A stretch of 40,660 nucleotides of DNA, taken from a virus. The DNA lies in the IMG/VR virus record IMGVR_UViG_3300020180_000005, positions 1 to 40,660 of that record. One strand, 5' to 3'. Position 1 is the stretch's first letter. Each line of letters opens with the position of its first letter. The notes below the pieces were generated by a model, which was not told where the DNA came from, did not search any database, and saw only the letters and a program-made list of their open reading frames with translations. Positions 1-40,660 of the stretch are shown here, piece after piece. The position numbers and the translations under genes were made by a program.

Positions 1-127
1 ACATGGTCTTCTATTCCAGGCAGGAATTAAATGACTACGTTTTAAGGTTAAAATCCTTACTAGCACAAGCTTATGAACAAGGTGAATGTAATTTTGAATT
101 ACATAACCAGGTTGTAACTCTTTTAGA
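1..127. repeat. Left copy of 127-bp terminal direct repeat (circular join)
   Basis: Bases 1-127 are identical to 40534-40660. A gene runs through the repeat in frame, from the ATG at 40467 to the stop at 165-167. 127 is a common assembler k-mer length, so the repeat most likely marks a circular assembly graph (circularly permuted or terminally redundant genome) rather than a biological terminal repeat. Confidence 0.95.
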
Positions 128-167
128 AATTGCAGCTTTAAATTATAAAATACCTGCAGAGGCTTAA
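1..167 (+). CDS. 3' part of junction-spanning small hypothetical protein
   Basis: This is the C-terminal part of a 77-residue protein whose ATG is at 40467, at the other end of the window. The window begins at the second base of an Asn codon and the gene ends at TAA 165-167. The full protein is soluble and rich in Leu, Glu and Gln (ends NYKIPAEA), with no motif I recognise. The next gene starts at the base after its stop, so both are read as one rightward unit. Function unknown. Confidence 0.8.
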   Translation, partial: MVFYSRQELNDYVLRLKSLLAQAYEQGECNFELHNQVVTLLEIAALNYKIPAEA

Positions 168-395
168 ATGATAGCCTACATTGATTTTAAATTACATGCT
201 ATCTCGACTTTGTACACAGCATGGCCATTTGATAGTAATGAAGATATCTTATCTGTAGCGCAGGAAATTAAGGAGAAACTGGCTAAGGCCCAAATGGACG
301 GTCTTATTACTTTGGAGCAACACAAGGAAATCAGAGGTCATATAAACCAATTTATAGAATTGCAAATTGAAGGCTACGACAATATTGAAATATAA
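168..395 (+). CDS. Small hypothetical protein (75 aa)
   Basis: The ATG follows the previous TAA with no spacer, a junction style seen repeatedly in this rightward unit. The protein is soluble and probably helical: residues 25-55 are amphipathic and rich in Glu/Lys (DILSVAQEIKEKLAKAQ). No signal peptide, membrane segment or family signature was recognised. It lies among recombination and small early genes, so a minor early role is likely but not shown. The opposite-strand frame at 249-461 is a shadow. Confidence 0.75.
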   Translation: MIAYIDFKLHAISTLYTAWPFDSNEDILSVAQEIKEKLAKAQMDGLITLEQHKEIRGHINQFIELQIEGYDNIEI

Positions 396-400
396 AACAT

Positions 401-697
401 ATGAAACTAATCGGAGTTGAAGCACAGAAAAAAGGCAAGCTAGCCGAACACCGCGTAACACAACTAGTAGGAGAGCTAGGCCTAAACTCTTATTATAGCC
501 AACAACTAGACTACGGTGGTCACACTGATCTCGTTATCGAAAATGTGCGATTTCAAATTAGCGCCACAGGTAAATCTAGCAAGACTATTAAACGCAGCCA
601 AGGAATACATCAAATTATTGCTGGCGAACACATCTCTCGCGATTCTATAATTCAACAAATCTATTTAGGTATCAATTGGGATAGTAGAGAAAGTTAG
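401..697 (+). CDS. Hypothetical protein, weakly nuclease-like (98 aa)
   Basis: It begins five bases after the preceding stop. The layout GKLAEHRVTQLVGELG, then GGHTDLVIENVRFQIS, faintly recalls a PD-(D/E)XK nuclease core (helix with Glu, strand with Asp, then a Q-x-x strand). The usual catalytic Lys is replaced by Ser, so activity is doubtful and the match may be chance. It is rich in Gln and Ser with no membrane segment. A degenerate nuclease-fold or DNA-binding protein of the early region is possible; otherwise unknown. Confidence 0.72.
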   Translation: MKLIGVEAQKKGKLAEHRVTQLVGELGLNSYYSQQLDYGGHTDLVIENVRFQISATGKSSKTIKRSQGIHQIIAGEHISRDSIIQQIYLGINWDSRES

Positions 698-731
698 TTA
701 AACTATTATAGTTATGCATTTTATTTATTAA

Positions 732-1061
732 ATGATTTTATTTATGTCGTTAGAACCAAATAATTATCCTTATGTAATAGCAAGGACTTACTCAGCGGGT
801 GTTTTTGCAGGTTATCTATCTGCAAGGGGTGAAATTAGAGATGGGTATTTGCATTGTACCCTAATAAATGCGCGACGTCTTTGGCATTGGGAGGGGGCCG
901 CCAGCCTGTCTCAACTAGCACAATCTGGAACCTCTAATCCTAACGGTTGTAGGTTTCCGGAAGAAGTTTCAGAGAGCGAACTTTTTGGCGTAGTCGAACT
1001 TTTAAAATGTACAGAAAAAGCTCGTAATAGTATTAAAAACGTGGCAGTATGGAAGAAATAG
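732..1061 (+). CDS. DUF6948-like phage protein (109 aa)
   Basis: The segment YPYVIARTYSAGVFAGYL, followed by INARRLWHWEGAASLSQLA and a C-terminal TEKARNSIKNVAVWKK, matches my recollection of a widespread phage family, DUF6948, of about 100 residues and unknown function. Key features are the RTYSAGV strand, the ARRLW-W-GAASLSQLA core and the final VW. ATG 732 gives MILFMSLEP; ATG 744 (MSLEP) is an alternative start. I prefer 732 because it follows the usual TTATTTATTAA leader. It overlaps the next gene by 13 bases. Confidence 0.82.
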   Translation: MILFMSLEPNNYPYVIARTYSAGVFAGYLSARGEIRDGYLHCTLINARRLWHWEGAASLSQLAQSGTSNPNGCRFPEEVSESELFGVVELLKCTEKARNSIKNVAVWKK

Positions 1062-1372
1062 TTTTATTCAAATCAATAATAAAAGCTTGCATTGGTGAAG
1101 ATGCTGGCGACGGCGCTGGTGATGCTGATGGCTTTGGTGATTACGACGTCTGGGCTGTTAGTGGTGGCGGTAACGGTAGCGGCGACGGAAGCGGTAGTTG
1201 TGACGGTTATGGAAACGCCAAGAGCAACGGTGAGGGTTGCGGACGTGGCGACGGGAGTGGTGTGGAGAGTGGTGATGGAAGCGGCGCCGGTGGCATAGGC
1301 AGTGGCTATGGTGATGCGGGTAGAAGCGACGGGAGTGGTGATGGCTCAGCTAATATTGAAATTATTTTATAA
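1049..1372 (+). CDS. Gly/Asp/Ser-rich low-complexity protein (107 aa)
   Basis: After a short ordinary N-terminus (MEEIVLFKSIIKACIGED), residues 18-100 are almost entirely Gly, Asp and Ser in irregular GDGSG-type repeats with scattered Tyr, Asn, Ala and Cys. The C-terminus is ANIEIIL. The DNA is clearly more GC-rich than its surroundings because of GGN and GAC codons. The ATG lies inside the end of the preceding gene, implying translational coupling. Such Gly-rich acidic proteins recur in phages without known function. An overlapping frame at 1092-1298 is treated as a shadow. Confidence 0.72.
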   Translation: MEEIVLFKSIIKACIGEDAGDGAGDADGFGDYDVWAVSGGGNGSGDGSGSCDGYGNAKSNGEGCGRGDGSGVESGDGSGAGGIGSGYGDAGRSDGSGDGSANIEIIL

Positions 1373-1407
1373 TAGCTGAGTAAGAGGCCCGGGGAAAACT
1401 AAAAACA

Positions 1408-1416
1408 TGGTATAAT
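1408..1416 (+). promoter_or_regulatory. Extended -10 promoter of the structured RNA
   Basis: TGG TATAAT fits TGn-TATAAT exactly. No good -35 box lies 17 bases upstream (CCGGGG), as is usual for extended -10 promoters. The predicted start, about 1422-1424, falls at the beginning of the 10-bp closing helix of the RNA described next. Confidence 0.65.
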
Positions 1417-1418
1417 TT

Positions 1419-1552
1419 AATGTGCAGGCGAAACCGCGAAAGTAAGAAGCGGTGATGGTAAGTGATCCTTACTTAAGAACAAGGTTGCAAGTCCAAGCCA
1501 TAACAGTCGTTGATTTCATCACGTCACGTCACTGGGCTAAATCCTGCACATT
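1419..1552 (+). ncRNA. Candidate structured small RNA closed by a 10-bp helix
   Basis: AATGTGCAGG (1419-1428) is the exact reverse complement of CCTGCACATT (1543-1552), closing a domain of about 134 nt. Within it ACCGC/GCGGT and GTAAG/CTTAC form hairpins, and GTGATG can pair with CATCAC further 3'. AAGTAAG near 1439 can also pair with CTTACTT, giving alternative folds. The element is flanked by an extended -10 promoter and an intrinsic terminator, so it is probably a separate transcript of about 170 nt. I do not recognise its class. No credible ORF occupies it; the open frame from 1452 belongs to an upstream extension of the next gene. Confidence 0.7.
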
Positions 1553-1556
1553 AATA

Positions 1557-1594
1557 AGTCACTCATTACGGGCAGTACGTGAGTGGCTTTTTTT
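1557..1594 (+). terminator. Rho-independent terminator after the structured RNA
   Basis: AGTCACTCA pairs with TGAGTGGCT (nine pairs, one G-U) across a 12-base loop and is followed by seven T residues (1588-1594). It lies five bases after the closing helix of the RNA and 41 bases before the next start codon. Confidence 0.8.
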
Positions 1595-1634
1595 GTGGTA
1601 TATTAAGTCAATAATATATTTTACTGCCCAAAAT

Positions 1635-2111
1635 ATGCGGATTCAACTAATAATTTTAGCTGTCGCCTTTCTTCTATCAATTGCGCCTGCTAAAGTCGAA
1701 AAGCATCAAGCTATACACGGGTTTAAGCCGCCTGCGAGTCACCAGCTGAGTGTTATACCGAATAATGCTTTTGTTGTCTCTAATTGCCCTCTACACGCGA
1801 AAACTCCTGAGTGGTTCACCATTTCTTTAAATAAGTATAATTCAAGTTGTAAAGAGCAATATCTCCTTAGTGCTATCATATATTATGAATCGAAATTTAA
1901 CGCGAACGCTCAAAACTCTAGTAGCAGCGCTGCTGGTTTGGCTCAGTATTTGGATTCTACATGGGCTAGGCACGGCTGTAATAAATACGGTGGCAGGACT
2001 AGTATTGATGCCCACGTTCAGTGTGCTCTATTTGATCTCAGGCGTAATTTAGGTAAACAGTGGGCGGTTTGGCCGCTTGTTAATAATAATAAATATGGCT
2101 ATCGCATTTAA
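1635..2111 (+). CDS. Secreted lytic-transglycosylase-like (SLT/lysozyme-fold) protein, 158 aa
   Basis: The N-terminus MRIQLIILAVAFLLSIAPA is a clear signal peptide or N-terminal anchor. The mature part carries IIYYESKFNANAQ with the presumed catalytic Glu85, then SSAAGLAQYLDSTW (101-110), the ES and GLxQ motifs of SLT-type lytic transglycosylases that cleave the peptidoglycan glycan strand. Four Cys (51, 72, 115, 130) fit an exported disulphide-bonded protein. An in-frame start at 1452 would run through the structured RNA and terminator and bury the signal peptide, so I use ATG 1635. It lies in the rightward unit, far from the lysis genes. It could remodel the wall during exit or entry. Confidence 0.82.
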   Translation: MRIQLIILAVAFLLSIAPAKVEKHQAIHGFKPPASHQLSVIPNNAFVVSNCPLHAKTPEWFTISLNKYNSSCKEQYLLSAIIYYESKFNANAQNSSSSAAGLAQYLDSTWARHGCNKYGGRTSIDAHVQCALFDLRRNLGKQWAVWPLVNNNKYGYRI

Positions 2112-2454
2112 TTTTATAATTTATGGCAATCAAGAAGATGTAAAAGGTAACCCTGTACCTTATTTTAGACAGACGCAGGCTTCTGCTCGTTTTAATAAAG
2201 GAGCTATGCGCTATCATCGTTGGAAAGATTATATTAGAAAAGCTGCTGGTGTTTCTGATAAGTTAGTTACCGAGGGTAGGCTTCATATGAGATTAAAGAT
2301 CTATTTTATGAATAAAACTCATGGCGATTCCGATAATATTTTTAAGGGAATTGCTGACTCGATGTTTGTTAATGATAAATATTTAACTGGGTCGTTTGAT
2401 TTTGACTACGATAAAGAAAACCCGCGCGTAGAGGTTATTATTACTTATGGATAA
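2095..2454 (+). CDS. rusA: RusA-like Holliday junction resolvase (119 aa)
   Basis: RusA-family homodimeric endonucleases cut four-way DNA junctions in recombining or replicating phage DNA. Family marks are GNPVPYFRQTQ near the N-terminus, YHRWKDYIR, and the acidic block GDSDNIFKGIADSMFVNDK, with Asp78, Asp80, Lys84 and Asp94 matching the metal-binding Asp triad and Lys. Length is typical. An earlier in-frame TTG (2077) exists; ATG 2095 is preferred because MAIAFNFIIYG starts the first strand. It overlaps the previous gene by 17 bases and its 3' end overlaps the convergent endolysin gene by 14. It pairs functionally with the Rad52-like protein and SSB. Confidence 0.9.
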   Translation: MAIAFNFIIYGNQEDVKGNPVPYFRQTQASARFNKGAMRYHRWKDYIRKAAGVSDKLVTEGRLHMRLKIYFMNKTHGDSDNIFKGIADSMFVNDKYLTGSFDFDYDKENPRVEVIITYG

Positions 2455-3604
2455 CTATATAATCCTGAGCCGTCAATCTGCCGTCTTTGTCCTTGTCGTA
2501 TCGTAAAGTAATAGCTTTCAAAATACTACCAACTACTAAGCCAATTAAAAAAGCAGCTGTGTCGTTAACTTGCCAGCCAAATGTTTGGTTAGCAAACGGG
2601 GCTATTCCTATAGCCAATACGCCAGTAAGAGCCTGTCCTACCCACACAAACACATCATATTTAAATATATTTTGTAAGGTTTCACTTTTGATATATTTAT
2701 CAACAAAATGCCCGTAGGTGTTTAACACCCCGTCAATCTGCACGGTCTCTTCTAAAATAACTAGTGATAATTCTTGCGCGTTGTTAAGCTTCAGATTGTA
2801 CATTTCAGCATACAAATTTAATTCGGCATTTTTAACCTGTAATTCAACAACCTGTTTTTCTTTTAAAGTCTTTTCCAATTCTAGTTTTGTAATTTCGGCT
2901 TGATTACTAGCAACTTCTTTTGCTAATTTAGCCTGTAAATCTGCTATCTGCTCTTGATATTTTGGGTCAATCAAAATTGGTGCAACGATAGGGGTAACAA
3001 CTGAAGCACTTCTAACCTTTAGCGCATCGCCCGCGCCCATGCGAGAGTTTAAGCTCCGCCAGTCAGTCGCGCCGCGTAAGCCCGCATTTAGGCTATAAAT
3101 AGTTTCGTATGTAGAGTCAATAGCAGGTAAACCAGCAGCCTGTGCTACGCGTGATAAACCCCAATTTTTCTGTACTGTTATAAATTCAGAATTTGCCATG
3201 TTTAGTGTGTTAATTGAATTACTAATTTTAATATAATTTAAAGGATCGCGGTTAGTGCTTTCGTCGTTTGCGTTTTCTAAATACGTAAAATGCAGGTGTG
3301 GCCCAGTACTTTTACCTGTATTACCACTAATACCTACAACTTGTCCTGCGTTAAATACGGTGCCAAGGCTCAAAGCGTAGGCGCTTAAATGCCTGTAAAT
3401 AGCTCCGCTACCGTCATTGTGTCTTACCCAGGTATACAACCCACCAAATTTATCTACACCGTTTTTAAGAATTTTACCGTCTTTTAAAGCCAATAATCGA
3501 GTGCCTGTCGGCATTCCTATATCTAACCCGTTATGCCATTTGCCTGCACGCATTCCGTACAAACTTGTAATCGGGTGATCGCCATTAAATATTTTTGCTT
3601 TCAT
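2441..3604 (-). CDS. M23 endolysin with LysM-like region, coiled coil, membrane tail and EF-hand-like loop
   Basis: Peptidase M23 zinc enzymes cut peptidoglycan cross-links. The metal and catalytic residues are His24 and Asp28 (HNGLD), His72, and His103/His105 (PHLHF). Residues of about 140-205 resemble a degenerate LysM wall-binding domain (FITVQKNWGLSRVAQAAGL). A Lys/Glu coiled coil follows (about 215-275), then one or two hydrophobic segments near the C-terminus and DKDKDGRLTAQD, which fits a 12-residue EF-hand loop. ATG 3604 overlaps the upstream stop as ATGA; an open frame reaches 3682 but only adds a Cys-rich leader. It is the last gene of the leftward unit. The membrane tail is unusual for an endolysin. 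Confidence 0.88.
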   Translation of the reverse strand: MKAKIFNGDHPITSLYGMRAGKWHNGLDIGMPTGTRLLALKDGKILKNGVDKFGGLYTWVRHNDGSGAIYRHLSAYALSLGTVFNAGQVVGISGNTGKSTGPHLHFTYLENANDESTNRDPLNYIKISNSINTLNMANSEFITVQKNWGLSRVAQAAGLPAIDSTYETIYSLNAGLRGATDWRSLNSRMGAGDALKVRSASVVTPIVAPILIDPKYQEQIADLQAKLAKEVASNQAEITKLELEKTLKEKQVVELQVKNAELNLYAEMYNLKLNNAQELSLVILEETVQIDGVLNTYGHFVDKYIKSETLQNIFKYDVFVWVGQALTGVLAIGIAPFANQTFGWQVNDTAAFLIGLVVGSILKAITLRYDKDKDGRLTAQDYIVIHK

Positions 3605-3984
3605 TTTACAGAAGAGATAAAAATATTTATTAACTGAATAGCTACATAAGAGGTTAGGCCAGTTACAAATCCGACAACCCATTTAATAATATAATCGTGG
3701 CGCTCAACAGTCACCTTAAGAGTAACAAACGTATCCTCTAAGTCTGATATTTTATTTCCTGAGTCTTCTGTGTATCTTTTAAAATCTAACTTTAGGTTTA
3801 ACAAATTTTCGTTTGCACGATTTACATCGTTGCGAATACTAGGCAGCTGATCTAATAATTCTTTTAGAGTAGCTTTAACTTCTTCAAGTGATTTATTTGC
3901 TTGCTGAATTTCTTGTCGTACTAGCGCCACGTCTCCTTTCAGTTGTGTAATTTCGATTTCTGGATTCAAACTTAATACCGTCAA
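3601..3984 (-). CDS. Coiled-coil plus single membrane segment protein (XhlA/holin-accessory-like)
   Basis: Residues 1-95 form a long charged coiled coil (VRQEIQQANKSLEEVKATLK and onward). One membrane helix near the C-terminus follows (IIKWVVGFVTGLTSYVAIQL) with a short tail. The shape matches haemolysin XhlA-type proteins that act with holins and endolysins, and it sits directly before the endolysin with an ATGA overlap. The start must be TTG 3984: no ATG is in frame and a stop lies three codons upstream. No other separate holin was recognised, so this protein or the endolysin's own membrane tail may supply that role. Confidence 0.75.
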   Translation of the reverse strand: MTVLSLNPEIEITQLKGDVALVRQEIQQANKSLEEVKATLKELLDQLPSIRNDVNRANENLLNLKLDFKRYTEDSGNKISDLEDTFVTLKVTVERHDYIIKWVVGFVTGLTSYVAIQLINIFISSVK

Positions 3985-4043
3985 GTGATTTTAATTGCTT
4001 TATTACATATTATATAACAGTCTGCATAGAATTAATACGCAAA

Positions 4044-4319
4044 CTAAGTTATTAGAGCGCCAAAGACGGCAATAACAAAATTTTGATCGGTTAACCTGCT
4101 ATCAATTGAAATTATAATGCATTTATCCCCGCGGGAAATACTAGTTACTAAGCTTTTGCTTACCGGAACATCTGGTAATATTTGATTAGTTTGTTTTATG
4201 CGTACTTTTGCCTTATTAGATATAGTGTCATACTCTAAAACTTCACCGAGCCGAATGTATTTTCCAGCAGTAAACGTGTCATAAGATATAGAGTTATTAA
4301 TAAAATCAGCTTGTTTCAT
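4044..4319 (-). CDS. Small structural protein, baseplate/tail-tip OB-fold-like (91 aa)
   Basis: It is Ile/Val/Lys-rich and strand-dominated: GEVLEYDTISNKAKVRIKQTNQILPDVPVSKS then RGDKCIIISIDSR. This resembles the small OB-fold of tail-hub or spike proteins, and hub-like genes are often next to one another. Its start overlaps the preceding large tail gene by 14 bases. A short gene-free stretch (3985-4043) separates it from the XhlA-like gene. Assignment is by position and strand pattern, not by a decisive motif. Confidence 0.68.
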   Translation of the reverse strand: MKQADFINNSISYDTFTAGKYIRLGEVLEYDTISNKAKVRIKQTNQILPDVPVSKSLVTSISRGDKCIIISIDSRLTDQNFVIAVFGALIT

Positions 4320-6321
4320 AAAGTCCTAAATCTAAAGTAGTAGTTGCTGCCCCGTTAGAATCTAGCTGGTGTCGTACATCTTTTATAATAAAAATTGCCG
4401 AAATACCAAATTCTTGTGGTGCTGATATAAATTCGCCTTTGCTCATAAAAGGAGCCCATGATATTGTAACACTGGAACTATTTTTATCAGTTGCAATGTT
4501 ATTTAAAGTATTAATACCTTGTTTTGTAACGTCTGAAATAGCTAAACTACGTCTTAGTTGGATAGTTTCATTGCTGTTGTTATATAAATTATAAAAATAA
4601 TCCGTTTTGCCAGAAATTACGTTAATATGGCCATTTTTAAATATAGTATCAACGCTCACAACATTCTGTAGATTTCGTTTTAATAAAGAGGATAGCGCAC
4701 TGTTTGTTAAATTATATTGATATAAACTATTTGTTTGCCCAAGTGCCTCAATTGTGGCTATGTTATTTTCATAATGTAAAAAACTTTCTGCTGGCAATGC
4801 GTTTTGAATAGACCTAGCAACAGATACATCCTGGGGGAATACTAGTACTTGATCTATACTGTCGTCATCTTGGTGAAATATTTGGCTAATGTTAATTGAT
4901 TGCCCTGCTACGCTAAGGCCTCCGCCTATAATGAACCCTTTGTTTTCATTTGATATAAAGTCTTGTAAAAATATACGTTTTTTATTTATATATATTGATA
5001 AAGAAAGATCATCATTAGTTATTCTTACCTGATGCTTACCAGCTGGTAAGCCAAAACCAGTTTTAATAGGCTTATTTGATATAAGGGTATTAAAGTTATC
5101 TACTGTGGTTATTAACCTAAACGAATTTCCAAAGACGTCGCCAACTATTCCCGTCAGCCACGTTTGTACCGTTTCAGTAATTGCGCCTATCGACCAGGTC
5201 ATACTACTGGTTCCTTCAATATATGCGTCTGTTAGAAAAGTCTCTGTTTGTAGTTTTTGTACAATAAGTTGATATCCGAAATAGCTACTAATACCATTTA
5301 ATGCTAAGAAGTTACCTGTGCTGATATTAGTTATTCCGGGGCTATAAGAAATACCAGTGTTGACAGCGTTGCCTAAATATAGACTCGTACCATTATGATT
5401 TAAACCCTCCGCGATTACATCATATGCACTGGAGGTATCGGCCATATCATAAACAATTGCTCTAGTTATTAACAAACTGTGGCTATTACCAGCATCTTGA
5501 GACCCAAACCCTGCGCTCCCAAATACTCTAACTAAAGGCGCCAGGCTAACTCCTACATCATAAATATATTTACCATCATTGCCTAAATCACCGTCAGCTA
5601 TTGCGCCAACAAAAATATTATTTGATATGTATGCGTTTAAGCTAATTACGTTATTTAATAAAGAAAACCCTGTGTTATAACTAACGCCGTGTGCATATGC
5701 ACGTAAAATACTTGAACCAAAATCTTGAGTAGTATATCTGTATGTGGCCGTAGCCCCGCTAACTTCATAGCTTAGGTAGTTTGTGTTTGTATAATCTAAA
5801 ATTATTTTAAAAGCAGTAGAGGTTACACCTGAAATCCTATTAATAGGGCGAAATCGTGCCGCGGCGTTTGGATTTAAATATAGAGATTGCAATACCGTTT
5901 CCATTGAGGCCAACGTAGTAGAGCCGGGGCTAATATTGTAAGTTAATAAATTTTGCGCAATTCCACTAATACCAGTCTCTATTAGACTGTTATTGAATGA
6001 CAATGTCGTAAAATCTACTACCGCGCCGAAAGTCTGTGCTATATCAATCGGCTGAATATAATTACTTCCGAACGATTTGGTTCTGCTTACTGCAGGAAAC
6101 AAATCATTAAGAACCTTGGCCTCATGGATAGTGTCGTATGCACTTAGCTCGTCAGCAACGCCAGTGTATGTTGTGCTCCTGACTGCATAACGACCGTGAT
6201 TTACCACAAATACGGTGCTCCCCATATCATAACCGCTCTTAATGTTAAAACTTAAGTTTGCGTAAAACGCTCCCAGTGGTATTACTGCTGGTGATAAACC
6301 GTTAAAATATCTATTCACCAT
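4306..6321 (-). CDS. Large tail-tip/hub protein (671 aa)
   Basis: A strand-rich, Asn/Ser/Thr-rich structural protein. The C-terminus (ISAIFIIKDVRHQL, then TTTLDLGLYETS) resembles the end of gpD/gp44-like baseplate hub domains, where a conserved x-V-x-H precedes a final LDLGL strand. The middle (GKHQVRITNDDLSLSIYIN) could be a carbohydrate-binding jelly roll. The N-terminal half has no recognised domain. It overlaps the upstream gene by 11 bases. By position after the tape measure and distal-tail genes it should sit at the tail tip, possibly touching the host. Which subdomain does so is not clear. Confidence 0.72.
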   Translation of the reverse strand: MVNRYFNGLSPAVIPLGAFYANLSFNIKSGYDMGSTVFVVNHGRYAVRSTTYTGVADELSAYDTIHEAKVLNDLFPAVSRTKSFGSNYIQPIDIAQTFGAVVDFTTLSFNNSLIETGISGIAQNLLTYNISPGSTTLASMETVLQSLYLNPNAAARFRPINRISGVTSTAFKIILDYTNTNYLSYEVSGATATYRYTTQDFGSSILRAYAHGVSYNTGFSLLNNVISLNAYISNNIFVGAIADGDLGNDGKYIYDVGVSLAPLVRVFGSAGFGSQDAGNSHSLLITRAIVYDMADTSSAYDVIAEGLNHNGTSLYLGNAVNTGISYSPGITNISTGNFLALNGISSYFGYQLIVQKLQTETFLTDAYIEGTSSMTWSIGAITETVQTWLTGIVGDVFGNSFRLITTVDNFNTLISNKPIKTGFGLPAGKHQVRITNDDLSLSIYINKKRIFLQDFISNENKGFIIGGGLSVAGQSINISQIFHQDDDSIDQVLVFPQDVSVARSIQNALPAESFLHYENNIATIEALGQTNSLYQYNLTNSALSSLLKRNLQNVVSVDTIFKNGHINVISGKTDYFYNLYNNSNETIQLRRSLAISDVTKQGINTLNNIATDKNSSSVTISWAPFMSKGEFISAPQEFGISAIFIIKDVRHQLDSNGAATTTLDLGLYETS

Positions 6322-7399
6322 AATTACCCAATGTTATATTAGCCATATAATTATTAAAACTGTAGCTTTGTAGATAAGGTGTAACGTCTATAATGCTACG
6401 CCCGTGCTCCAAAAAGAAAGCGATTGGTGTGCTTCCTGAGCTTCCGTCATATGCGTGGTTCATAAAAAACATTCTTGAGTTATAATCCCAAGCGCCAAAC
6501 TGCGTAGCCGGATCAACAAGTGGTATTTTTACGCCTAAATCCCAGCTGTTATTTTGCTTTTTAAATAAAGTAACACGAGAACTTATTGCGTAATTGAAGG
6601 TATAATCGCTATCGACCGAACCTAACGCAAACATTTTAATTGTACTGCCTATGACCGTTGTGAAATTGCTTATAATTGAGTCACTGACAATTCCAATATT
6701 TTTTTCCGAATAAATAACACCATTTTCAACTAGCGTGGAATCTATATATTGAGCGCGAGGTTCACTGGTGTCACGTTCTAAAGTAATTATTTCTGATATA
6801 CTCCCCGATTTGGTAACAGTTAAATCTATTAATGGGTAAGCCCTTGTACCTATAGATCTATTACGCCAGGTGCTACCGGTGTTATACAGTTCTTTAATGG
6901 CATAAAATTGATAGAAAAAAGCGTTATTTATTGTTGTAGAACCTGCCGATTCTCCATAAAAAACACTGTCACTACTTCCTGCACGTATAAACCCTATTTG
7001 TGAGGAACCTGTGAATATTAAACTTGCAGAACTAATATTAGTTGTGCCAGTCACAGTTTTTATATAAATTTGCGTTCCTGCATTAGACGGTAAAAACAAC
7101 GTGAGAGAGCTGCTCCCAGCGTGGATATCGCCGATACCATGTACTGTCGCATCTGAAACGCTTGCCCCAATTCTATATACAAGTTGTGCATCGCTAATGC
7201 CATATGTATTTAAGAAATTGTATGAAAGACTATAATGATTATTTCCTATACTAGCAGTACGCAAATTAGGAGTAATAGTTGTTATTCCACGGATTGCTAC
7301 CTGTCCGCCATAAATACCATTAGTGGCTTCAACTTGTACTATAGCTGTGTTGATTGATTGCTCAAATCTTAATTGTAATAAGCTGGTACCAAATATCAT
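6311..7399 (-). CDS. Tail structural protein (362 aa)
   Basis: A strand-rich protein with Ser/Thr/Gly/Ile-rich composition and no signal peptide. SGSISEIITLERDTSEPRAQYIDSTLV and a C-terminal RSIIDVTPYLQSYSFNNYMANITLG stand out. The closing TPYLQSYSFNNYMANITL resembles the N-terminal strands of hub-type proteins (V-TxYLxS-x-x-x-NYMA-x-x), so this and the next gene may together form one split hub. It overlaps the upstream distal tail gene by four bases (ATGA) and the next gene by 11. Function is inferred from position after the tape measure gene. Confidence 0.7.
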   Translation of the reverse strand: MIFGTSLLQLRFEQSINTAIVQVEATNGIYGGQVAIRGITTITPNLRTASIGNNHYSLSYNFLNTYGISDAQLVYRIGASVSDATVHGIGDIHAGSSSLTLFLPSNAGTQIYIKTVTGTTNISSASLIFTGSSQIGFIRAGSSDSVFYGESAGSTTINNAFFYQFYAIKELYNTGSTWRNRSIGTRAYPLIDLTVTKSGSISEIITLERDTSEPRAQYIDSTLVENGVIYSEKNIGIVSDSIISNFTTVIGSTIKMFALGSVDSDYTFNYAISSRVTLFKKQNNSWDLGVKIPLVDPATQFGAWDYNSRMFFMNHAYDGSSGSTPIAFFLEHGRSIIDVTPYLQSYSFNNYMANITLGNYGE

Positions 7400-7824
7400 A
7401 GCTGCTGAAGGGTTAAACTAATTCTAAATTCAACGCCAGTTGTTGCCCCGGGATTGCTGCTATTAAATATTGTTTTACTTAGTTGCCCAACTGGAATAAC
7501 ATTAACTGTGTGGCCGTAAGGCGTTACAAAAATTAAAGGCATTGATGTGCCTTTAGCTCCAATAAAATTTTCTAAATCTATTTTTCTAGACACGCCTAAC
7601 CAGGTAGTTACTCCTAAAGATAACTCACCTTGTCGTATTGTGTAAGTACTATCTAGCGCCAGTGTAAGAGTATAGCTATCGCCGCCAGTACCTAATATAT
7701 TTACGGCTCTGCCGCTATAAACCTCTCTTACTGAGTTGCGTAATGTCAGATTTTCCTGGTAAGAATCCGCCTCATAATTGTACCACCTGTTATTTAAATA
7801 AATACCTCTTAATGGATTTGTCAT
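7396..7824 (-). CDS. Probable distal tail or minor tail protein (142 aa)
   Basis: A short all-beta protein: MTNPLRGIYLNNRWYNYEAD, a central YTLTLALDSTYTI and a C-terminal TGVEFRISLTLQQL. The pattern of an N-terminal hook, a beta-sandwich and a final strand pair resembles tail-tube-like or distal tail proteins placed immediately after tape measure genes in siphoviruses. It overlaps both neighbours by four bases, as in a tightly coupled tail operon. No specific family could be confirmed by reading alone. Confidence 0.7.
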   Translation of the reverse strand: MTNPLRGIYLNNRWYNYEADSYQENLTLRNSVREVYSGRAVNILGTGGDSYTLTLALDSTYTIRQGELSLGVTTWLGVSRKIDLENFIGAKGTSMPLIFVTPYGHTVNVIPVGQLSKTIFNSSNPGATTGVEFRISLTLQQL

Positions 7825-10328
7825 ATTGCTTGTGAGATCATATTAGTAAAAGATAACATCTGCTGCGCTGGATTAGCCTGTGATTGCATAAAATTAACAC
7901 CATTAATATTAACTGTTTTATTCGATTCTTGTTTGTTGATCATTTTAAACAAACTGCTTTGTTGATCGCGATTTAAAATCATTTCACCCGAGTTAACACG
8001 GGCAACTACTTTGTCCCCGCTGTACGCACCGCCCGGAACAATACCACCTTGCGCAAATCGTAACCCGAAAATACTTCCAATTAGCCTTAGCCCTGTAAAT
8101 AGAGGAGACGCTTGCACTTTATCTTTAGTAGCGTTTGGCACAAAGCTATTAATCTGAGCCACTACAGATCCGAGGTTTTGGTTTGAGATACGCCACGCCC
8201 ACGTATTAGCCCCAGCGGCGTTTTCCCTAGCATCCCTTACGACAGGGGAAATACCATTTATCATCGCTACCGCTCTATCAGCGTTAGAGCTAGCTGCTGA
8301 CGAATTATTTGACGCAGACTGAGCTAATCCTTTTGTAATATTAGCAATTATCCCTATCCCTGTGTTTCCCGCCATAACGGTATCCATTGCAGATTTACTA
8401 GCGGTAGTAGTACTTTTGATATATGCATCTAGAGACTTGAAGTCACTTTGTATAAATCCTGCTAGTAACTGCTTCGTTGCTTGCATATTAGGCGGTATTG
8501 TAGCTAAAGTCGCTTGTAAATTACCGTCACGTTGGGCTGCTTCATTTCTAAGCTTATCAAATTCTTTAATGGTTTGTTCTTGTTTAGCAGCAAAAGCATT
8601 TAGATCTGCTTTCTGTGAATCAATCGTTGCTGTGTATCCCGTCAAATCCTGAAACCACTTTTGTTCCGCCAACCACTTGCCTAATTCATATCCAACAATA
8701 AGAGCAAACGCAACACCAAATACAGGCGCTACAACACCGGCAATGGAGCCCCAGGCGATATTTGCAAAAGCCAGCTTAAACGCGCCCGCAAATATATTTG
8801 AACTGCCGGTAATTGTTTCGGCCATAGAGTTAATTCCGCCAATTAGTGCAGGAATATTAGCAATTGCGGCAATTGCTATTTTGCCAAAACCCAGCAGCAG
8901 CTGTGTTGCCGGTCCAAAAACTGTGCTAAAAATACTTACTGCTAAACTTAATGCAGCAAACGCCAGTCCTAGTTCTATTACAAAAGGATTTTGTTTTACA
9001 AATTCTATGATTCCTTGAACTACTGGTGCTAAAAATTCTATAACCTTTTTAACTGCTGGTATTAATTTTTCCTCAAAAAACGCACTTAATGCCGGACCAT
9101 ATTTTACGGCAACTTCTATCATCCTATCAGCAAGTTTTGAAATATAAGGCGCTAGCCTACTTCCAACCTCTACGGCTACGGCATTAACAGCATTTCCTAA
9201 CTTATCTAAACCAGCCCTAGTGGTGTTATTTTTTAAATCATACTCGGCAATGATCGAATTTGTTTCTTTTAAAGTTTCATTAGCGATTTGTTGAAACTCG
9301 TTTACCATACCAATCGACCCGCCTAGTTTTTGCATTACCTCCGAAGTACCGCTTGCATCTAGACCGATGTCTTCTAAAATCTTACTAAACGTAGTATTAC
9401 TTGTGCCAAGTTCATTTACTCTTCTAGCAACTAACAGAAATGCTTCATTGATATCGCTGTTAACTAATTTTTTAAAGTCCTTTACGTTTAAGCCTAGCTT
9501 CTTGGCTATGTTATCTGAATCACGCGCTAAAGCCATAAAAACTCTTCCTATGTTTGAACCACCGCGTTCTGCATTAATACCTAGGTTTTGCATTGCAGCT
9601 GAAAGTCCTAATATATCTCCCGCTGACACGCCTAACCCTCCCGTTAAACCAGCAATTCTCGTAGCAAAATCTGAAACAACTGATCCGGTAACAACTCCCT
9701 TTGTACCTAAAACGTTTAATGCGTTACCTATTTTCAATAAATCGACGTCTATTTTGTCGGTTTTAATATCTAAAAACAAGTTACGCATTACACCGACTTC
9801 TTGTGTGATTTGCTGCGCCCCGCCGGCAAATTCGTCACCTAAAGCCACAGACAATTTATCCATTGCCTTGGCAAAACCAAGTACGTCAGCTTCTGCAACG
9901 CCAAGTTGACCACCTATTGTCGCAATGTCTATTAAAGAACTTACAGATGTACGTGTTGTTTTACTATAGGCTAATAACTCTGCACCAAGCTTTTTAGTGC
10001 CTTCGGCGGTCAACCCTATTGTTTTTGCTACGTTAACTAATTGATCCTCAAAATCGATAAAACTTTTTGCGGAATAAACAGCAGCACCAGCCAGAGCTGT
10101 ACCTATGGCAGCACCAGCCACAGCTGCCTGTTTGCTTAATCCCTGTATTCCTTTTCCAATGTCAGACAACCCGGATTTAAACGTATTAAAAGAGCCTATG
10201 TTATCTAAAGATAAATTCTTCTTTAATTTATCCATCTCACCTTTTAGACCAGCAGAAAGTGACTTGATATCATTAGTTGCCTGCTGCGTACCGCCAATTT
10301 TTATATTTATTGTTAAGGTCTCGTTCAT
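7821..10328 (-). CDS. Tail tape measure protein (835 aa)
   Basis: The tape measure sets tail length and is ejected at infection. The N-terminal third carries the TP901-type core: IKSLSAGLKGEMDKL coiled coil, then GAAIGTALAGAAVYSAKSF, FEDQLVNVAKTIGLT, and the GMVNEFQQIANETLKETNSI region. Hydrophobic segments around residues 440-560 fit the membrane-inserting part. The C-terminus has FAQGGIVPGGAYSGDKVVARVNSGEMILN, a hallmark of tape measure C-termini. From length alone (about 0.15 nm per residue) a tail near 125 nm is expected. It is preceded by the frameshifted chaperone genes, the standard order. Confidence 0.95.
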   Translation of the reverse strand: MNETLTINIKIGGTQQATNDIKSLSAGLKGEMDKLKKNLSLDNIGSFNTFKSGLSDIGKGIQGLSKQAAVAGAAIGTALAGAAVYSAKSFIDFEDQLVNVAKTIGLTAEGTKKLGAELLAYSKTTRTSVSSLIDIATIGGQLGVAEADVLGFAKAMDKLSVALGDEFAGGAQQITQEVGVMRNLFLDIKTDKIDVDLLKIGNALNVLGTKGVVTGSVVSDFATRIAGLTGGLGVSAGDILGLSAAMQNLGINAERGGSNIGRVFMALARDSDNIAKKLGLNVKDFKKLVNSDINEAFLLVARRVNELGTSNTTFSKILEDIGLDASGTSEVMQKLGGSIGMVNEFQQIANETLKETNSIIAEYDLKNNTTRAGLDKLGNAVNAVAVEVGSRLAPYISKLADRMIEVAVKYGPALSAFFEEKLIPAVKKVIEFLAPVVQGIIEFVKQNPFVIELGLAFAALSLAVSIFSTVFGPATQLLLGFGKIAIAAIANIPALIGGINSMAETITGSSNIFAGAFKLAFANIAWGSIAGVVAPVFGVAFALIVGYELGKWLAEQKWFQDLTGYTATIDSQKADLNAFAAKQEQTIKEFDKLRNEAAQRDGNLQATLATIPPNMQATKQLLAGFIQSDFKSLDAYIKSTTTASKSAMDTVMAGNTGIGIIANITKGLAQSASNNSSAASSNADRAVAMINGISPVVRDARENAAGANTWAWRISNQNLGSVVAQINSFVPNATKDKVQASPLFTGLRLIGSIFGLRFAQGGIVPGGAYSGDKVVARVNSGEMILNRDQQSSLFKMINKQESNKTVNINGVNFMQSQANPAQQMLSFTNMISQAI

Positions 10329-10540
10329 TTATCTGTGCTATGTGCTTTGTTATATTGCGACTGTGCGTCTAATAAATTCATCAGAGTTTCAACCCACCAC
10401 GCAGGCTGTTTTAAATAAATATCATAATCAGCCAAAGCCGGATATTCTTTAATAAGTTGTATCCGGTTCCAAACTTTATTAACACGACGATTGTTGCGAC
10501 TCACCCCTTCTAGCATTTTAATCCAGTCAACAACCGCCAC
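10325..10540 (-). CDS. Downstream half of tail assembly chaperone, made by -1 frameshift (gpT-like)
   Basis: This 71-codon frame begins with GTG 10540, which shares one base with the TAG of the preceding gene. It is most likely expressed as a fusion: a -1 slip at AAAAAAC (10552-10546) leads from ...EQKN into RVVAVVDWI and then this frame, giving a 174-residue protein. The sequence (WIKMLEGVSRNNRRVNKVWNRIQL, PAWWVETL) is helical and typical of gpG-T extensions that contact the tape measure. It overlaps the tape measure gene by four bases. Independent initiation at GTG is possible but less likely. Confidence 0.85.
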   Translation of the reverse strand: MAVVDWIKMLEGVSRNNRRVNKVWNRIQLIKEYPALADYDIYLKQPAWWVETLMNLLDAQSQYNKAHSTDK

Positions 10541-10848
10541 TACACGTTTTTTTGTTCGGCCTCCGAAATCTTATCCGAAATAAAAGCTCTATCCTTAGGG
10601 TGGAGAACATCATAATCCTCGTAAGTAATACTAGCCAAGGAACACTTGATTTTAAATTCAGCACCTTTTTGTAAATTACTAGACTTAATACCAGCGAATG
10701 CGCCGGTAAGGCTATCAAAAGTAGAATCTTCCAACTGTAAACGCTGATATTCATCTAGCTCTGATTGGGTCATCCACTCATATATAGAAATTTCTTTCTT
10801 GCTAATTGGTAACTCAATTGTGATTTGAGGTATTAATTTTTTGCTCAT
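10540..10848 (-). CDS. Tail assembly chaperone (gpG-like, 102 aa)
   Basis: A small acidic protein (MSKKLIPQITIELPISKKEISIYEW, later EYQRLQLEDSTF) that sits between the tail tube and tape measure genes, the fixed place of the lambda gpG-type chaperone. Its last codons, GAA CAA AAA AAC GTG TAG, contain the slippery heptamer A AAA AAC in the correct frame. Most ribosomes should stop here and a minority shift to make the longer gpGT-like form. Start ATG 10848 follows an A/T-rich leader without a Shine-Dalgarno. It is about 40 bases after a strong hairpin. Confidence 0.88.
   Translation of the reverse strand: MSKKLIPQITIELPISKKEISIYEWMTQSELDEYQRLQLEDSTFDSLTGAFAGIKSSNLQKGAEFKIKCSLASITYEDYDVLHPKDRAFISDKISEAEQKNV
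10546..10552 (-). promoter_or_regulatory. Programmed -1 ribosomal frameshift site AAAAAAC
   Basis: Read on the minus strand, the heptamer A AAA AAC is framed as X XXY YYZ by the codons CAA AAA AAC. The zero frame stops two codons later (GTG TAG), and the -1 frame continues for 73 codons. Position between the tail tube and tape measure genes matches the conserved gpG/gpGT frameshift of long-tailed phages. Confidence 0.87.
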
Positions 10849-10893
10849 AATATAAGTTCTTATTAAATAATAGTCATTATATCATTTTAAATC

Positions 10894-10927
10894 TTTGCCC
10901 CGCGGATGACCTATCGAACGGGGCAAA
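10894..10927 (-). terminator. Strong hairpin after the tail tube gene (possible attenuator)
   Basis: TTTGCCCC (10894-10901) and GGGGCAAA (10920-10927) are perfect complements with an 18-base loop. The hairpin lies eight bases beyond the stop of the tail tube gene. No U-run follows on the minus strand, so it may protect the 3' end of the abundant tube mRNA or partly attenuate reading into the chaperones rather than terminate fully. Confidence 0.55.
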
Positions 10928-10934
10928 ATCTAAA

Positions 10935-11909
10935 CTATAAAATAGAACTAACTGTTTGTTGAGCTCTAATTAAATAGCTTACTCCTGGTTCAAGTAAGCC
11001 CGTGAAACTTATAGTTTCCATCGATAAACTAGCTTGCTCATATGGTAATTCGCTAGTTGTAAATTGTGTTCTAGGAACATCAATTCTTAAGAAATAAGGC
11101 GTTATGCCTGAAATCAGCCCATGGCAATCTGGTAATGTTGCGTCTACCCTTAAGAAATATTCAGAACAACCAAACGTAGCAGTTCGAAATGTGTCGTTGT
11201 CATGAAAGATCTTGAAACTACCTGTAACGCTAGGCACCAATGAATCAATTCTGGTTATATTATTGTTACCGGATAAATAAGCCCCTGCAATTCCATTACT
11301 ATAGCTTAATGTAAGTTCACTAACTCTTATAGTAGTTAAGCCGTTAGCACTCGCGCCTGCGGCTATTTGAACATTGAAATCTGAGAACGTAAATGGTTTT
11401 ATTGTTTCACCAAGGCTATTAGCTAGCGTAATACCTACATCGCGGCGTTGTCCAATTACATCTAAGCTTAATTCAGCAAGCCCGTCTGAAAAAGTAAACT
11501 CTAGTCCGGTAGCAGCTGTACCTCTAAACTTTTCCTGAGATTTATTATAATCTTTAAGAATCGTTTTGCTCACCCAAGTGCCGCTAGTATTTTGGTTGTA
11601 AGTTACTAGAGCAGCACCTGAAGTGCCTAATGCGGCACTAGTACCGAAATCACCAAAAGCCATTTCTAAGAAATGATGCGTGTTCCTCGGGGTTGCAAAA
11701 GCGGTAATTGAACCCTCAATACTATTTCTTAAACTGGTCATACGCTCGCGCCCGCGAACTGACGCCATGGTATCTTCTACCAGCTCTTTGTTTGGTGTTA
11801 GCGCAATATTGGCTGTTCTAACAGTCAATCGGGTTGCGTTACCAGCTACGCTGATACCGTAAGTTGACTCGTTTTCTATGCCAATGTGCTTAAAAATCAT
11901 TTGTGACAT
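10935..11909 (-). CDS. Major tail (tube) protein (324 aa)
   Basis: The N-terminus (FKHIGIENESTYGISVAGNATRL, then TANIALTPNKELVEDTMASVRGRERMTSLRNSIEGSITAFATP) follows the usual pattern of phage tail tube proteins: a T-Y-G-x-S element, a charged P-N-K-E-L-V-E-D loop, and an EGSI-AFATP strand. A C-terminal ETISFTGLLEP closes a barrel-like fold. Position between the tail terminator-like gene and the frameshifted chaperones agrees, and no sheath gene is present, so the phage is a siphovirus. No Shine-Dalgarno is visible before ATG 11909. Confidence 0.85.
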   Translation of the reverse strand: MSQMIFKHIGIENESTYGISVAGNATRLTVRTANIALTPNKELVEDTMASVRGRERMTSLRNSIEGSITAFATPRNTHHFLEMAFGDFGTSAALGTSGAALVTYNQNTSGTWVSKTILKDYNKSQEKFRGTAATGLEFTFSDGLAELSLDVIGQRRDVGITLANSLGETIKPFTFSDFNVQIAAGASANGLTTIRVSELTLSYSNGIAGAYLSGNNNITRIDSLVPSVTGSFKIFHDNDTFRTATFGCSEYFLRVDATLPDCHGLISGITPYFLRIDVPRTQFTTSELPYEQASLSMETISFTGLLEPGVSYLIRAQQTVSSIL

Positions 11910-11928
11910 TGTTGTTTTTGTTTAATAA

Positions 11929-12408
11929 TTAATTTAAAATTTGATGATTGTGATCCATAATAGCAAACGTAATTGAAGCACTTGCAGCGCCAAGGTTTGA
12001 TATAGCGTTCGTATCGTAAACTATATTAAAACCGGACTGTAATAAGCCTAAATTACGCAGGTTATTACGAAGTATGTATCTTATAGTGTTTGTTTTTAAC
12101 TCATTGTTGGTTCCTCTAGCTTCGATTACTCTAAGCAGATATTGGATGCCAGATTCCTTCTTAGCGTTGCCGTAAAAGTCATTCTTTAATACCTTAGCTA
12201 TTGTTATTTCTATTGTCTTAACTTCTTGATCGGTAACACCTGTAGTTACAGCTTCAACAGTTTCGCTAACGGGTGTTACTGTTATGCATCCACGCAAAAG
12301 TTCCGCCTCTGATAAGTCATATGGATTACCCACATGAAAATAGGCTACGTCGGTTTTGTCTAAACCAGCTCTTAGGTATTCAATTATTTTATTAATAGTA
12401 TTTTCCAT
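11929..12408 (-). CDS. Probable tail terminator/completion protein (159 aa)
   Basis: An alpha/beta protein: helical MENTINKIIEYLRAGLDK, then strands including CITVTPVSETVEAV and VKTIEITIAKVL, and IQYLLRVIEARG. Length and position (after the virion morphogenesis gene and immediately before the tail tube gene) match tail terminator proteins that cap the tube and join it to the neck. It starts on the base where the previous gene ends (12408). No decisive motif was seen, so the assignment rests mainly on gene order. Confidence 0.68.
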   Translation of the reverse strand: MENTINKIIEYLRAGLDKTDVAYFHVGNPYDLSEAELLRGCITVTPVSETVEAVTTGVTDQEVKTIEITIAKVLKNDFYGNAKKESGIQYLLRVIEARGTNNELKTNTIRYILRNNLRNLGLLQSGFNIVYDTNAISNLGAASASITFAIMDHNHQILN

Positions 12409-12932
12409 TATTTGAAACTTTTAATATGTCCGAATATATGATTAAATATTAAAACACCGATAGCGGCTTTTGATTTAACAGTAAATCCAGCGATTTTACG
12501 CTGCGGTATTTTGCTTGTACCGTTTTGATGTGTCGCTGCATACGGCACGTTGTTTTCAATTACCAGTTGATCATTTGTAATTCGTTTTACTTTAAACCCG
12601 TTTTTTAAACGCCCAGTTCTAACTAATATCGGCCTTGCACCATTGAACCCTAACTCTTCCCTTTGACTTCTTGTAGACAAAGCTAAAGGCTTCCACGCGC
12701 TGCTTTTTGTTGTCGCACCACTTCCTCTAGCAAATGCTCCACTGCTACGGCTAAATCCACCGCCTTGATATATTGCGCCTTGTCTATCAAAATTTTCTTT
12801 TATCTCCTGGGTTAAAATTACGGCCGCTTGTGAAAGTGGTTTCTGTAAATTAACACCAGCACTTACTATTTTATTTAAATTAACCAAAATATTGGTTAGT
12901 TGATTTTGGTTAGCTGATAAATGGGCATTCAT
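12408..12932 (-). CDS. Phage virion morphogenesis protein (Mu gpG-like, 174 aa)
   Basis: Signature features of this neck or tail-completion family are KSSAWKPLALSTRSQRE, then RPILVRTGRLKNGFKVK, DQLVIENNVPYAATHQNGT and KIPQRKIAGFT, in the standard order W-x-P-L, I-L-x-x-TGRL, Y-A-x-x-H-Q-x-G and I-P-x-R. It follows the DUF1320-like adaptor gene and precedes the terminator-like gene, as in Mu-like head modules. It shares a single base with each neighbouring gene. A Gly/Ser stretch (GGGFSRSSGAFARGSGATTKSS) near residues 55-78 looks like a flexible loop. Confidence 0.87.
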   Translation of the reverse strand: MNAHLSANQNQLTNILVNLNKIVSAGVNLQKPLSQAAVILTQEIKENFDRQGAIYQGGGFSRSSGAFARGSGATTKSSAWKPLALSTRSQREELGFNGARPILVRTGRLKNGFKVKRITNDQLVIENNVPYAATHQNGTSKIPQRKIAGFTVKSKAAIGVLIFNHIFGHIKSFK

Positions 12933-13768
12933 TAGTTTTGTATGTTGCCGTTATTTAAAGAGTGTTTCCCTGAGCCTGACTGGTTACGGTTGACGTCCAC
13001 TTGATAATTTTTATACCTAAATTCTTCTTCTGTTATATCATAAATTCTACCAGTAACCCTGCCGCCGGCCTGGAATGACGAATTGGCGTTAACGTCACCA
13101 TCGTTCCTAGGGATAATATTACTATTATCATCAACTAAAACGAATCCTGGTGTGCAAATTAATCCGATTTCTCCATTCATTACTTTTGCCCCTTGTCCGT
13201 TAACTTCCCCGGCCATACTTTCATTATTCCCTAGTAATTTCTCATAAATAGCGTAACCGTCAGCCGCAGTGTCTCTACTTGATGTACCGAAATTTCTTAT
13301 TAGTAGTAAGGCGCTTGCTAATTCAGTAGATATTTTGGCAAGGTAAGCGCTATCAGTCGCAATTGGTAAGTCGTAACATTGCGCTAATCTTTGGCTTAAT
13401 GTGGCTTCTGCTCGTAACCTTACTTGTTCAATCTCATAGTTAGGGATTGCCGAACTCGCATAGCTTGCTACCAGGCTAGCACCGTTTGCTGGTGCCGTTG
13501 TCAAGGTTATTGTGCCACCGTCGATATCGACACTACTAATTGCCATACGGCTAAATCCAAGACCAGCAATTCCTACAAAAACGGCAATATCACTAATCCC
13601 TGCAACAGTGTTGCCAGTATTAAATTCTGGTACAAATTTTACCAAGTCATCAGTATCAATTAGAAATTTAGTTGTACTCCCTGTTGGCTGATTTAATGTC
13701 GGTATTTGCACAAAACGGGATTGAAATCCCGCCTCAACTCTAATTTGTTGATGTGTCGTATAAGCCAT
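12932..13768 (-). CDS. Head-tail adaptor, Mu gp36/DUF1320-like, with extra insertion (278 aa)
   Basis: It begins AYTTHQQIRVEAGFQSRF, like DUF1320 adaptors. A beta insert follows (SSVDIDGGTITLTTAPANGASLVASYAS), after which the helical part typical of the family resumes: EQVRLRAEATLSQRLAQCYDLP, then ELASALLLIRNFG and DGYAIYEKLLG. The protein is clearly longer than usual for the family because of the N-terminal beta insert and a C-terminal tail (GKHSLNNGNIQN). It sits after the capsid block and before the morphogenesis protein, consistent with a neck ring. Confidence 0.74.
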   Translation of the reverse strand: MAYTTHQQIRVEAGFQSRFVQIPTLNQPTGSTTKFLIDTDDLVKFVPEFNTGNTVAGISDIAVFVGIAGLGFSRMAISSVDIDGGTITLTTAPANGASLVASYASSAIPNYEIEQVRLRAEATLSQRLAQCYDLPIATDSAYLAKISTELASALLLIRNFGTSSRDTAADGYAIYEKLLGNNESMAGEVNGQGAKVMNGEIGLICTPGFVLVDDNSNIIPRNDGDVNANSSFQAGGRVTGRIYDITEEEFRYKNYQVDVNRNQSGSGKHSLNNGNIQN

Positions 13769-13770
13769 TA

Positions 13771-13968
13771 TTAAATCTCTGTTTTAATTTTTTTTTCTAG
13801 TTTAATTTCGGCCTCTTTTTCTTTAACAGGATCTTCTAAAATAGCTAAAACATGAGCGTGCGCTTCTAACACCTCTCTAATCTCGTCTGATTCAATAACT
13901 TTTTCATATTGCCTTACAATAGGATACTGAGAATCATCACGGAGTAATACCTTTACTTTTCGCATCAT
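13771..13968 (-). CDS. Small charged hypothetical protein (65 aa)
   Basis: Two tandem ATG codons (13968 and 13965) open the gene; either could be used. The protein has an N-terminal MRKVKVLLRDDSQYPIVRQYEKVIESDE strand pair and a C-terminal helix full of Glu and Lys (DPVKEKEAEIKLEKKIKTEI). It lies between the capsid and adaptor genes, a slot that often holds small head-completion or unknown proteins. No family recognised. Only two bases separate its stop from the next start. Confidence 0.7.
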   Translation of the reverse strand: MMRKVKVLLRDDSQYPIVRQYEKVIESDEIREVLEAHAHVLAILEDPVKEKEAEIKLEKKIKTEI

Positions 13969-14000
13969 GTGTTAATTAATTAATAAATAAATTGCTCATT

Positions 14001-14021
14001 GTGAGGGCTTAAAGCCCCCAC
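14001..14021 (-). terminator. Hairpin after the major capsid gene
   Basis: GTGAGGGCT and AGCCCCCAC form eight pairs and one mismatch around a TAA loop. It lies 15 bases beyond the capsid gene stop. There is no clear U-tract, so it may act as a partial terminator or an mRNA 3'-end stabiliser for the capsid message. Confidence 0.5.
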
Positions 14022-14035
14022 TATCAACAATCAAG

Positions 14036-15046
14036 TTAGTTAGCTTGGCTTGGTAATCTCTGCGAATCACTGTCTTCTGCTACAAAAGCATAGCCAGATG
14101 AACCGAATAAGTACGCTGTTCTCCAATCACCTGGGTTATAGTCGAAACGACCATAAATTCCAAATGAGAACTCGTTTCTCATATAACCGGTATAACTATC
14201 TTGCAGTTGTTGCGTATATTCCATATTTTCGAAGCCAGGTGTAATACTGTGGCTTAATACGATAATAGGACGCATTTCGCTGTCTGATAGGTCCATACCT
14301 AACCATTCTGTTGTGCCGAATCCATAATCAAACTCAATCAAGTTAAAGCTACCTCTAAAGATATTCTCTTTAAATGATGTTGTTTCAACTGTATATTGTG
14401 AGTTTAATAATTCCCGGGCTGATTTTGAGTTTAAGCTACCACGCTTAACTGCAACATGAGTAAGACGCATGCCTAATGGCTTGTTCTTATCAGATTTTAG
14501 ATCAGCAAAATGCTGTTCTAATAGTTGAATTGTGGTTGCGTCAACTTGTGAACCACCTAAGTGCATGTTTGCCTGAGCTGCAACTGTAGAAGTTGTTACG
14601 CCTGCGGTATCTACATAACGGTGGTTAAAATCAAACAAATTGGCTCCGTCGAAACCTTTCATGGAGCTACCTCTGTGTAAAAATTCCCATGTTTCAGCTT
14701 CTAGCGATGTTTGTACAGCATTACCAAAATTGGTAATTTTTCTGCGCAAAAGTCCACCAGTTTGGTCGTCGTCTAGAACAGTACGTTTGACGTTGTAGGT
14801 CATTTCCCATTCGTCTGTTGTAGCTGTCATCTTGTACTCAGAAAAATTCTGAGACTGACGTTCTCCCCTAAATCTTCGTAGTCGGCCTTTGTCACCATAA
14901 AAAACGATTTGCTTCGCGTCTGAAGTAGTCGGTTCAACTAAAATGATAGAGCGATAAGCTGCATCACTTTTAGCCTCTAGACCTTCTTTGAAGGATACGT
15001 CTAATGTGGCGGACAATGCTTGTGGAAAGTCTGATCTTGTAAGCAT
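14036..15046 (-). CDS. Major capsid protein (Mu gpT-like, 336 aa)
   Basis: Forms the icosahedral shell (HK97 fold). The arrangement matches the Mu gpT-type family: MLTRSDFPQALSATLDVSFK at the N-terminus, YKMTATTDEWEMTYNVKRTVLDDDQTGGL in the middle, then DGANLFDFNHRYVD, VKRGSLNSKSARELLNSQY and WRTAYLFGSSG near the end. The length is typical. Unusually for this genome an AGGA sequence lies 10 bases before ATG 15046, perhaps reflecting strong expression. Neighbours are the decoration protein upstream and a hairpin downstream. Confidence 0.9.
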   Translation of the reverse strand: MLTRSDFPQALSATLDVSFKEGLEAKSDAAYRSIILVEPTTSDAKQIVFYGDKGRLRRFRGERQSQNFSEYKMTATTDEWEMTYNVKRTVLDDDQTGGLLRRKITNFGNAVQTSLEAETWEFLHRGSSMKGFDGANLFDFNHRYVDTAGVTTSTVAAQANMHLGGSQVDATTIQLLEQHFADLKSDKNKPLGMRLTHVAVKRGSLNSKSARELLNSQYTVETTSFKENIFRGSFNLIEFDYGFGTTEWLGMDLSDSEMRPIIVLSHSITPGFENMEYTQQLQDSYTGYMRNEFSFGIYGRFDYNPGDWRTAYLFGSSGYAFVAEDSDSQRLPSQAN

Positions 15047-15075
15047 ATTTTTATAGTCCTATATTAAATAATAAA

Positions 15076-15522
15076 TTAAGCGTTTGTCGCTAAAGTTCCT
15101 GTAAAGTTTGAAATACGTACTCTATAGCTAGTGCTTGTTGGAATCCCAACAATCTCACCAATTGGCATTCGAGGAATAGCTGCTGAAATACCAACGGTTT
15201 GATCATCAATTGCGAAAGCAAGACGACCAATGTGAGCTGATACACCAGTTCCCTGTGCTTCAAAAGTGAATACACCAGTTTTCCAAATATCTAAACCAAA
15301 ATTGGAGGTTCCAAGATTGCCACTTAAGTTTACATTCTGACTTGCGACACCTAAAAAGGTAATTGAATCGCCAGATGCACCAAGTGTGTATGGAACTAAA
15401 GCATTTGCATTGTTTCGGGCGACTAAAGTACCTTGGAAGTACTGCCGTCCTGATGCGCCTGTGTAAGTTTCAATGTCACCTTGCTGTCTAGCATTTTTTC
15501 TGTTTGCGTTTGCTGCGGCCAT
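15076..15522 (-). CDS. Probable head decoration protein (148 aa)
   Basis: A small strand-rich protein between the protease/scaffold and capsid genes, the usual place of DUF2190-like or gpD-like decoration proteins. Features include SGRQYFQGTLVARNNANALVPYTLG, ITFLGVASQNVN, FGLDIWKTGVFTFEAQGTG and MPIGEIVGIPTS, a pattern of alternating strands and Gly turns expected of a cement protein that stabilises the shell. No catalytic motif. ATG 15522 is preceded only by A/T (TTAATTTAATTTA). Confidence 0.75.
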   Translation of the reverse strand: MAAANANRKNARQQGDIETYTGASGRQYFQGTLVARNNANALVPYTLGASGDSITFLGVASQNVNLSGNLGTSNFGLDIWKTGVFTFEAQGTGVSAHIGRLAFAIDDQTVGISAAIPRMPIGEIVGIPTSTSYRVRISNFTGTLATNA

Positions 15523-15542
15523 TAAATTAAATTAATAAATAA

Positions 15543-16664
15543 TTACTTTGTTTTGCTTTTATAAGCGCCCATTAAAGAATTGCGGTTTTTAATTGCATAT
15601 TCTGATAGTTGTGATGGGTTCATTTTAGGAAACATTTTTTTAAGATCTTCCAAAACTATGCTAGGAATAGACTCTGAGCTGTCGCCAGCTTCAACATTAA
15701 TTCCTTGCTCACCAAAACTAATTACTTTAGGCGCCTTTTCAAATAAATCACTTAATAAAGCCTCAACTGTAACATTGCTGCCGTCTGCTAAATTGATTGA
15801 TTGACCGGATACGGCGGCTAATCGAACAAAAGCATCCCGCTGAGCAGGAACGATCTTGCCGTCTGTTAAAAGAACGTCATACATTTTTTCTGCTTTACTT
15901 TGTGATAGTTGGACACTAAGTTGCTTATTTGTAGCCTCTAACGCAGCGATTCGCGTTAAAAGGGATTCTGAAGCATTAATTGTTTCGGGGTTTTGCTCCT
16001 CGACAACTGCAGCTTCTTCAACTATTTCGTTAGAAATAGTTTCAGTAGCAATCTCTACTGGTTCTTGACTAGTTGCGATTTCTTCTACAACTTCAGGTGT
16101 TGCTTCTACTGCTGTCTCTACTGCTGTTTCTTCAACAACGGCATCAACTTTAGCTTCATCAACAATTACTTCTGTTGCTTGGTCTTGCTGTACTGTCTCT
16201 TGCATATTTTGTATTTCTGATAAATAAATTTTTAGCTGCGGCTTGTCGTGTAAAGCGACAAACTGTTTAAGCCCTTTTATAAATGGATTTGTTACTAAAG
16301 CCACGTGCTTTAATAGCGCACCAATGTTTTCACCTGTTTCATGATTAATATAATCAGGCTCGATAGAAACGCTGACATCGTTATAATTCTGTAACTCAGC
16401 TTCTTCTATTTCAAATTCAGCATACAAACCATCAGCTTTAATATTTAACTTACTAATATTATTTGCTAATACCAGCGCAGGGTTTTTGTCAGCCTCGGCA
16501 GATTCCACGTGCCCGCGTACCACTGGTGAGAACGGAGAATGACTAAAATTCTTAACTATTGTTTTCAAATAGTCTGAACTTATATCTAACACTCCCCCCG
16601 GCGCGGCCGGATGTAGCCACTTGCCAAGTCTTAAAATTTGTTTTTCGAATTTGCGTTTTGCCAT
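15543..16664 (-). CDS. Capsid maturation protease with fused scaffold (Mu gpI-like, 373 aa)
   Basis: The N-terminal half is a Mu gpI-type serine protease that trims the prohead: SPVVRGHVESAEADKNPALVLANN with His52, then YNDVSVSIEPDY with Ser98 or Ser100 as presumed nucleophile, then KHVALVTNPFIKG. The C-terminal half is a scaffold: an acidic Val/Glu/Ala-rich stretch (about 160-220), a coiled coil (LTRIAALEATNKQLSVQLSQ) and a basic helical end. In Mu-like phages the scaffold is also made from an internal start; ATG 16205 (Met154, MQETVQ) is a candidate. A hairpin sits five bases before the start codon. Confidence 0.87.
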   Translation of the reverse strand: MAKRKFEKQILRLGKWLHPAAPGGVLDISSDYLKTIVKNFSHSPFSPVVRGHVESAEADKNPALVLANNISKLNIKADGLYAEFEIEEAELQNYNDVSVSIEPDYINHETGENIGALLKHVALVTNPFIKGLKQFVALHDKPQLKIYLSEIQNMQETVQQDQATEVIVDEAKVDAVVEETAVETAVEATPEVVEEIATSQEPVEIATETISNEIVEEAAVVEEQNPETINASESLLTRIAALEATNKQLSVQLSQSKAEKMYDVLLTDGKIVPAQRDAFVRLAAVSGQSINLADGSNVTVEALLSDLFEKAPKVISFGEQGINVEAGDSSESIPSIVLEDLKKMFPKMNPSQLSEYAIKNRNSLMGAYKSKTK

Positions 16665-16669
16665 ACAAA

Positions 16670-16709
16670 AAGGTCAGAGATACAGCCGTTAAGCTGTAAA
16701 CCTGACCTT
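16670..16709 (-). terminator. Two-part hairpin immediately before the protease start (attenuator-like)
   Basis: AAGGTCAG pairs perfectly with CTGACCTT, enclosing a second stem ACAGC/GCTGT. On the minus strand five T residues directly follow CTGACC, then GTATG. This has the form of a Rho-independent terminator or translational control hairpin dividing the sugar-modification genes from the head genes. I see no new promoter between it and the protease gene, so read-through must occur. Confidence 0.6.
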
Positions 16710-16738
16710 GTTTAATAACTGGTCTATTTAATTGTATT

Positions 16739-16975
16739 TCACTGTAGCATTTTCCCCACGTAGTAGTCAAGCACGCTAATACCTGCAATTGCTATGTTGT
16801 CGTAAACTTGAGTGATATTCCCCGCGCTAAATTCAATCGTTATCCTAGCGGTTAACTTCTTTTCAAATATTTCCTTTTGTCTAAGCTGCACGAACTGCCA
16901 ATAATAGGCTTGTAGTTGATCTTTGGATAAACTGATGTTGTCTTCTAGCTTTTCAAAGTTATTAGTTGTTCCCAT
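16739..16975 (-). CDS. Small hypothetical protein at end of the sugar-modification island (78 aa)
   Basis: MGTTNNFEKLEDNISLSKDQL then AYYWQFVQLRQKEIFEKKLTARITIEFSAGNITQVYDNIAIAGISVLDYYVGKMLQ. No signal peptide or membrane helix; a helix followed by strands. Its start overlaps the end of the glycosyltransferase gene by 31 bases, so it is cotranscribed with the island, but nothing in its sequence links it to sugars. It could equally be a small head gene. The overlapping frame 16552-16788 is rejected as a shadow. Confidence 0.68.
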   Translation of the reverse strand: MGTTNNFEKLEDNISLSKDQLQAYYWQFVQLRQKEIFEKKLTARITIEFSAGNITQVYDNIAIAGISVLDYYVGKMLQ

Positions 16976-17922
16976 TTTTTAACCATTATATCTAAAGTAA
17001 ATTTACTTGCATGTTTATTAATCATATTAGGGCTTACCTTCATAATTTTATTATTTTTTAGTAAATTATCATAATCAATAAACTGACCTACAGTCTCCTG
17101 CAATGCCCCTATTCTACGCACAACCGGCACGCAGCCTGCGTATTGTGCTTTAACGGCGGCTAGGCAGAATAACTCTGACTCCGCTTTATTTAGAGGGTGG
17201 ACCCAGTATTCTGCTTCCCAATACTTAGCGCAAAGATCGTTATTTGATAACCTACCTAAGACCTCAATACCATCTTGCTTCATCAAAGACTCCATCTTAA
17301 TTTTCCAGGCCTTACCAGTTGGGCTATTTAGGCCACGCTCCATAAAGTCCCAGCCGTATGTAATCCATAAAGTTGTAAGTTTAAGCTTATTTTTTAACTC
17401 TGGCCATCTGATTAATAATTCTTCTAGGCCGCGGTCGTAGCTAGATGTATAAATAGCAGTGCCTTTCACCTTATCTGTTTTTGCTAAATCCATGCGCTTA
17501 GTATCTATCCCTAGATAAATAGGAAAGATTTTTCTATTACTATTACTTATTTTATCGTTATGATAGTTAGAAATTGTTACCACACCATCAATGTCTCTTA
17601 ACTCTGTATCGGTCCAAGACTCTATTTCGGTGGTGAGGTGAAACACTTTTTTAGCATTAATGCTTTGCTCTAAAATATTTTTGGCTTTAAAACTTATAAA
17701 TACATCCCTGTATTCAAATGGTTTAAATTCGCGGTGGTCGCTATATTTAACATTATCAAAAACGCCGTGGATACCGTTATGATAGATAGTAACCTCATGC
17801 TTTCGCTCAGTCATAGCTTTTGCAAATTGTATAAGACTTTCCTCGCTGCCACCAATACCGGTTTCTATATCCGCTGCTGTCCATCCGCCAAAGACTAAGT
17901 TTGTATAGATATGAATTGTCAT
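16945..17922 (-). CDS. Glycosyltransferase, GT-B/GT4-like (325 aa)
   Basis: Transfers a sugar from a nucleotide donor. The N-terminal fold has GGWTAADIETGIGGSEESLIQFAKAM, the acceptor-side Gly-rich loop shared with the C-terminal half of the large transferase upstream (IGGSEGMCIQMARGLA). The donor side has IYTSSYDRGLEELLIRWPELK, then VLGRLSNNDLCAKYWEAEYWVHP and ESELFCLAAVKAQYAGCVPVV, a GT4-type E-x7-E-like region. ATG 17922 (MTIHIYTN) lies two bases after the preceding stop; the longer frame from 17964 starts inside the methyltransferase. Acts in the cytoplasm, probably on a virion glycan. Confidence 0.87.
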   Translation of the reverse strand: MTIHIYTNLVFGGWTAADIETGIGGSEESLIQFAKAMTERKHEVTIYHNGIHGVFDNVKYSDHREFKPFEYRDVFISFKAKNILEQSINAKKVFHLTTEIESWTDTELRDIDGVVTISNYHNDKISNSNRKIFPIYLGIDTKRMDLAKTDKVKGTAIYTSSYDRGLEELLIRWPELKNKLKLTTLWITYGWDFMERGLNSPTGKAWKIKMESLMKQDGIEVLGRLSNNDLCAKYWEAEYWVHPLNKAESELFCLAAVKAQYAGCVPVVRRIGALQETVGQFIDYDNLLKNNKIMKVSPNMINKHASKFTLDIMVKKWEQLITLKS

Positions 17923-17923
17923 T

Positions 17924-18541
17924 TTAAAGATTTGATTGAAAAATAATATAAAGCTCACCCTCAACAGCTACAGCCTCTTGAATTATGCCGTACTTGGCGC
18001 AAAGCTCTTCTAGTTCGCCCAACGTGAACAACCTTACGTGTTCTTCGTTTCGCTCTGCGTCTTTTGTACCAAACTGTCCAAAAGCATCTGGCGTTGTAAT
18101 TAATACAAATCTGCCTAATTTGGCTAATTTCTCAACTACCACTTCAGCATCAGTTACATGTTCTAAAACCTCCATCATGCTAACCGTATCAAACTTATGA
18201 AACGTTTTATAGTCTTCTAACATGGTAGTTATATAAGTTACGTCGTAATCCACTTCGCGCGCCTTTTCTTTAGCAGCCTCAATAGCATCAGCGCTAGGAT
18301 CAATTGCAACGCAGTCAATTCCATCAGCGGTTAAAGTTAGTGCTGTATATCCATCCTTGCAGCCAACATCAAGATGAGTTCTTGCATCAAGTTTTAAGAC
18401 GTGCCCGCGTACCCAATCAACACGTTTTAAAACTCGGTGAGCATATAATGAACTTGTTAATGGCATGAAATTGCCATCACTTTTAATATAGTATTCACGA
18501 TTTTTAGCGACATCAAGAAACTTTGTGTTTTTAGTTTTCAT
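17924..18541 (-). CDS. Class I SAM-dependent methyltransferase (205 aa)
   Basis: Motif I is HLDVGCKDGYTAL, which binds S-adenosylmethionine. CVAIDPSADAIEAAKEKA supplies the acidic residue for the ribose, and DTVSMMEVLEHV is the post-motif II region seen in UbiE/UbiG-like small-molecule or sugar methyltransferases. The FVLITTPDAFGQFG segment, followed by HVRLFTLGELEELCAKYG, matches families found in O-antigen and surface-glycan clusters. It overlaps the preceding gene by 11 bases. A sugar O-methyltransferase is the most likely role. DNA methylation is unlikely because no NPPY/DPPY motif is present. Confidence 0.87.
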   Translation of the reverse strand: MKTKNTKFLDVAKNREYYIKSDGNFMPLTSSLYAHRVLKRVDWVRGHVLKLDARTHLDVGCKDGYTALTLTADGIDCVAIDPSADAIEAAKEKAREVDYDVTYITTMLEDYKTFHKFDTVSMMEVLEHVTDAEVVVEKLAKLGRFVLITTPDAFGQFGTKDAERNEEHVRLFTLGELEELCAKYGIIQEAVAVEGELYIIFQSNL

Positions 18542-18998
18542 TAGGTTCGAAATATTGTTTAAAATAAAGTGTTACATTAGCTACTCCCCGACCTTGTAAA
18601 TCATCCACTTTGTGATGCTTACGAATAATCACGGGAATAACGTAATTTGGTTTTTTTGTTATAAATTCGTACATGTTATCTAGATTTTCTAGAACACGCT
18701 CAGTCCTTTCGTGCATAATAGCAACGCTAGGTATCTTTTTTTTCGCTGATTTCATCGCTAATTTAATAGGATTCTCGAATATATCTTTTTTGTTTAAATG
18801 CATATCCCAAATTGATTTAGCGTCACGGCCGAAAGCTTTCCCTACTAACACATTAGCTTCTACTCCGGCATAATCCGTGAATACAACCCCATTTTCAGGT
18901 AGGGTTTTATATGTAGCAATTAGACAATTAATATAATCCGCTCCGCTAGGGTCAATTAGCTTTTTAATGATTTGCTCTCTTGTTATTGTTTTGTCCAT
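18531..18998 (-). CDS. Hypothetical protein in the sugar-modification island (155 aa)
   Basis: No family recognised. The protein is soluble and alpha/beta: DPSGADYINCLIATYKTLPENGVVFTDYAGVEANVLVGKAFGRDA in the first half and NYVIPVIIRKHHKVDD, then VANVTLYFKQYF near the end, with Lys-rich helices between (LAMKSAKKKIPSVAIMHERTERV). It overlaps the epimerase gene by 16 bases and the methyltransferase gene by 11, so it is cotranscribed with them. A role in sugar modification is inferred from the neighbours alone. Confidence 0.72.
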   Translation of the reverse strand: MDKTITREQIIKKLIDPSGADYINCLIATYKTLPENGVVFTDYAGVEANVLVGKAFGRDAKSIWDMHLNKKDIFENPIKLAMKSAKKKIPSVAIMHERTERVLENLDNMYEFITKKPNYVIPVIIRKHHKVDDLQGRGVANVTLYFKQYFEPNEN

Positions 18999-19810
18999 GG
19001 TGGTTTAAAATATAGGGGGTCTAAATTTAATATTCTCTTCATTTTTTCAGGATCACCAACCCACATACCTGGTTCAAATTGTCTTTGTGCATAACGGTTA
19101 AACTTCTGTATTTGCTCTAATTCTAGTTGCTCACGCTCTAGCTCTTCAGGGCTGTCTTTAAGCAACTTTAATATTATTTCATGCGCAGATTGTTGCTCGC
19201 CTGTGCATACATTGATCACCTCGCCGTATAGATGCGGCGCATGCATTAGCCTTTCTACGGCCCAACAAACGGCCTCAACAGGTATAAAATCTTTAACGTT
19301 TTGTGGATTAGCAAATCTACCAGCGTGATGTGCAACACTTTTAAAATTACGGCCACCTTCTCCGTAAACTGCAAACAACCTAAGAGTATTTACCCCTAGT
19401 TTTTTTGCATATAAAGTAACCATCAGTTTGGCAAGACCGTAGGTGTCAATAGGCTCACAAATCATTTCCTCATTGGCAGGCTCATATTTAATACCGTATT
19501 CGTTATGACTACCCAAGTTTATAACTTTAACACCAGTATCAGCGCATTCTTTTAGAAATTGGCAAGACCATAAAGCAAATTCTAGATGCGCAGGATCATG
19601 GATATCTGCCAACCTTGGCCATGCTGTGTGTATGACCATATCAGGCTTAATATTATTGCCGTCTCGGTCCATGTCCTTTAGTCTAGTAAAATCTTCAGCT
19701 AAAAATTCCTGCTTAGGTAAAGACTCTACATGATAACCAAGACCGCCCAAATGTGACATTAAATGATGTCCGATAAATCCTGTGCCACCTGTTATTAATA
19801 CATTCTTCAT
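18983..19810 (-). CDS. NAD-dependent sugar epimerase/dehydratase (SDR, 275 aa)
   Basis: Extended short-chain dehydrogenase acting on nucleotide sugars. The Rossmann motif GGTGFIGHHL starts at residue 8. The active-site pattern is INLGSHNEYG followed by YGLAK (Tyr/Lys pair), with MVIHTAWP before them and LRLFAVYGEGGR after. VNVCTGEQQSAHEIILKLL is the usual C-terminal element of GDP-mannose/UDP-sugar epimerases. Length is slightly short for the family. It overlaps the upstream transferase gene by four bases. It would supply a modified donor sugar to the neighbouring transferases; which sugar cannot be read. Confidence 0.9.
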   Translation of the reverse strand: MKNVLITGGTGFIGHHLMSHLGGLGYHVESLPKQEFLAEDFTRLKDMDRDGNNIKPDMVIHTAWPRLADIHDPAHLEFALWSCQFLKECADTGVKVINLGSHNEYGIKYEPANEEMICEPIDTYGLAKLMVTLYAKKLGVNTLRLFAVYGEGGRNFKSVAHHAGRFANPQNVKDFIPVEAVCWAVERLMHAPHLYGEVINVCTGEQQSAHEIILKLLKDSPEELEREQLELEQIQKFNRYAQRQFEPGMWVGDPEKMKRILNLDPLYFKPPWTKQ

Positions 19811-20667
19811 AATTTTTCGTATAGTTCAGATAATATAATTTGTTCTTGCTTGGCAGCCTGCGCTGTCATAGACATTTTATAAACTTTCTTATTACCAGAA
19901 ATTGAAATTTTCTGCCTCTCATGGTCATTTTTTAAATAGTAATCAATTTTAGTTTTTAAATCTTCAAAATTATCCCAATAAACAAAATCAACACCATCTA
20001 TAAAGCCAAGTTTTTCTAGTTCGTCTGTTTTAATTCGCTTCTGCAAACACAACTTCCCAAAGCCCAAAGCTTCAAAAAAGCGTATCCCAGTAATAATATC
20101 CCACGGTTCAGTCGGTTGATTCACTATAATATTAGAATTAGACATAGCATGCTTATACTCTTCTTTTGTTTCAGCCTTTCCAGTAAAAGCTTTATAGTTT
20201 TCGTTTAATAACTTCCATAATTCTATACGTGCATGACTATTAGCATTTCCAATCATAGCTACATCAAGGTGTAGTTTCTCGCCATCACATATAAATAAAT
20301 CATTATATGTACTTGGCATCCAAAAACTTTTAACCCCAAATTTAGCCAATAATTTGACCCCGTGCAGATAATTCATACTAAATATTAAATCGGACTTGCG
20401 GGCAATGTTAACGCTTCGCTCAGCACCACCCGGCATGTGCGCATCATAACTCCAGAATACTGTAGGCTGTATGTATCTTGGAATATTACGGCTGAAATCC
20501 TCGCTGCAATCTACAATAAATATAAAATCAAAACTTTTATCTAATTCTTGCGGTATTAATTTACGGTCAAATTTAATTACATCGTGCCCGTTATTTTCCC
20601 ATGCGTCGGCTACCCATTCGGCCATCGAGCCGTACCAACCAAAATAACCAATCATCGCTATTTTCAT
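19807..20667 (-). CDS. Glycosyltransferase of the CgeB/GT-B type (286 aa)
   Basis: The N-terminal MKIAMIGYFGWYGSMAEWVADAW begins a GT-B half with a Gly/Tyr-rich loop. The middle has PTVFWSYDAHMPGG, DLIFSMNYLHGVKLLAKFG and FWMPSTYNDLF. The donor half includes DVAMIGNANSHARIELWKLL, NSNIIVNQP and GIRFFEALGFGKLCLQKR, the R-x-FEALGxG motif of glycosyl transferase family 1_2 or CgeB-like proteins. ATG 20667 lies two bases after the preceding stop and is preferred to the in-frame start at 20700, which only extends into that gene. Part of the sugar-modification run. Confidence 0.86.
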   Translation of the reverse strand: MKIAMIGYFGWYGSMAEWVADAWENNGHDVIKFDRKLIPQELDKSFDFIFIVDCSEDFSRNIPRYIQPTVFWSYDAHMPGGAERSVNIARKSDLIFSMNYLHGVKLLAKFGVKSFWMPSTYNDLFICDGEKLHLDVAMIGNANSHARIELWKLLNENYKAFTGKAETKEEYKHAMSNSNIIVNQPTEPWDIITGIRFFEALGFGKLCLQKRIKTDELEKLGFIDGVDFVYWDNFEDLKTKIDYYLKNDHERQKISISGNKKVYKMSMTAQAAKQEQIILSELYEKL

Positions 20668-20668
20668 G

Positions 20669-21310
20669 TTATGGCTCCGGTTTATATCCCTGTCCTTCAA
20701 ATTCTATTTCTAAATCACCAGCAGATTTTGCAAATTCAATTGCAAAGGCAGGATAGAAATGAATATTAGGTAAATAATTTATAAATATATATCCCACCTC
20801 TTCGGCTACAGTGCGAAGAGATTGTTTGTTGTACATCGACTTGTGTTGGCCGTACTCATTGCGCTGAGACCCAAATAACAGTCTTGTTGCCCATTCAGGT
20901 TCTGTAGCGTATAGGGCAACTGTACCGTCTAAATCAGGGACGTCAAGATGTAGGATTCCGCCCGGTTTTAGTTTTGTTAACCAATATCTTAAAGCATGTT
21001 GACCCTGCTCAAATGTCAAGTGTTCAAATACTTGTACTAAACGTAATTCGTCAATTGTATTATCTTCATATGGTAAATTGAAAACATCACCGTATTTATC
21101 TACTACAACACAAGTCTTGTGTAGTGTACCGCCCATTATTAATCCTTTATCAACATGACGGGTGTAATAATTATCTACTGTAGTAGAATTTTGTTCCACA
21201 ATGTCGGGATTATTATCGGCTAATTGATGTTCTGTAATAGGTACATCCACGTTATCATAGCCTTCTAAATAGACAGTACCGCAGCCTAAATGCACTTTTA
21301 TCTTATTCAT
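20669..21310 (-). CDS. SAM-dependent methyltransferase, glycan-cluster type (213 aa)
   Basis: The start KVHLGCGTVYLEGYDNVDV is the motif I arrangement of small Methyltransf_11-like proteins common in surface-sugar clusters. It is followed by DVFNLPYEDNTIDELRLVQVFEHLTFEQ and LKPGGILHLDVPDLDG, the standard order. A Tyr-rich C-terminal part has HKSMYNKQSLRTVAEEVGY. Substrate is probably a sugar on a growing glycan. It overlaps the preceding GT2-like gene by eight bases, and the following glycosyltransferase begins two bases after its stop, supporting one unit. Confidence 0.85.
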   Translation of the reverse strand: MNKIKVHLGCGTVYLEGYDNVDVPITEHQLADNNPDIVEQNSTTVDNYYTRHVDKGLIMGGTLHKTCVVVDKYGDVFNLPYEDNTIDELRLVQVFEHLTFEQGQHALRYWLTKLKPGGILHLDVPDLDGTVALYATEPEWATRLLFGSQRNEYGQHKSMYNKQSLRTVAEEVGYIFINYLPNIHFYPAFAIEFAKSAGDLEIEFEGQGYKPEP

Positions 21311-22013
21311 ATTTTTGAGCGAAAGTAAAATCTAAAGACATGTCATTATACGGGAAAAGAAAACGCTCTTGCCCTGCGTCCCCGCCCCATTTATACTTAT
21401 AACGTTTTAAAGCTTTTTTAAGCCTTTCGTTATCATTTCCAATAGTAGCACTATAAGGTGGATGATAACAAAGTGTTTGCGATGGCTCTATCCATTTAAA
21501 TCCAGCTAATATGCATCGATGCCAAAAATCGCGTTCTACAAATTCGCACGGGAATTGTTCATCAATTCTGCCGACGGTTTCAATAACACCTTTTTTTATC
21601 ATAAAACAGGCTGGGTCCATTTGGTTATAATTACTTGTTAGAGTTCCGCTATAACTTTGTAGGCCATAATTCTTTTTAAATTGTTCTAGATCTCGCGTTA
21701 CATGCAGGGTAGAAACACCAGCATTAGGGTTATCATTTAACGTGTTGATCATGATATCAATAGCGTTGAAATCCAGCTGAACGTCGTTAGCCATTATCAT
21801 CAAAAAATCGTATTTTTTGCCTCGCCATTTGTCTAAAAAAACATTCCACACGCCAGCGACTCTTGACTCATATCGTTTGCTATCAACATCGACCTTGACG
21901 CAGTGATTTAGGCTTATTATAGATTTATGAGAAATACGAGTCATCTCTTCTTGTTCTTTTGTTTCTATTAATGCAGGCAAAAGCACCCTTATGCATATCA
22001 GCTTATTATCCAT
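21303..22013 (-). CDS. GT-A glycosyltransferase, family 2-like (236 aa)
   Basis: A GT-A type protein: MDNKLICIRVLLPALIETKEQEE, then KKYDFLMIMANDVQLDFNAIDIM, in which the NDV element takes the place of the usual DxD metal site, and QMDPACFMIKKGVIETVGRIDEQFPCEFVERDFWHRCILAG, the family 2 acceptor region with the FVERDFWHR variant of the ED-W-R motif. ATG 22013 lies two bases after the previous stop and is preferred to 22037. It is shorter than typical GT2 enzymes, and the first strand lacks the usual V-I-I-P-x-Y-N start, so activity is probable rather than certain. Confidence 0.8.
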   Translation of the reverse strand: MDNKLICIRVLLPALIETKEQEEMTRISHKSIISLNHCVKVDVDSKRYESRVAGVWNVFLDKWRGKKYDFLMIMANDVQLDFNAIDIMINTLNDNPNAGVSTLHVTRDLEQFKKNYGLQSYSGTLTSNYNQMDPACFMIKKGVIETVGRIDEQFPCEFVERDFWHRCILAGFKWIEPSQTLCYHPPYSATIGNDNERLKKALKRYKYKWGGDAGQERFLFPYNDMSLDFTFAQKYE

Positions 22014-22014
22014 G

Positions 22015-24519
22015 TTAGTCGTTATTAAAAAATGCATCCCATTGCTGGGCTAAAGTGTCAATATTATATTCTTTACGAGCCCACTCTATACCCAGGCTGC
22101 GTTTTTTCTCTAATTCATCTTGGTGCGTTAAAGCGTGAACTACAGCACTTACAATTTGCAATTTATTTGTTTTATAACTATATCGGCTGTTTACTGTTTC
22201 TTTTAATGCCGCAAACGGAGTGCATACAGGCACGGCACCAAGCGCGTGCGCCTGCATTGCCGTAATACAGCTTATCTCGTAAAACTCAGTAGGATAGAAC
22301 CAGATCGCACTTTGTGCAAATTCTTTATACAACTCGTCTTGCGAAATACGCCCTAGCTCACGAACGTTTGGAGTTTTAGCAATTAGCTCCATTAGCTCAG
22401 CCCTAAAAGCTTTCATTTCTTCGCCTCGTTGTTTGCTTTGTGGGTGAGATAAGTTATTTTCCATAATTGCATCAAAGGTGTTTAGACCATAGTAAATATC
22501 TAAGTGAGCCTCTGGAACTTTTTCTACAATTTTAGGCCACATCTTTAAAGCGTCTAGTAACCCGCGATCATAACTAGATGCGTAAATAACTTTGTAAGGA
22601 TCTCTCGCACCTGCATTTTTGTCAGCGTACTCAATTGCGTGTTTGTTTAATGCGTTACGTGTTTTAAAAAAAATACTATCATTAGTAATGCCATGCGCTT
22701 GTTTTAGAGATTCTATATGGGCATCTGATAGGGCTATAACTTTGTTCGGTGCCGTAAAGGCTATTAAAGGCAGATCTCCGTAACCTGTATCATGTAACCA
22801 CAAATACTGTTTGATAGCATTTATGATTGGTGTATCACCTTGGTAGCTGCCAAATAAAGAAGGTATACGCAAAGAGATAAAAATATCACACTTGGTATCA
22901 GGATTCCATTTACGATGGTCTAAATATAGAACATCATCAAACGTTTTGCCATCTGAATCACCGCAATAATTAAAGACAACTACTTTATTACCTAAAGCAG
23001 CCAGGCCTCGAGCCATTTGGATGCACATGCCCTCGCTGCCCCCAATGCCTTTGTTAATATCAGAATGCCCATCCCAGGGTTCGAAGTGTCCGCCTGCATA
23101 GAAAACAATAGATTTAATACCGCTAAGTACAGTCTTATTAGACTTACGTTTGACGTCGTATTTGATTTCTTTAATAAAGCGCCGCACTACTGGGTCGTCT
23201 CTTAGGTCAATAGGTATCGATGAGATGATTGACTCTAACTGATTAAATTGACTTGCGTATTGCATATACACAGTTAGCGCTTTTATTCCCTCAATAACAG
23301 CAATGCGCCTTTTATCTTGTTCAAGCTTGGTTAATTCGGATCTTAATTGTGTATTACTTGGCATAATTGACAGCAATTCTTTTGCTACTTGTATAGCTTC
23401 ATCTACTTTATTTAACGCCACTAAAGCTTGCAATTTAATTCGTCTAGGCACAATCGTATAATCCATTTCGTTTGTAACAGCAATGTTTTTCGGGATTCCT
23501 CTAGCAATCACACGATCAGAGTGCCTTATAGCAGATTCCCAATCGCCTGCGTATATAAATAGTTCTGCTAGTAATAAATCGCCGTCCGATAGTTGTGGTA
23601 ATATCCTTTTCAGTTGGTACGCCGCGCCCATCGCTTTATCATTAGCCTCAGTGGCTAAATAAGCCTTAGCTAATTTTTGATAAATATCATAGAGCAACTC
23701 GGCTGGTTTATTGTCTAATTTTTTGACATTAATAAGATACTCATACCATTGAATAGCGAGCTCCCACTCCCCATACTCAAAATGATCAAAACCAAGATTT
23801 CGAATTAATTTATCGCTTACATTCTGTAACCCAATACGCTCAATAGCTCTGGTCATAATTAAGTTATTACGCCTGTTTTCGGGTTTAGCATGGCCGCCGT
23901 CTGAACTATCAAACGGGCTTCTTTTATGAACAACTTTTAAAACGTCTTGCTCTCCTGTCAGTTGTGCCAGAGTTACAATTTTGGCATCACTTTCAAAGTT
24001 ATAAGTTTCATGAACTGGATCAGTCCATCTACCTGAGTGTTTTAGATTTATCAATCTCTCCCTTACTTGCGTAACTGCTCTTAACCCGTTAATAGCTTCT
24101 GCATAATCGTAAGTAATTAAAACTGCCGATAAATCAGCAGCGCACATTTTAGCTGTGATGCTTGGAATTATATTAGGGTTAATTATGATGTCGTCGGTGT
24201 CTAACCAAAAAGCAGCGCTTGCGCCAAGCTTTTTGGCCATATCAAAGGAGTCCTGTCTTGCTTTGTCAAACTCAGCTAAAACCTTTCTACCATTTACAAA
24301 AACAAAATCGTAGTCTTTACCTAGCTCTTTTTTTGAAATCTCATAAGGTCTACCTGTTTTCTTACACCACTGCTCCCACAATTCAACAGTTTGGTCGGTA
24401 GAGCCCGTGTCTTGGAGTATATAAAAATCAAAAACACCTGCTGTCGAATCAAGCATGCGTTCAATAATATCTGATTTATCTTTTGCGATTACGCAAAGTG
24501 CGGTAGTTGGGTTGGTCAT
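22015..24519 (-). CDS. Bifunctional glycosyltransferase: GT2 + TPR-like helices + GT4 (834 aa)
   Basis: Residues 1-250 form a GT2 domain (TTALCVIAKDKSDIIERMLDS, DTGSTDQTVELWE, and AAFWLDTDD with the metal-binding DxD). Residues of about 250-420 are TPR-like helical repeats (ELLYDIYQKLAKAYLATEANDKA, AGDWESAIRHSDRVI). The C-terminal third is a GT4-like GT-B domain (GIGGSEGMCIQMARGLA, VIYASSYDRGLLDALKMWP, ELGRISQDELYKEFAQSAIWFYP). It opens the sugar island. Such double transferases can add two successive sugars. No Shine-Dalgarno; the predicted RNA start lies at or just upstream of the ATG. Confidence 0.9.
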   Translation of the reverse strand: MTNPTTALCVIAKDKSDIIERMLDSTAGVFDFYILQDTGSTDQTVELWEQWCKKTGRPYEISKKELGKDYDFVFVNGRKVLAEFDKARQDSFDMAKKLGASAAFWLDTDDIIINPNIIPSITAKMCAADLSAVLITYDYAEAINGLRAVTQVRERLINLKHSGRWTDPVHETYNFESDAKIVTLAQLTGEQDVLKVVHKRSPFDSSDGGHAKPENRRNNLIMTRAIERIGLQNVSDKLIRNLGFDHFEYGEWELAIQWYEYLINVKKLDNKPAELLYDIYQKLAKAYLATEANDKAMGAAYQLKRILPQLSDGDLLLAELFIYAGDWESAIRHSDRVIARGIPKNIAVTNEMDYTIVPRRIKLQALVALNKVDEAIQVAKELLSIMPSNTQLRSELTKLEQDKRRIAVIEGIKALTVYMQYASQFNQLESIISSIPIDLRDDPVVRRFIKEIKYDVKRKSNKTVLSGIKSIVFYAGGHFEPWDGHSDINKGIGGSEGMCIQMARGLAALGNKVVVFNYCGDSDGKTFDDVLYLDHRKWNPDTKCDIFISLRIPSLFGSYQGDTPIINAIKQYLWLHDTGYGDLPLIAFTAPNKVIALSDAHIESLKQAHGITNDSIFFKTRNALNKHAIEYADKNAGARDPYKVIYASSYDRGLLDALKMWPKIVEKVPEAHLDIYYGLNTFDAIMENNLSHPQSKQRGEEMKAFRAELMELIAKTPNVRELGRISQDELYKEFAQSAIWFYPTEFYEISCITAMQAHALGAVPVCTPFAALKETVNSRYSYKTNKLQIVSAVVHALTHQDELEKKRSLGIEWARKEYNIDTLAQQWDAFFNND

Positions 24520-24526
24520 CCTATTT

Positions 24527-24555
24527 ATTATAATATGTAGGTATAATTATAGCAA
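24527..24555 (-). promoter_or_regulatory. Candidate promoter of the sugar-modification island
   Basis: On the minus strand TTGCTA (24555-24550) is followed after 17 bases by TATAAT (24532-24527). The -35 matches four of six positions and the -10 is perfect. The start point would be about 24520, at or next to the ATG of the large transferase, suggesting a leaderless or nearly leaderless message. Confidence 0.5.
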
Positions 24556-24576
24556 TTTGATTAATTAATTATCTAA

Positions 24577-25020
24577 TTAAATCTTTAATATTTTAGGGTC
24601 TATTGCTTTTAATTCTTCTGGTGTTTGAGCTAATTCTATATTTTGCAATTTAGTTATATCCCTTAACTCCTTTTTAAGCGTTGTAATTCTCTGCATTTCA
24701 GCTTCATCTTTATTTTCAATAGCAATCATGTATTCAGTATCTAATTTTGGAAAAACTGTAGCTCTTTGTTGTCTGAACGTATCTTTTTTAATTTCTCTTG
24801 CCTTTTTCATGTCAATGTCAATAACGCCTGTATCAATCCAAGCGTTTCGAAATGTCCTGTCTGTAGGTATTTCATCTTGTGTAATTACCCTCCATGATTC
24901 AACTTCTTGATCAAATTTACTTTTATCTACTTCAGCTTGAATATCAGCCTCTGAGCTTTCTTCTTTTAAATATTGCATTATTGCAACTGATTTATTTTTA
25001 AATTGTATTAGTATTATCAT
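24577..25020 (-). CDS. Probable tail fibre assembly/accessory protein (147 aa)
   Basis: The segment IPTDRTFRNAWIDTGVIDIDMKKAREI, followed by LDTEYMIAIENKDEAEMQRITTLKKELRDIT and AQTPEELKAIDPKIL, recalls a family often encoded just after phage tail fibre genes: PSDRTFRNAW, D-xEYM-x-A-x-E, LRDVT, TPEELKA-x-P. The exact role is unproven; fibre assembly or attachment is the usual guess. It follows the fibre gene here by ten bases. ATG 24978 (MQYLKEE) is an alternative start; 25020 has the better A/T-rich leader. The C-terminal half is helical and charged. Confidence 0.75.
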   Translation of the reverse strand: MIILIQFKNKSVAIMQYLKEESSEADIQAEVDKSKFDQEVESWRVITQDEIPTDRTFRNAWIDTGVIDIDMKKAREIKKDTFRQQRATVFPKLDTEYMIAIENKDEAEMQRITTLKKELRDITKLQNIELAQTPEELKAIDPKILKI

Positions 25021-25029
25021 ATTTTTTTA

Positions 25030-28000
25030 TTATGCTTGATCTCCATATCCAACGCAATGCCACGAGTCGGGGTCTTTGACAACATTTGTTACTGCTGTAG
25101 AATCGTGACAGTCCAGCTGGAAAGACCCTACAGCAAGTGTTCCACTTCTAATTACAACATTTCGAGCCGCCGCAACTGTGAGTGCAGTAGCTGCTTTTTC
25201 AACTGTTGCCAAAACAGCGTAACTCGCACTTGAGAAATCAGTACCAATTGTAACCGTCAGCAATCCAACACCCGCATCTGTGATAGAGGTTATGTTGTAT
25301 GAGGCTGTAATTGATGGCACTCCTGCCGATACAACAGCTTCTAAAAAGAACTTTGCAGAGCTAGGCGAGGCTGATGATGTCTTGCCATCTAGCTGCGTTT
25401 GGATTGCTGAGGTGACGCCATCGACAAAATTAAGCTCAGTCCCAGTGGGTAAGACAGAGACGGCTCCCAAGGTGAATGGGGTGGGAATCGTTACCGTTCC
25501 AGTAAAGGTTGGTGCGTCTAATGGTGCTTTGCCATCTATCTGCGTTTGGATTGCTGAGGTGACGCCATTGACATAACTGATCTCTGTTGAAGTTGTAACC
25601 GCAGCTCCTATATTTCCACTTCCATTAGTCGTCACTGCTCTATTTGCTGCTGTCGTACCTAGTTTAGAAAGTGCGATAGCAGCACCTGCCGCAACGTCAG
25701 CATTTACAATAACTCCTGTTCCAATTTCCGTTACATTAGATCCAGCACTAGCCGTGACATCTCCTGTTAAAGCAGCGCGTTGTAATAACGGTGTCGCATC
25801 TACATAAGTCAAGCTTGCATCTACCATGGCACCAACTGCATCCTGCGCCGCTTCGGTGAAATCAGTAACAGCCGTAGAAGCTACTGCTATAGTCGTATTT
25901 GAAATAGCAGTTACTAATCCTTTGGCATTAACAGTGGCTGATGCTACTTGTGTGGCGGAACCAAATGTTCCGACGTTTGCATTGACTGTAGCCAACGTCA
26001 AAGCTGTACCTCCTGTGGCGTCTCCTGTATGTGTTGCGTTGGAAACTAGACCAGAATACTGGCTATTGGTCGCATTATCTCCAGTGTTTGTACCAGAGTT
26101 AGTTCCTGTAATGTCTGAGGTAAAAGCAATTGTACCGTCTGCATCTTTAAGTGTATAAGTTCGGGCAACAGTTGCGGCATTAGAAAATAATGAGGTAAAG
26201 GTATTTGCTATGTTTCTCAAGCCTAGTGTACCGTTCAGGAACGTTTTTAAGGCTGAGTTTGTTTGCGATGAGGCTAAAATCATATCACCTGCCCCTGCTG
26301 AAGGTGCGGCAAAAGTTCCATCTCCACGTAAAAATGTTGTTGTGTTGTTTGGTGGTGTAGGTACAGCTCCCCCTACAGTCGCACTCATTACAGGGAGGTC
26401 AGAGTTGATAGCAATACTAGGTACTCCCGTAGTAGTAGTGTTTCTAAGAATACCAGTAGCAAGTCCAGCCATTGATACACCATTGATTCGTACTACTGTA
26501 AGAGCGGTAGCGCCTGTAGCGTCACCTGTGTGTGTTGCATTAGAAACGAGTCCACTATATTGAGTGTTAGTAGCGTTGTCTCCCGAGTTTGTGTTTGTAA
26601 GGTTTGCTACTGCTCCGTTAGCGAGCATGTCATTAGTTATCGCACTGTTAGCGATAGCTGTAGCGTTTCCTGTAGAAGTTACTACTCCTGTTAAGTTAGC
26701 GTTAGTAGCATCGTTACCGTTTAACTTGTTGATTGCTTGGAGAATTGTATCGGTAGTAGCTACAGTTCCTGCACCACTAACATACCCTGTGAGAACCTTG
26801 CCTATAACCGTTGCATTAGGTACAGTTGCTGCGTTTCCGACAGATGTAACTTCTCCTGTGAGATTAGCGTTTGTGATAACGGTTGCAGCATTACCGACAG
26901 ATGTTACTCCACCAGTTAAGTTAGCATTGGTGATTACAGTAGCTGCGAAACTTCCTGTGCCACTTCCTGTGACACCGCCTGTTAAGGTAATAGTTTGGTC
27001 GCCTGTGTTTGTGCCTGAGTTTGTACCTGTGATGTCAGATGTAAAAGCGATTGTTCCTGAAGCATCTTTAAGGGTGTACGTTCGTGCTACTGTTGCTGTG
27101 TTTGTGAAGAATGAAGTTATTGAGTTTGCTACATTTCTTAGTCCCAAAGTAGCGTCTAGGAATGTCTTAACGCCTGTATTAGTCTGAGCTGATGCAAGCA
27201 CCATGTCACCTGAGCCTGCTGGTGCAGCAAACGTACCGTCACCACGGTAGAATGTTGTTGCGTCGCGGGTTCCTGCTCCTGCTATCTTGGCATTCGTAAC
27301 TGCGTTATCGGCTATCCTTGCTGTAATTACAGCATTGTTTGCAATAGTAAGAGCTGTAGCGCCGGTTACTTCTCCGGTGTGTGTAGCGTTGCTAATTAAA
27401 CCAGAATATTGAGAGTTTGTGGCGTTATCTCCAGTGTTTGTTCCTGATTGGTTACCTATTGTTGTTAAATTAGCGTCAGTTACATATCTTTTATTTACCG
27501 AGTCAGCAATGTCCGCTGTAGTGGCATCAGCTCCAGCAGTTACTAATCCTTTTGCATCATATGTAATTTTAGTTTTAGTAGCACCAACAATTCCAGCGTT
27601 TTCATCCACTTTAGTATCCAAAGCAGCCTGTAAATCTGTTTGATTAGATAGCGTGCCAACAACATCACCCCAAGTAACCGCACCGCCAGATCCCGCTATA
27701 AATTCAAGGCCATCCTCAGTAGCTTTTACTTTAACAAACTTACCTGAGCCACCAACGTAGCTATTTGGCGCGTCTTTAAGTGTAGTGAATGTTTTAGCAC
27801 CACCACCACCACCTGCCAGCAATATATTGTCACCTTTTATCTTTGTATTAATACTAAATACTTTTTTATTATTTATTACGGCGCTGCTAATTTTAATAGA
27901 GCCGTCGGAAACTATATCTATTTCAGGCTCTGGTTTAGGGATTAATGATTTTAGATCTTCTTGCAGTTTTAAAAGTTCGGACCGATTAACATTGTCATTA

Positions 28001-28413
28001 TTAGAACCTATTGCATTAATAACCAGATCAGACAACCGCCGGATTGTTTTATCGTAGTCGACTTTGCCTTTCTTTGTATTTGAAAGTTGTTCCTGGATAT
28101 CAGATAGTTGAGCTATTAAGGCTTGCTTTTCTGTTGAATTATTTATGTTATTTTTATTAATTTCACTCTGTATTAGAGCTTTAATATCTTCGACTGTAGC
28201 ATCTAGCTTTGCACGAATTGTAGAAGCGGTATCAGCTTTGATGTTATTTAGTTCTGCCTTAAGTTCGGTTTTATTTTTTAGTAAGCTGGTGTTAATTTCT
28301 TTTAGTTCAGAAGAGACGTGCTGATCTATTTCCTGCTTTTGAGATGCAAGCGTTTTGTTAAATTGCTGCTTTATTTTGTATAAAAGCGCAAGTAGAACAG
28401 CAGATTTATTCAT
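25030..28413 (-). CDS. Tail fibre protein with coiled-coil N-terminus and NTGD-type repeats (1127 aa)
   Basis: Residues 1-150 are a coiled coil (KQQFNKTLASQKQEIDQHV and onward), expected for a trimer. The shaft has many Asn/Thr/Gly/Ala repeats, such as SGTNTGDN, NSQYSGLVSNATHTGDATGATAL and RGDGTFAAP, two long copies of an ARTYTLKD-ending block, and a C-terminal SFQLDCHDSTAVTNVV tip. It should bind the host surface. It overlaps the portal gene by eight bases, an odd place for a fibre gene because the tail-tip genes lie 18 kb further on. The repeat region is more GC-rich than its neighbours, suggesting acquisition or repeat expansion. Confidence 0.88.
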   Translation of the reverse strand: MNKSAVLLALLYKIKQQFNKTLASQKQEIDQHVSSELKEINTSLLKNKTELKAELNNIKADTASTIRAKLDATVEDIKALIQSEINKNNINNSTEKQALIAQLSDIQEQLSNTKKGKVDYDKTIRRLSDLVINAIGSNNDNVNRSELLKLQEDLKSLIPKPEPEIDIVSDGSIKISSAVINNKKVFSINTKIKGDNILLAGGGGGAKTFTTLKDAPNSYVGGSGKFVKVKATEDGLEFIAGSGGAVTWGDVVGTLSNQTDLQAALDTKVDENAGIVGATKTKITYDAKGLVTAGADATTADIADSVNKRYVTDANLTTIGNQSGTNTGDNATNSQYSGLISNATHTGEVTGATALTIANNAVITARIADNAVTNAKIAGAGTRDATTFYRGDGTFAAPAGSGDMVLASAQTNTGVKTFLDATLGLRNVANSITSFFTNTATVARTYTLKDASGTIAFTSDITGTNSGTNTGDQTITLTGGVTGSGTGSFAATVITNANLTGGVTSVGNAATVITNANLTGEVTSVGNAATVPNATVIGKVLTGYVSGAGTVATTDTILQAINKLNGNDATNANLTGVVTSTGNATAIANSAITNDMLANGAVANLTNTNSGDNATNTQYSGLVSNATHTGDATGATALTVVRINGVSMAGLATGILRNTTTTGVPSIAINSDLPVMSATVGGAVPTPPNNTTTFLRGDGTFAAPSAGAGDMILASSQTNSALKTFLNGTLGLRNIANTFTSLFSNAATVARTYTLKDADGTIAFTSDITGTNSGTNTGDNATNSQYSGLVSNATHTGDATGGTALTLATVNANVGTFGSATQVASATVNAKGLVTAISNTTIAVASTAVTDFTEAAQDAVGAMVDASLTYVDATPLLQRAALTGDVTASAGSNVTEIGTGVIVNADVAAGAAIALSKLGTTAANRAVTTNGSGNIGAAVTTSTEISYVNGVTSAIQTQIDGKAPLDAPTFTGTVTIPTPFTLGAVSVLPTGTELNFVDGVTSAIQTQLDGKTSSASPSSAKFFLEAVVSAGVPSITASYNITSITDAGVGLLTVTIGTDFSSASYAVLATVEKAATALTVAAARNVVIRSGTLAVGSFQLDCHDSTAVTNVVKDPDSWHCVGYGDQA
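26102..26345 (-). repeat. Tail fibre shaft repeat, copy A
   Basis: A block of about 244 bases diverged from copy B at 27025-27267, aligned in frame and encoding SQTNSALKTFL through ARTYTLKDADGTIAFTSDI. It reflects duplication within the fibre shaft. Short repeats also occur at 25381-25424 and 25528-25573 (encoding GVTSAIQTQ). Confidence 0.75.
27025..27267 (-). repeat. Tail fibre shaft repeat, copy B
   Basis: Counterpart of copy A, encoding AQTNTGVKTFL through ARTYTLKDASGTIAFTSDI. The two differ at many third positions, so the duplication is not recent, yet the protein pattern is kept. Confidence 0.75.
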
Positions 28414-30682
28414 TTATGATTTTTTCGATAAGTTCCGAAAGCGTTGCATCTCTCACATTACCAGAATTTTTAAAGCTGGAGATACTACCGTAAACCGGCA
28501 CGCCAAACGGCTTACCGTCTACCTTGACTCCGGCTGATTCTCTCTTCAATATTGCCACCCAAATAGATCTACAACCAAAGTGATTTGGTGGTGTTACCAT
28601 ATAAAAGTCTGGATCTGTAATTTGAAATACTTTGCCATCTAGATTACTACAGTATTCTGTAGTTCTATTGTCTAAAACAGCTGAATACCGATATGCAAAT
28701 ATAACGTCATTGTATTTATCGAACGTAACTTTTCTACCCCAATTTAACGCTTCAGGTAACAACGCTGCAACAGTTGGCTTTAACGCTACTTCAAAAAAGT
28801 TGTCATATTCTCGGTCAAGCAAAAGCTGTGCTTGGTTTTCAGGTATATTATTAATTAAAGCCGCGTTTGCAACGCTAGTTAATCTCAATTTTAATCTGTC
28901 TTGCTGTTCACCCACCGTTGCGTTAACTTTGTCTTCCATGTATACACGCTGTGGAGTTTTTGTTGTAGGTACTGATTCTAGCAACTCGTTAGCGGCTGAA
29001 ATCTTACCAAACTCCATTAGTTTAAGCACTTGTGTTAGTAGTGCTAGAGAATAATCAGCTTCCCCGCTATTTTCCGCTAAGGAAATCTTTACGCTGTTGA
29101 TAGATTTTCTACCCTCCCTAATTGCTTGTACGTATTTGTTAATTATATCCTGTTTTTGTACGGCAAGCTTGCGGCTTAAAATGTTTAGAGTTTCTCTTTG
29201 AGCATTTTCTAATTCATAACGAATGTCTGACCAGTTAACTTTCTGTTCATCAGCAAATAAAGCCCTCGACTCTCTAATAGCTTCTTCTGGTGTGATCATT
29301 TGATCTTCTAGGTTAACATTGTTGTACAATTCTGCTGTGTCTGTTTCTACTTTACTGTCTTCTTGACCTATTTTAGGAGCTATCTCTTGTTGTGGAGAAA
29401 CTTTAGCTATTAAGTCTTGTGCTGTATCAGATTCGTCTTTAGACTTCAACATATCTTCTTCTGATACGTCTAAACCTAGATCGTCAGAAACTCGCTCTTG
29501 GATACGTTCGGTAATAGCTGTATTAATCACGCCTTTCTTTATCATCTCAGTAAATAAAACATGTAACAACTCGGTTTTGTTATCTGATATCGGTTTTACT
29601 TTTAATTTTGGATATATCCCGCGCCCAAAATTAACTCTACAAAGATCAGCTATAACTTTGTTCCATGTTTCCTCTAAAATTATACGAGCAACTGCCTCTA
29701 ATCCTTGTTTAAAAAATTTAATTTGTGAATCACCCAATGACCTACTGCCAGTTTCTGTCGTTCCCAGATCAATAAATTGAGCCAAAACGGACTTAACCAT
29801 TAGCGAGTAATGCTTGTCGATGCCGTCTTGTCCGGCACGCATAACGTCTGCGGAAGATAGTTCAAGTGTTTCAATCGTCATCACATTCTCATCCATGGCG
29901 ATTACGGCTTCACTAGTAAATTTAGACGCGGCTGTAATAGCACTTACTACCATTTCATCGCTTGCTGATTTGTGACGAATGTAACGAACTTTTTGAGTTC
30001 CAAGTTCATGCCCTACATGGTTTAAAAACATGCCCTTGTGCGCTTTATCATAATGATACCAAGCCGCTTTTAACCCTGATCGACCATATAGGCTACCGTA
30101 CTCTTCACCAAAAGTCGCCTTAACTACTTTAGAAATAGAAGTTTCATTGCGGATTGTAACGTCTACGATTCTGTTTTTAAATGCCGTACGTTGCCTAATT
30201 CCTACAAAATCACCTTTATCATCTGCAATTAAATAAAGCTCGTGATCATTAATTCCTGCCCTAGAAGCCAATCTATCTAGATGTATTTTCTTATCGTCAC
30301 CAAGCTTATAAACAACTTCAAAAACTCTGTACCCTTCAATAAAAGCCCTAAGCATAATACGGTTAGTAAGTTCTAACGATTTTGCCATGCCGCCATCGTG
30401 TGAAGAATTAAACAAATTTGATTCTATAAATAGCTTTTCTTCGCTATCTTCTAAGCCTTCATAATTGGAAGGATCAACTATTTCAACTCCTGAAGCTAAA
30501 ATGGTGTTATTAATTGCATTAACTAACATCTGAACCTGACCATCGTTGTCAACCATAGACCTATAGTCTTGCAAAGTTAGATAATCGATGCGGCGTTCTT
30601 CTCCGTCATAGTTGCTAATTAAAGACTCACCTGGAACTCCAACGATTGTGGTCATCTCTCTTGGTGTTTTTACTGTTGGCAT
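28406..30682 (-). CDS. Portal protein fused to Mu gpF-like head morphogenesis domain (758 aa)
   Basis: The N-terminal two thirds fit Mu gp29-type portals (DUF935): IDYLTLQDYRSMVDNDGQVQMLVNAINNTIL, then RIMLRAFIEGYRVFEVVY, and DLGTTETGSRSLGDSQIKFF, with RVNFGRG near the end. The C-terminal part (662-711) is the gpF/SPP1-gp7 head-protein signature: YSAVLDNRTTEYCSNLDGKV and PPNHFGCRSIW, with paired Cys and His that may bind metal. In Mu these are two genes. The ATG overlaps the terminase stop by one base (TAATG). Forms the DNA channel at one vertex; the fused part would be inside the head. Confidence 0.9.
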   Translation of the reverse strand: MPTVKTPREMTTIVGVPGESLISNYDGEERRIDYLTLQDYRSMVDNDGQVQMLVNAINNTILASGVEIVDPSNYEGLEDSEEKLFIESNLFNSSHDGGMAKSLELTNRIMLRAFIEGYRVFEVVYKLGDDKKIHLDRLASRAGINDHELYLIADDKGDFVGIRQRTAFKNRIVDVTIRNETSISKVVKATFGEEYGSLYGRSGLKAAWYHYDKAHKGMFLNHVGHELGTQKVRYIRHKSASDEMVVSAITAASKFTSEAVIAMDENVMTIETLELSSADVMRAGQDGIDKHYSLMVKSVLAQFIDLGTTETGSRSLGDSQIKFFKQGLEAVARIILEETWNKVIADLCRVNFGRGIYPKLKVKPISDNKTELLHVLFTEMIKKGVINTAITERIQERVSDDLGLDVSEEDMLKSKDESDTAQDLIAKVSPQQEIAPKIGQEDSKVETDTAELYNNVNLEDQMITPEEAIRESRALFADEQKVNWSDIRYELENAQRETLNILSRKLAVQKQDIINKYVQAIREGRKSINSVKISLAENSGEADYSLALLTQVLKLMEFGKISAANELLESVPTTKTPQRVYMEDKVNATVGEQQDRLKLRLTSVANAALINNIPENQAQLLLDREYDNFFEVALKPTVAALLPEALNWGRKVTFDKYNDVIFAYRYSAVLDNRTTEYCSNLDGKVFQITDPDFYMVTPPNHFGCRSIWVAILKRESAGVKVDGKPFGVPVYGSISSFKNSGNVRDATLSELIEKIINE

Positions 30683-32109
30683 TAATGTCTTTTCGGATAA
30701 ATTATACCACCACCTGTACTTACAGCATTACTTGTACTACTTTGTGTCGCAAGCTTGACTCCACCCACAAACGAATCTACAAAGTCATCATGCTTGCTTC
30801 GCGGAAAGTGTAGCAATTCTGCCATAAAATCCTGGTGGCCGTTATTGAATAAGATTGTACCATTTTCAATCAAAGGTGTAACCTCTAGTGTTCGTCTAAT
30901 TTTATCTTTGTCAACCGTAACTTCCACAATAGGAAGAAATATATTTCTTCTACGGCTTTCATCAAGTGCTAATTGATAAAAAGCTTTTTGATATGCAACT
31001 GATTCAGACCCTATTTTTTTATACTTATACTTTGCGTATAAACTAAATAAAAGATCTAGCTGCTGCAAAATTCCCCCACGAATACGGGTAGGTTCAATTA
31101 CATATAATTTATTGGTTGATCTTAGCTTAGCAATTGTAACTATAGCGGTGTAATCAGCTGTTTCTTTTTCACTGATAGCTAAATCAACATAAGCATAAAA
31201 GTCACAAGAGGATAAATCTAATTGTTCATAAAACGCTACAGGTTTTATAATTTGCGTTTCAGCATCAATAGGATTGTTCATGTATTCCTGCTCGAAAACA
31301 ATGCTACCAATTTCCGCCTTTTTTTGCTCTAAGCGTTCAGTTGACCAATAAGAGGGCCACAATGGCTGCCCGTTTTCTTTAACTGCTCTATATATTCTTG
31401 ATACCCATCCGCTAGGGGGTACTTCAATTAACGTCGTCAACAGCGCGTCAGTATGTAGAATTGTGCCCACTTCTATTATCTGCGTATTTTCATCTCCGAG
31501 GTTTAATATAGATTTGTAAAACACGTTCTTGACTTTGGCTCTTTGAACGTCGCTATCAACAGATTCATCATTTTCTACATCGTCTAATAAAATAAGATCT
31601 GGTCTGTAAGCGCCATGCTTTAATCCTCTGAGCTTGGCTTTCCAGCCGGCAGCCATAACTTTAATACCTGTTGTTGTGACAATATCTTTAGCTGTCCACT
31701 TCATCTTGTCTTCCGCCCTGTCCGGCACGTAGCCTGCAATTTTCCCAAAATCAGCAATAATTCTATCGTTAGTTTCTAACTCTTCAATAATACTACCTAG
31801 TAAAGAAGTTGCCTGCGATGCCGTGTCTGACACCATTAATATAAAACGCTTTCGTTTTGTGAGTAAGCACCATAAAGGATAGACCAAACTAAAACAAGTT
31901 GATTTGGCATGACCGCGAGGCGCAGCTAAAGCTATTCTGTTATACGTGTTTGCAAGCGAATACCATTCTTTATGAAAGTCCGGCACCGCACCGCGGATAT
32001 GATTTGACAAGTAATACGCAGCAAAAAATTCAATTGACTCAGTCGCGGCTATTACTCTGGCCGGAGAGCTTGATGAGAGCTTCTCTAATAGCTGTTGTGG
32101 ATTCATCAT
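30682..32109 (-). CDS. terL: Terminase large subunit (475 aa)
   Basis: The packaging motor. Walker A is APRGHAKST (about 63-71), Walker B is LILLDDVE (172-179) with the catalytic Glu179, and the coupling motif is near IIEVGTILHTD. The C-terminal RNase H-like nuclease has Asp309 (YAYVDLAIS), Glu369 (GSESVAYQ) and HDDFVDS (440-446). Length is standard. It may start at 32109 or at the next Met (32106). It overlaps the terminase small subunit gene by 71 bases, an unusually long overlap, and touches the portal gene start. Confidence 0.96.
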   Translation of the reverse strand: MMNPQQLLEKLSSSSPARVIAATESIEFFAAYYLSNHIRGAVPDFHKEWYSLANTYNRIALAAPRGHAKSTCFSLVYPLWCLLTKRKRFILMVSDTASQATSLLGSIIEELETNDRIIADFGKIAGYVPDRAEDKMKWTAKDIVTTTGIKVMAAGWKAKLRGLKHGAYRPDLILLDDVENDESVDSDVQRAKVKNVFYKSILNLGDENTQIIEVGTILHTDALLTTLIEVPPSGWVSRIYRAVKENGQPLWPSYWSTERLEQKKAEIGSIVFEQEYMNNPIDAETQIIKPVAFYEQLDLSSCDFYAYVDLAISEKETADYTAIVTIAKLRSTNKLYVIEPTRIRGGILQQLDLLFSLYAKYKYKKIGSESVAYQKAFYQLALDESRRRNIFLPIVEVTVDKDKIRRTLEVTPLIENGTILFNNGHQDFMAELLHFPRSKHDDFVDSFVGGVKLATQSSTSNAVSTGGGIIYPKRH

Positions 32110-32518
32110 TGGATGTGGTTGTTTCTGTTGATTTATTTACATCAACATTTAAATTTTCTTGTGTATTAGTTTCACGCATTCCGTGGTTAGTATTTAATAC
32201 AAACTTAGCAAAGTTGGCATTCCACTTATCAGTTAAGGCGTTTGAAATTAGCCGCTCACGCTGCAAAGTCTCAATTAATTGTAAGGTGTCACTTAGGGCA
32301 TTATAATCTTCACCGCCAACCTCTTTAGCATCGTTTAATCGGCGGTATAAGGTCTGCCTTGAAATTGGTATTGAGATACAGACTTTAGTATCTGTAGGAA
32401 CGTAAGTCTCGTCTAGCATCGCCCTATCTACTATAAGCTTAGCTGCCGCAATTATTACTTGTAATGTCAATATTGAATTTACGTTGCCAATATTGCCCCG
32501 TGGAGTCTTCCTGGTCAT
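32039..32518 (-). CDS. terS: Probable terminase small subunit (159 aa)
   Basis: It lies directly before the large subunit and has a helix-turn-helix-like segment (ISIPISRQTLYRRLNDAKEVGG) followed by a helical oligomerisation region (LIETLQRERLISNALTDKWNANFAKFVLNTNHGMRE). The ending NANFAKFVLNTNHGMRE resembles small terminases where KFMLKxxFGY precedes a linker. The C-terminal third is Ser/Thr/Asn-rich and disordered, and its coding region overlaps the large subunit. Role: recognises phage DNA for packaging. An earlier part of the gene (SILTLQVIIAAAKLIVDRAM) is helical. Confidence 0.82.
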   Translation of the reverse strand: MTRKTPRGNIGNVNSILTLQVIIAAAKLIVDRAMLDETYVPTDTKVCISIPISRQTLYRRLNDAKEVGGEDYNALSDTLQLIETLQRERLISNALTDKWNANFAKFVLNTNHGMRETNTQENLNVDVNKSTETTTSNDESTTAIREALIKLSGQSNSRD

Positions 32519-32552
32519 TTACCTATTATAGCAAACATTATCTCCTGTAAAC

Positions 32553-32945
32553 TTATAGTACTATAATTAAAATTACGATTAGCAACAGCGTTGTTAATAG
32601 CACTGCTAAAGTACCAACTAATTTATTATATTGCATATCGTTTTTAACTTTTACAAGCTTTTTTTCTATAATTATACGACTGATCTCTTTTTCAAAATCG
32701 AAAACTGTTGCAGCAAGGTGATCGATATTAGTGCCAACTTTTGTAGTAAATATCTTCTCTACAAAATCTTTATTATTTTTAAGTTTATCGGTACTAATAG
32801 CAGCAGCAATTATCTCTAACTGATCGCTATTAATATTATACCCTTTGCCTTTTACTTTTCCGTAATTTAACTTCTTAAGTATTGAATAAATAAGAACAGG
32901 CTTACAACTGTACATCGCAGCGATTTGTTGGGCGTTATATTTCAT
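32553..32945 (-). CDS. Helix-turn-helix-like protein with C-terminal membrane anchor (130 aa)
   Basis: The N-terminal part, NAQQIAAMYSCKPVLIYSILKKLNYG, looks like a DNA-binding helix-turn-helix. After a Lys/Glu-rich middle (FDFEKEISRIIIEKKLVKVKND), the last 20 residues are a single membrane helix (LLTTLLLIVILIIVL). It is near the start of the leftward unit between the RHH-like gene and the small terminase. A membrane-attached regulator or anchor is possible. A holin is less likely because there is only one helix, at the very end. Confidence 0.68.
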   Translation of the reverse strand: MKYNAQQIAAMYSCKPVLIYSILKKLNYGKVKGKGYNINSDQLEIIAAAISTDKLKNNKDFVEKIFTTKVGTNIDHLAATVFDFEKEISRIIIEKKLVKVKNDMQYNKLVGTLAVLLTTLLLIVILIIVL

Positions 32946-32971
32946 ATGTAAATTAATTTACTATAGGTTAC

Positions 32972-33214
32972 CTAATTCAATTGGGGTTTAGTGCGGCTCA
33001 TTTTATTAAATATAAGTGCTCTAACGATTTCAGCTTTATGCATACTACGCAGCTTTGACTGATCGTCAAGCCAGTTCATCATTTTGGCAGGTACTATTAA
33101 AATGAATTTTGTATTTCCGTTCAATAGATTGTACTCGTTTTTAATTTTAGTAAGGTTTTTTTCCGCGTTTAAGATTGTTTCGCGCATCTCTGCTAATTGT
33201 TGTTCTTTGCTCAT
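32972..33214 (-). CDS. Ribbon-helix-helix-like small regulator (80 aa)
   Basis: A coiled N-terminus (MSKEQQLAEMRETILNAEKNL) is followed by TKFILIVPAKMMNWLDDQSKLRSMHKAEIVRALIFNKM, the strand-helix-helix pattern of ribbon-helix-helix DNA-binding proteins (strand, then L-D-x-S at the first helix, and K-A-E-I-V-R-A-L at the second). It is the second gene after the leftward promoter and could autoregulate it. The ATG overlaps the TGA of the preceding small gene as ATGA. The long N-terminal extension is not standard. Confidence 0.72.
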   Translation of the reverse strand: MSKEQQLAEMRETILNAEKNLTKIKNEYNLLNGNTKFILIVPAKMMNWLDDQSKLRSMHKAEIVRALIFNKMSRTKPQLN

Positions 33215-33351
33215 AATTGTCTACTTATTTTATTAATAAATGGGTATCGTTTTTTGATTGATCTTTTATGTGCCGCGTGCACGAATTTAAATTTAGGAAT
33301 AGACAGCACTAGAAACACAATTAAGACGTTTGCAATGATGATAACTAACAT
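33211..33351 (-). CDS. Small membrane protein (46 aa), first gene of the leftward unit
   Basis: ATG 33351 begins MLVIIIANVLIVFLVLSIP, one membrane helix, followed by a basic tail (KFKFVHAAHKRSIKKRYPFINKISRQL). It ends at TGA 33211-33213, overlapping the next ATG by four bases, which supports translation. The predicted RNA start is about 33366, leaving a leader of about 15 bases. One hydrophobic segment and a very basic C-terminus fit a small inner-membrane protein such as a superinfection-exclusion or holin-like peptide; function unknown. Confidence 0.7.
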   Translation of the reverse strand: MLVIIIANVLIVFLVLSIPKFKFVHAAHKRSIKKRYPFINKISRQL

Positions 33352-33372
33352 AGAATAACTTTAACTTAAGAT

Positions 33373-33401
33373 ATTATAGTATATATAGAATAAGAAGTCA
33401 A
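33373..33401 (-). promoter_or_regulatory. Main leftward (late) promoter
   Basis: On the minus strand TTGACT (33401-33396) and TATAAT (33378-33373) are 17 bases apart. It shares the TATACTATAAT core with the two rightward promoters. All 34 leftward genes lie downstream in one direction. Confidence 0.85.
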
Positions 33402-33756
33402 TTAGTAAGTAACCCCCTACCTGGTTTCTTAGGCGTGAGAGGTGAATTAGAGCTTAGTTATCATCTTTTAACCGGTTTTCTGTCCGAAAGATTAAGCACA
33501 CTATCTGTATTGCAGCTACCATGATAGGTAGTTCAAGAGCGGGGGCATAGTACGTAACCCATATCCGCTGCTGTCTTCACGTTCGCTTACCTGTATGTCT
33601 TTCAGCGTTCGAGTCACAATTCCCAGGCTATAATATTTTAAATGCCAGAGTTATGCATTGCCGTTGGGCCCCTTGTGATTGGTATAGTCGGCGGGAATAA
33701 TTTCCTGAGATAATCTACAACCATACACAGTGGTCTTCAATACCTTATAGTATTAT
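33402..33756. other. Gene-free control region between divergent units
   Basis: About 355 bases between the leftward promoter and the small-RNA promoter have no frame longer than about 25 codons. It is less AT-rich than its surroundings. Visible features are a perfect palindrome AACCGGTT (near 33467), a short hairpin CTACC/GGTAG (near 33518), and ATAC/GTAT just before 33757. A 23-codon frame (33642-33713, MPELCIAVGPLVIGIVGG...) follows TATAATATTTTAA, but nothing else supports it. A replication origin, packaging site or operator are possible; none can be shown. Confidence 0.6.
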
Positions 33757-33786
33757 TTTACAGAACGGGGGATACTATTATATAAT
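33757..33786 (+). promoter_or_regulatory. Candidate promoter of a short RNA
   Basis: TTTACA (33757-33762) and TATAAT (33781-33786), 18 bases apart. The start would be near 33793, ahead of two hairpins. Confidence 0.55.
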
Positions 33787-33792
33787 AACGAG

Positions 33793-33868
33793 TCCTTCAT
33801 TTCCGCTCGGAAATTTAGAATAACACTTAGCAACAAGGCCACCTCCGGGTGGTTTTGTTGTTTGTTTT
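33793..33868 (+). ncRNA. Candidate small RNA of about 75 nt
   Basis: Downstream of the promoter lies a hairpin with ATTTCC/GGAAAT (33799-33814). A second, terminator-type hairpin follows (33832-33859), with a U-rich tail. No ORF is present. The RNA would end just before the -35 box of the first early promoter, so it is separate from the early mRNA. Function unknown. Confidence 0.5.
33832..33868 (+). terminator. Rho-independent terminator ahead of the early promoter
   Basis: AACAAGGCCACC pairs with GGTGGTTTTGTT (12 pairs with two G-U) around a TCCG loop, and a T-rich tract (GTTTGTTTT) follows. It lies eight bases before the -35 box at 33877. Confidence 0.75.
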
Positions 33869-33876
33869 ACAGGCTG

Positions 33877-33905
33877 TTGACATATCTAAACAGCTATACT
33901 ATAAT
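33877..33905 (+). promoter_or_regulatory. First rightward (early) promoter, consensus sigma-70
   Basis: TTGACA (33877-33882), 17 bases, TATAAT (33900-33905): a perfect match to the bacterial housekeeping consensus. Drives the gene at 33933 and those after it. Confidence 0.92.
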
Positions 33906-33910
33906 ATCTC

Positions 33911-33926
33911 ATAATTGTTATTTTAA
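33911..33926 (+). repeat. Shared early leader element ATAATTGTTATTTTAA, copy 1
   Basis: Sixteen bases starting at the predicted RNA start, identical to 37360-37375 after the second early promoter. ATAA-TTG-TTAT within it is a short inverted repeat, so it could be an operator, or an mRNA 5' element aiding translation without a Shine-Dalgarno. Confidence 0.75.
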
Positions 33927-33932
33927 TATTAT

Positions 33933-34193
33933 ATGAAGGAGATTAAGTTCACTTCTCAATTTATTTTTAAACCTGATCAACTTGGACAGCTTCGTGCTTA
34001 TTGGTTTGATTTTGGTACATCAAAGCGTAAAATTGAGCTAGAAATTGAACTCAAGTATGCTGCTGTCTTATTTAATTTAGTAGAGGGCTGGGTAGAGCGT
34101 TATGATAAGGTTCCAGGTATTTTGACTTTGGATTGGTATATAAATAATAACGGCGCACTTTTATCTAAGCATAAAATTAAAGAAGAATTATGA
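33933..34193 (+). CDS. Hypothetical early protein (86 aa)
   Basis: The first gene after the consensus promoter. Its sequence (MKEIKFTSQFIFKPDQLGQL, then RAYWFDFGTSKRKIELEIELKYAAVLFNLVEGWVERYDKVP) has no family I recognise. It is a small alpha/beta protein with many aromatic residues and no signal peptide or membrane helix. Its stop overlaps the next ATG by four bases, coupling it with the Rad52-like gene, so a role in recombination or in modulating the host early in infection is plausible but not shown. Confidence 0.78.
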   Translation: MKEIKFTSQFIFKPDQLGQLRAYWFDFGTSKRKIELEIELKYAAVLFNLVEGWVERYDKVPGILTLDWYINNNGALLSKHKIKEEL

Positions 34194-34864
34194 AACAAAA
34201 TAATACTGTAGACTTACCTAATTTAATTTTATTAAAACAGCCATTTGGTGACCATGAAATATCATGGAAAATTAATAACTATAATTCAGGTAAAACCAAG
34301 GCTATGATCACATTTCATGTGGATGCAAGAGTAGTACAAACTAGACTTAATGACGTTTTTGGCGAACTAGAATGGTCATTTGAATGGAAGACCATTACAG
34401 ATGTAATAGTACACGGGAGTTTAAAGGTTAATTTATGTACAAAAGAGGATGTTGGCTATAGTAACGGGTCTGACGATAAAGAACCGTTAAAATCTGCCGT
34501 TAGTGACGCTCTGAAGCGCTGCGCGGTACATTTAGGCGTTGCACACTATTTATATCAATTGCCTACATTGTGGATAGTTCTAGATGAACCAAGCCAGAAG
34601 TATTTAACTAAAAGGCAAGATGAGGAAATCCTTAATTGGTATAAAAAGAATATTAATACATCTAAAACAACCACCTTATTACCTTTTGCAACTGAGGAAG
34701 TAATAGATCAGATCATGGAGGCAATGGCTTTAGATCGTGAAACTAAATCTATCTACGCCGGAAAATATAATTTAACTAAGGAACAAATAGCAAAGCTTAC
34801 CGCCGCTAGGGCAACGATTAAGGCCTCGATTGATAACGCAGCGCTGGTAGAAGGGATTTTATAA
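34190..34864 (+). CDS. Rad52/Rad22-like single-strand annealing protein (224 aa)
   Basis: Anneals complementary single strands in phage recombination. The domain runs from about residue 20 to 125: ISWKINNYNSGKTKAMITFHVDARVVQTRLNDVFG is the V-D-A-R-x-V-x-x-R-L-x-x-V-F-G pattern. KEPLKSAVSDALKRCAVHLGVAHYLYQLPTLWIVLD is the conserved K-x-A-V-S-D-A-L-K-R-x-A-V-x-x-G-V-x-x-Y-L-Y segment of the PF04098 type. The C-terminal part (about 150-224) is helical and may bind SSB. SSB and RusA are encoded in the same unit; no exonuclease partner was recognised. Confidence 0.9.
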   Translation: MKQNNTVDLPNLILLKQPFGDHEISWKINNYNSGKTKAMITFHVDARVVQTRLNDVFGELEWSFEWKTITDVIVHGSLKVNLCTKEDVGYSNGSDDKEPLKSAVSDALKRCAVHLGVAHYLYQLPTLWIVLDEPSQKYLTKRQDEEILNWYKKNINTSKTTTLLPFATEEVIDQIMEAMALDRETKSIYAGKYNLTKEQIAKLTAARATIKASIDNAALVEGIL

Positions 34865-34873
34865 TTAATAAAT

Positions 34874-35230
34874 ATGAAAATAATAAATCCTAAAACAGGC
34901 GAGATTGTTACTAATGAATCCGAAAGGTTAGTAATTGTTGATGCTTACAAAGAATATAAACTTAAAATTAAAGAACTTGAACAGGTGACTGAAGCTTTAG
35001 AAGAATTGTTGCAGCCCCACATTGACCTAGCTATGGCAAATGGTGAAAAAGAGCTGGGAGCATTTACTATTGTTTTTGGCGCTAGACGGTTTAGCGTAGA
35101 TCTATTTAACGAAGCCGCGCCAAGTTTTACTAAAGAACAACGCGCAACTCTTAAAGAACAAATAGCCGAAATTGAGGCTCAATTCAAAGCACCATCTAAA
35201 CCTTATCTAAAATTTAAACAAATTATTTAA
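34874..35230 (+). CDS. Hypothetical protein of recombination module (118 aa)
   Basis: A coiled N-terminal half (VIVDAYKEYKLKIKELEQVTEALEELLQPHIDLAM) is followed by a strand-helix element (LGAFTIVFGARRFSVDLFNEAAP) and a Glu/Lys helix with SKPYLKFKQII at the end. Proteins with this pattern often lie beside annealing proteins in phages, but I cannot assign a function. It starts nine bases after the preceding stop without a Shine-Dalgarno, and one base separates it from the first octapeptide-repeat gene. Confidence 0.75.
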   Translation: MKIINPKTGEIVTNESERLVIVDAYKEYKLKIKELEQVTEALEELLQPHIDLAMANGEKELGAFTIVFGARRFSVDLFNEAAPSFTKEQRATLKEQIAEIEAQFKAPSKPYLKFKQII

Positions 35231-35231
35231 C

Positions 35232-35879
35232 ATGTACAAAATAACAAAAGACGGCGTAGCGTTAGATCCTAAACTTTATACGATTGATAAAGTTAATAAA
35301 ACTTTTGCGTCAAAAGAAGATGGCTTAGTAATAGATTTTGCAGGGAAAAATGGTTGGCTTTTTAGAATCGGTTATAGCTGTAAAATCACTACTGGTGAAG
35401 ACTGTTTTATAGATGCAAGGGGCGAGTGCATAATCACTACTGGTGATGGCTGTACTATAGAGGCCGGTCGCGACTGTAATATAACAGCAGATCATGGCTG
35501 TGTTATACACACATATCTTGACTGCATAATATGTGTTGGTGAACGCTGTACTATAGCCGCCGCCCCCGGCTGTAATATAACTACTGGTGATGGTTGCACC
35601 ATAGACACTGGGAGCGGCTGCAATATAACCGCAGGTGATCAGACTGTTATTAGAGCTAATTGGAACTCAGTTATAACAGGCGGTAAAAATTGTGTAGTGA
35701 GTAAACGTTATGGCAACGAAGTTATCAAGCTTATTGCTGGGCAAACGATTAAGCTGAATGATCACATGACAGAAGGCTACGAAGTTGTAAAACCAATAGA
35801 AACTATTGAAATAGGAGGCCTGAAATTCAACAAAGAAGAAGTAGAGGATTTTCTTAAAAACCTTAAACCAATTAATTAA
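35232..35879 (+). CDS. Octapeptide-repeat (Cys-headed) solenoid protein, copy 1 (215 aa)
   Basis: Three parts: a conserved N-terminal cap (1-49, MYKITKDGVALDPKLYTID), eleven eight-residue units starting with Cys (from CKITTGED at 50; consensus C-x-I-x-x-G-x-x), then TVIRANWN, SVITGGKN, CVVSKRYG and a conserved C-terminal module (NEVIKLIAGQTIKLN ... EIGGLKFNKEEVEDFLKNLKPIN). Units alternate between I-T-T-G and I-D-x-G types, so the structural step is probably 16 residues (two strands per turn), with Cys stacked as ladders. No signal peptide or membrane helix, so it is expected in the cytoplasm. Function unknown. Confidence 0.85.
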   Translation: MYKITKDGVALDPKLYTIDKVNKTFASKEDGLVIDFAGKNGWLFRIGYSCKITTGEDCFIDARGECIITTGDGCTIEAGRDCNITADHGCVIHTYLDCIICVGERCTIAAAPGCNITTGDGCTIDTGSGCNITAGDQTVIRANWNSVITGGKNCVVSKRYGNEVIKLIAGQTIKLNDHMTEGYEVVKPIETIEIGGLKFNKEEVEDFLKNLKPIN

Positions 35880-36527
35880 ATGTACAAAATAACAAAAAAC
35901 GGCGTAGCGTTAGATCCTGAACTTTATACAATTGATGAAGCCAATAAGACTTTTGCATCTATCGAAAATGACTTAGTATTAGATTTCACAGGTAAAGATA
36001 GTTGGATTTTTAGAATTAAGGGTAAATGTGAAATCATTGCTGGTAATGGTTGTACTATAGATGCCGACTATAGCTGTAATATCACAACGGGTAATTGTGC
36101 AGTTATTAGAGTCTGTGATAATTCAACTATAACTGCTGGTGACCGCTGTAACATAGACACACACCATAACTGCACAATTACTACTGAAGATGACTGTATT
36201 ATAAATACATGGGGTAATTGCACAATTACTACTGCCAATGGCAGTAGTATATATGCTGGCGCTCAATGTAATATAACTACAGGTCATAACGCTGTTATTA
36301 GAGCTTATGGAAATTCAGTTATAACAGGCGGTGAAGGTTGCGCAGTGATTAAACGTGATACTGTTGAGGTTATCAGACTTGTTGCTGGGCAAACGATTAA
36401 GCTGAATGGTGGCTATGGTGTTGAAGGCTACGAAGTTGTAGAACCAGAAACCATTGAAATAGGAGGCTTGAAATTCAACAAAGAAGAGGTAGAAAAATTA
36501 CTTAAAAACCTTAAACCAATTATTTAA
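35880..36527 (+). CDS. Octapeptide-repeat solenoid protein, copy 2 (215 aa)
   Basis: Starts at the base after copy 1's stop. It has the same cap and C-terminal module, with 11 units before AVIRAYGN. The fourth and fifth units (AVIRVCDN STITAGDR) resemble the terminal AVIRAYGN SVITGG pair, as if an end piece had been copied inside. Several units have lost the leading Cys (AVIR, STIT, SSIY). Its C-terminal module is slightly shorter (VEPETIEIGG, one duplet lost) and ends KLLKNLKPII. It lies just before SSB. Same unknown function as the other copies. Confidence 0.85.
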   Translation: MYKITKNGVALDPELYTIDEANKTFASIENDLVLDFTGKDSWIFRIKGKCEIIAGNGCTIDADYSCNITTGNCAVIRVCDNSTITAGDRCNIDTHHNCTITTEDDCIINTWGNCTITTANGSSIYAGAQCNITTGHNAVIRAYGNSVITGGEGCAVIKRDTVEVIRLVAGQTIKLNGGYGVEGYEVVEPETIEIGGLKFNKEEVEKLLKNLKPII

Positions 36528-36539
36528 TTATTTAAACAC

Positions 36540-36962
36540 ATGTTCAACGATATAAACAAAATTCAATTATTAGGCAATCTTACTCGAGACCCAGAACTGA
36601 AAACCACTGCTGGGGGTACTGCTGTGCTTAATTTAAATTTAGCGACTAATCGCCAATATAAAAAAGTTGAAGAGTGGGTTTCTGAGGTTGAATATCATAA
36701 CGTAGTAATATTTGGTTCAACTGCGACAAAATTAGAGCAATACCTTTATAAAGGTTGCCGTGTTTTAATTGAAGGTAGAGCAGTTACTCGTACCTGGGAA
36801 AAAGACGGGGTTAAACATTACAAAATGGAAATAATTTCGGATGAAGTGCATTTGTTAGGGCGGTATGTAGAAAAAACTAAGCAAGCCGAGCCTGCCAGCG
36901 CGTCTCAGCTTGAACTTAATATTAATGACGTTGTAATTGATCCAGACGAACTACCTTTTTAA
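36540..36962 (+). CDS. ssb: Single-stranded DNA-binding protein (140 aa)
   Basis: Protects single strands in replication and recombination. The OB-fold is complete: INKIQLLGNLTRDPELKTTAGGTAVLNLNLATNR, then VEYHNVVIFGSTATKLEQYLYKGCRVLIEGRAVTRTW and KMEIISDEVHLLG. The C-terminal tip DPDELPF is close to the DDDIPF docking peptide used to recruit partners, so it may recruit host or phage repair enzymes. Length is short but typical for a phage. It is encoded between the two groups of solenoid genes and works with the Rad52-like protein. Confidence 0.96.
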   Translation: MFNDINKIQLLGNLTRDPELKTTAGGTAVLNLNLATNRQYKKVEEWVSEVEYHNVVIFGSTATKLEQYLYKGCRVLIEGRAVTRTWEKDGVKHYKMEIISDEVHLLGRYVEKTKQAEPASASQLELNINDVVIDPDELPF

Positions 36963-36963
36963 T

Positions 36964-37218
36964 ATGAATAACGTACAACTACAACATATCAAAAAATTGG
37001 TAAAATACTTAGAATCTATCCATGAAACACCTAAGATGGGTAGGTACGGCCGGGCAATTTATCTTGAACTTCACGAGCAGTCTGTTTGGCTTTTAGGCCA
37101 AGCAGCCTTACGTAAAAAGTTGCTTGAGCTAGATTATGTCGACGGCAAAATAAATGTATATAAGCTGACTGAGCAAGGTCATGCGTTTTTAATTGAATAC
37201 AATTCCTTGCCCAATTAA
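36964..37218 (+). CDS. Winged-helix-like small protein (84 aa)
   Basis: ATG 36964 follows one base after the SSB stop; a longer frame from 36937 would overlap SSB and is not needed. The sequence MNNVQLQHIKKLVKYLESIHETP, then AALRKKLLELDYVDGKINVYKLTEQGHAFL has a winged-helix-like pattern, with a final V-Y-K-L-T-E-Q-G-x-x-F-L hairpin as in many transcription regulators (xYxLTxxG). A regulator of the second early promoter just downstream is possible. The first part lacks the usual three clear helices, so the call is tentative. Confidence 0.75.
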   Translation: MNNVQLQHIKKLVKYLESIHETPKMGRYGRAIYLELHEQSVWLLGQAALRKKLLELDYVDGKINVYKLTEQGHAFLIEYNSLPN

Positions 37219-37225
37219 CCCTAGT

Positions 37226-37317
37226 GGGAGCGAACCGCTGTCTGGTTCGCCCTCAGCTCCCTGCGGTTGGTCTTACGTTCTACAAAAAGTAGAATGCACA
37301 CTATACTGACCGTACGG
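37226..37317 (+). other. Hairpin-rich intergenic region before the second early promoter
   Basis: GGGAG/CTCCC (37226-37230, 37257-37261) encloses CGAACC/GGTTCG (31-36, 44-49), giving a strong stem of 11 pairs with a bulge. A second hairpin TTCTAC/GTAGAA lies at 37278-37294, and a perfect palindrome CCGTACGG lies at 37310-37317. There is no long T-run, so it is not a classical terminator; it may mark an mRNA 3' end or hold an operator for the promoter at 37326. Confidence 0.55.
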
Positions 37318-37325
37318 AATTGAGG

Positions 37326-37354
37326 TTGACACATTTTAATAACTATACTATAAT
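37326..37354 (+). promoter_or_regulatory. Second rightward promoter, consensus sigma-70
   Basis: TTGACA (37326-37331), 17 bases, TATAAT (37349-37354). Perfect consensus and spacing, and the sequence AACTATACTATAAT resembles the first early promoter (CAGCTATACTATAAT). It drives the genes from 37381 through the solenoid array. Confidence 0.92.
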
Positions 37355-37359
37355 ACTTT

Positions 37360-37375
37360 ATAATTGTTATTTTAA
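37360..37375 (+). repeat. Shared early leader element ATAATTGTTATTTTAA, copy 2
   Basis: Identical to 33911-33926 and at the same place relative to its promoter (starts five bases after the -10 box). Confidence 0.75.
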
Positions 37376-37380
37376 AATAA

Positions 37381-37671
37381 ATGTGGACACAAACTCCAAA
37401 TTCATATTATATCCAAACGTATTTCGGTATTAAATCGATGTCAGGTTCGTGGGTGAGCGCGTCCTCAGAAGATGAAGCTTTAGAAATTTATATACGCTCT
37501 CAGCTAATAATATTAGATGGCGACGAGGAAGCTTTAGTTCAATGGCAACTTATTCAGCAACCCCAGGTAACTGATGTAGATTATGGTGAAACCGACGATG
37601 ATCATTACAGCACTAACGTAATCGGAGTGCCGTCGTACGGCAGTTCTTTAAAACAAAAATATGAAAATTAA
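37381..37671 (+). CDS. Hypothetical early protein (96 aa)
   Basis: MWTQTPNSYYIQTYFGIKSMSGSW, then SSEDEALEIYIRSQLIILDGDEEALVQWQLI and an acidic DVDYGETDDDHYS. No signal peptide, membrane helix or known motif. It is the first gene under the second early promoter, behind a leader that carries the shared 16-base element, and it overlaps the following gene by 11 bases. The acidic, aromatic composition fits a small host-takeover protein in principle, but there is no direct evidence. Confidence 0.75.
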   Translation: MWTQTPNSYYIQTYFGIKSMSGSWVSASSEDEALEIYIRSQLIILDGDEEALVQWQLIQQPQVTDVDYGETDDDHYSTNVIGVPSYGSSLKQKYEN

Positions 37672-37876
37672 GTATGTAATTTCTAATAACTATAAAGATT
37701 TTTTAGAGTATTGCCGCATGAACGGCCTAGACAAACGAAAGGTTAAATATATAGTGAAATTAGAAGACTTATATTATGCTAAAGAAAACGAAGTTGCCGA
37801 ACACGGTCTTTATTGGAAGAATCCAGTTTGGGGCCAATGGGCAGATTTACTTAAGAAAATTAAACAAGATAATTAA
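37661..37876 (+). CDS. Small early phage protein (71 aa)
   Basis: MKIKYVISNNYKDFLEYCRMNGLDKRKVKYIVKLEDLYYAKENEVAEHG, then LYWKNPVWGQW. The layout (aromatic strand, F-L-E-Y-C-R-x-N-G-L, K-Y-I, then a Gly-x-Tyr-Trp-x-N-P ending) reminds me of a small phage family that follows a helicase- or P-loop-like strand order, but no catalytic motif is present and I do not assign a function. It is coupled to the preceding gene by overlap. Confidence 0.75.
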   Translation: MKIKYVISNNYKDFLEYCRMNGLDKRKVKYIVKLEDLYYAKENEVAEHGLYWKNPVWGQWADLLKKIKQDN

Positions 37877-37888
37877 TTTAAATTTAAC

Positions 37889-38455
37889 ATGTACAAAATA
37901 ACAAAAGACGGCGTAGCGTTAGATCCTAAACTTTATACGATTGATAAAGTCAATCGTACTTTTACATCAGAAGAAAATGGCTTAGTAATAAATTTCACAG
38001 GTGAGAATAGATGGTTTTTTAAAATTATTCATAGTTGTCAAATCACTGCTGGTGATCGCTGTATTATAGATGTTGGTGTTGAATGTATTATAACTACTGG
38101 CAATGACTGTACAATTTTAGCTGGTGATCGCTGTATTATAATTGTATGTAATGATTGTACAATTGCAACTGGCGTTGGCTGTGTTATAAATGCCGGCAAT
38201 GACTGTACAATTTTACCTATTGGTCGCTGTATTATTACTACCGACAATAACTGTACAATCGCAACTGTCAGGGGCTGTACTATAGACACTGGCAGCAGTT
38301 GTAATATTACTACAGGAAATGGCGCCGTTGTTCACACCAGCTGGAACTCAATTATAACTAGCGGCAAATATTCCACAGTGACTAGATATGATACCGTCGA
38401 GACAAAAACATTTATCGGAAAATTATTAAACCAATTAATTAAATGTACAAAATAA
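37889..38455 (+). CDS. Octapeptide-repeat solenoid protein, copy 3, C-terminal module replaced (188 aa)
   Basis: It has the family cap followed by twelve Cys-headed units (from CQITAGDR), then AVVHTSWN, SIITSGKY and STVTRYDT. The usual C-terminal module is missing: after VETKTFIGK the DNA jumps to the family's final bases in another frame, giving LLNQLIKCTK, and the stop lies 13 bases inside copy 4. This looks like an internal deletion with frame change. Copy 3 also has an even number of full units where most copies have odd, suggesting half a turn was gained or lost. It may be a decaying or altered copy. Confidence 0.8.
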   Translation: MYKITKDGVALDPKLYTIDKVNRTFTSEENGLVINFTGENRWFFKIIHSCQITAGDRCIIDVGVECIITTGNDCTILAGDRCIIIVCNDCTIATGVGCVINAGNDCTILPIGRCIITTDNNCTIATVRGCTIDTGSSCNITTGNGAVVHTSWNSIITSGKYSTVTRYDTVETKTFIGKLLNQLIKCTK

Positions 38456-38946
38456 CAAAAAACGGCGTAGCAGTAGATCCTAAGCTTTATATGATAGATG
38501 AAGCCAATCAAACTTTTACATCTAGCGAAAATGACTTAGTATTAGATTTTGCAGGTGAAGATAGTTGGATTTTTAGAATTAAGTATGGCTGCACAATCAC
38601 TACTGGCAATCACTGTTTTATAGATGCATGGGACAGCTGCATAATTACTGTTGGTGAACGCTGTACTATAGATAGTGGGAGCGATTGTAATATAACCGTA
38701 GGTGATCAGACTAGTATTAGAGCTCATGGAAATTCAGTTATAACAGGCGGTGAAAATTGTGTAGTGACTAGAAATGATACCAACGAGGTTATCAGACTTG
38801 TTGCTAAGCAAACGATTAAGCTAAATAGCTACATGTCAGAAGGCTACGAAGTTGTAAAACCAATAGAAACTATCGAAATAGGAGGCCTGAAATTCAACAA
38901 AGAAGTAGTAGAGGATTTTCTTAAAAACCTTAAACCGATTAATTAA
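38443..38946 (+). CDS. Octapeptide-repeat solenoid protein, copy 4 (167 aa)
   Basis: Cap MYKITKNGVAVDPKLYMID, five Cys units (CTITTGNH, CFIDAWDS, CIITVGER, CTIDSGSD, CNITVGDQ), then TSIRAHGN, SVITGGEN and CVVTRNDT and the intact C-terminal module ending LKNLKPIN. It starts within the last codons of copy 3 (13-base overlap). Its stop TAA is followed at once by ATG of copy 5. It has three 16-residue turns fewer than copy 1 (48 residues shorter), so the array lost or gained whole turns. Confidence 0.85.
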   Translation: MYKITKNGVAVDPKLYMIDEANQTFTSSENDLVLDFAGEDSWIFRIKYGCTITTGNHCFIDAWDSCIITVGERCTIDSGSDCNITVGDQTSIRAHGNSVITGGENCVVTRNDTNEVIRLVAKQTIKLNSYMSEGYEVVKPIETIEIGGLKFNKEVVEDFLKNLKPIN

Positions 38947-39498
38947 ATGTACAAAATAACAAAAAACGGTAAGCCACTAGATCCCAAACTTTATACAATT
39001 GATGAAGCCAATAAGGCTTTTATATCAAAAGAAGATTGCTTAGTATTAGATTTTGCAGGTGAAGATGGTTGGGTTTTTAGAATTAAGTATAACTGCACAA
39101 TCACTACCGGCGATTATTGTTTTATAGATGCATATGGTGGCTGTATTATCACTGATGGTGATCGCTGTACTATGGACACTGGCAGCGGTTGTAATATAAC
39201 TGCTGGTGATGGTTGTACTATGGATACAGGTTATAAATGTCACATCTCTACTGGTCATAACGCTGTTATTAGAGCTTATGCGGATTCAGCTATAACAGGC
39301 GGCGAAAATTGTGCAGTAATTAGAAATGATACCAACGAAGTTATCAAGCTTGTTGCTGGGCAAACGATTAGGCTGAATAGCCGTGATGTTGAAGGCTACG
39401 AAGTTATAGAACCAATAGAAACTATCGAAATTGAAGTCAAGAAGTACAACAAAGAAAAGATAGAGAAATTTCTTAAAAATCTTAAACCAATTAATTAA
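38947..39498 (+). CDS. Octapeptide-repeat solenoid protein, copy 5 (183 aa)
   Basis: Seven Cys units (from CTITTGDY to CHISTGHN), one 16-residue turn more than copies 4 and 6. The cap has KNGKPLDPKLYTID and a unique EDCLVLDFAG. The end is the most divergent intact one: the usual EIGGLKFNKEE is EIEVKKYNKEK. A CTMDTG unit occurs twice, separated by CNITAGDG, which points to duplication of one turn. Starts directly after copy 4's stop. Confidence 0.85.
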   Translation: MYKITKNGKPLDPKLYTIDEANKAFISKEDCLVLDFAGEDGWVFRIKYNCTITTGDYCFIDAYGGCIITDGDRCTMDTGSGCNITAGDGCTMDTGYKCHISTGHNAVIRAYADSAITGGENCAVIRNDTNEVIKLVAGQTIRLNSRDVEGYEVIEPIETIEIEVKKYNKEKIEKFLKNLKPIN

Positions 39499-40002
39499 AT
39501 GTACAAGATAACAAAAGACGGCGTAGCGTTAGATCCTAAACTTTATACGATTGATAAAGTCAATCGTACTTTTACATCAGAAGAAAATGGCTTAGTAATA
39601 AATTTCACAGGGAAAAGTGATTGGCATTTTAGAATCAGAAATAACTGCACAGTCACTGCTGGTGATGAATGTTTTATAGATGCATGGGGCGATTGCACAA
39701 TTACTACTGCTAATCGCTGTACTATAAACACTGGGAGCGGCTGTGATATAACTACAGGTGATTACGCTGTTGTTGTAACTTGTGGAAATTCAACTATAAC
39801 AGGCGGCGAAAATTGTGTAGTAATTAGACGTTATACCAACGAGGTTATCAAACTTATTGCTGGGCAAACGATTAGGCTGAATGGCTACAGGACAGAAGGC
39901 TACGAAGTTGTAAAACCAATTGAAACTATTGAAATAGGAGGCTTGAAATTCAACAAAGAAGAAGTAGAGGATTTTCTTAAAAACCTTAAACCAATTAATT
40001 AA
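39499..40002 (+). CDS. Octapeptide-repeat solenoid protein, copy 6 (167 aa)
   Basis: Five Cys units (CTVTAGDE to CDITTGDY), then AVVVTCGN, STITGGEN, CVVIRRYT and a normal C-terminal module. Its first 110 or so bases are nearly identical to those of copy 3 (one change seen, AAA to AAG at codon 3), while the repeats differ, so the cap has probably been exchanged by gene conversion. Starts right after copy 5's stop and is followed directly by copy 7. Confidence 0.85.
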   Translation: MYKITKDGVALDPKLYTIDKVNRTFTSEENGLVINFTGKSDWHFRIRNNCTVTAGDECFIDAWGDCTITTANRCTINTGSGCDITTGDYAVVVTCGNSTITGGENCVVIRRYTNEVIKLIAGQTIRLNGYRTEGYEVVKPIETIEIGGLKFNKEEVEDFLKNLKPIN

Positions 40003-40464
40003 ATGTACAAAATAACAAAAGACGGCGTAGCAGTAGATCCTGAGCTTTATATGATAGATGAAGTCAATGGGACTTTTGCATCTAGCGAAAATGGCTTAGT
40101 AATAGATTTCACAGGTAAAAATGGTTGGCTTTTTAGAACCAGAAATAACTGCACAGTCACTACTGGTGTTAACTGTTTTATAGACACTGGTAGCAACTGT
40201 AATATCTCTACTGGTGATCGGACTGTTATTAGAGCTCATTGGAACTCAGATATAACCGGCGGTGAGAATTGTGTAGTAATTAGACGCGATACCAACGAGG
40301 TTATCATGCTTATTGCAGGGCAAACGATTAAGCTGAATGATCACATGACAGAAGGCTACGAAGTTGTAGAACCAATAGAAACTATCGAAATAGGAGGCTT
40401 GAAATTCAACAAAGAAGAGATAGAGAAATTACTTAAACAATTTAACCAATTAATTAATTATTAA
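40003..40464 (+). CDS. Octapeptide-repeat solenoid protein, copy 7, shortest (153 aa)
   Basis: Only three Cys units (CTVTTGVN, CFIDTGSN, CNISTGDR) lie between the cap and TVIRAHWN. The C-terminal module is intact up to NKEEIEKLLK and then ends QFNQLINY instead of NLKPIN. The NDHMTEGYEVV part matches copy 1 in DNA, although copy 1 is the most distant, which again suggests exchange between copies. Two bases separate its stop from the junction gene. Confidence 0.85.
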   Translation: MYKITKDGVAVDPELYMIDEVNGTFASSENGLVIDFTGKNGWLFRTRNNCTVTTGVNCFIDTGSNCNISTGDRTVIRAHWNSDITGGENCVVIRRDTNEVIMLIAGQTIKLNDHMTEGYEVVEPIETIEIGGLKFNKEEIEKLLKQFNQLINY

Positions 40465-40466
40465 AT

Positions 40467-40660
40467 ATGGAAACACAAAAACAACCGTTTAGCCCAGGTT
40501 TACGAGCTAAGATTAAAATATTTACTAAGTTGAACATGGTCTTCTATTCCAGGCAGGAATTAAATGACTACGTTTTAAGGTTAAAATCCTTACTAGCACA
40601 AGCTTATGAACAAGGTGAATGTAATTTTGAATTACATAACCAGGTTGTAACTCTTTTAGA
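40467..40660 (+). CDS. 5' part of junction-spanning small hypothetical protein
   Basis: ATG 40467 begins METQKQPFSPGLRAKIKIFTKLNMVFYSRQEL. The frame runs off the window at 40660 and continues at base 128, ending at 165-167, for 77 residues. The second Met (40536, MVFYSRQEL) could be an alternative start. No family recognised. It is the last gene before the small early genes at the left end of the window, showing they belong to the same rightward unit. Confidence 0.8.
   Translation, partial: METQKQPFSPGLRAKIKIFTKLNMVFYSRQELNDYVLRLKSLLAQAYEQGECNFELHNQVVTLL
40534..40660. repeat. Right copy of 127-bp terminal direct repeat (circular join)
   Basis: Identical to bases 1-127. See the left copy; together they close the genome at 40,533 bp. 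Confidence 0.95.

Follow-up and report, generated by a model that had tools for sequence, protein, structure and literature searches.

Why would a phage with a compact genome devote a large part of it to several genes encoding one and the same kind of short-repeat protein? The question is raised by a stretch of viral DNA of 40,660 nucleotides (IMG/VR record IMGVR_UViG_3300020180_000005), analysed here in its entirety and referred to below as the window. An exact direct repeat of 127 bp is found at both ends of the window and indicates that the phage genome is complete, with a size of 40.5 kb. Seven open reading frames, all intact and all on the + strand, form two blocks (35232-36527 and 37889-40464) and sum to 9.6% of the genome, in agreement with the original prediction, which had put their share at about a tenth. 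This array is a real feature: an extreme and fast-changing expansion of an unnamed family of phage solenoid proteins. As to its role, the reading we favour, at a probability of about 0.42, is that the array would supply early intracellular solenoid proteins whose binding neutralises or diverts a host component that varies, the likeliest being a defence or DNA-processing factor; both host-factor binding and its target are things that we only infer.

The seven genes share a common architecture consisting of an N-terminal cap, a series of eight-residue repeats or octads and a C-terminal module, the octads being counted from the cap to that module. Copies 1 (35232..35879) and 2 (35880..36527) form the first group and encode proteins of 215 aa with 13 octads each. 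The second group opens with copy 3 (37889..38455, 188 aa), which carries a cap and 14 octads, has lost most of its C-terminal module and has its stop codon within the start of copy 4 (38443..38946, 167 aa, 7 octads). It continues with copies 5 (38947..39498, 183 aa, 9 octads), 6 (39499..40002, 167 aa, 7 octads) and 7 (40003..40464, 153 aa, 5 octads), each of them, as well as copy 4, with cap and C-terminal module. The open reading frames and their alignment bear out a family of seven with a shared cap, which is 49 residues long and common to all copies, and a C-terminal module in six. The tight spacing that had been described is also observed, since TAA is directly followed by ATG at four of the five within-group junctions (1/2, 4/5, 5/6 and 6/7). 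Neither Rfam RNAs nor tRNAs were found in the window.

The octad, C-x-I-x-x-G-x-x, begins after the cap and is strictly phased. Cysteine occupies a single eight-residue phase in all copies, and shuffled sequences matched the observed count in none of 10,000 trials for copies 1-5, in 3 of 10,000 for copy 6 and in 10 of 10,000 for copy 7. Cys1 and Ile3 are nearly fixed (position entropies of 0.89 and 0.55 bits, respectively) and positions 2, 4, 7 and 8 are variable (2.7-3.2 bits). Metal binding via the cysteines was considered and rejected: Cys is replaced by Ala, Thr or Ser in 10 of the 61 window octads, which suits packing in a core better. Two types of unit had been reported to alternate and do so, position 4 being Thr in 23 of the 31 odd octads and mostly Asp or Arg in the even ones. 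This difference implies that the predicted solenoid has two unlike sides, one being probably Thr-rich and the other Asp-rich if a turn is assumed to span 16 residues. Among the six complete copies the number of octads is always odd and changes by two, that is, by 16 residues, and relatives in other genomes carry from 3 to 23 octads in odd as well as even counts. The claim that the repeat region varies in steps of 16 residues therefore holds among copies 1, 2, 4, 5, 6 and 7 and fails as a general rule, given the relatives of either parity and the 14 octads of copy 3. The step is local rather than a rule of the fold, and would reflect the alternating Thr/Asp units of the window phage.

What structure do these repeats adopt? 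Copy 1 was modelled by AlphaFold2 from an input of eight close sequences, with a pLDDT of 90.7 and a pTM of 0.85. In this model a short strand recurs approximately every eight residues from the cap through the C-terminal module and is followed by a final helix. Copy 1 is confidently predicted to be a beta-solenoid, as had been anticipated. Foldseek returned no match better than E 0.2 against the PDB and two matches below 0.001 against viral predicted structures, one of which is from Pseudomonas phage EL. A structural second look listed pentapeptide-repeat proteins, adhesin heads and pectate-lyase-like helices among its families, with Z values of 8-11; this ranking agrees with the predicted solenoid and says nothing further.

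The pentapeptide-repeat proteins MfpA and Qnr, and likewise Ocr, are DNA mimics that occupy DNA-binding enzymes, and the window proteins could conceivably act in the same manner, as had earlier been guessed. MfpA, AlbG and EfsQnr are among the better solenoid matches of the second look (Z 9-10), the likeness of the pentapeptide-repeat proteins MfpA, AlbG and Qnr lying in a regular beta-solenoid of very short repeats, and the early location of the array would fit. However, their period is 5 and not 8, the overall structural match is weak, as the best Foldseek hit in the PDB already indicated, and the Pfam model PF00805, with its repeat A(D/N)LXX, gave no match to the window copies at E up to 1. 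The net charge of the solenoid is just 0 to -8 over 32-104 residues, and relatives mix Lys and Asp at variable position 4. Charge lends the guess no support and we consider DNA mimicry improbable.

Other short-repeat folds were examined and set aside. Left-handed hexapeptide solenoids of the DapD-type acyltransferases also form short-repeat solenoids and display weak sequence similarity to copy 1, but their period is 6 instead of 8, their enzyme domains are absent from the copies and the scores fall below curated cut-offs (Hexapep_2, 15.1 of 27 bits; DapD, 26.9 of 441.5 bits). DUF7666 proteins, which appeared among the BFVD matches, correspond to a loose structural repeat match only, and Pfam DUF7666 was absent from the window copies and the relatives scanned. 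An ice-binding T-x-T face, prompted by the CTITT octads, was rejected as well (Pfam Ice_binding, 14.6 of 28.7 bits); the octad period is unlike that of insect antifreeze proteins.

Is this family restricted to the window phage? Octad-pattern scans argue otherwise: no fewer than 16 further viral contigs and four metagenome-assembled genomes contain relatives, most of them with octads of the CTFKTG type (family members from IMG/VR and metagenome-assembled genomes: L029, L034, L049, L059, L098, L119, L129, L141, L145, L146, L147 and L149). These relatives were picked by their octads alone, and caps and C-terminal modules were compared afterwards. Taken separately, both parts proved homologous to their window counterparts when profiles were aligned by hhalign (99.5% and E 2.5e-22 for the cap, 99.2% and E 6.7e-20 for the C-terminal module; each alignment takes in a short octad stretch), which makes the homology secure. 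The window copies carry the family cap pattern ...NG..LD..LY..D....TF.S.E..LV.DF and the octad pattern C-x-[IF]-x-[TA]-G-x-x in a constant eight-residue phase from cap to C-terminal module, and the family module CV.VRRD..EVI......IKLN.....GY closes all of them except copy 3, from which most of it has been lost.

Within this unnamed CTFKTG solenoid family, the relatives thus have the same cap, Cys at octad position 1 and the C-V-x-x-R-R-D..E-V-I..I-K-L-N module, but differ from the window copies by a core Phe in place of Ile, by Lys, Asp or Asn at position 4 and by either octad parity, and several of them continue into an additional C-terminal domain, absent from the window copies. The relatives also have one or two copies per genome against seven in the window. 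Contigs of the relatives, some of them fragments, have the cap once or twice, and the window's seven is the largest number; seven copies are exceptional among relatives. This is a recurrent phage family, often encoded beside recombination genes, for which we found no trustworthy model match in Pfam, PHROG, NCBIfam or PADLOC and no paper in literature searches, nor did a well-characterised family of known function emerge.

Further searches with the window proteins retrieved one close relative among viral contigs and nothing in phages; neither a plasmid search with the solenoid protein of a sister phage (L009, see below) nor a scan of genome contigs with the cap alone yielded any. Most contigs listed by the octad-pattern scan contained low-complexity Cys/Gly/Pro frames and are not relatives. 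An Enterobacter phage match, antisense to annotated genes, and a Vibrio phage match with E 0.3 were both taken as chance. Patescibacteria and the lineage of an archaeal bin were considered as hosts and dismissed, the cap being too sporadic in either: it was present in one of 287 genomes of the phylum and in two of 61 relatives of the bin, all of which were already known.

The genomic setting indicates when the array is likely to be expressed. Two consensus sigma-70 promoters on the + strand, each with a 12/12 match and a spacer of 17, are located ahead of operon 1 (33877..33905) and of operon 2 (37326..37354). Both are accompanied by a shared downstream motif (33898-33926 and 37347-37375) for which no further site exists in the window. 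A terminator-like hairpin of 15 pairs on the + strand (33829..33862), recognised by consensus match only, separates the virion-gene side from operon 1. This operon comprises, in order, an 86-aa ORF, a gene for an Erf-like ssDNA-annealing protein (34190..34864; phrog_1097, E 4.6e-28), a 118-aa ORF (34874..35230; no PHROG match) ending 1 base before copy 1, copies 1-2 and, directly 3' of copy 2, a gene for a single-stranded DNA-binding protein or SSB (36540..36962; phrog_44, E 6.2e-37), all on the + strand. Operon 2 starts with a 96-aa ORF and a 71-aa ORF and proceeds with copies 3-7. The virion-side genes (terminase, portal, head, tail-measure and lysis) are found on the - strand and the early region on the + strand. 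The perfect -35 and -10 boxes, the Erf and SSB genes beside copies 1-2 and the strand opposite to that of the virion genes point strongly to early, intracellular expression, in support of the early, non-virion location proposed before.

The same setting speaks against a virion or surface protein, such as a fibre-like spacer or an adhesin head, as the array's product. Comparable solenoids do occur in tailspikes and adhesin heads, and baseplate PHROG matches together with a match to the UspA1 head would agree with such a role. The PHROG hits reach no better than E 0.004, however, which is weak, and the genes lie at a distance from the virion genes and on the other strand, in an early operon that also encodes Erf and SSB, so that a structural role seems very remote indeed.

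A more serious alternative is that the solenoids are accessory factors of phage recombination or replication, binding Erf, SSB or a host nuclease or recombinase and thereby tuning recombination. Other recombination systems of phages, too, come with small accessory proteins. Copies 1-2 lie in an operon with Erf and SSB; relatives adjoin Erf, Sak4, DnaB, primase, exonuclease or SSB-like genes in several unrelated contigs; and two phages that share with the family the accessory C-terminal domain only, TJE1 and CRP6, have this domain beside ERF. On the other hand, the larger block of copies 3-7 belongs to a separate operon, and the relatives in L034, L040, L059 and L141 adjoin no recognisable recombination gene, the neighbourhood being a trait of the window and of several relatives, not all. 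In addition, a phage-internal partner would not explain why the array changes faster than its neighbours. We regard this role as possible, though doubtful.

How fast, and by which route, has the array diverged? Copies 3 and 6 have 104 identical cap bases in common and agree over 35 consecutive variable sites of the cap, a stretch that none of 5,000 permutations reached, which implies that segments have been exchanged between copies. In the C-terminal module the exchange test gave a global P of 0.06, which is no more than suggestive of exchange there. Comparison with the sister phage L009 extends this picture. The flanking genes compared are 96-98% identical to those of the window in protein and 94-97% in DNA. 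The L009 solenoid gene is a mosaic that shares no more than 66% identity with any window copy; over its 5' part the nearest sequence is the copy 6 region (87% nt), over its 3' part it is copy 5 (88%). The upstream neighbour of this gene encodes an otherwise different protein with the same C-terminal tail, a further sign of exchange. The array thus appears to change much faster than the neighbouring genes, with the caveat that the L009 contig stops just upstream of its solenoid copy, so that the true orthologue of the compared copies may be unsampled. Values of dN/dS between copies lie for the most part at 0.3-0.7 and exceed 1 in isolated pairs of caps. They do not establish positive selection, since relaxed constraint combined with recombination could give the same divergence.

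These data bear on a near-neutral expansion, in which tandem duplicates would have been retained and scrambled by recombination between repeats, the extra copies being of little benefit. The loss of the C-terminal module from copy 3, the moderate dN/dS, the direct repeats that favour changes in copy number and the one or two copies that suffice in relatives would all fit. Yet the seven frames are open, the caps intact and the junctions tight, odd octad parity is retained wherever the C-terminal module is intact (six copies), and the array takes up a costly tenth of a compact genome; we consider this explanation unlikely, more so than a part in recombination.

A nearly fixed core, variable positions and length, several diverged early copies, exchange between them and near-static flanks are best fitted by binders that track a target, and we return to the reading preferred at the outset. 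Each protein would consist of a small N-terminal beta cap, about 5 to 14 octads with a Cys/Ile core, presenting one Thr-rich and one Asp-rich face, and a closing C-terminal module. Early transcription would start from strong host-type promoters, in the case of copies 1-2 jointly with the genes for phage recombination. The core would stay constant while surface positions and repeat number vary, and copies would swap segments by recombination, the phage having its own Erf annealase. The proteins would then bind a host component that varies and is encountered early in infection, neutralising or diverting it, and several diverged copies would broaden the range of targets. Against this reading, a PADLOC search gave no trustworthy hit among known defence-related proteins. 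It is conceivable, if rather less probable, that recombination maintains a repertoire, the array reshuffling caps, repeat number and surface faster than the genome, with sister phages carrying different sets against varying host defences. Repeat-based recognition repertoires follow a comparable logic, the array being used here by a virus against its host.

The promoters before both groups, the Erf/SSB neighbourhood, the exchange between copies and the divergence from the sister phage are new here. The extreme expansion makes the evolution of the family readable, with a fixed core, a varying surface, swapped segments and nearly unchanged flanks. If an anti-host set is indeed involved, the array would be a manageable starting point for studying an as yet unnamed class of early phage proteins.

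The accessory C-terminal domain carried by several relatives is also encountered in Dulem virus 31, Tetrasphaera phage TJE1 and Riemerella phages CRP5 and CRP6, where it sits in the early part of the genome, close to genes for Erf or an exonuclease; its predicted fold had no good PDB match in a fold search. The repeats that precede it differ, being of nine residues in Dulem virus 31, of about 20 residues (LP-GF-PTVGG) in TJE1 and LRR-like in CRP6. Repeat solenoids look interchangeable ahead of this domain, an arrangement that would fit a binding role for the solenoid.

The window carries an exact direct terminal repeat of 127 bp, positions 1-127 being identical to positions 40534-40660, and is therefore a complete phage genome, either circularly closed or terminally repeated. 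Besides the solenoid copies, this genome encodes a further low-complexity protein, the product of a 107-aa ORF (1049-1372) made up mostly of short Gly/Asp-rich repeats of the GDGSG type, for which a search of phage records returned no matches. Glycosyltransferase and nucleotide-sugar epimerase genes are set within the virion-gene strand at 16945-24519.

In the contig of the sister phage (L009), a 108-aa protein (15-341) encoded upstream of the solenoid gene is different from the product of that gene and ends in a C-terminal tail, NKKEIENLLKTLKPIN, also found in the window copies; this segment may represent either a common C-terminal tail or an exchange of 3' ends. Two Cys-octapeptide genes occur in tandem on contig L149 (4780-6458), following a Sak4 gene and an ORF that appeared CsrA-like by eye. 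This contig is binned with the archaeon Methanofastidiosum and looks like a bacteriophage contig misplaced in that bin. The Cys-octapeptide cap at 13101-13298 of G011, the record behind L072, contains two in-frame TGA codons and would correspond either to a pseudogene or to a phage reading TGA as an amino acid.

In Tetrasphaera phage TJE1 (L151), which shares only an accessory C-terminal domain with some relatives of the family, within 2598-3405, the annotated orf50 lies antisense over a sense-strand repeat frame, LPEGFNPTVGG..., that runs uninterrupted with orf51; the real gene at this location is probably the sense frame rather than orf50.
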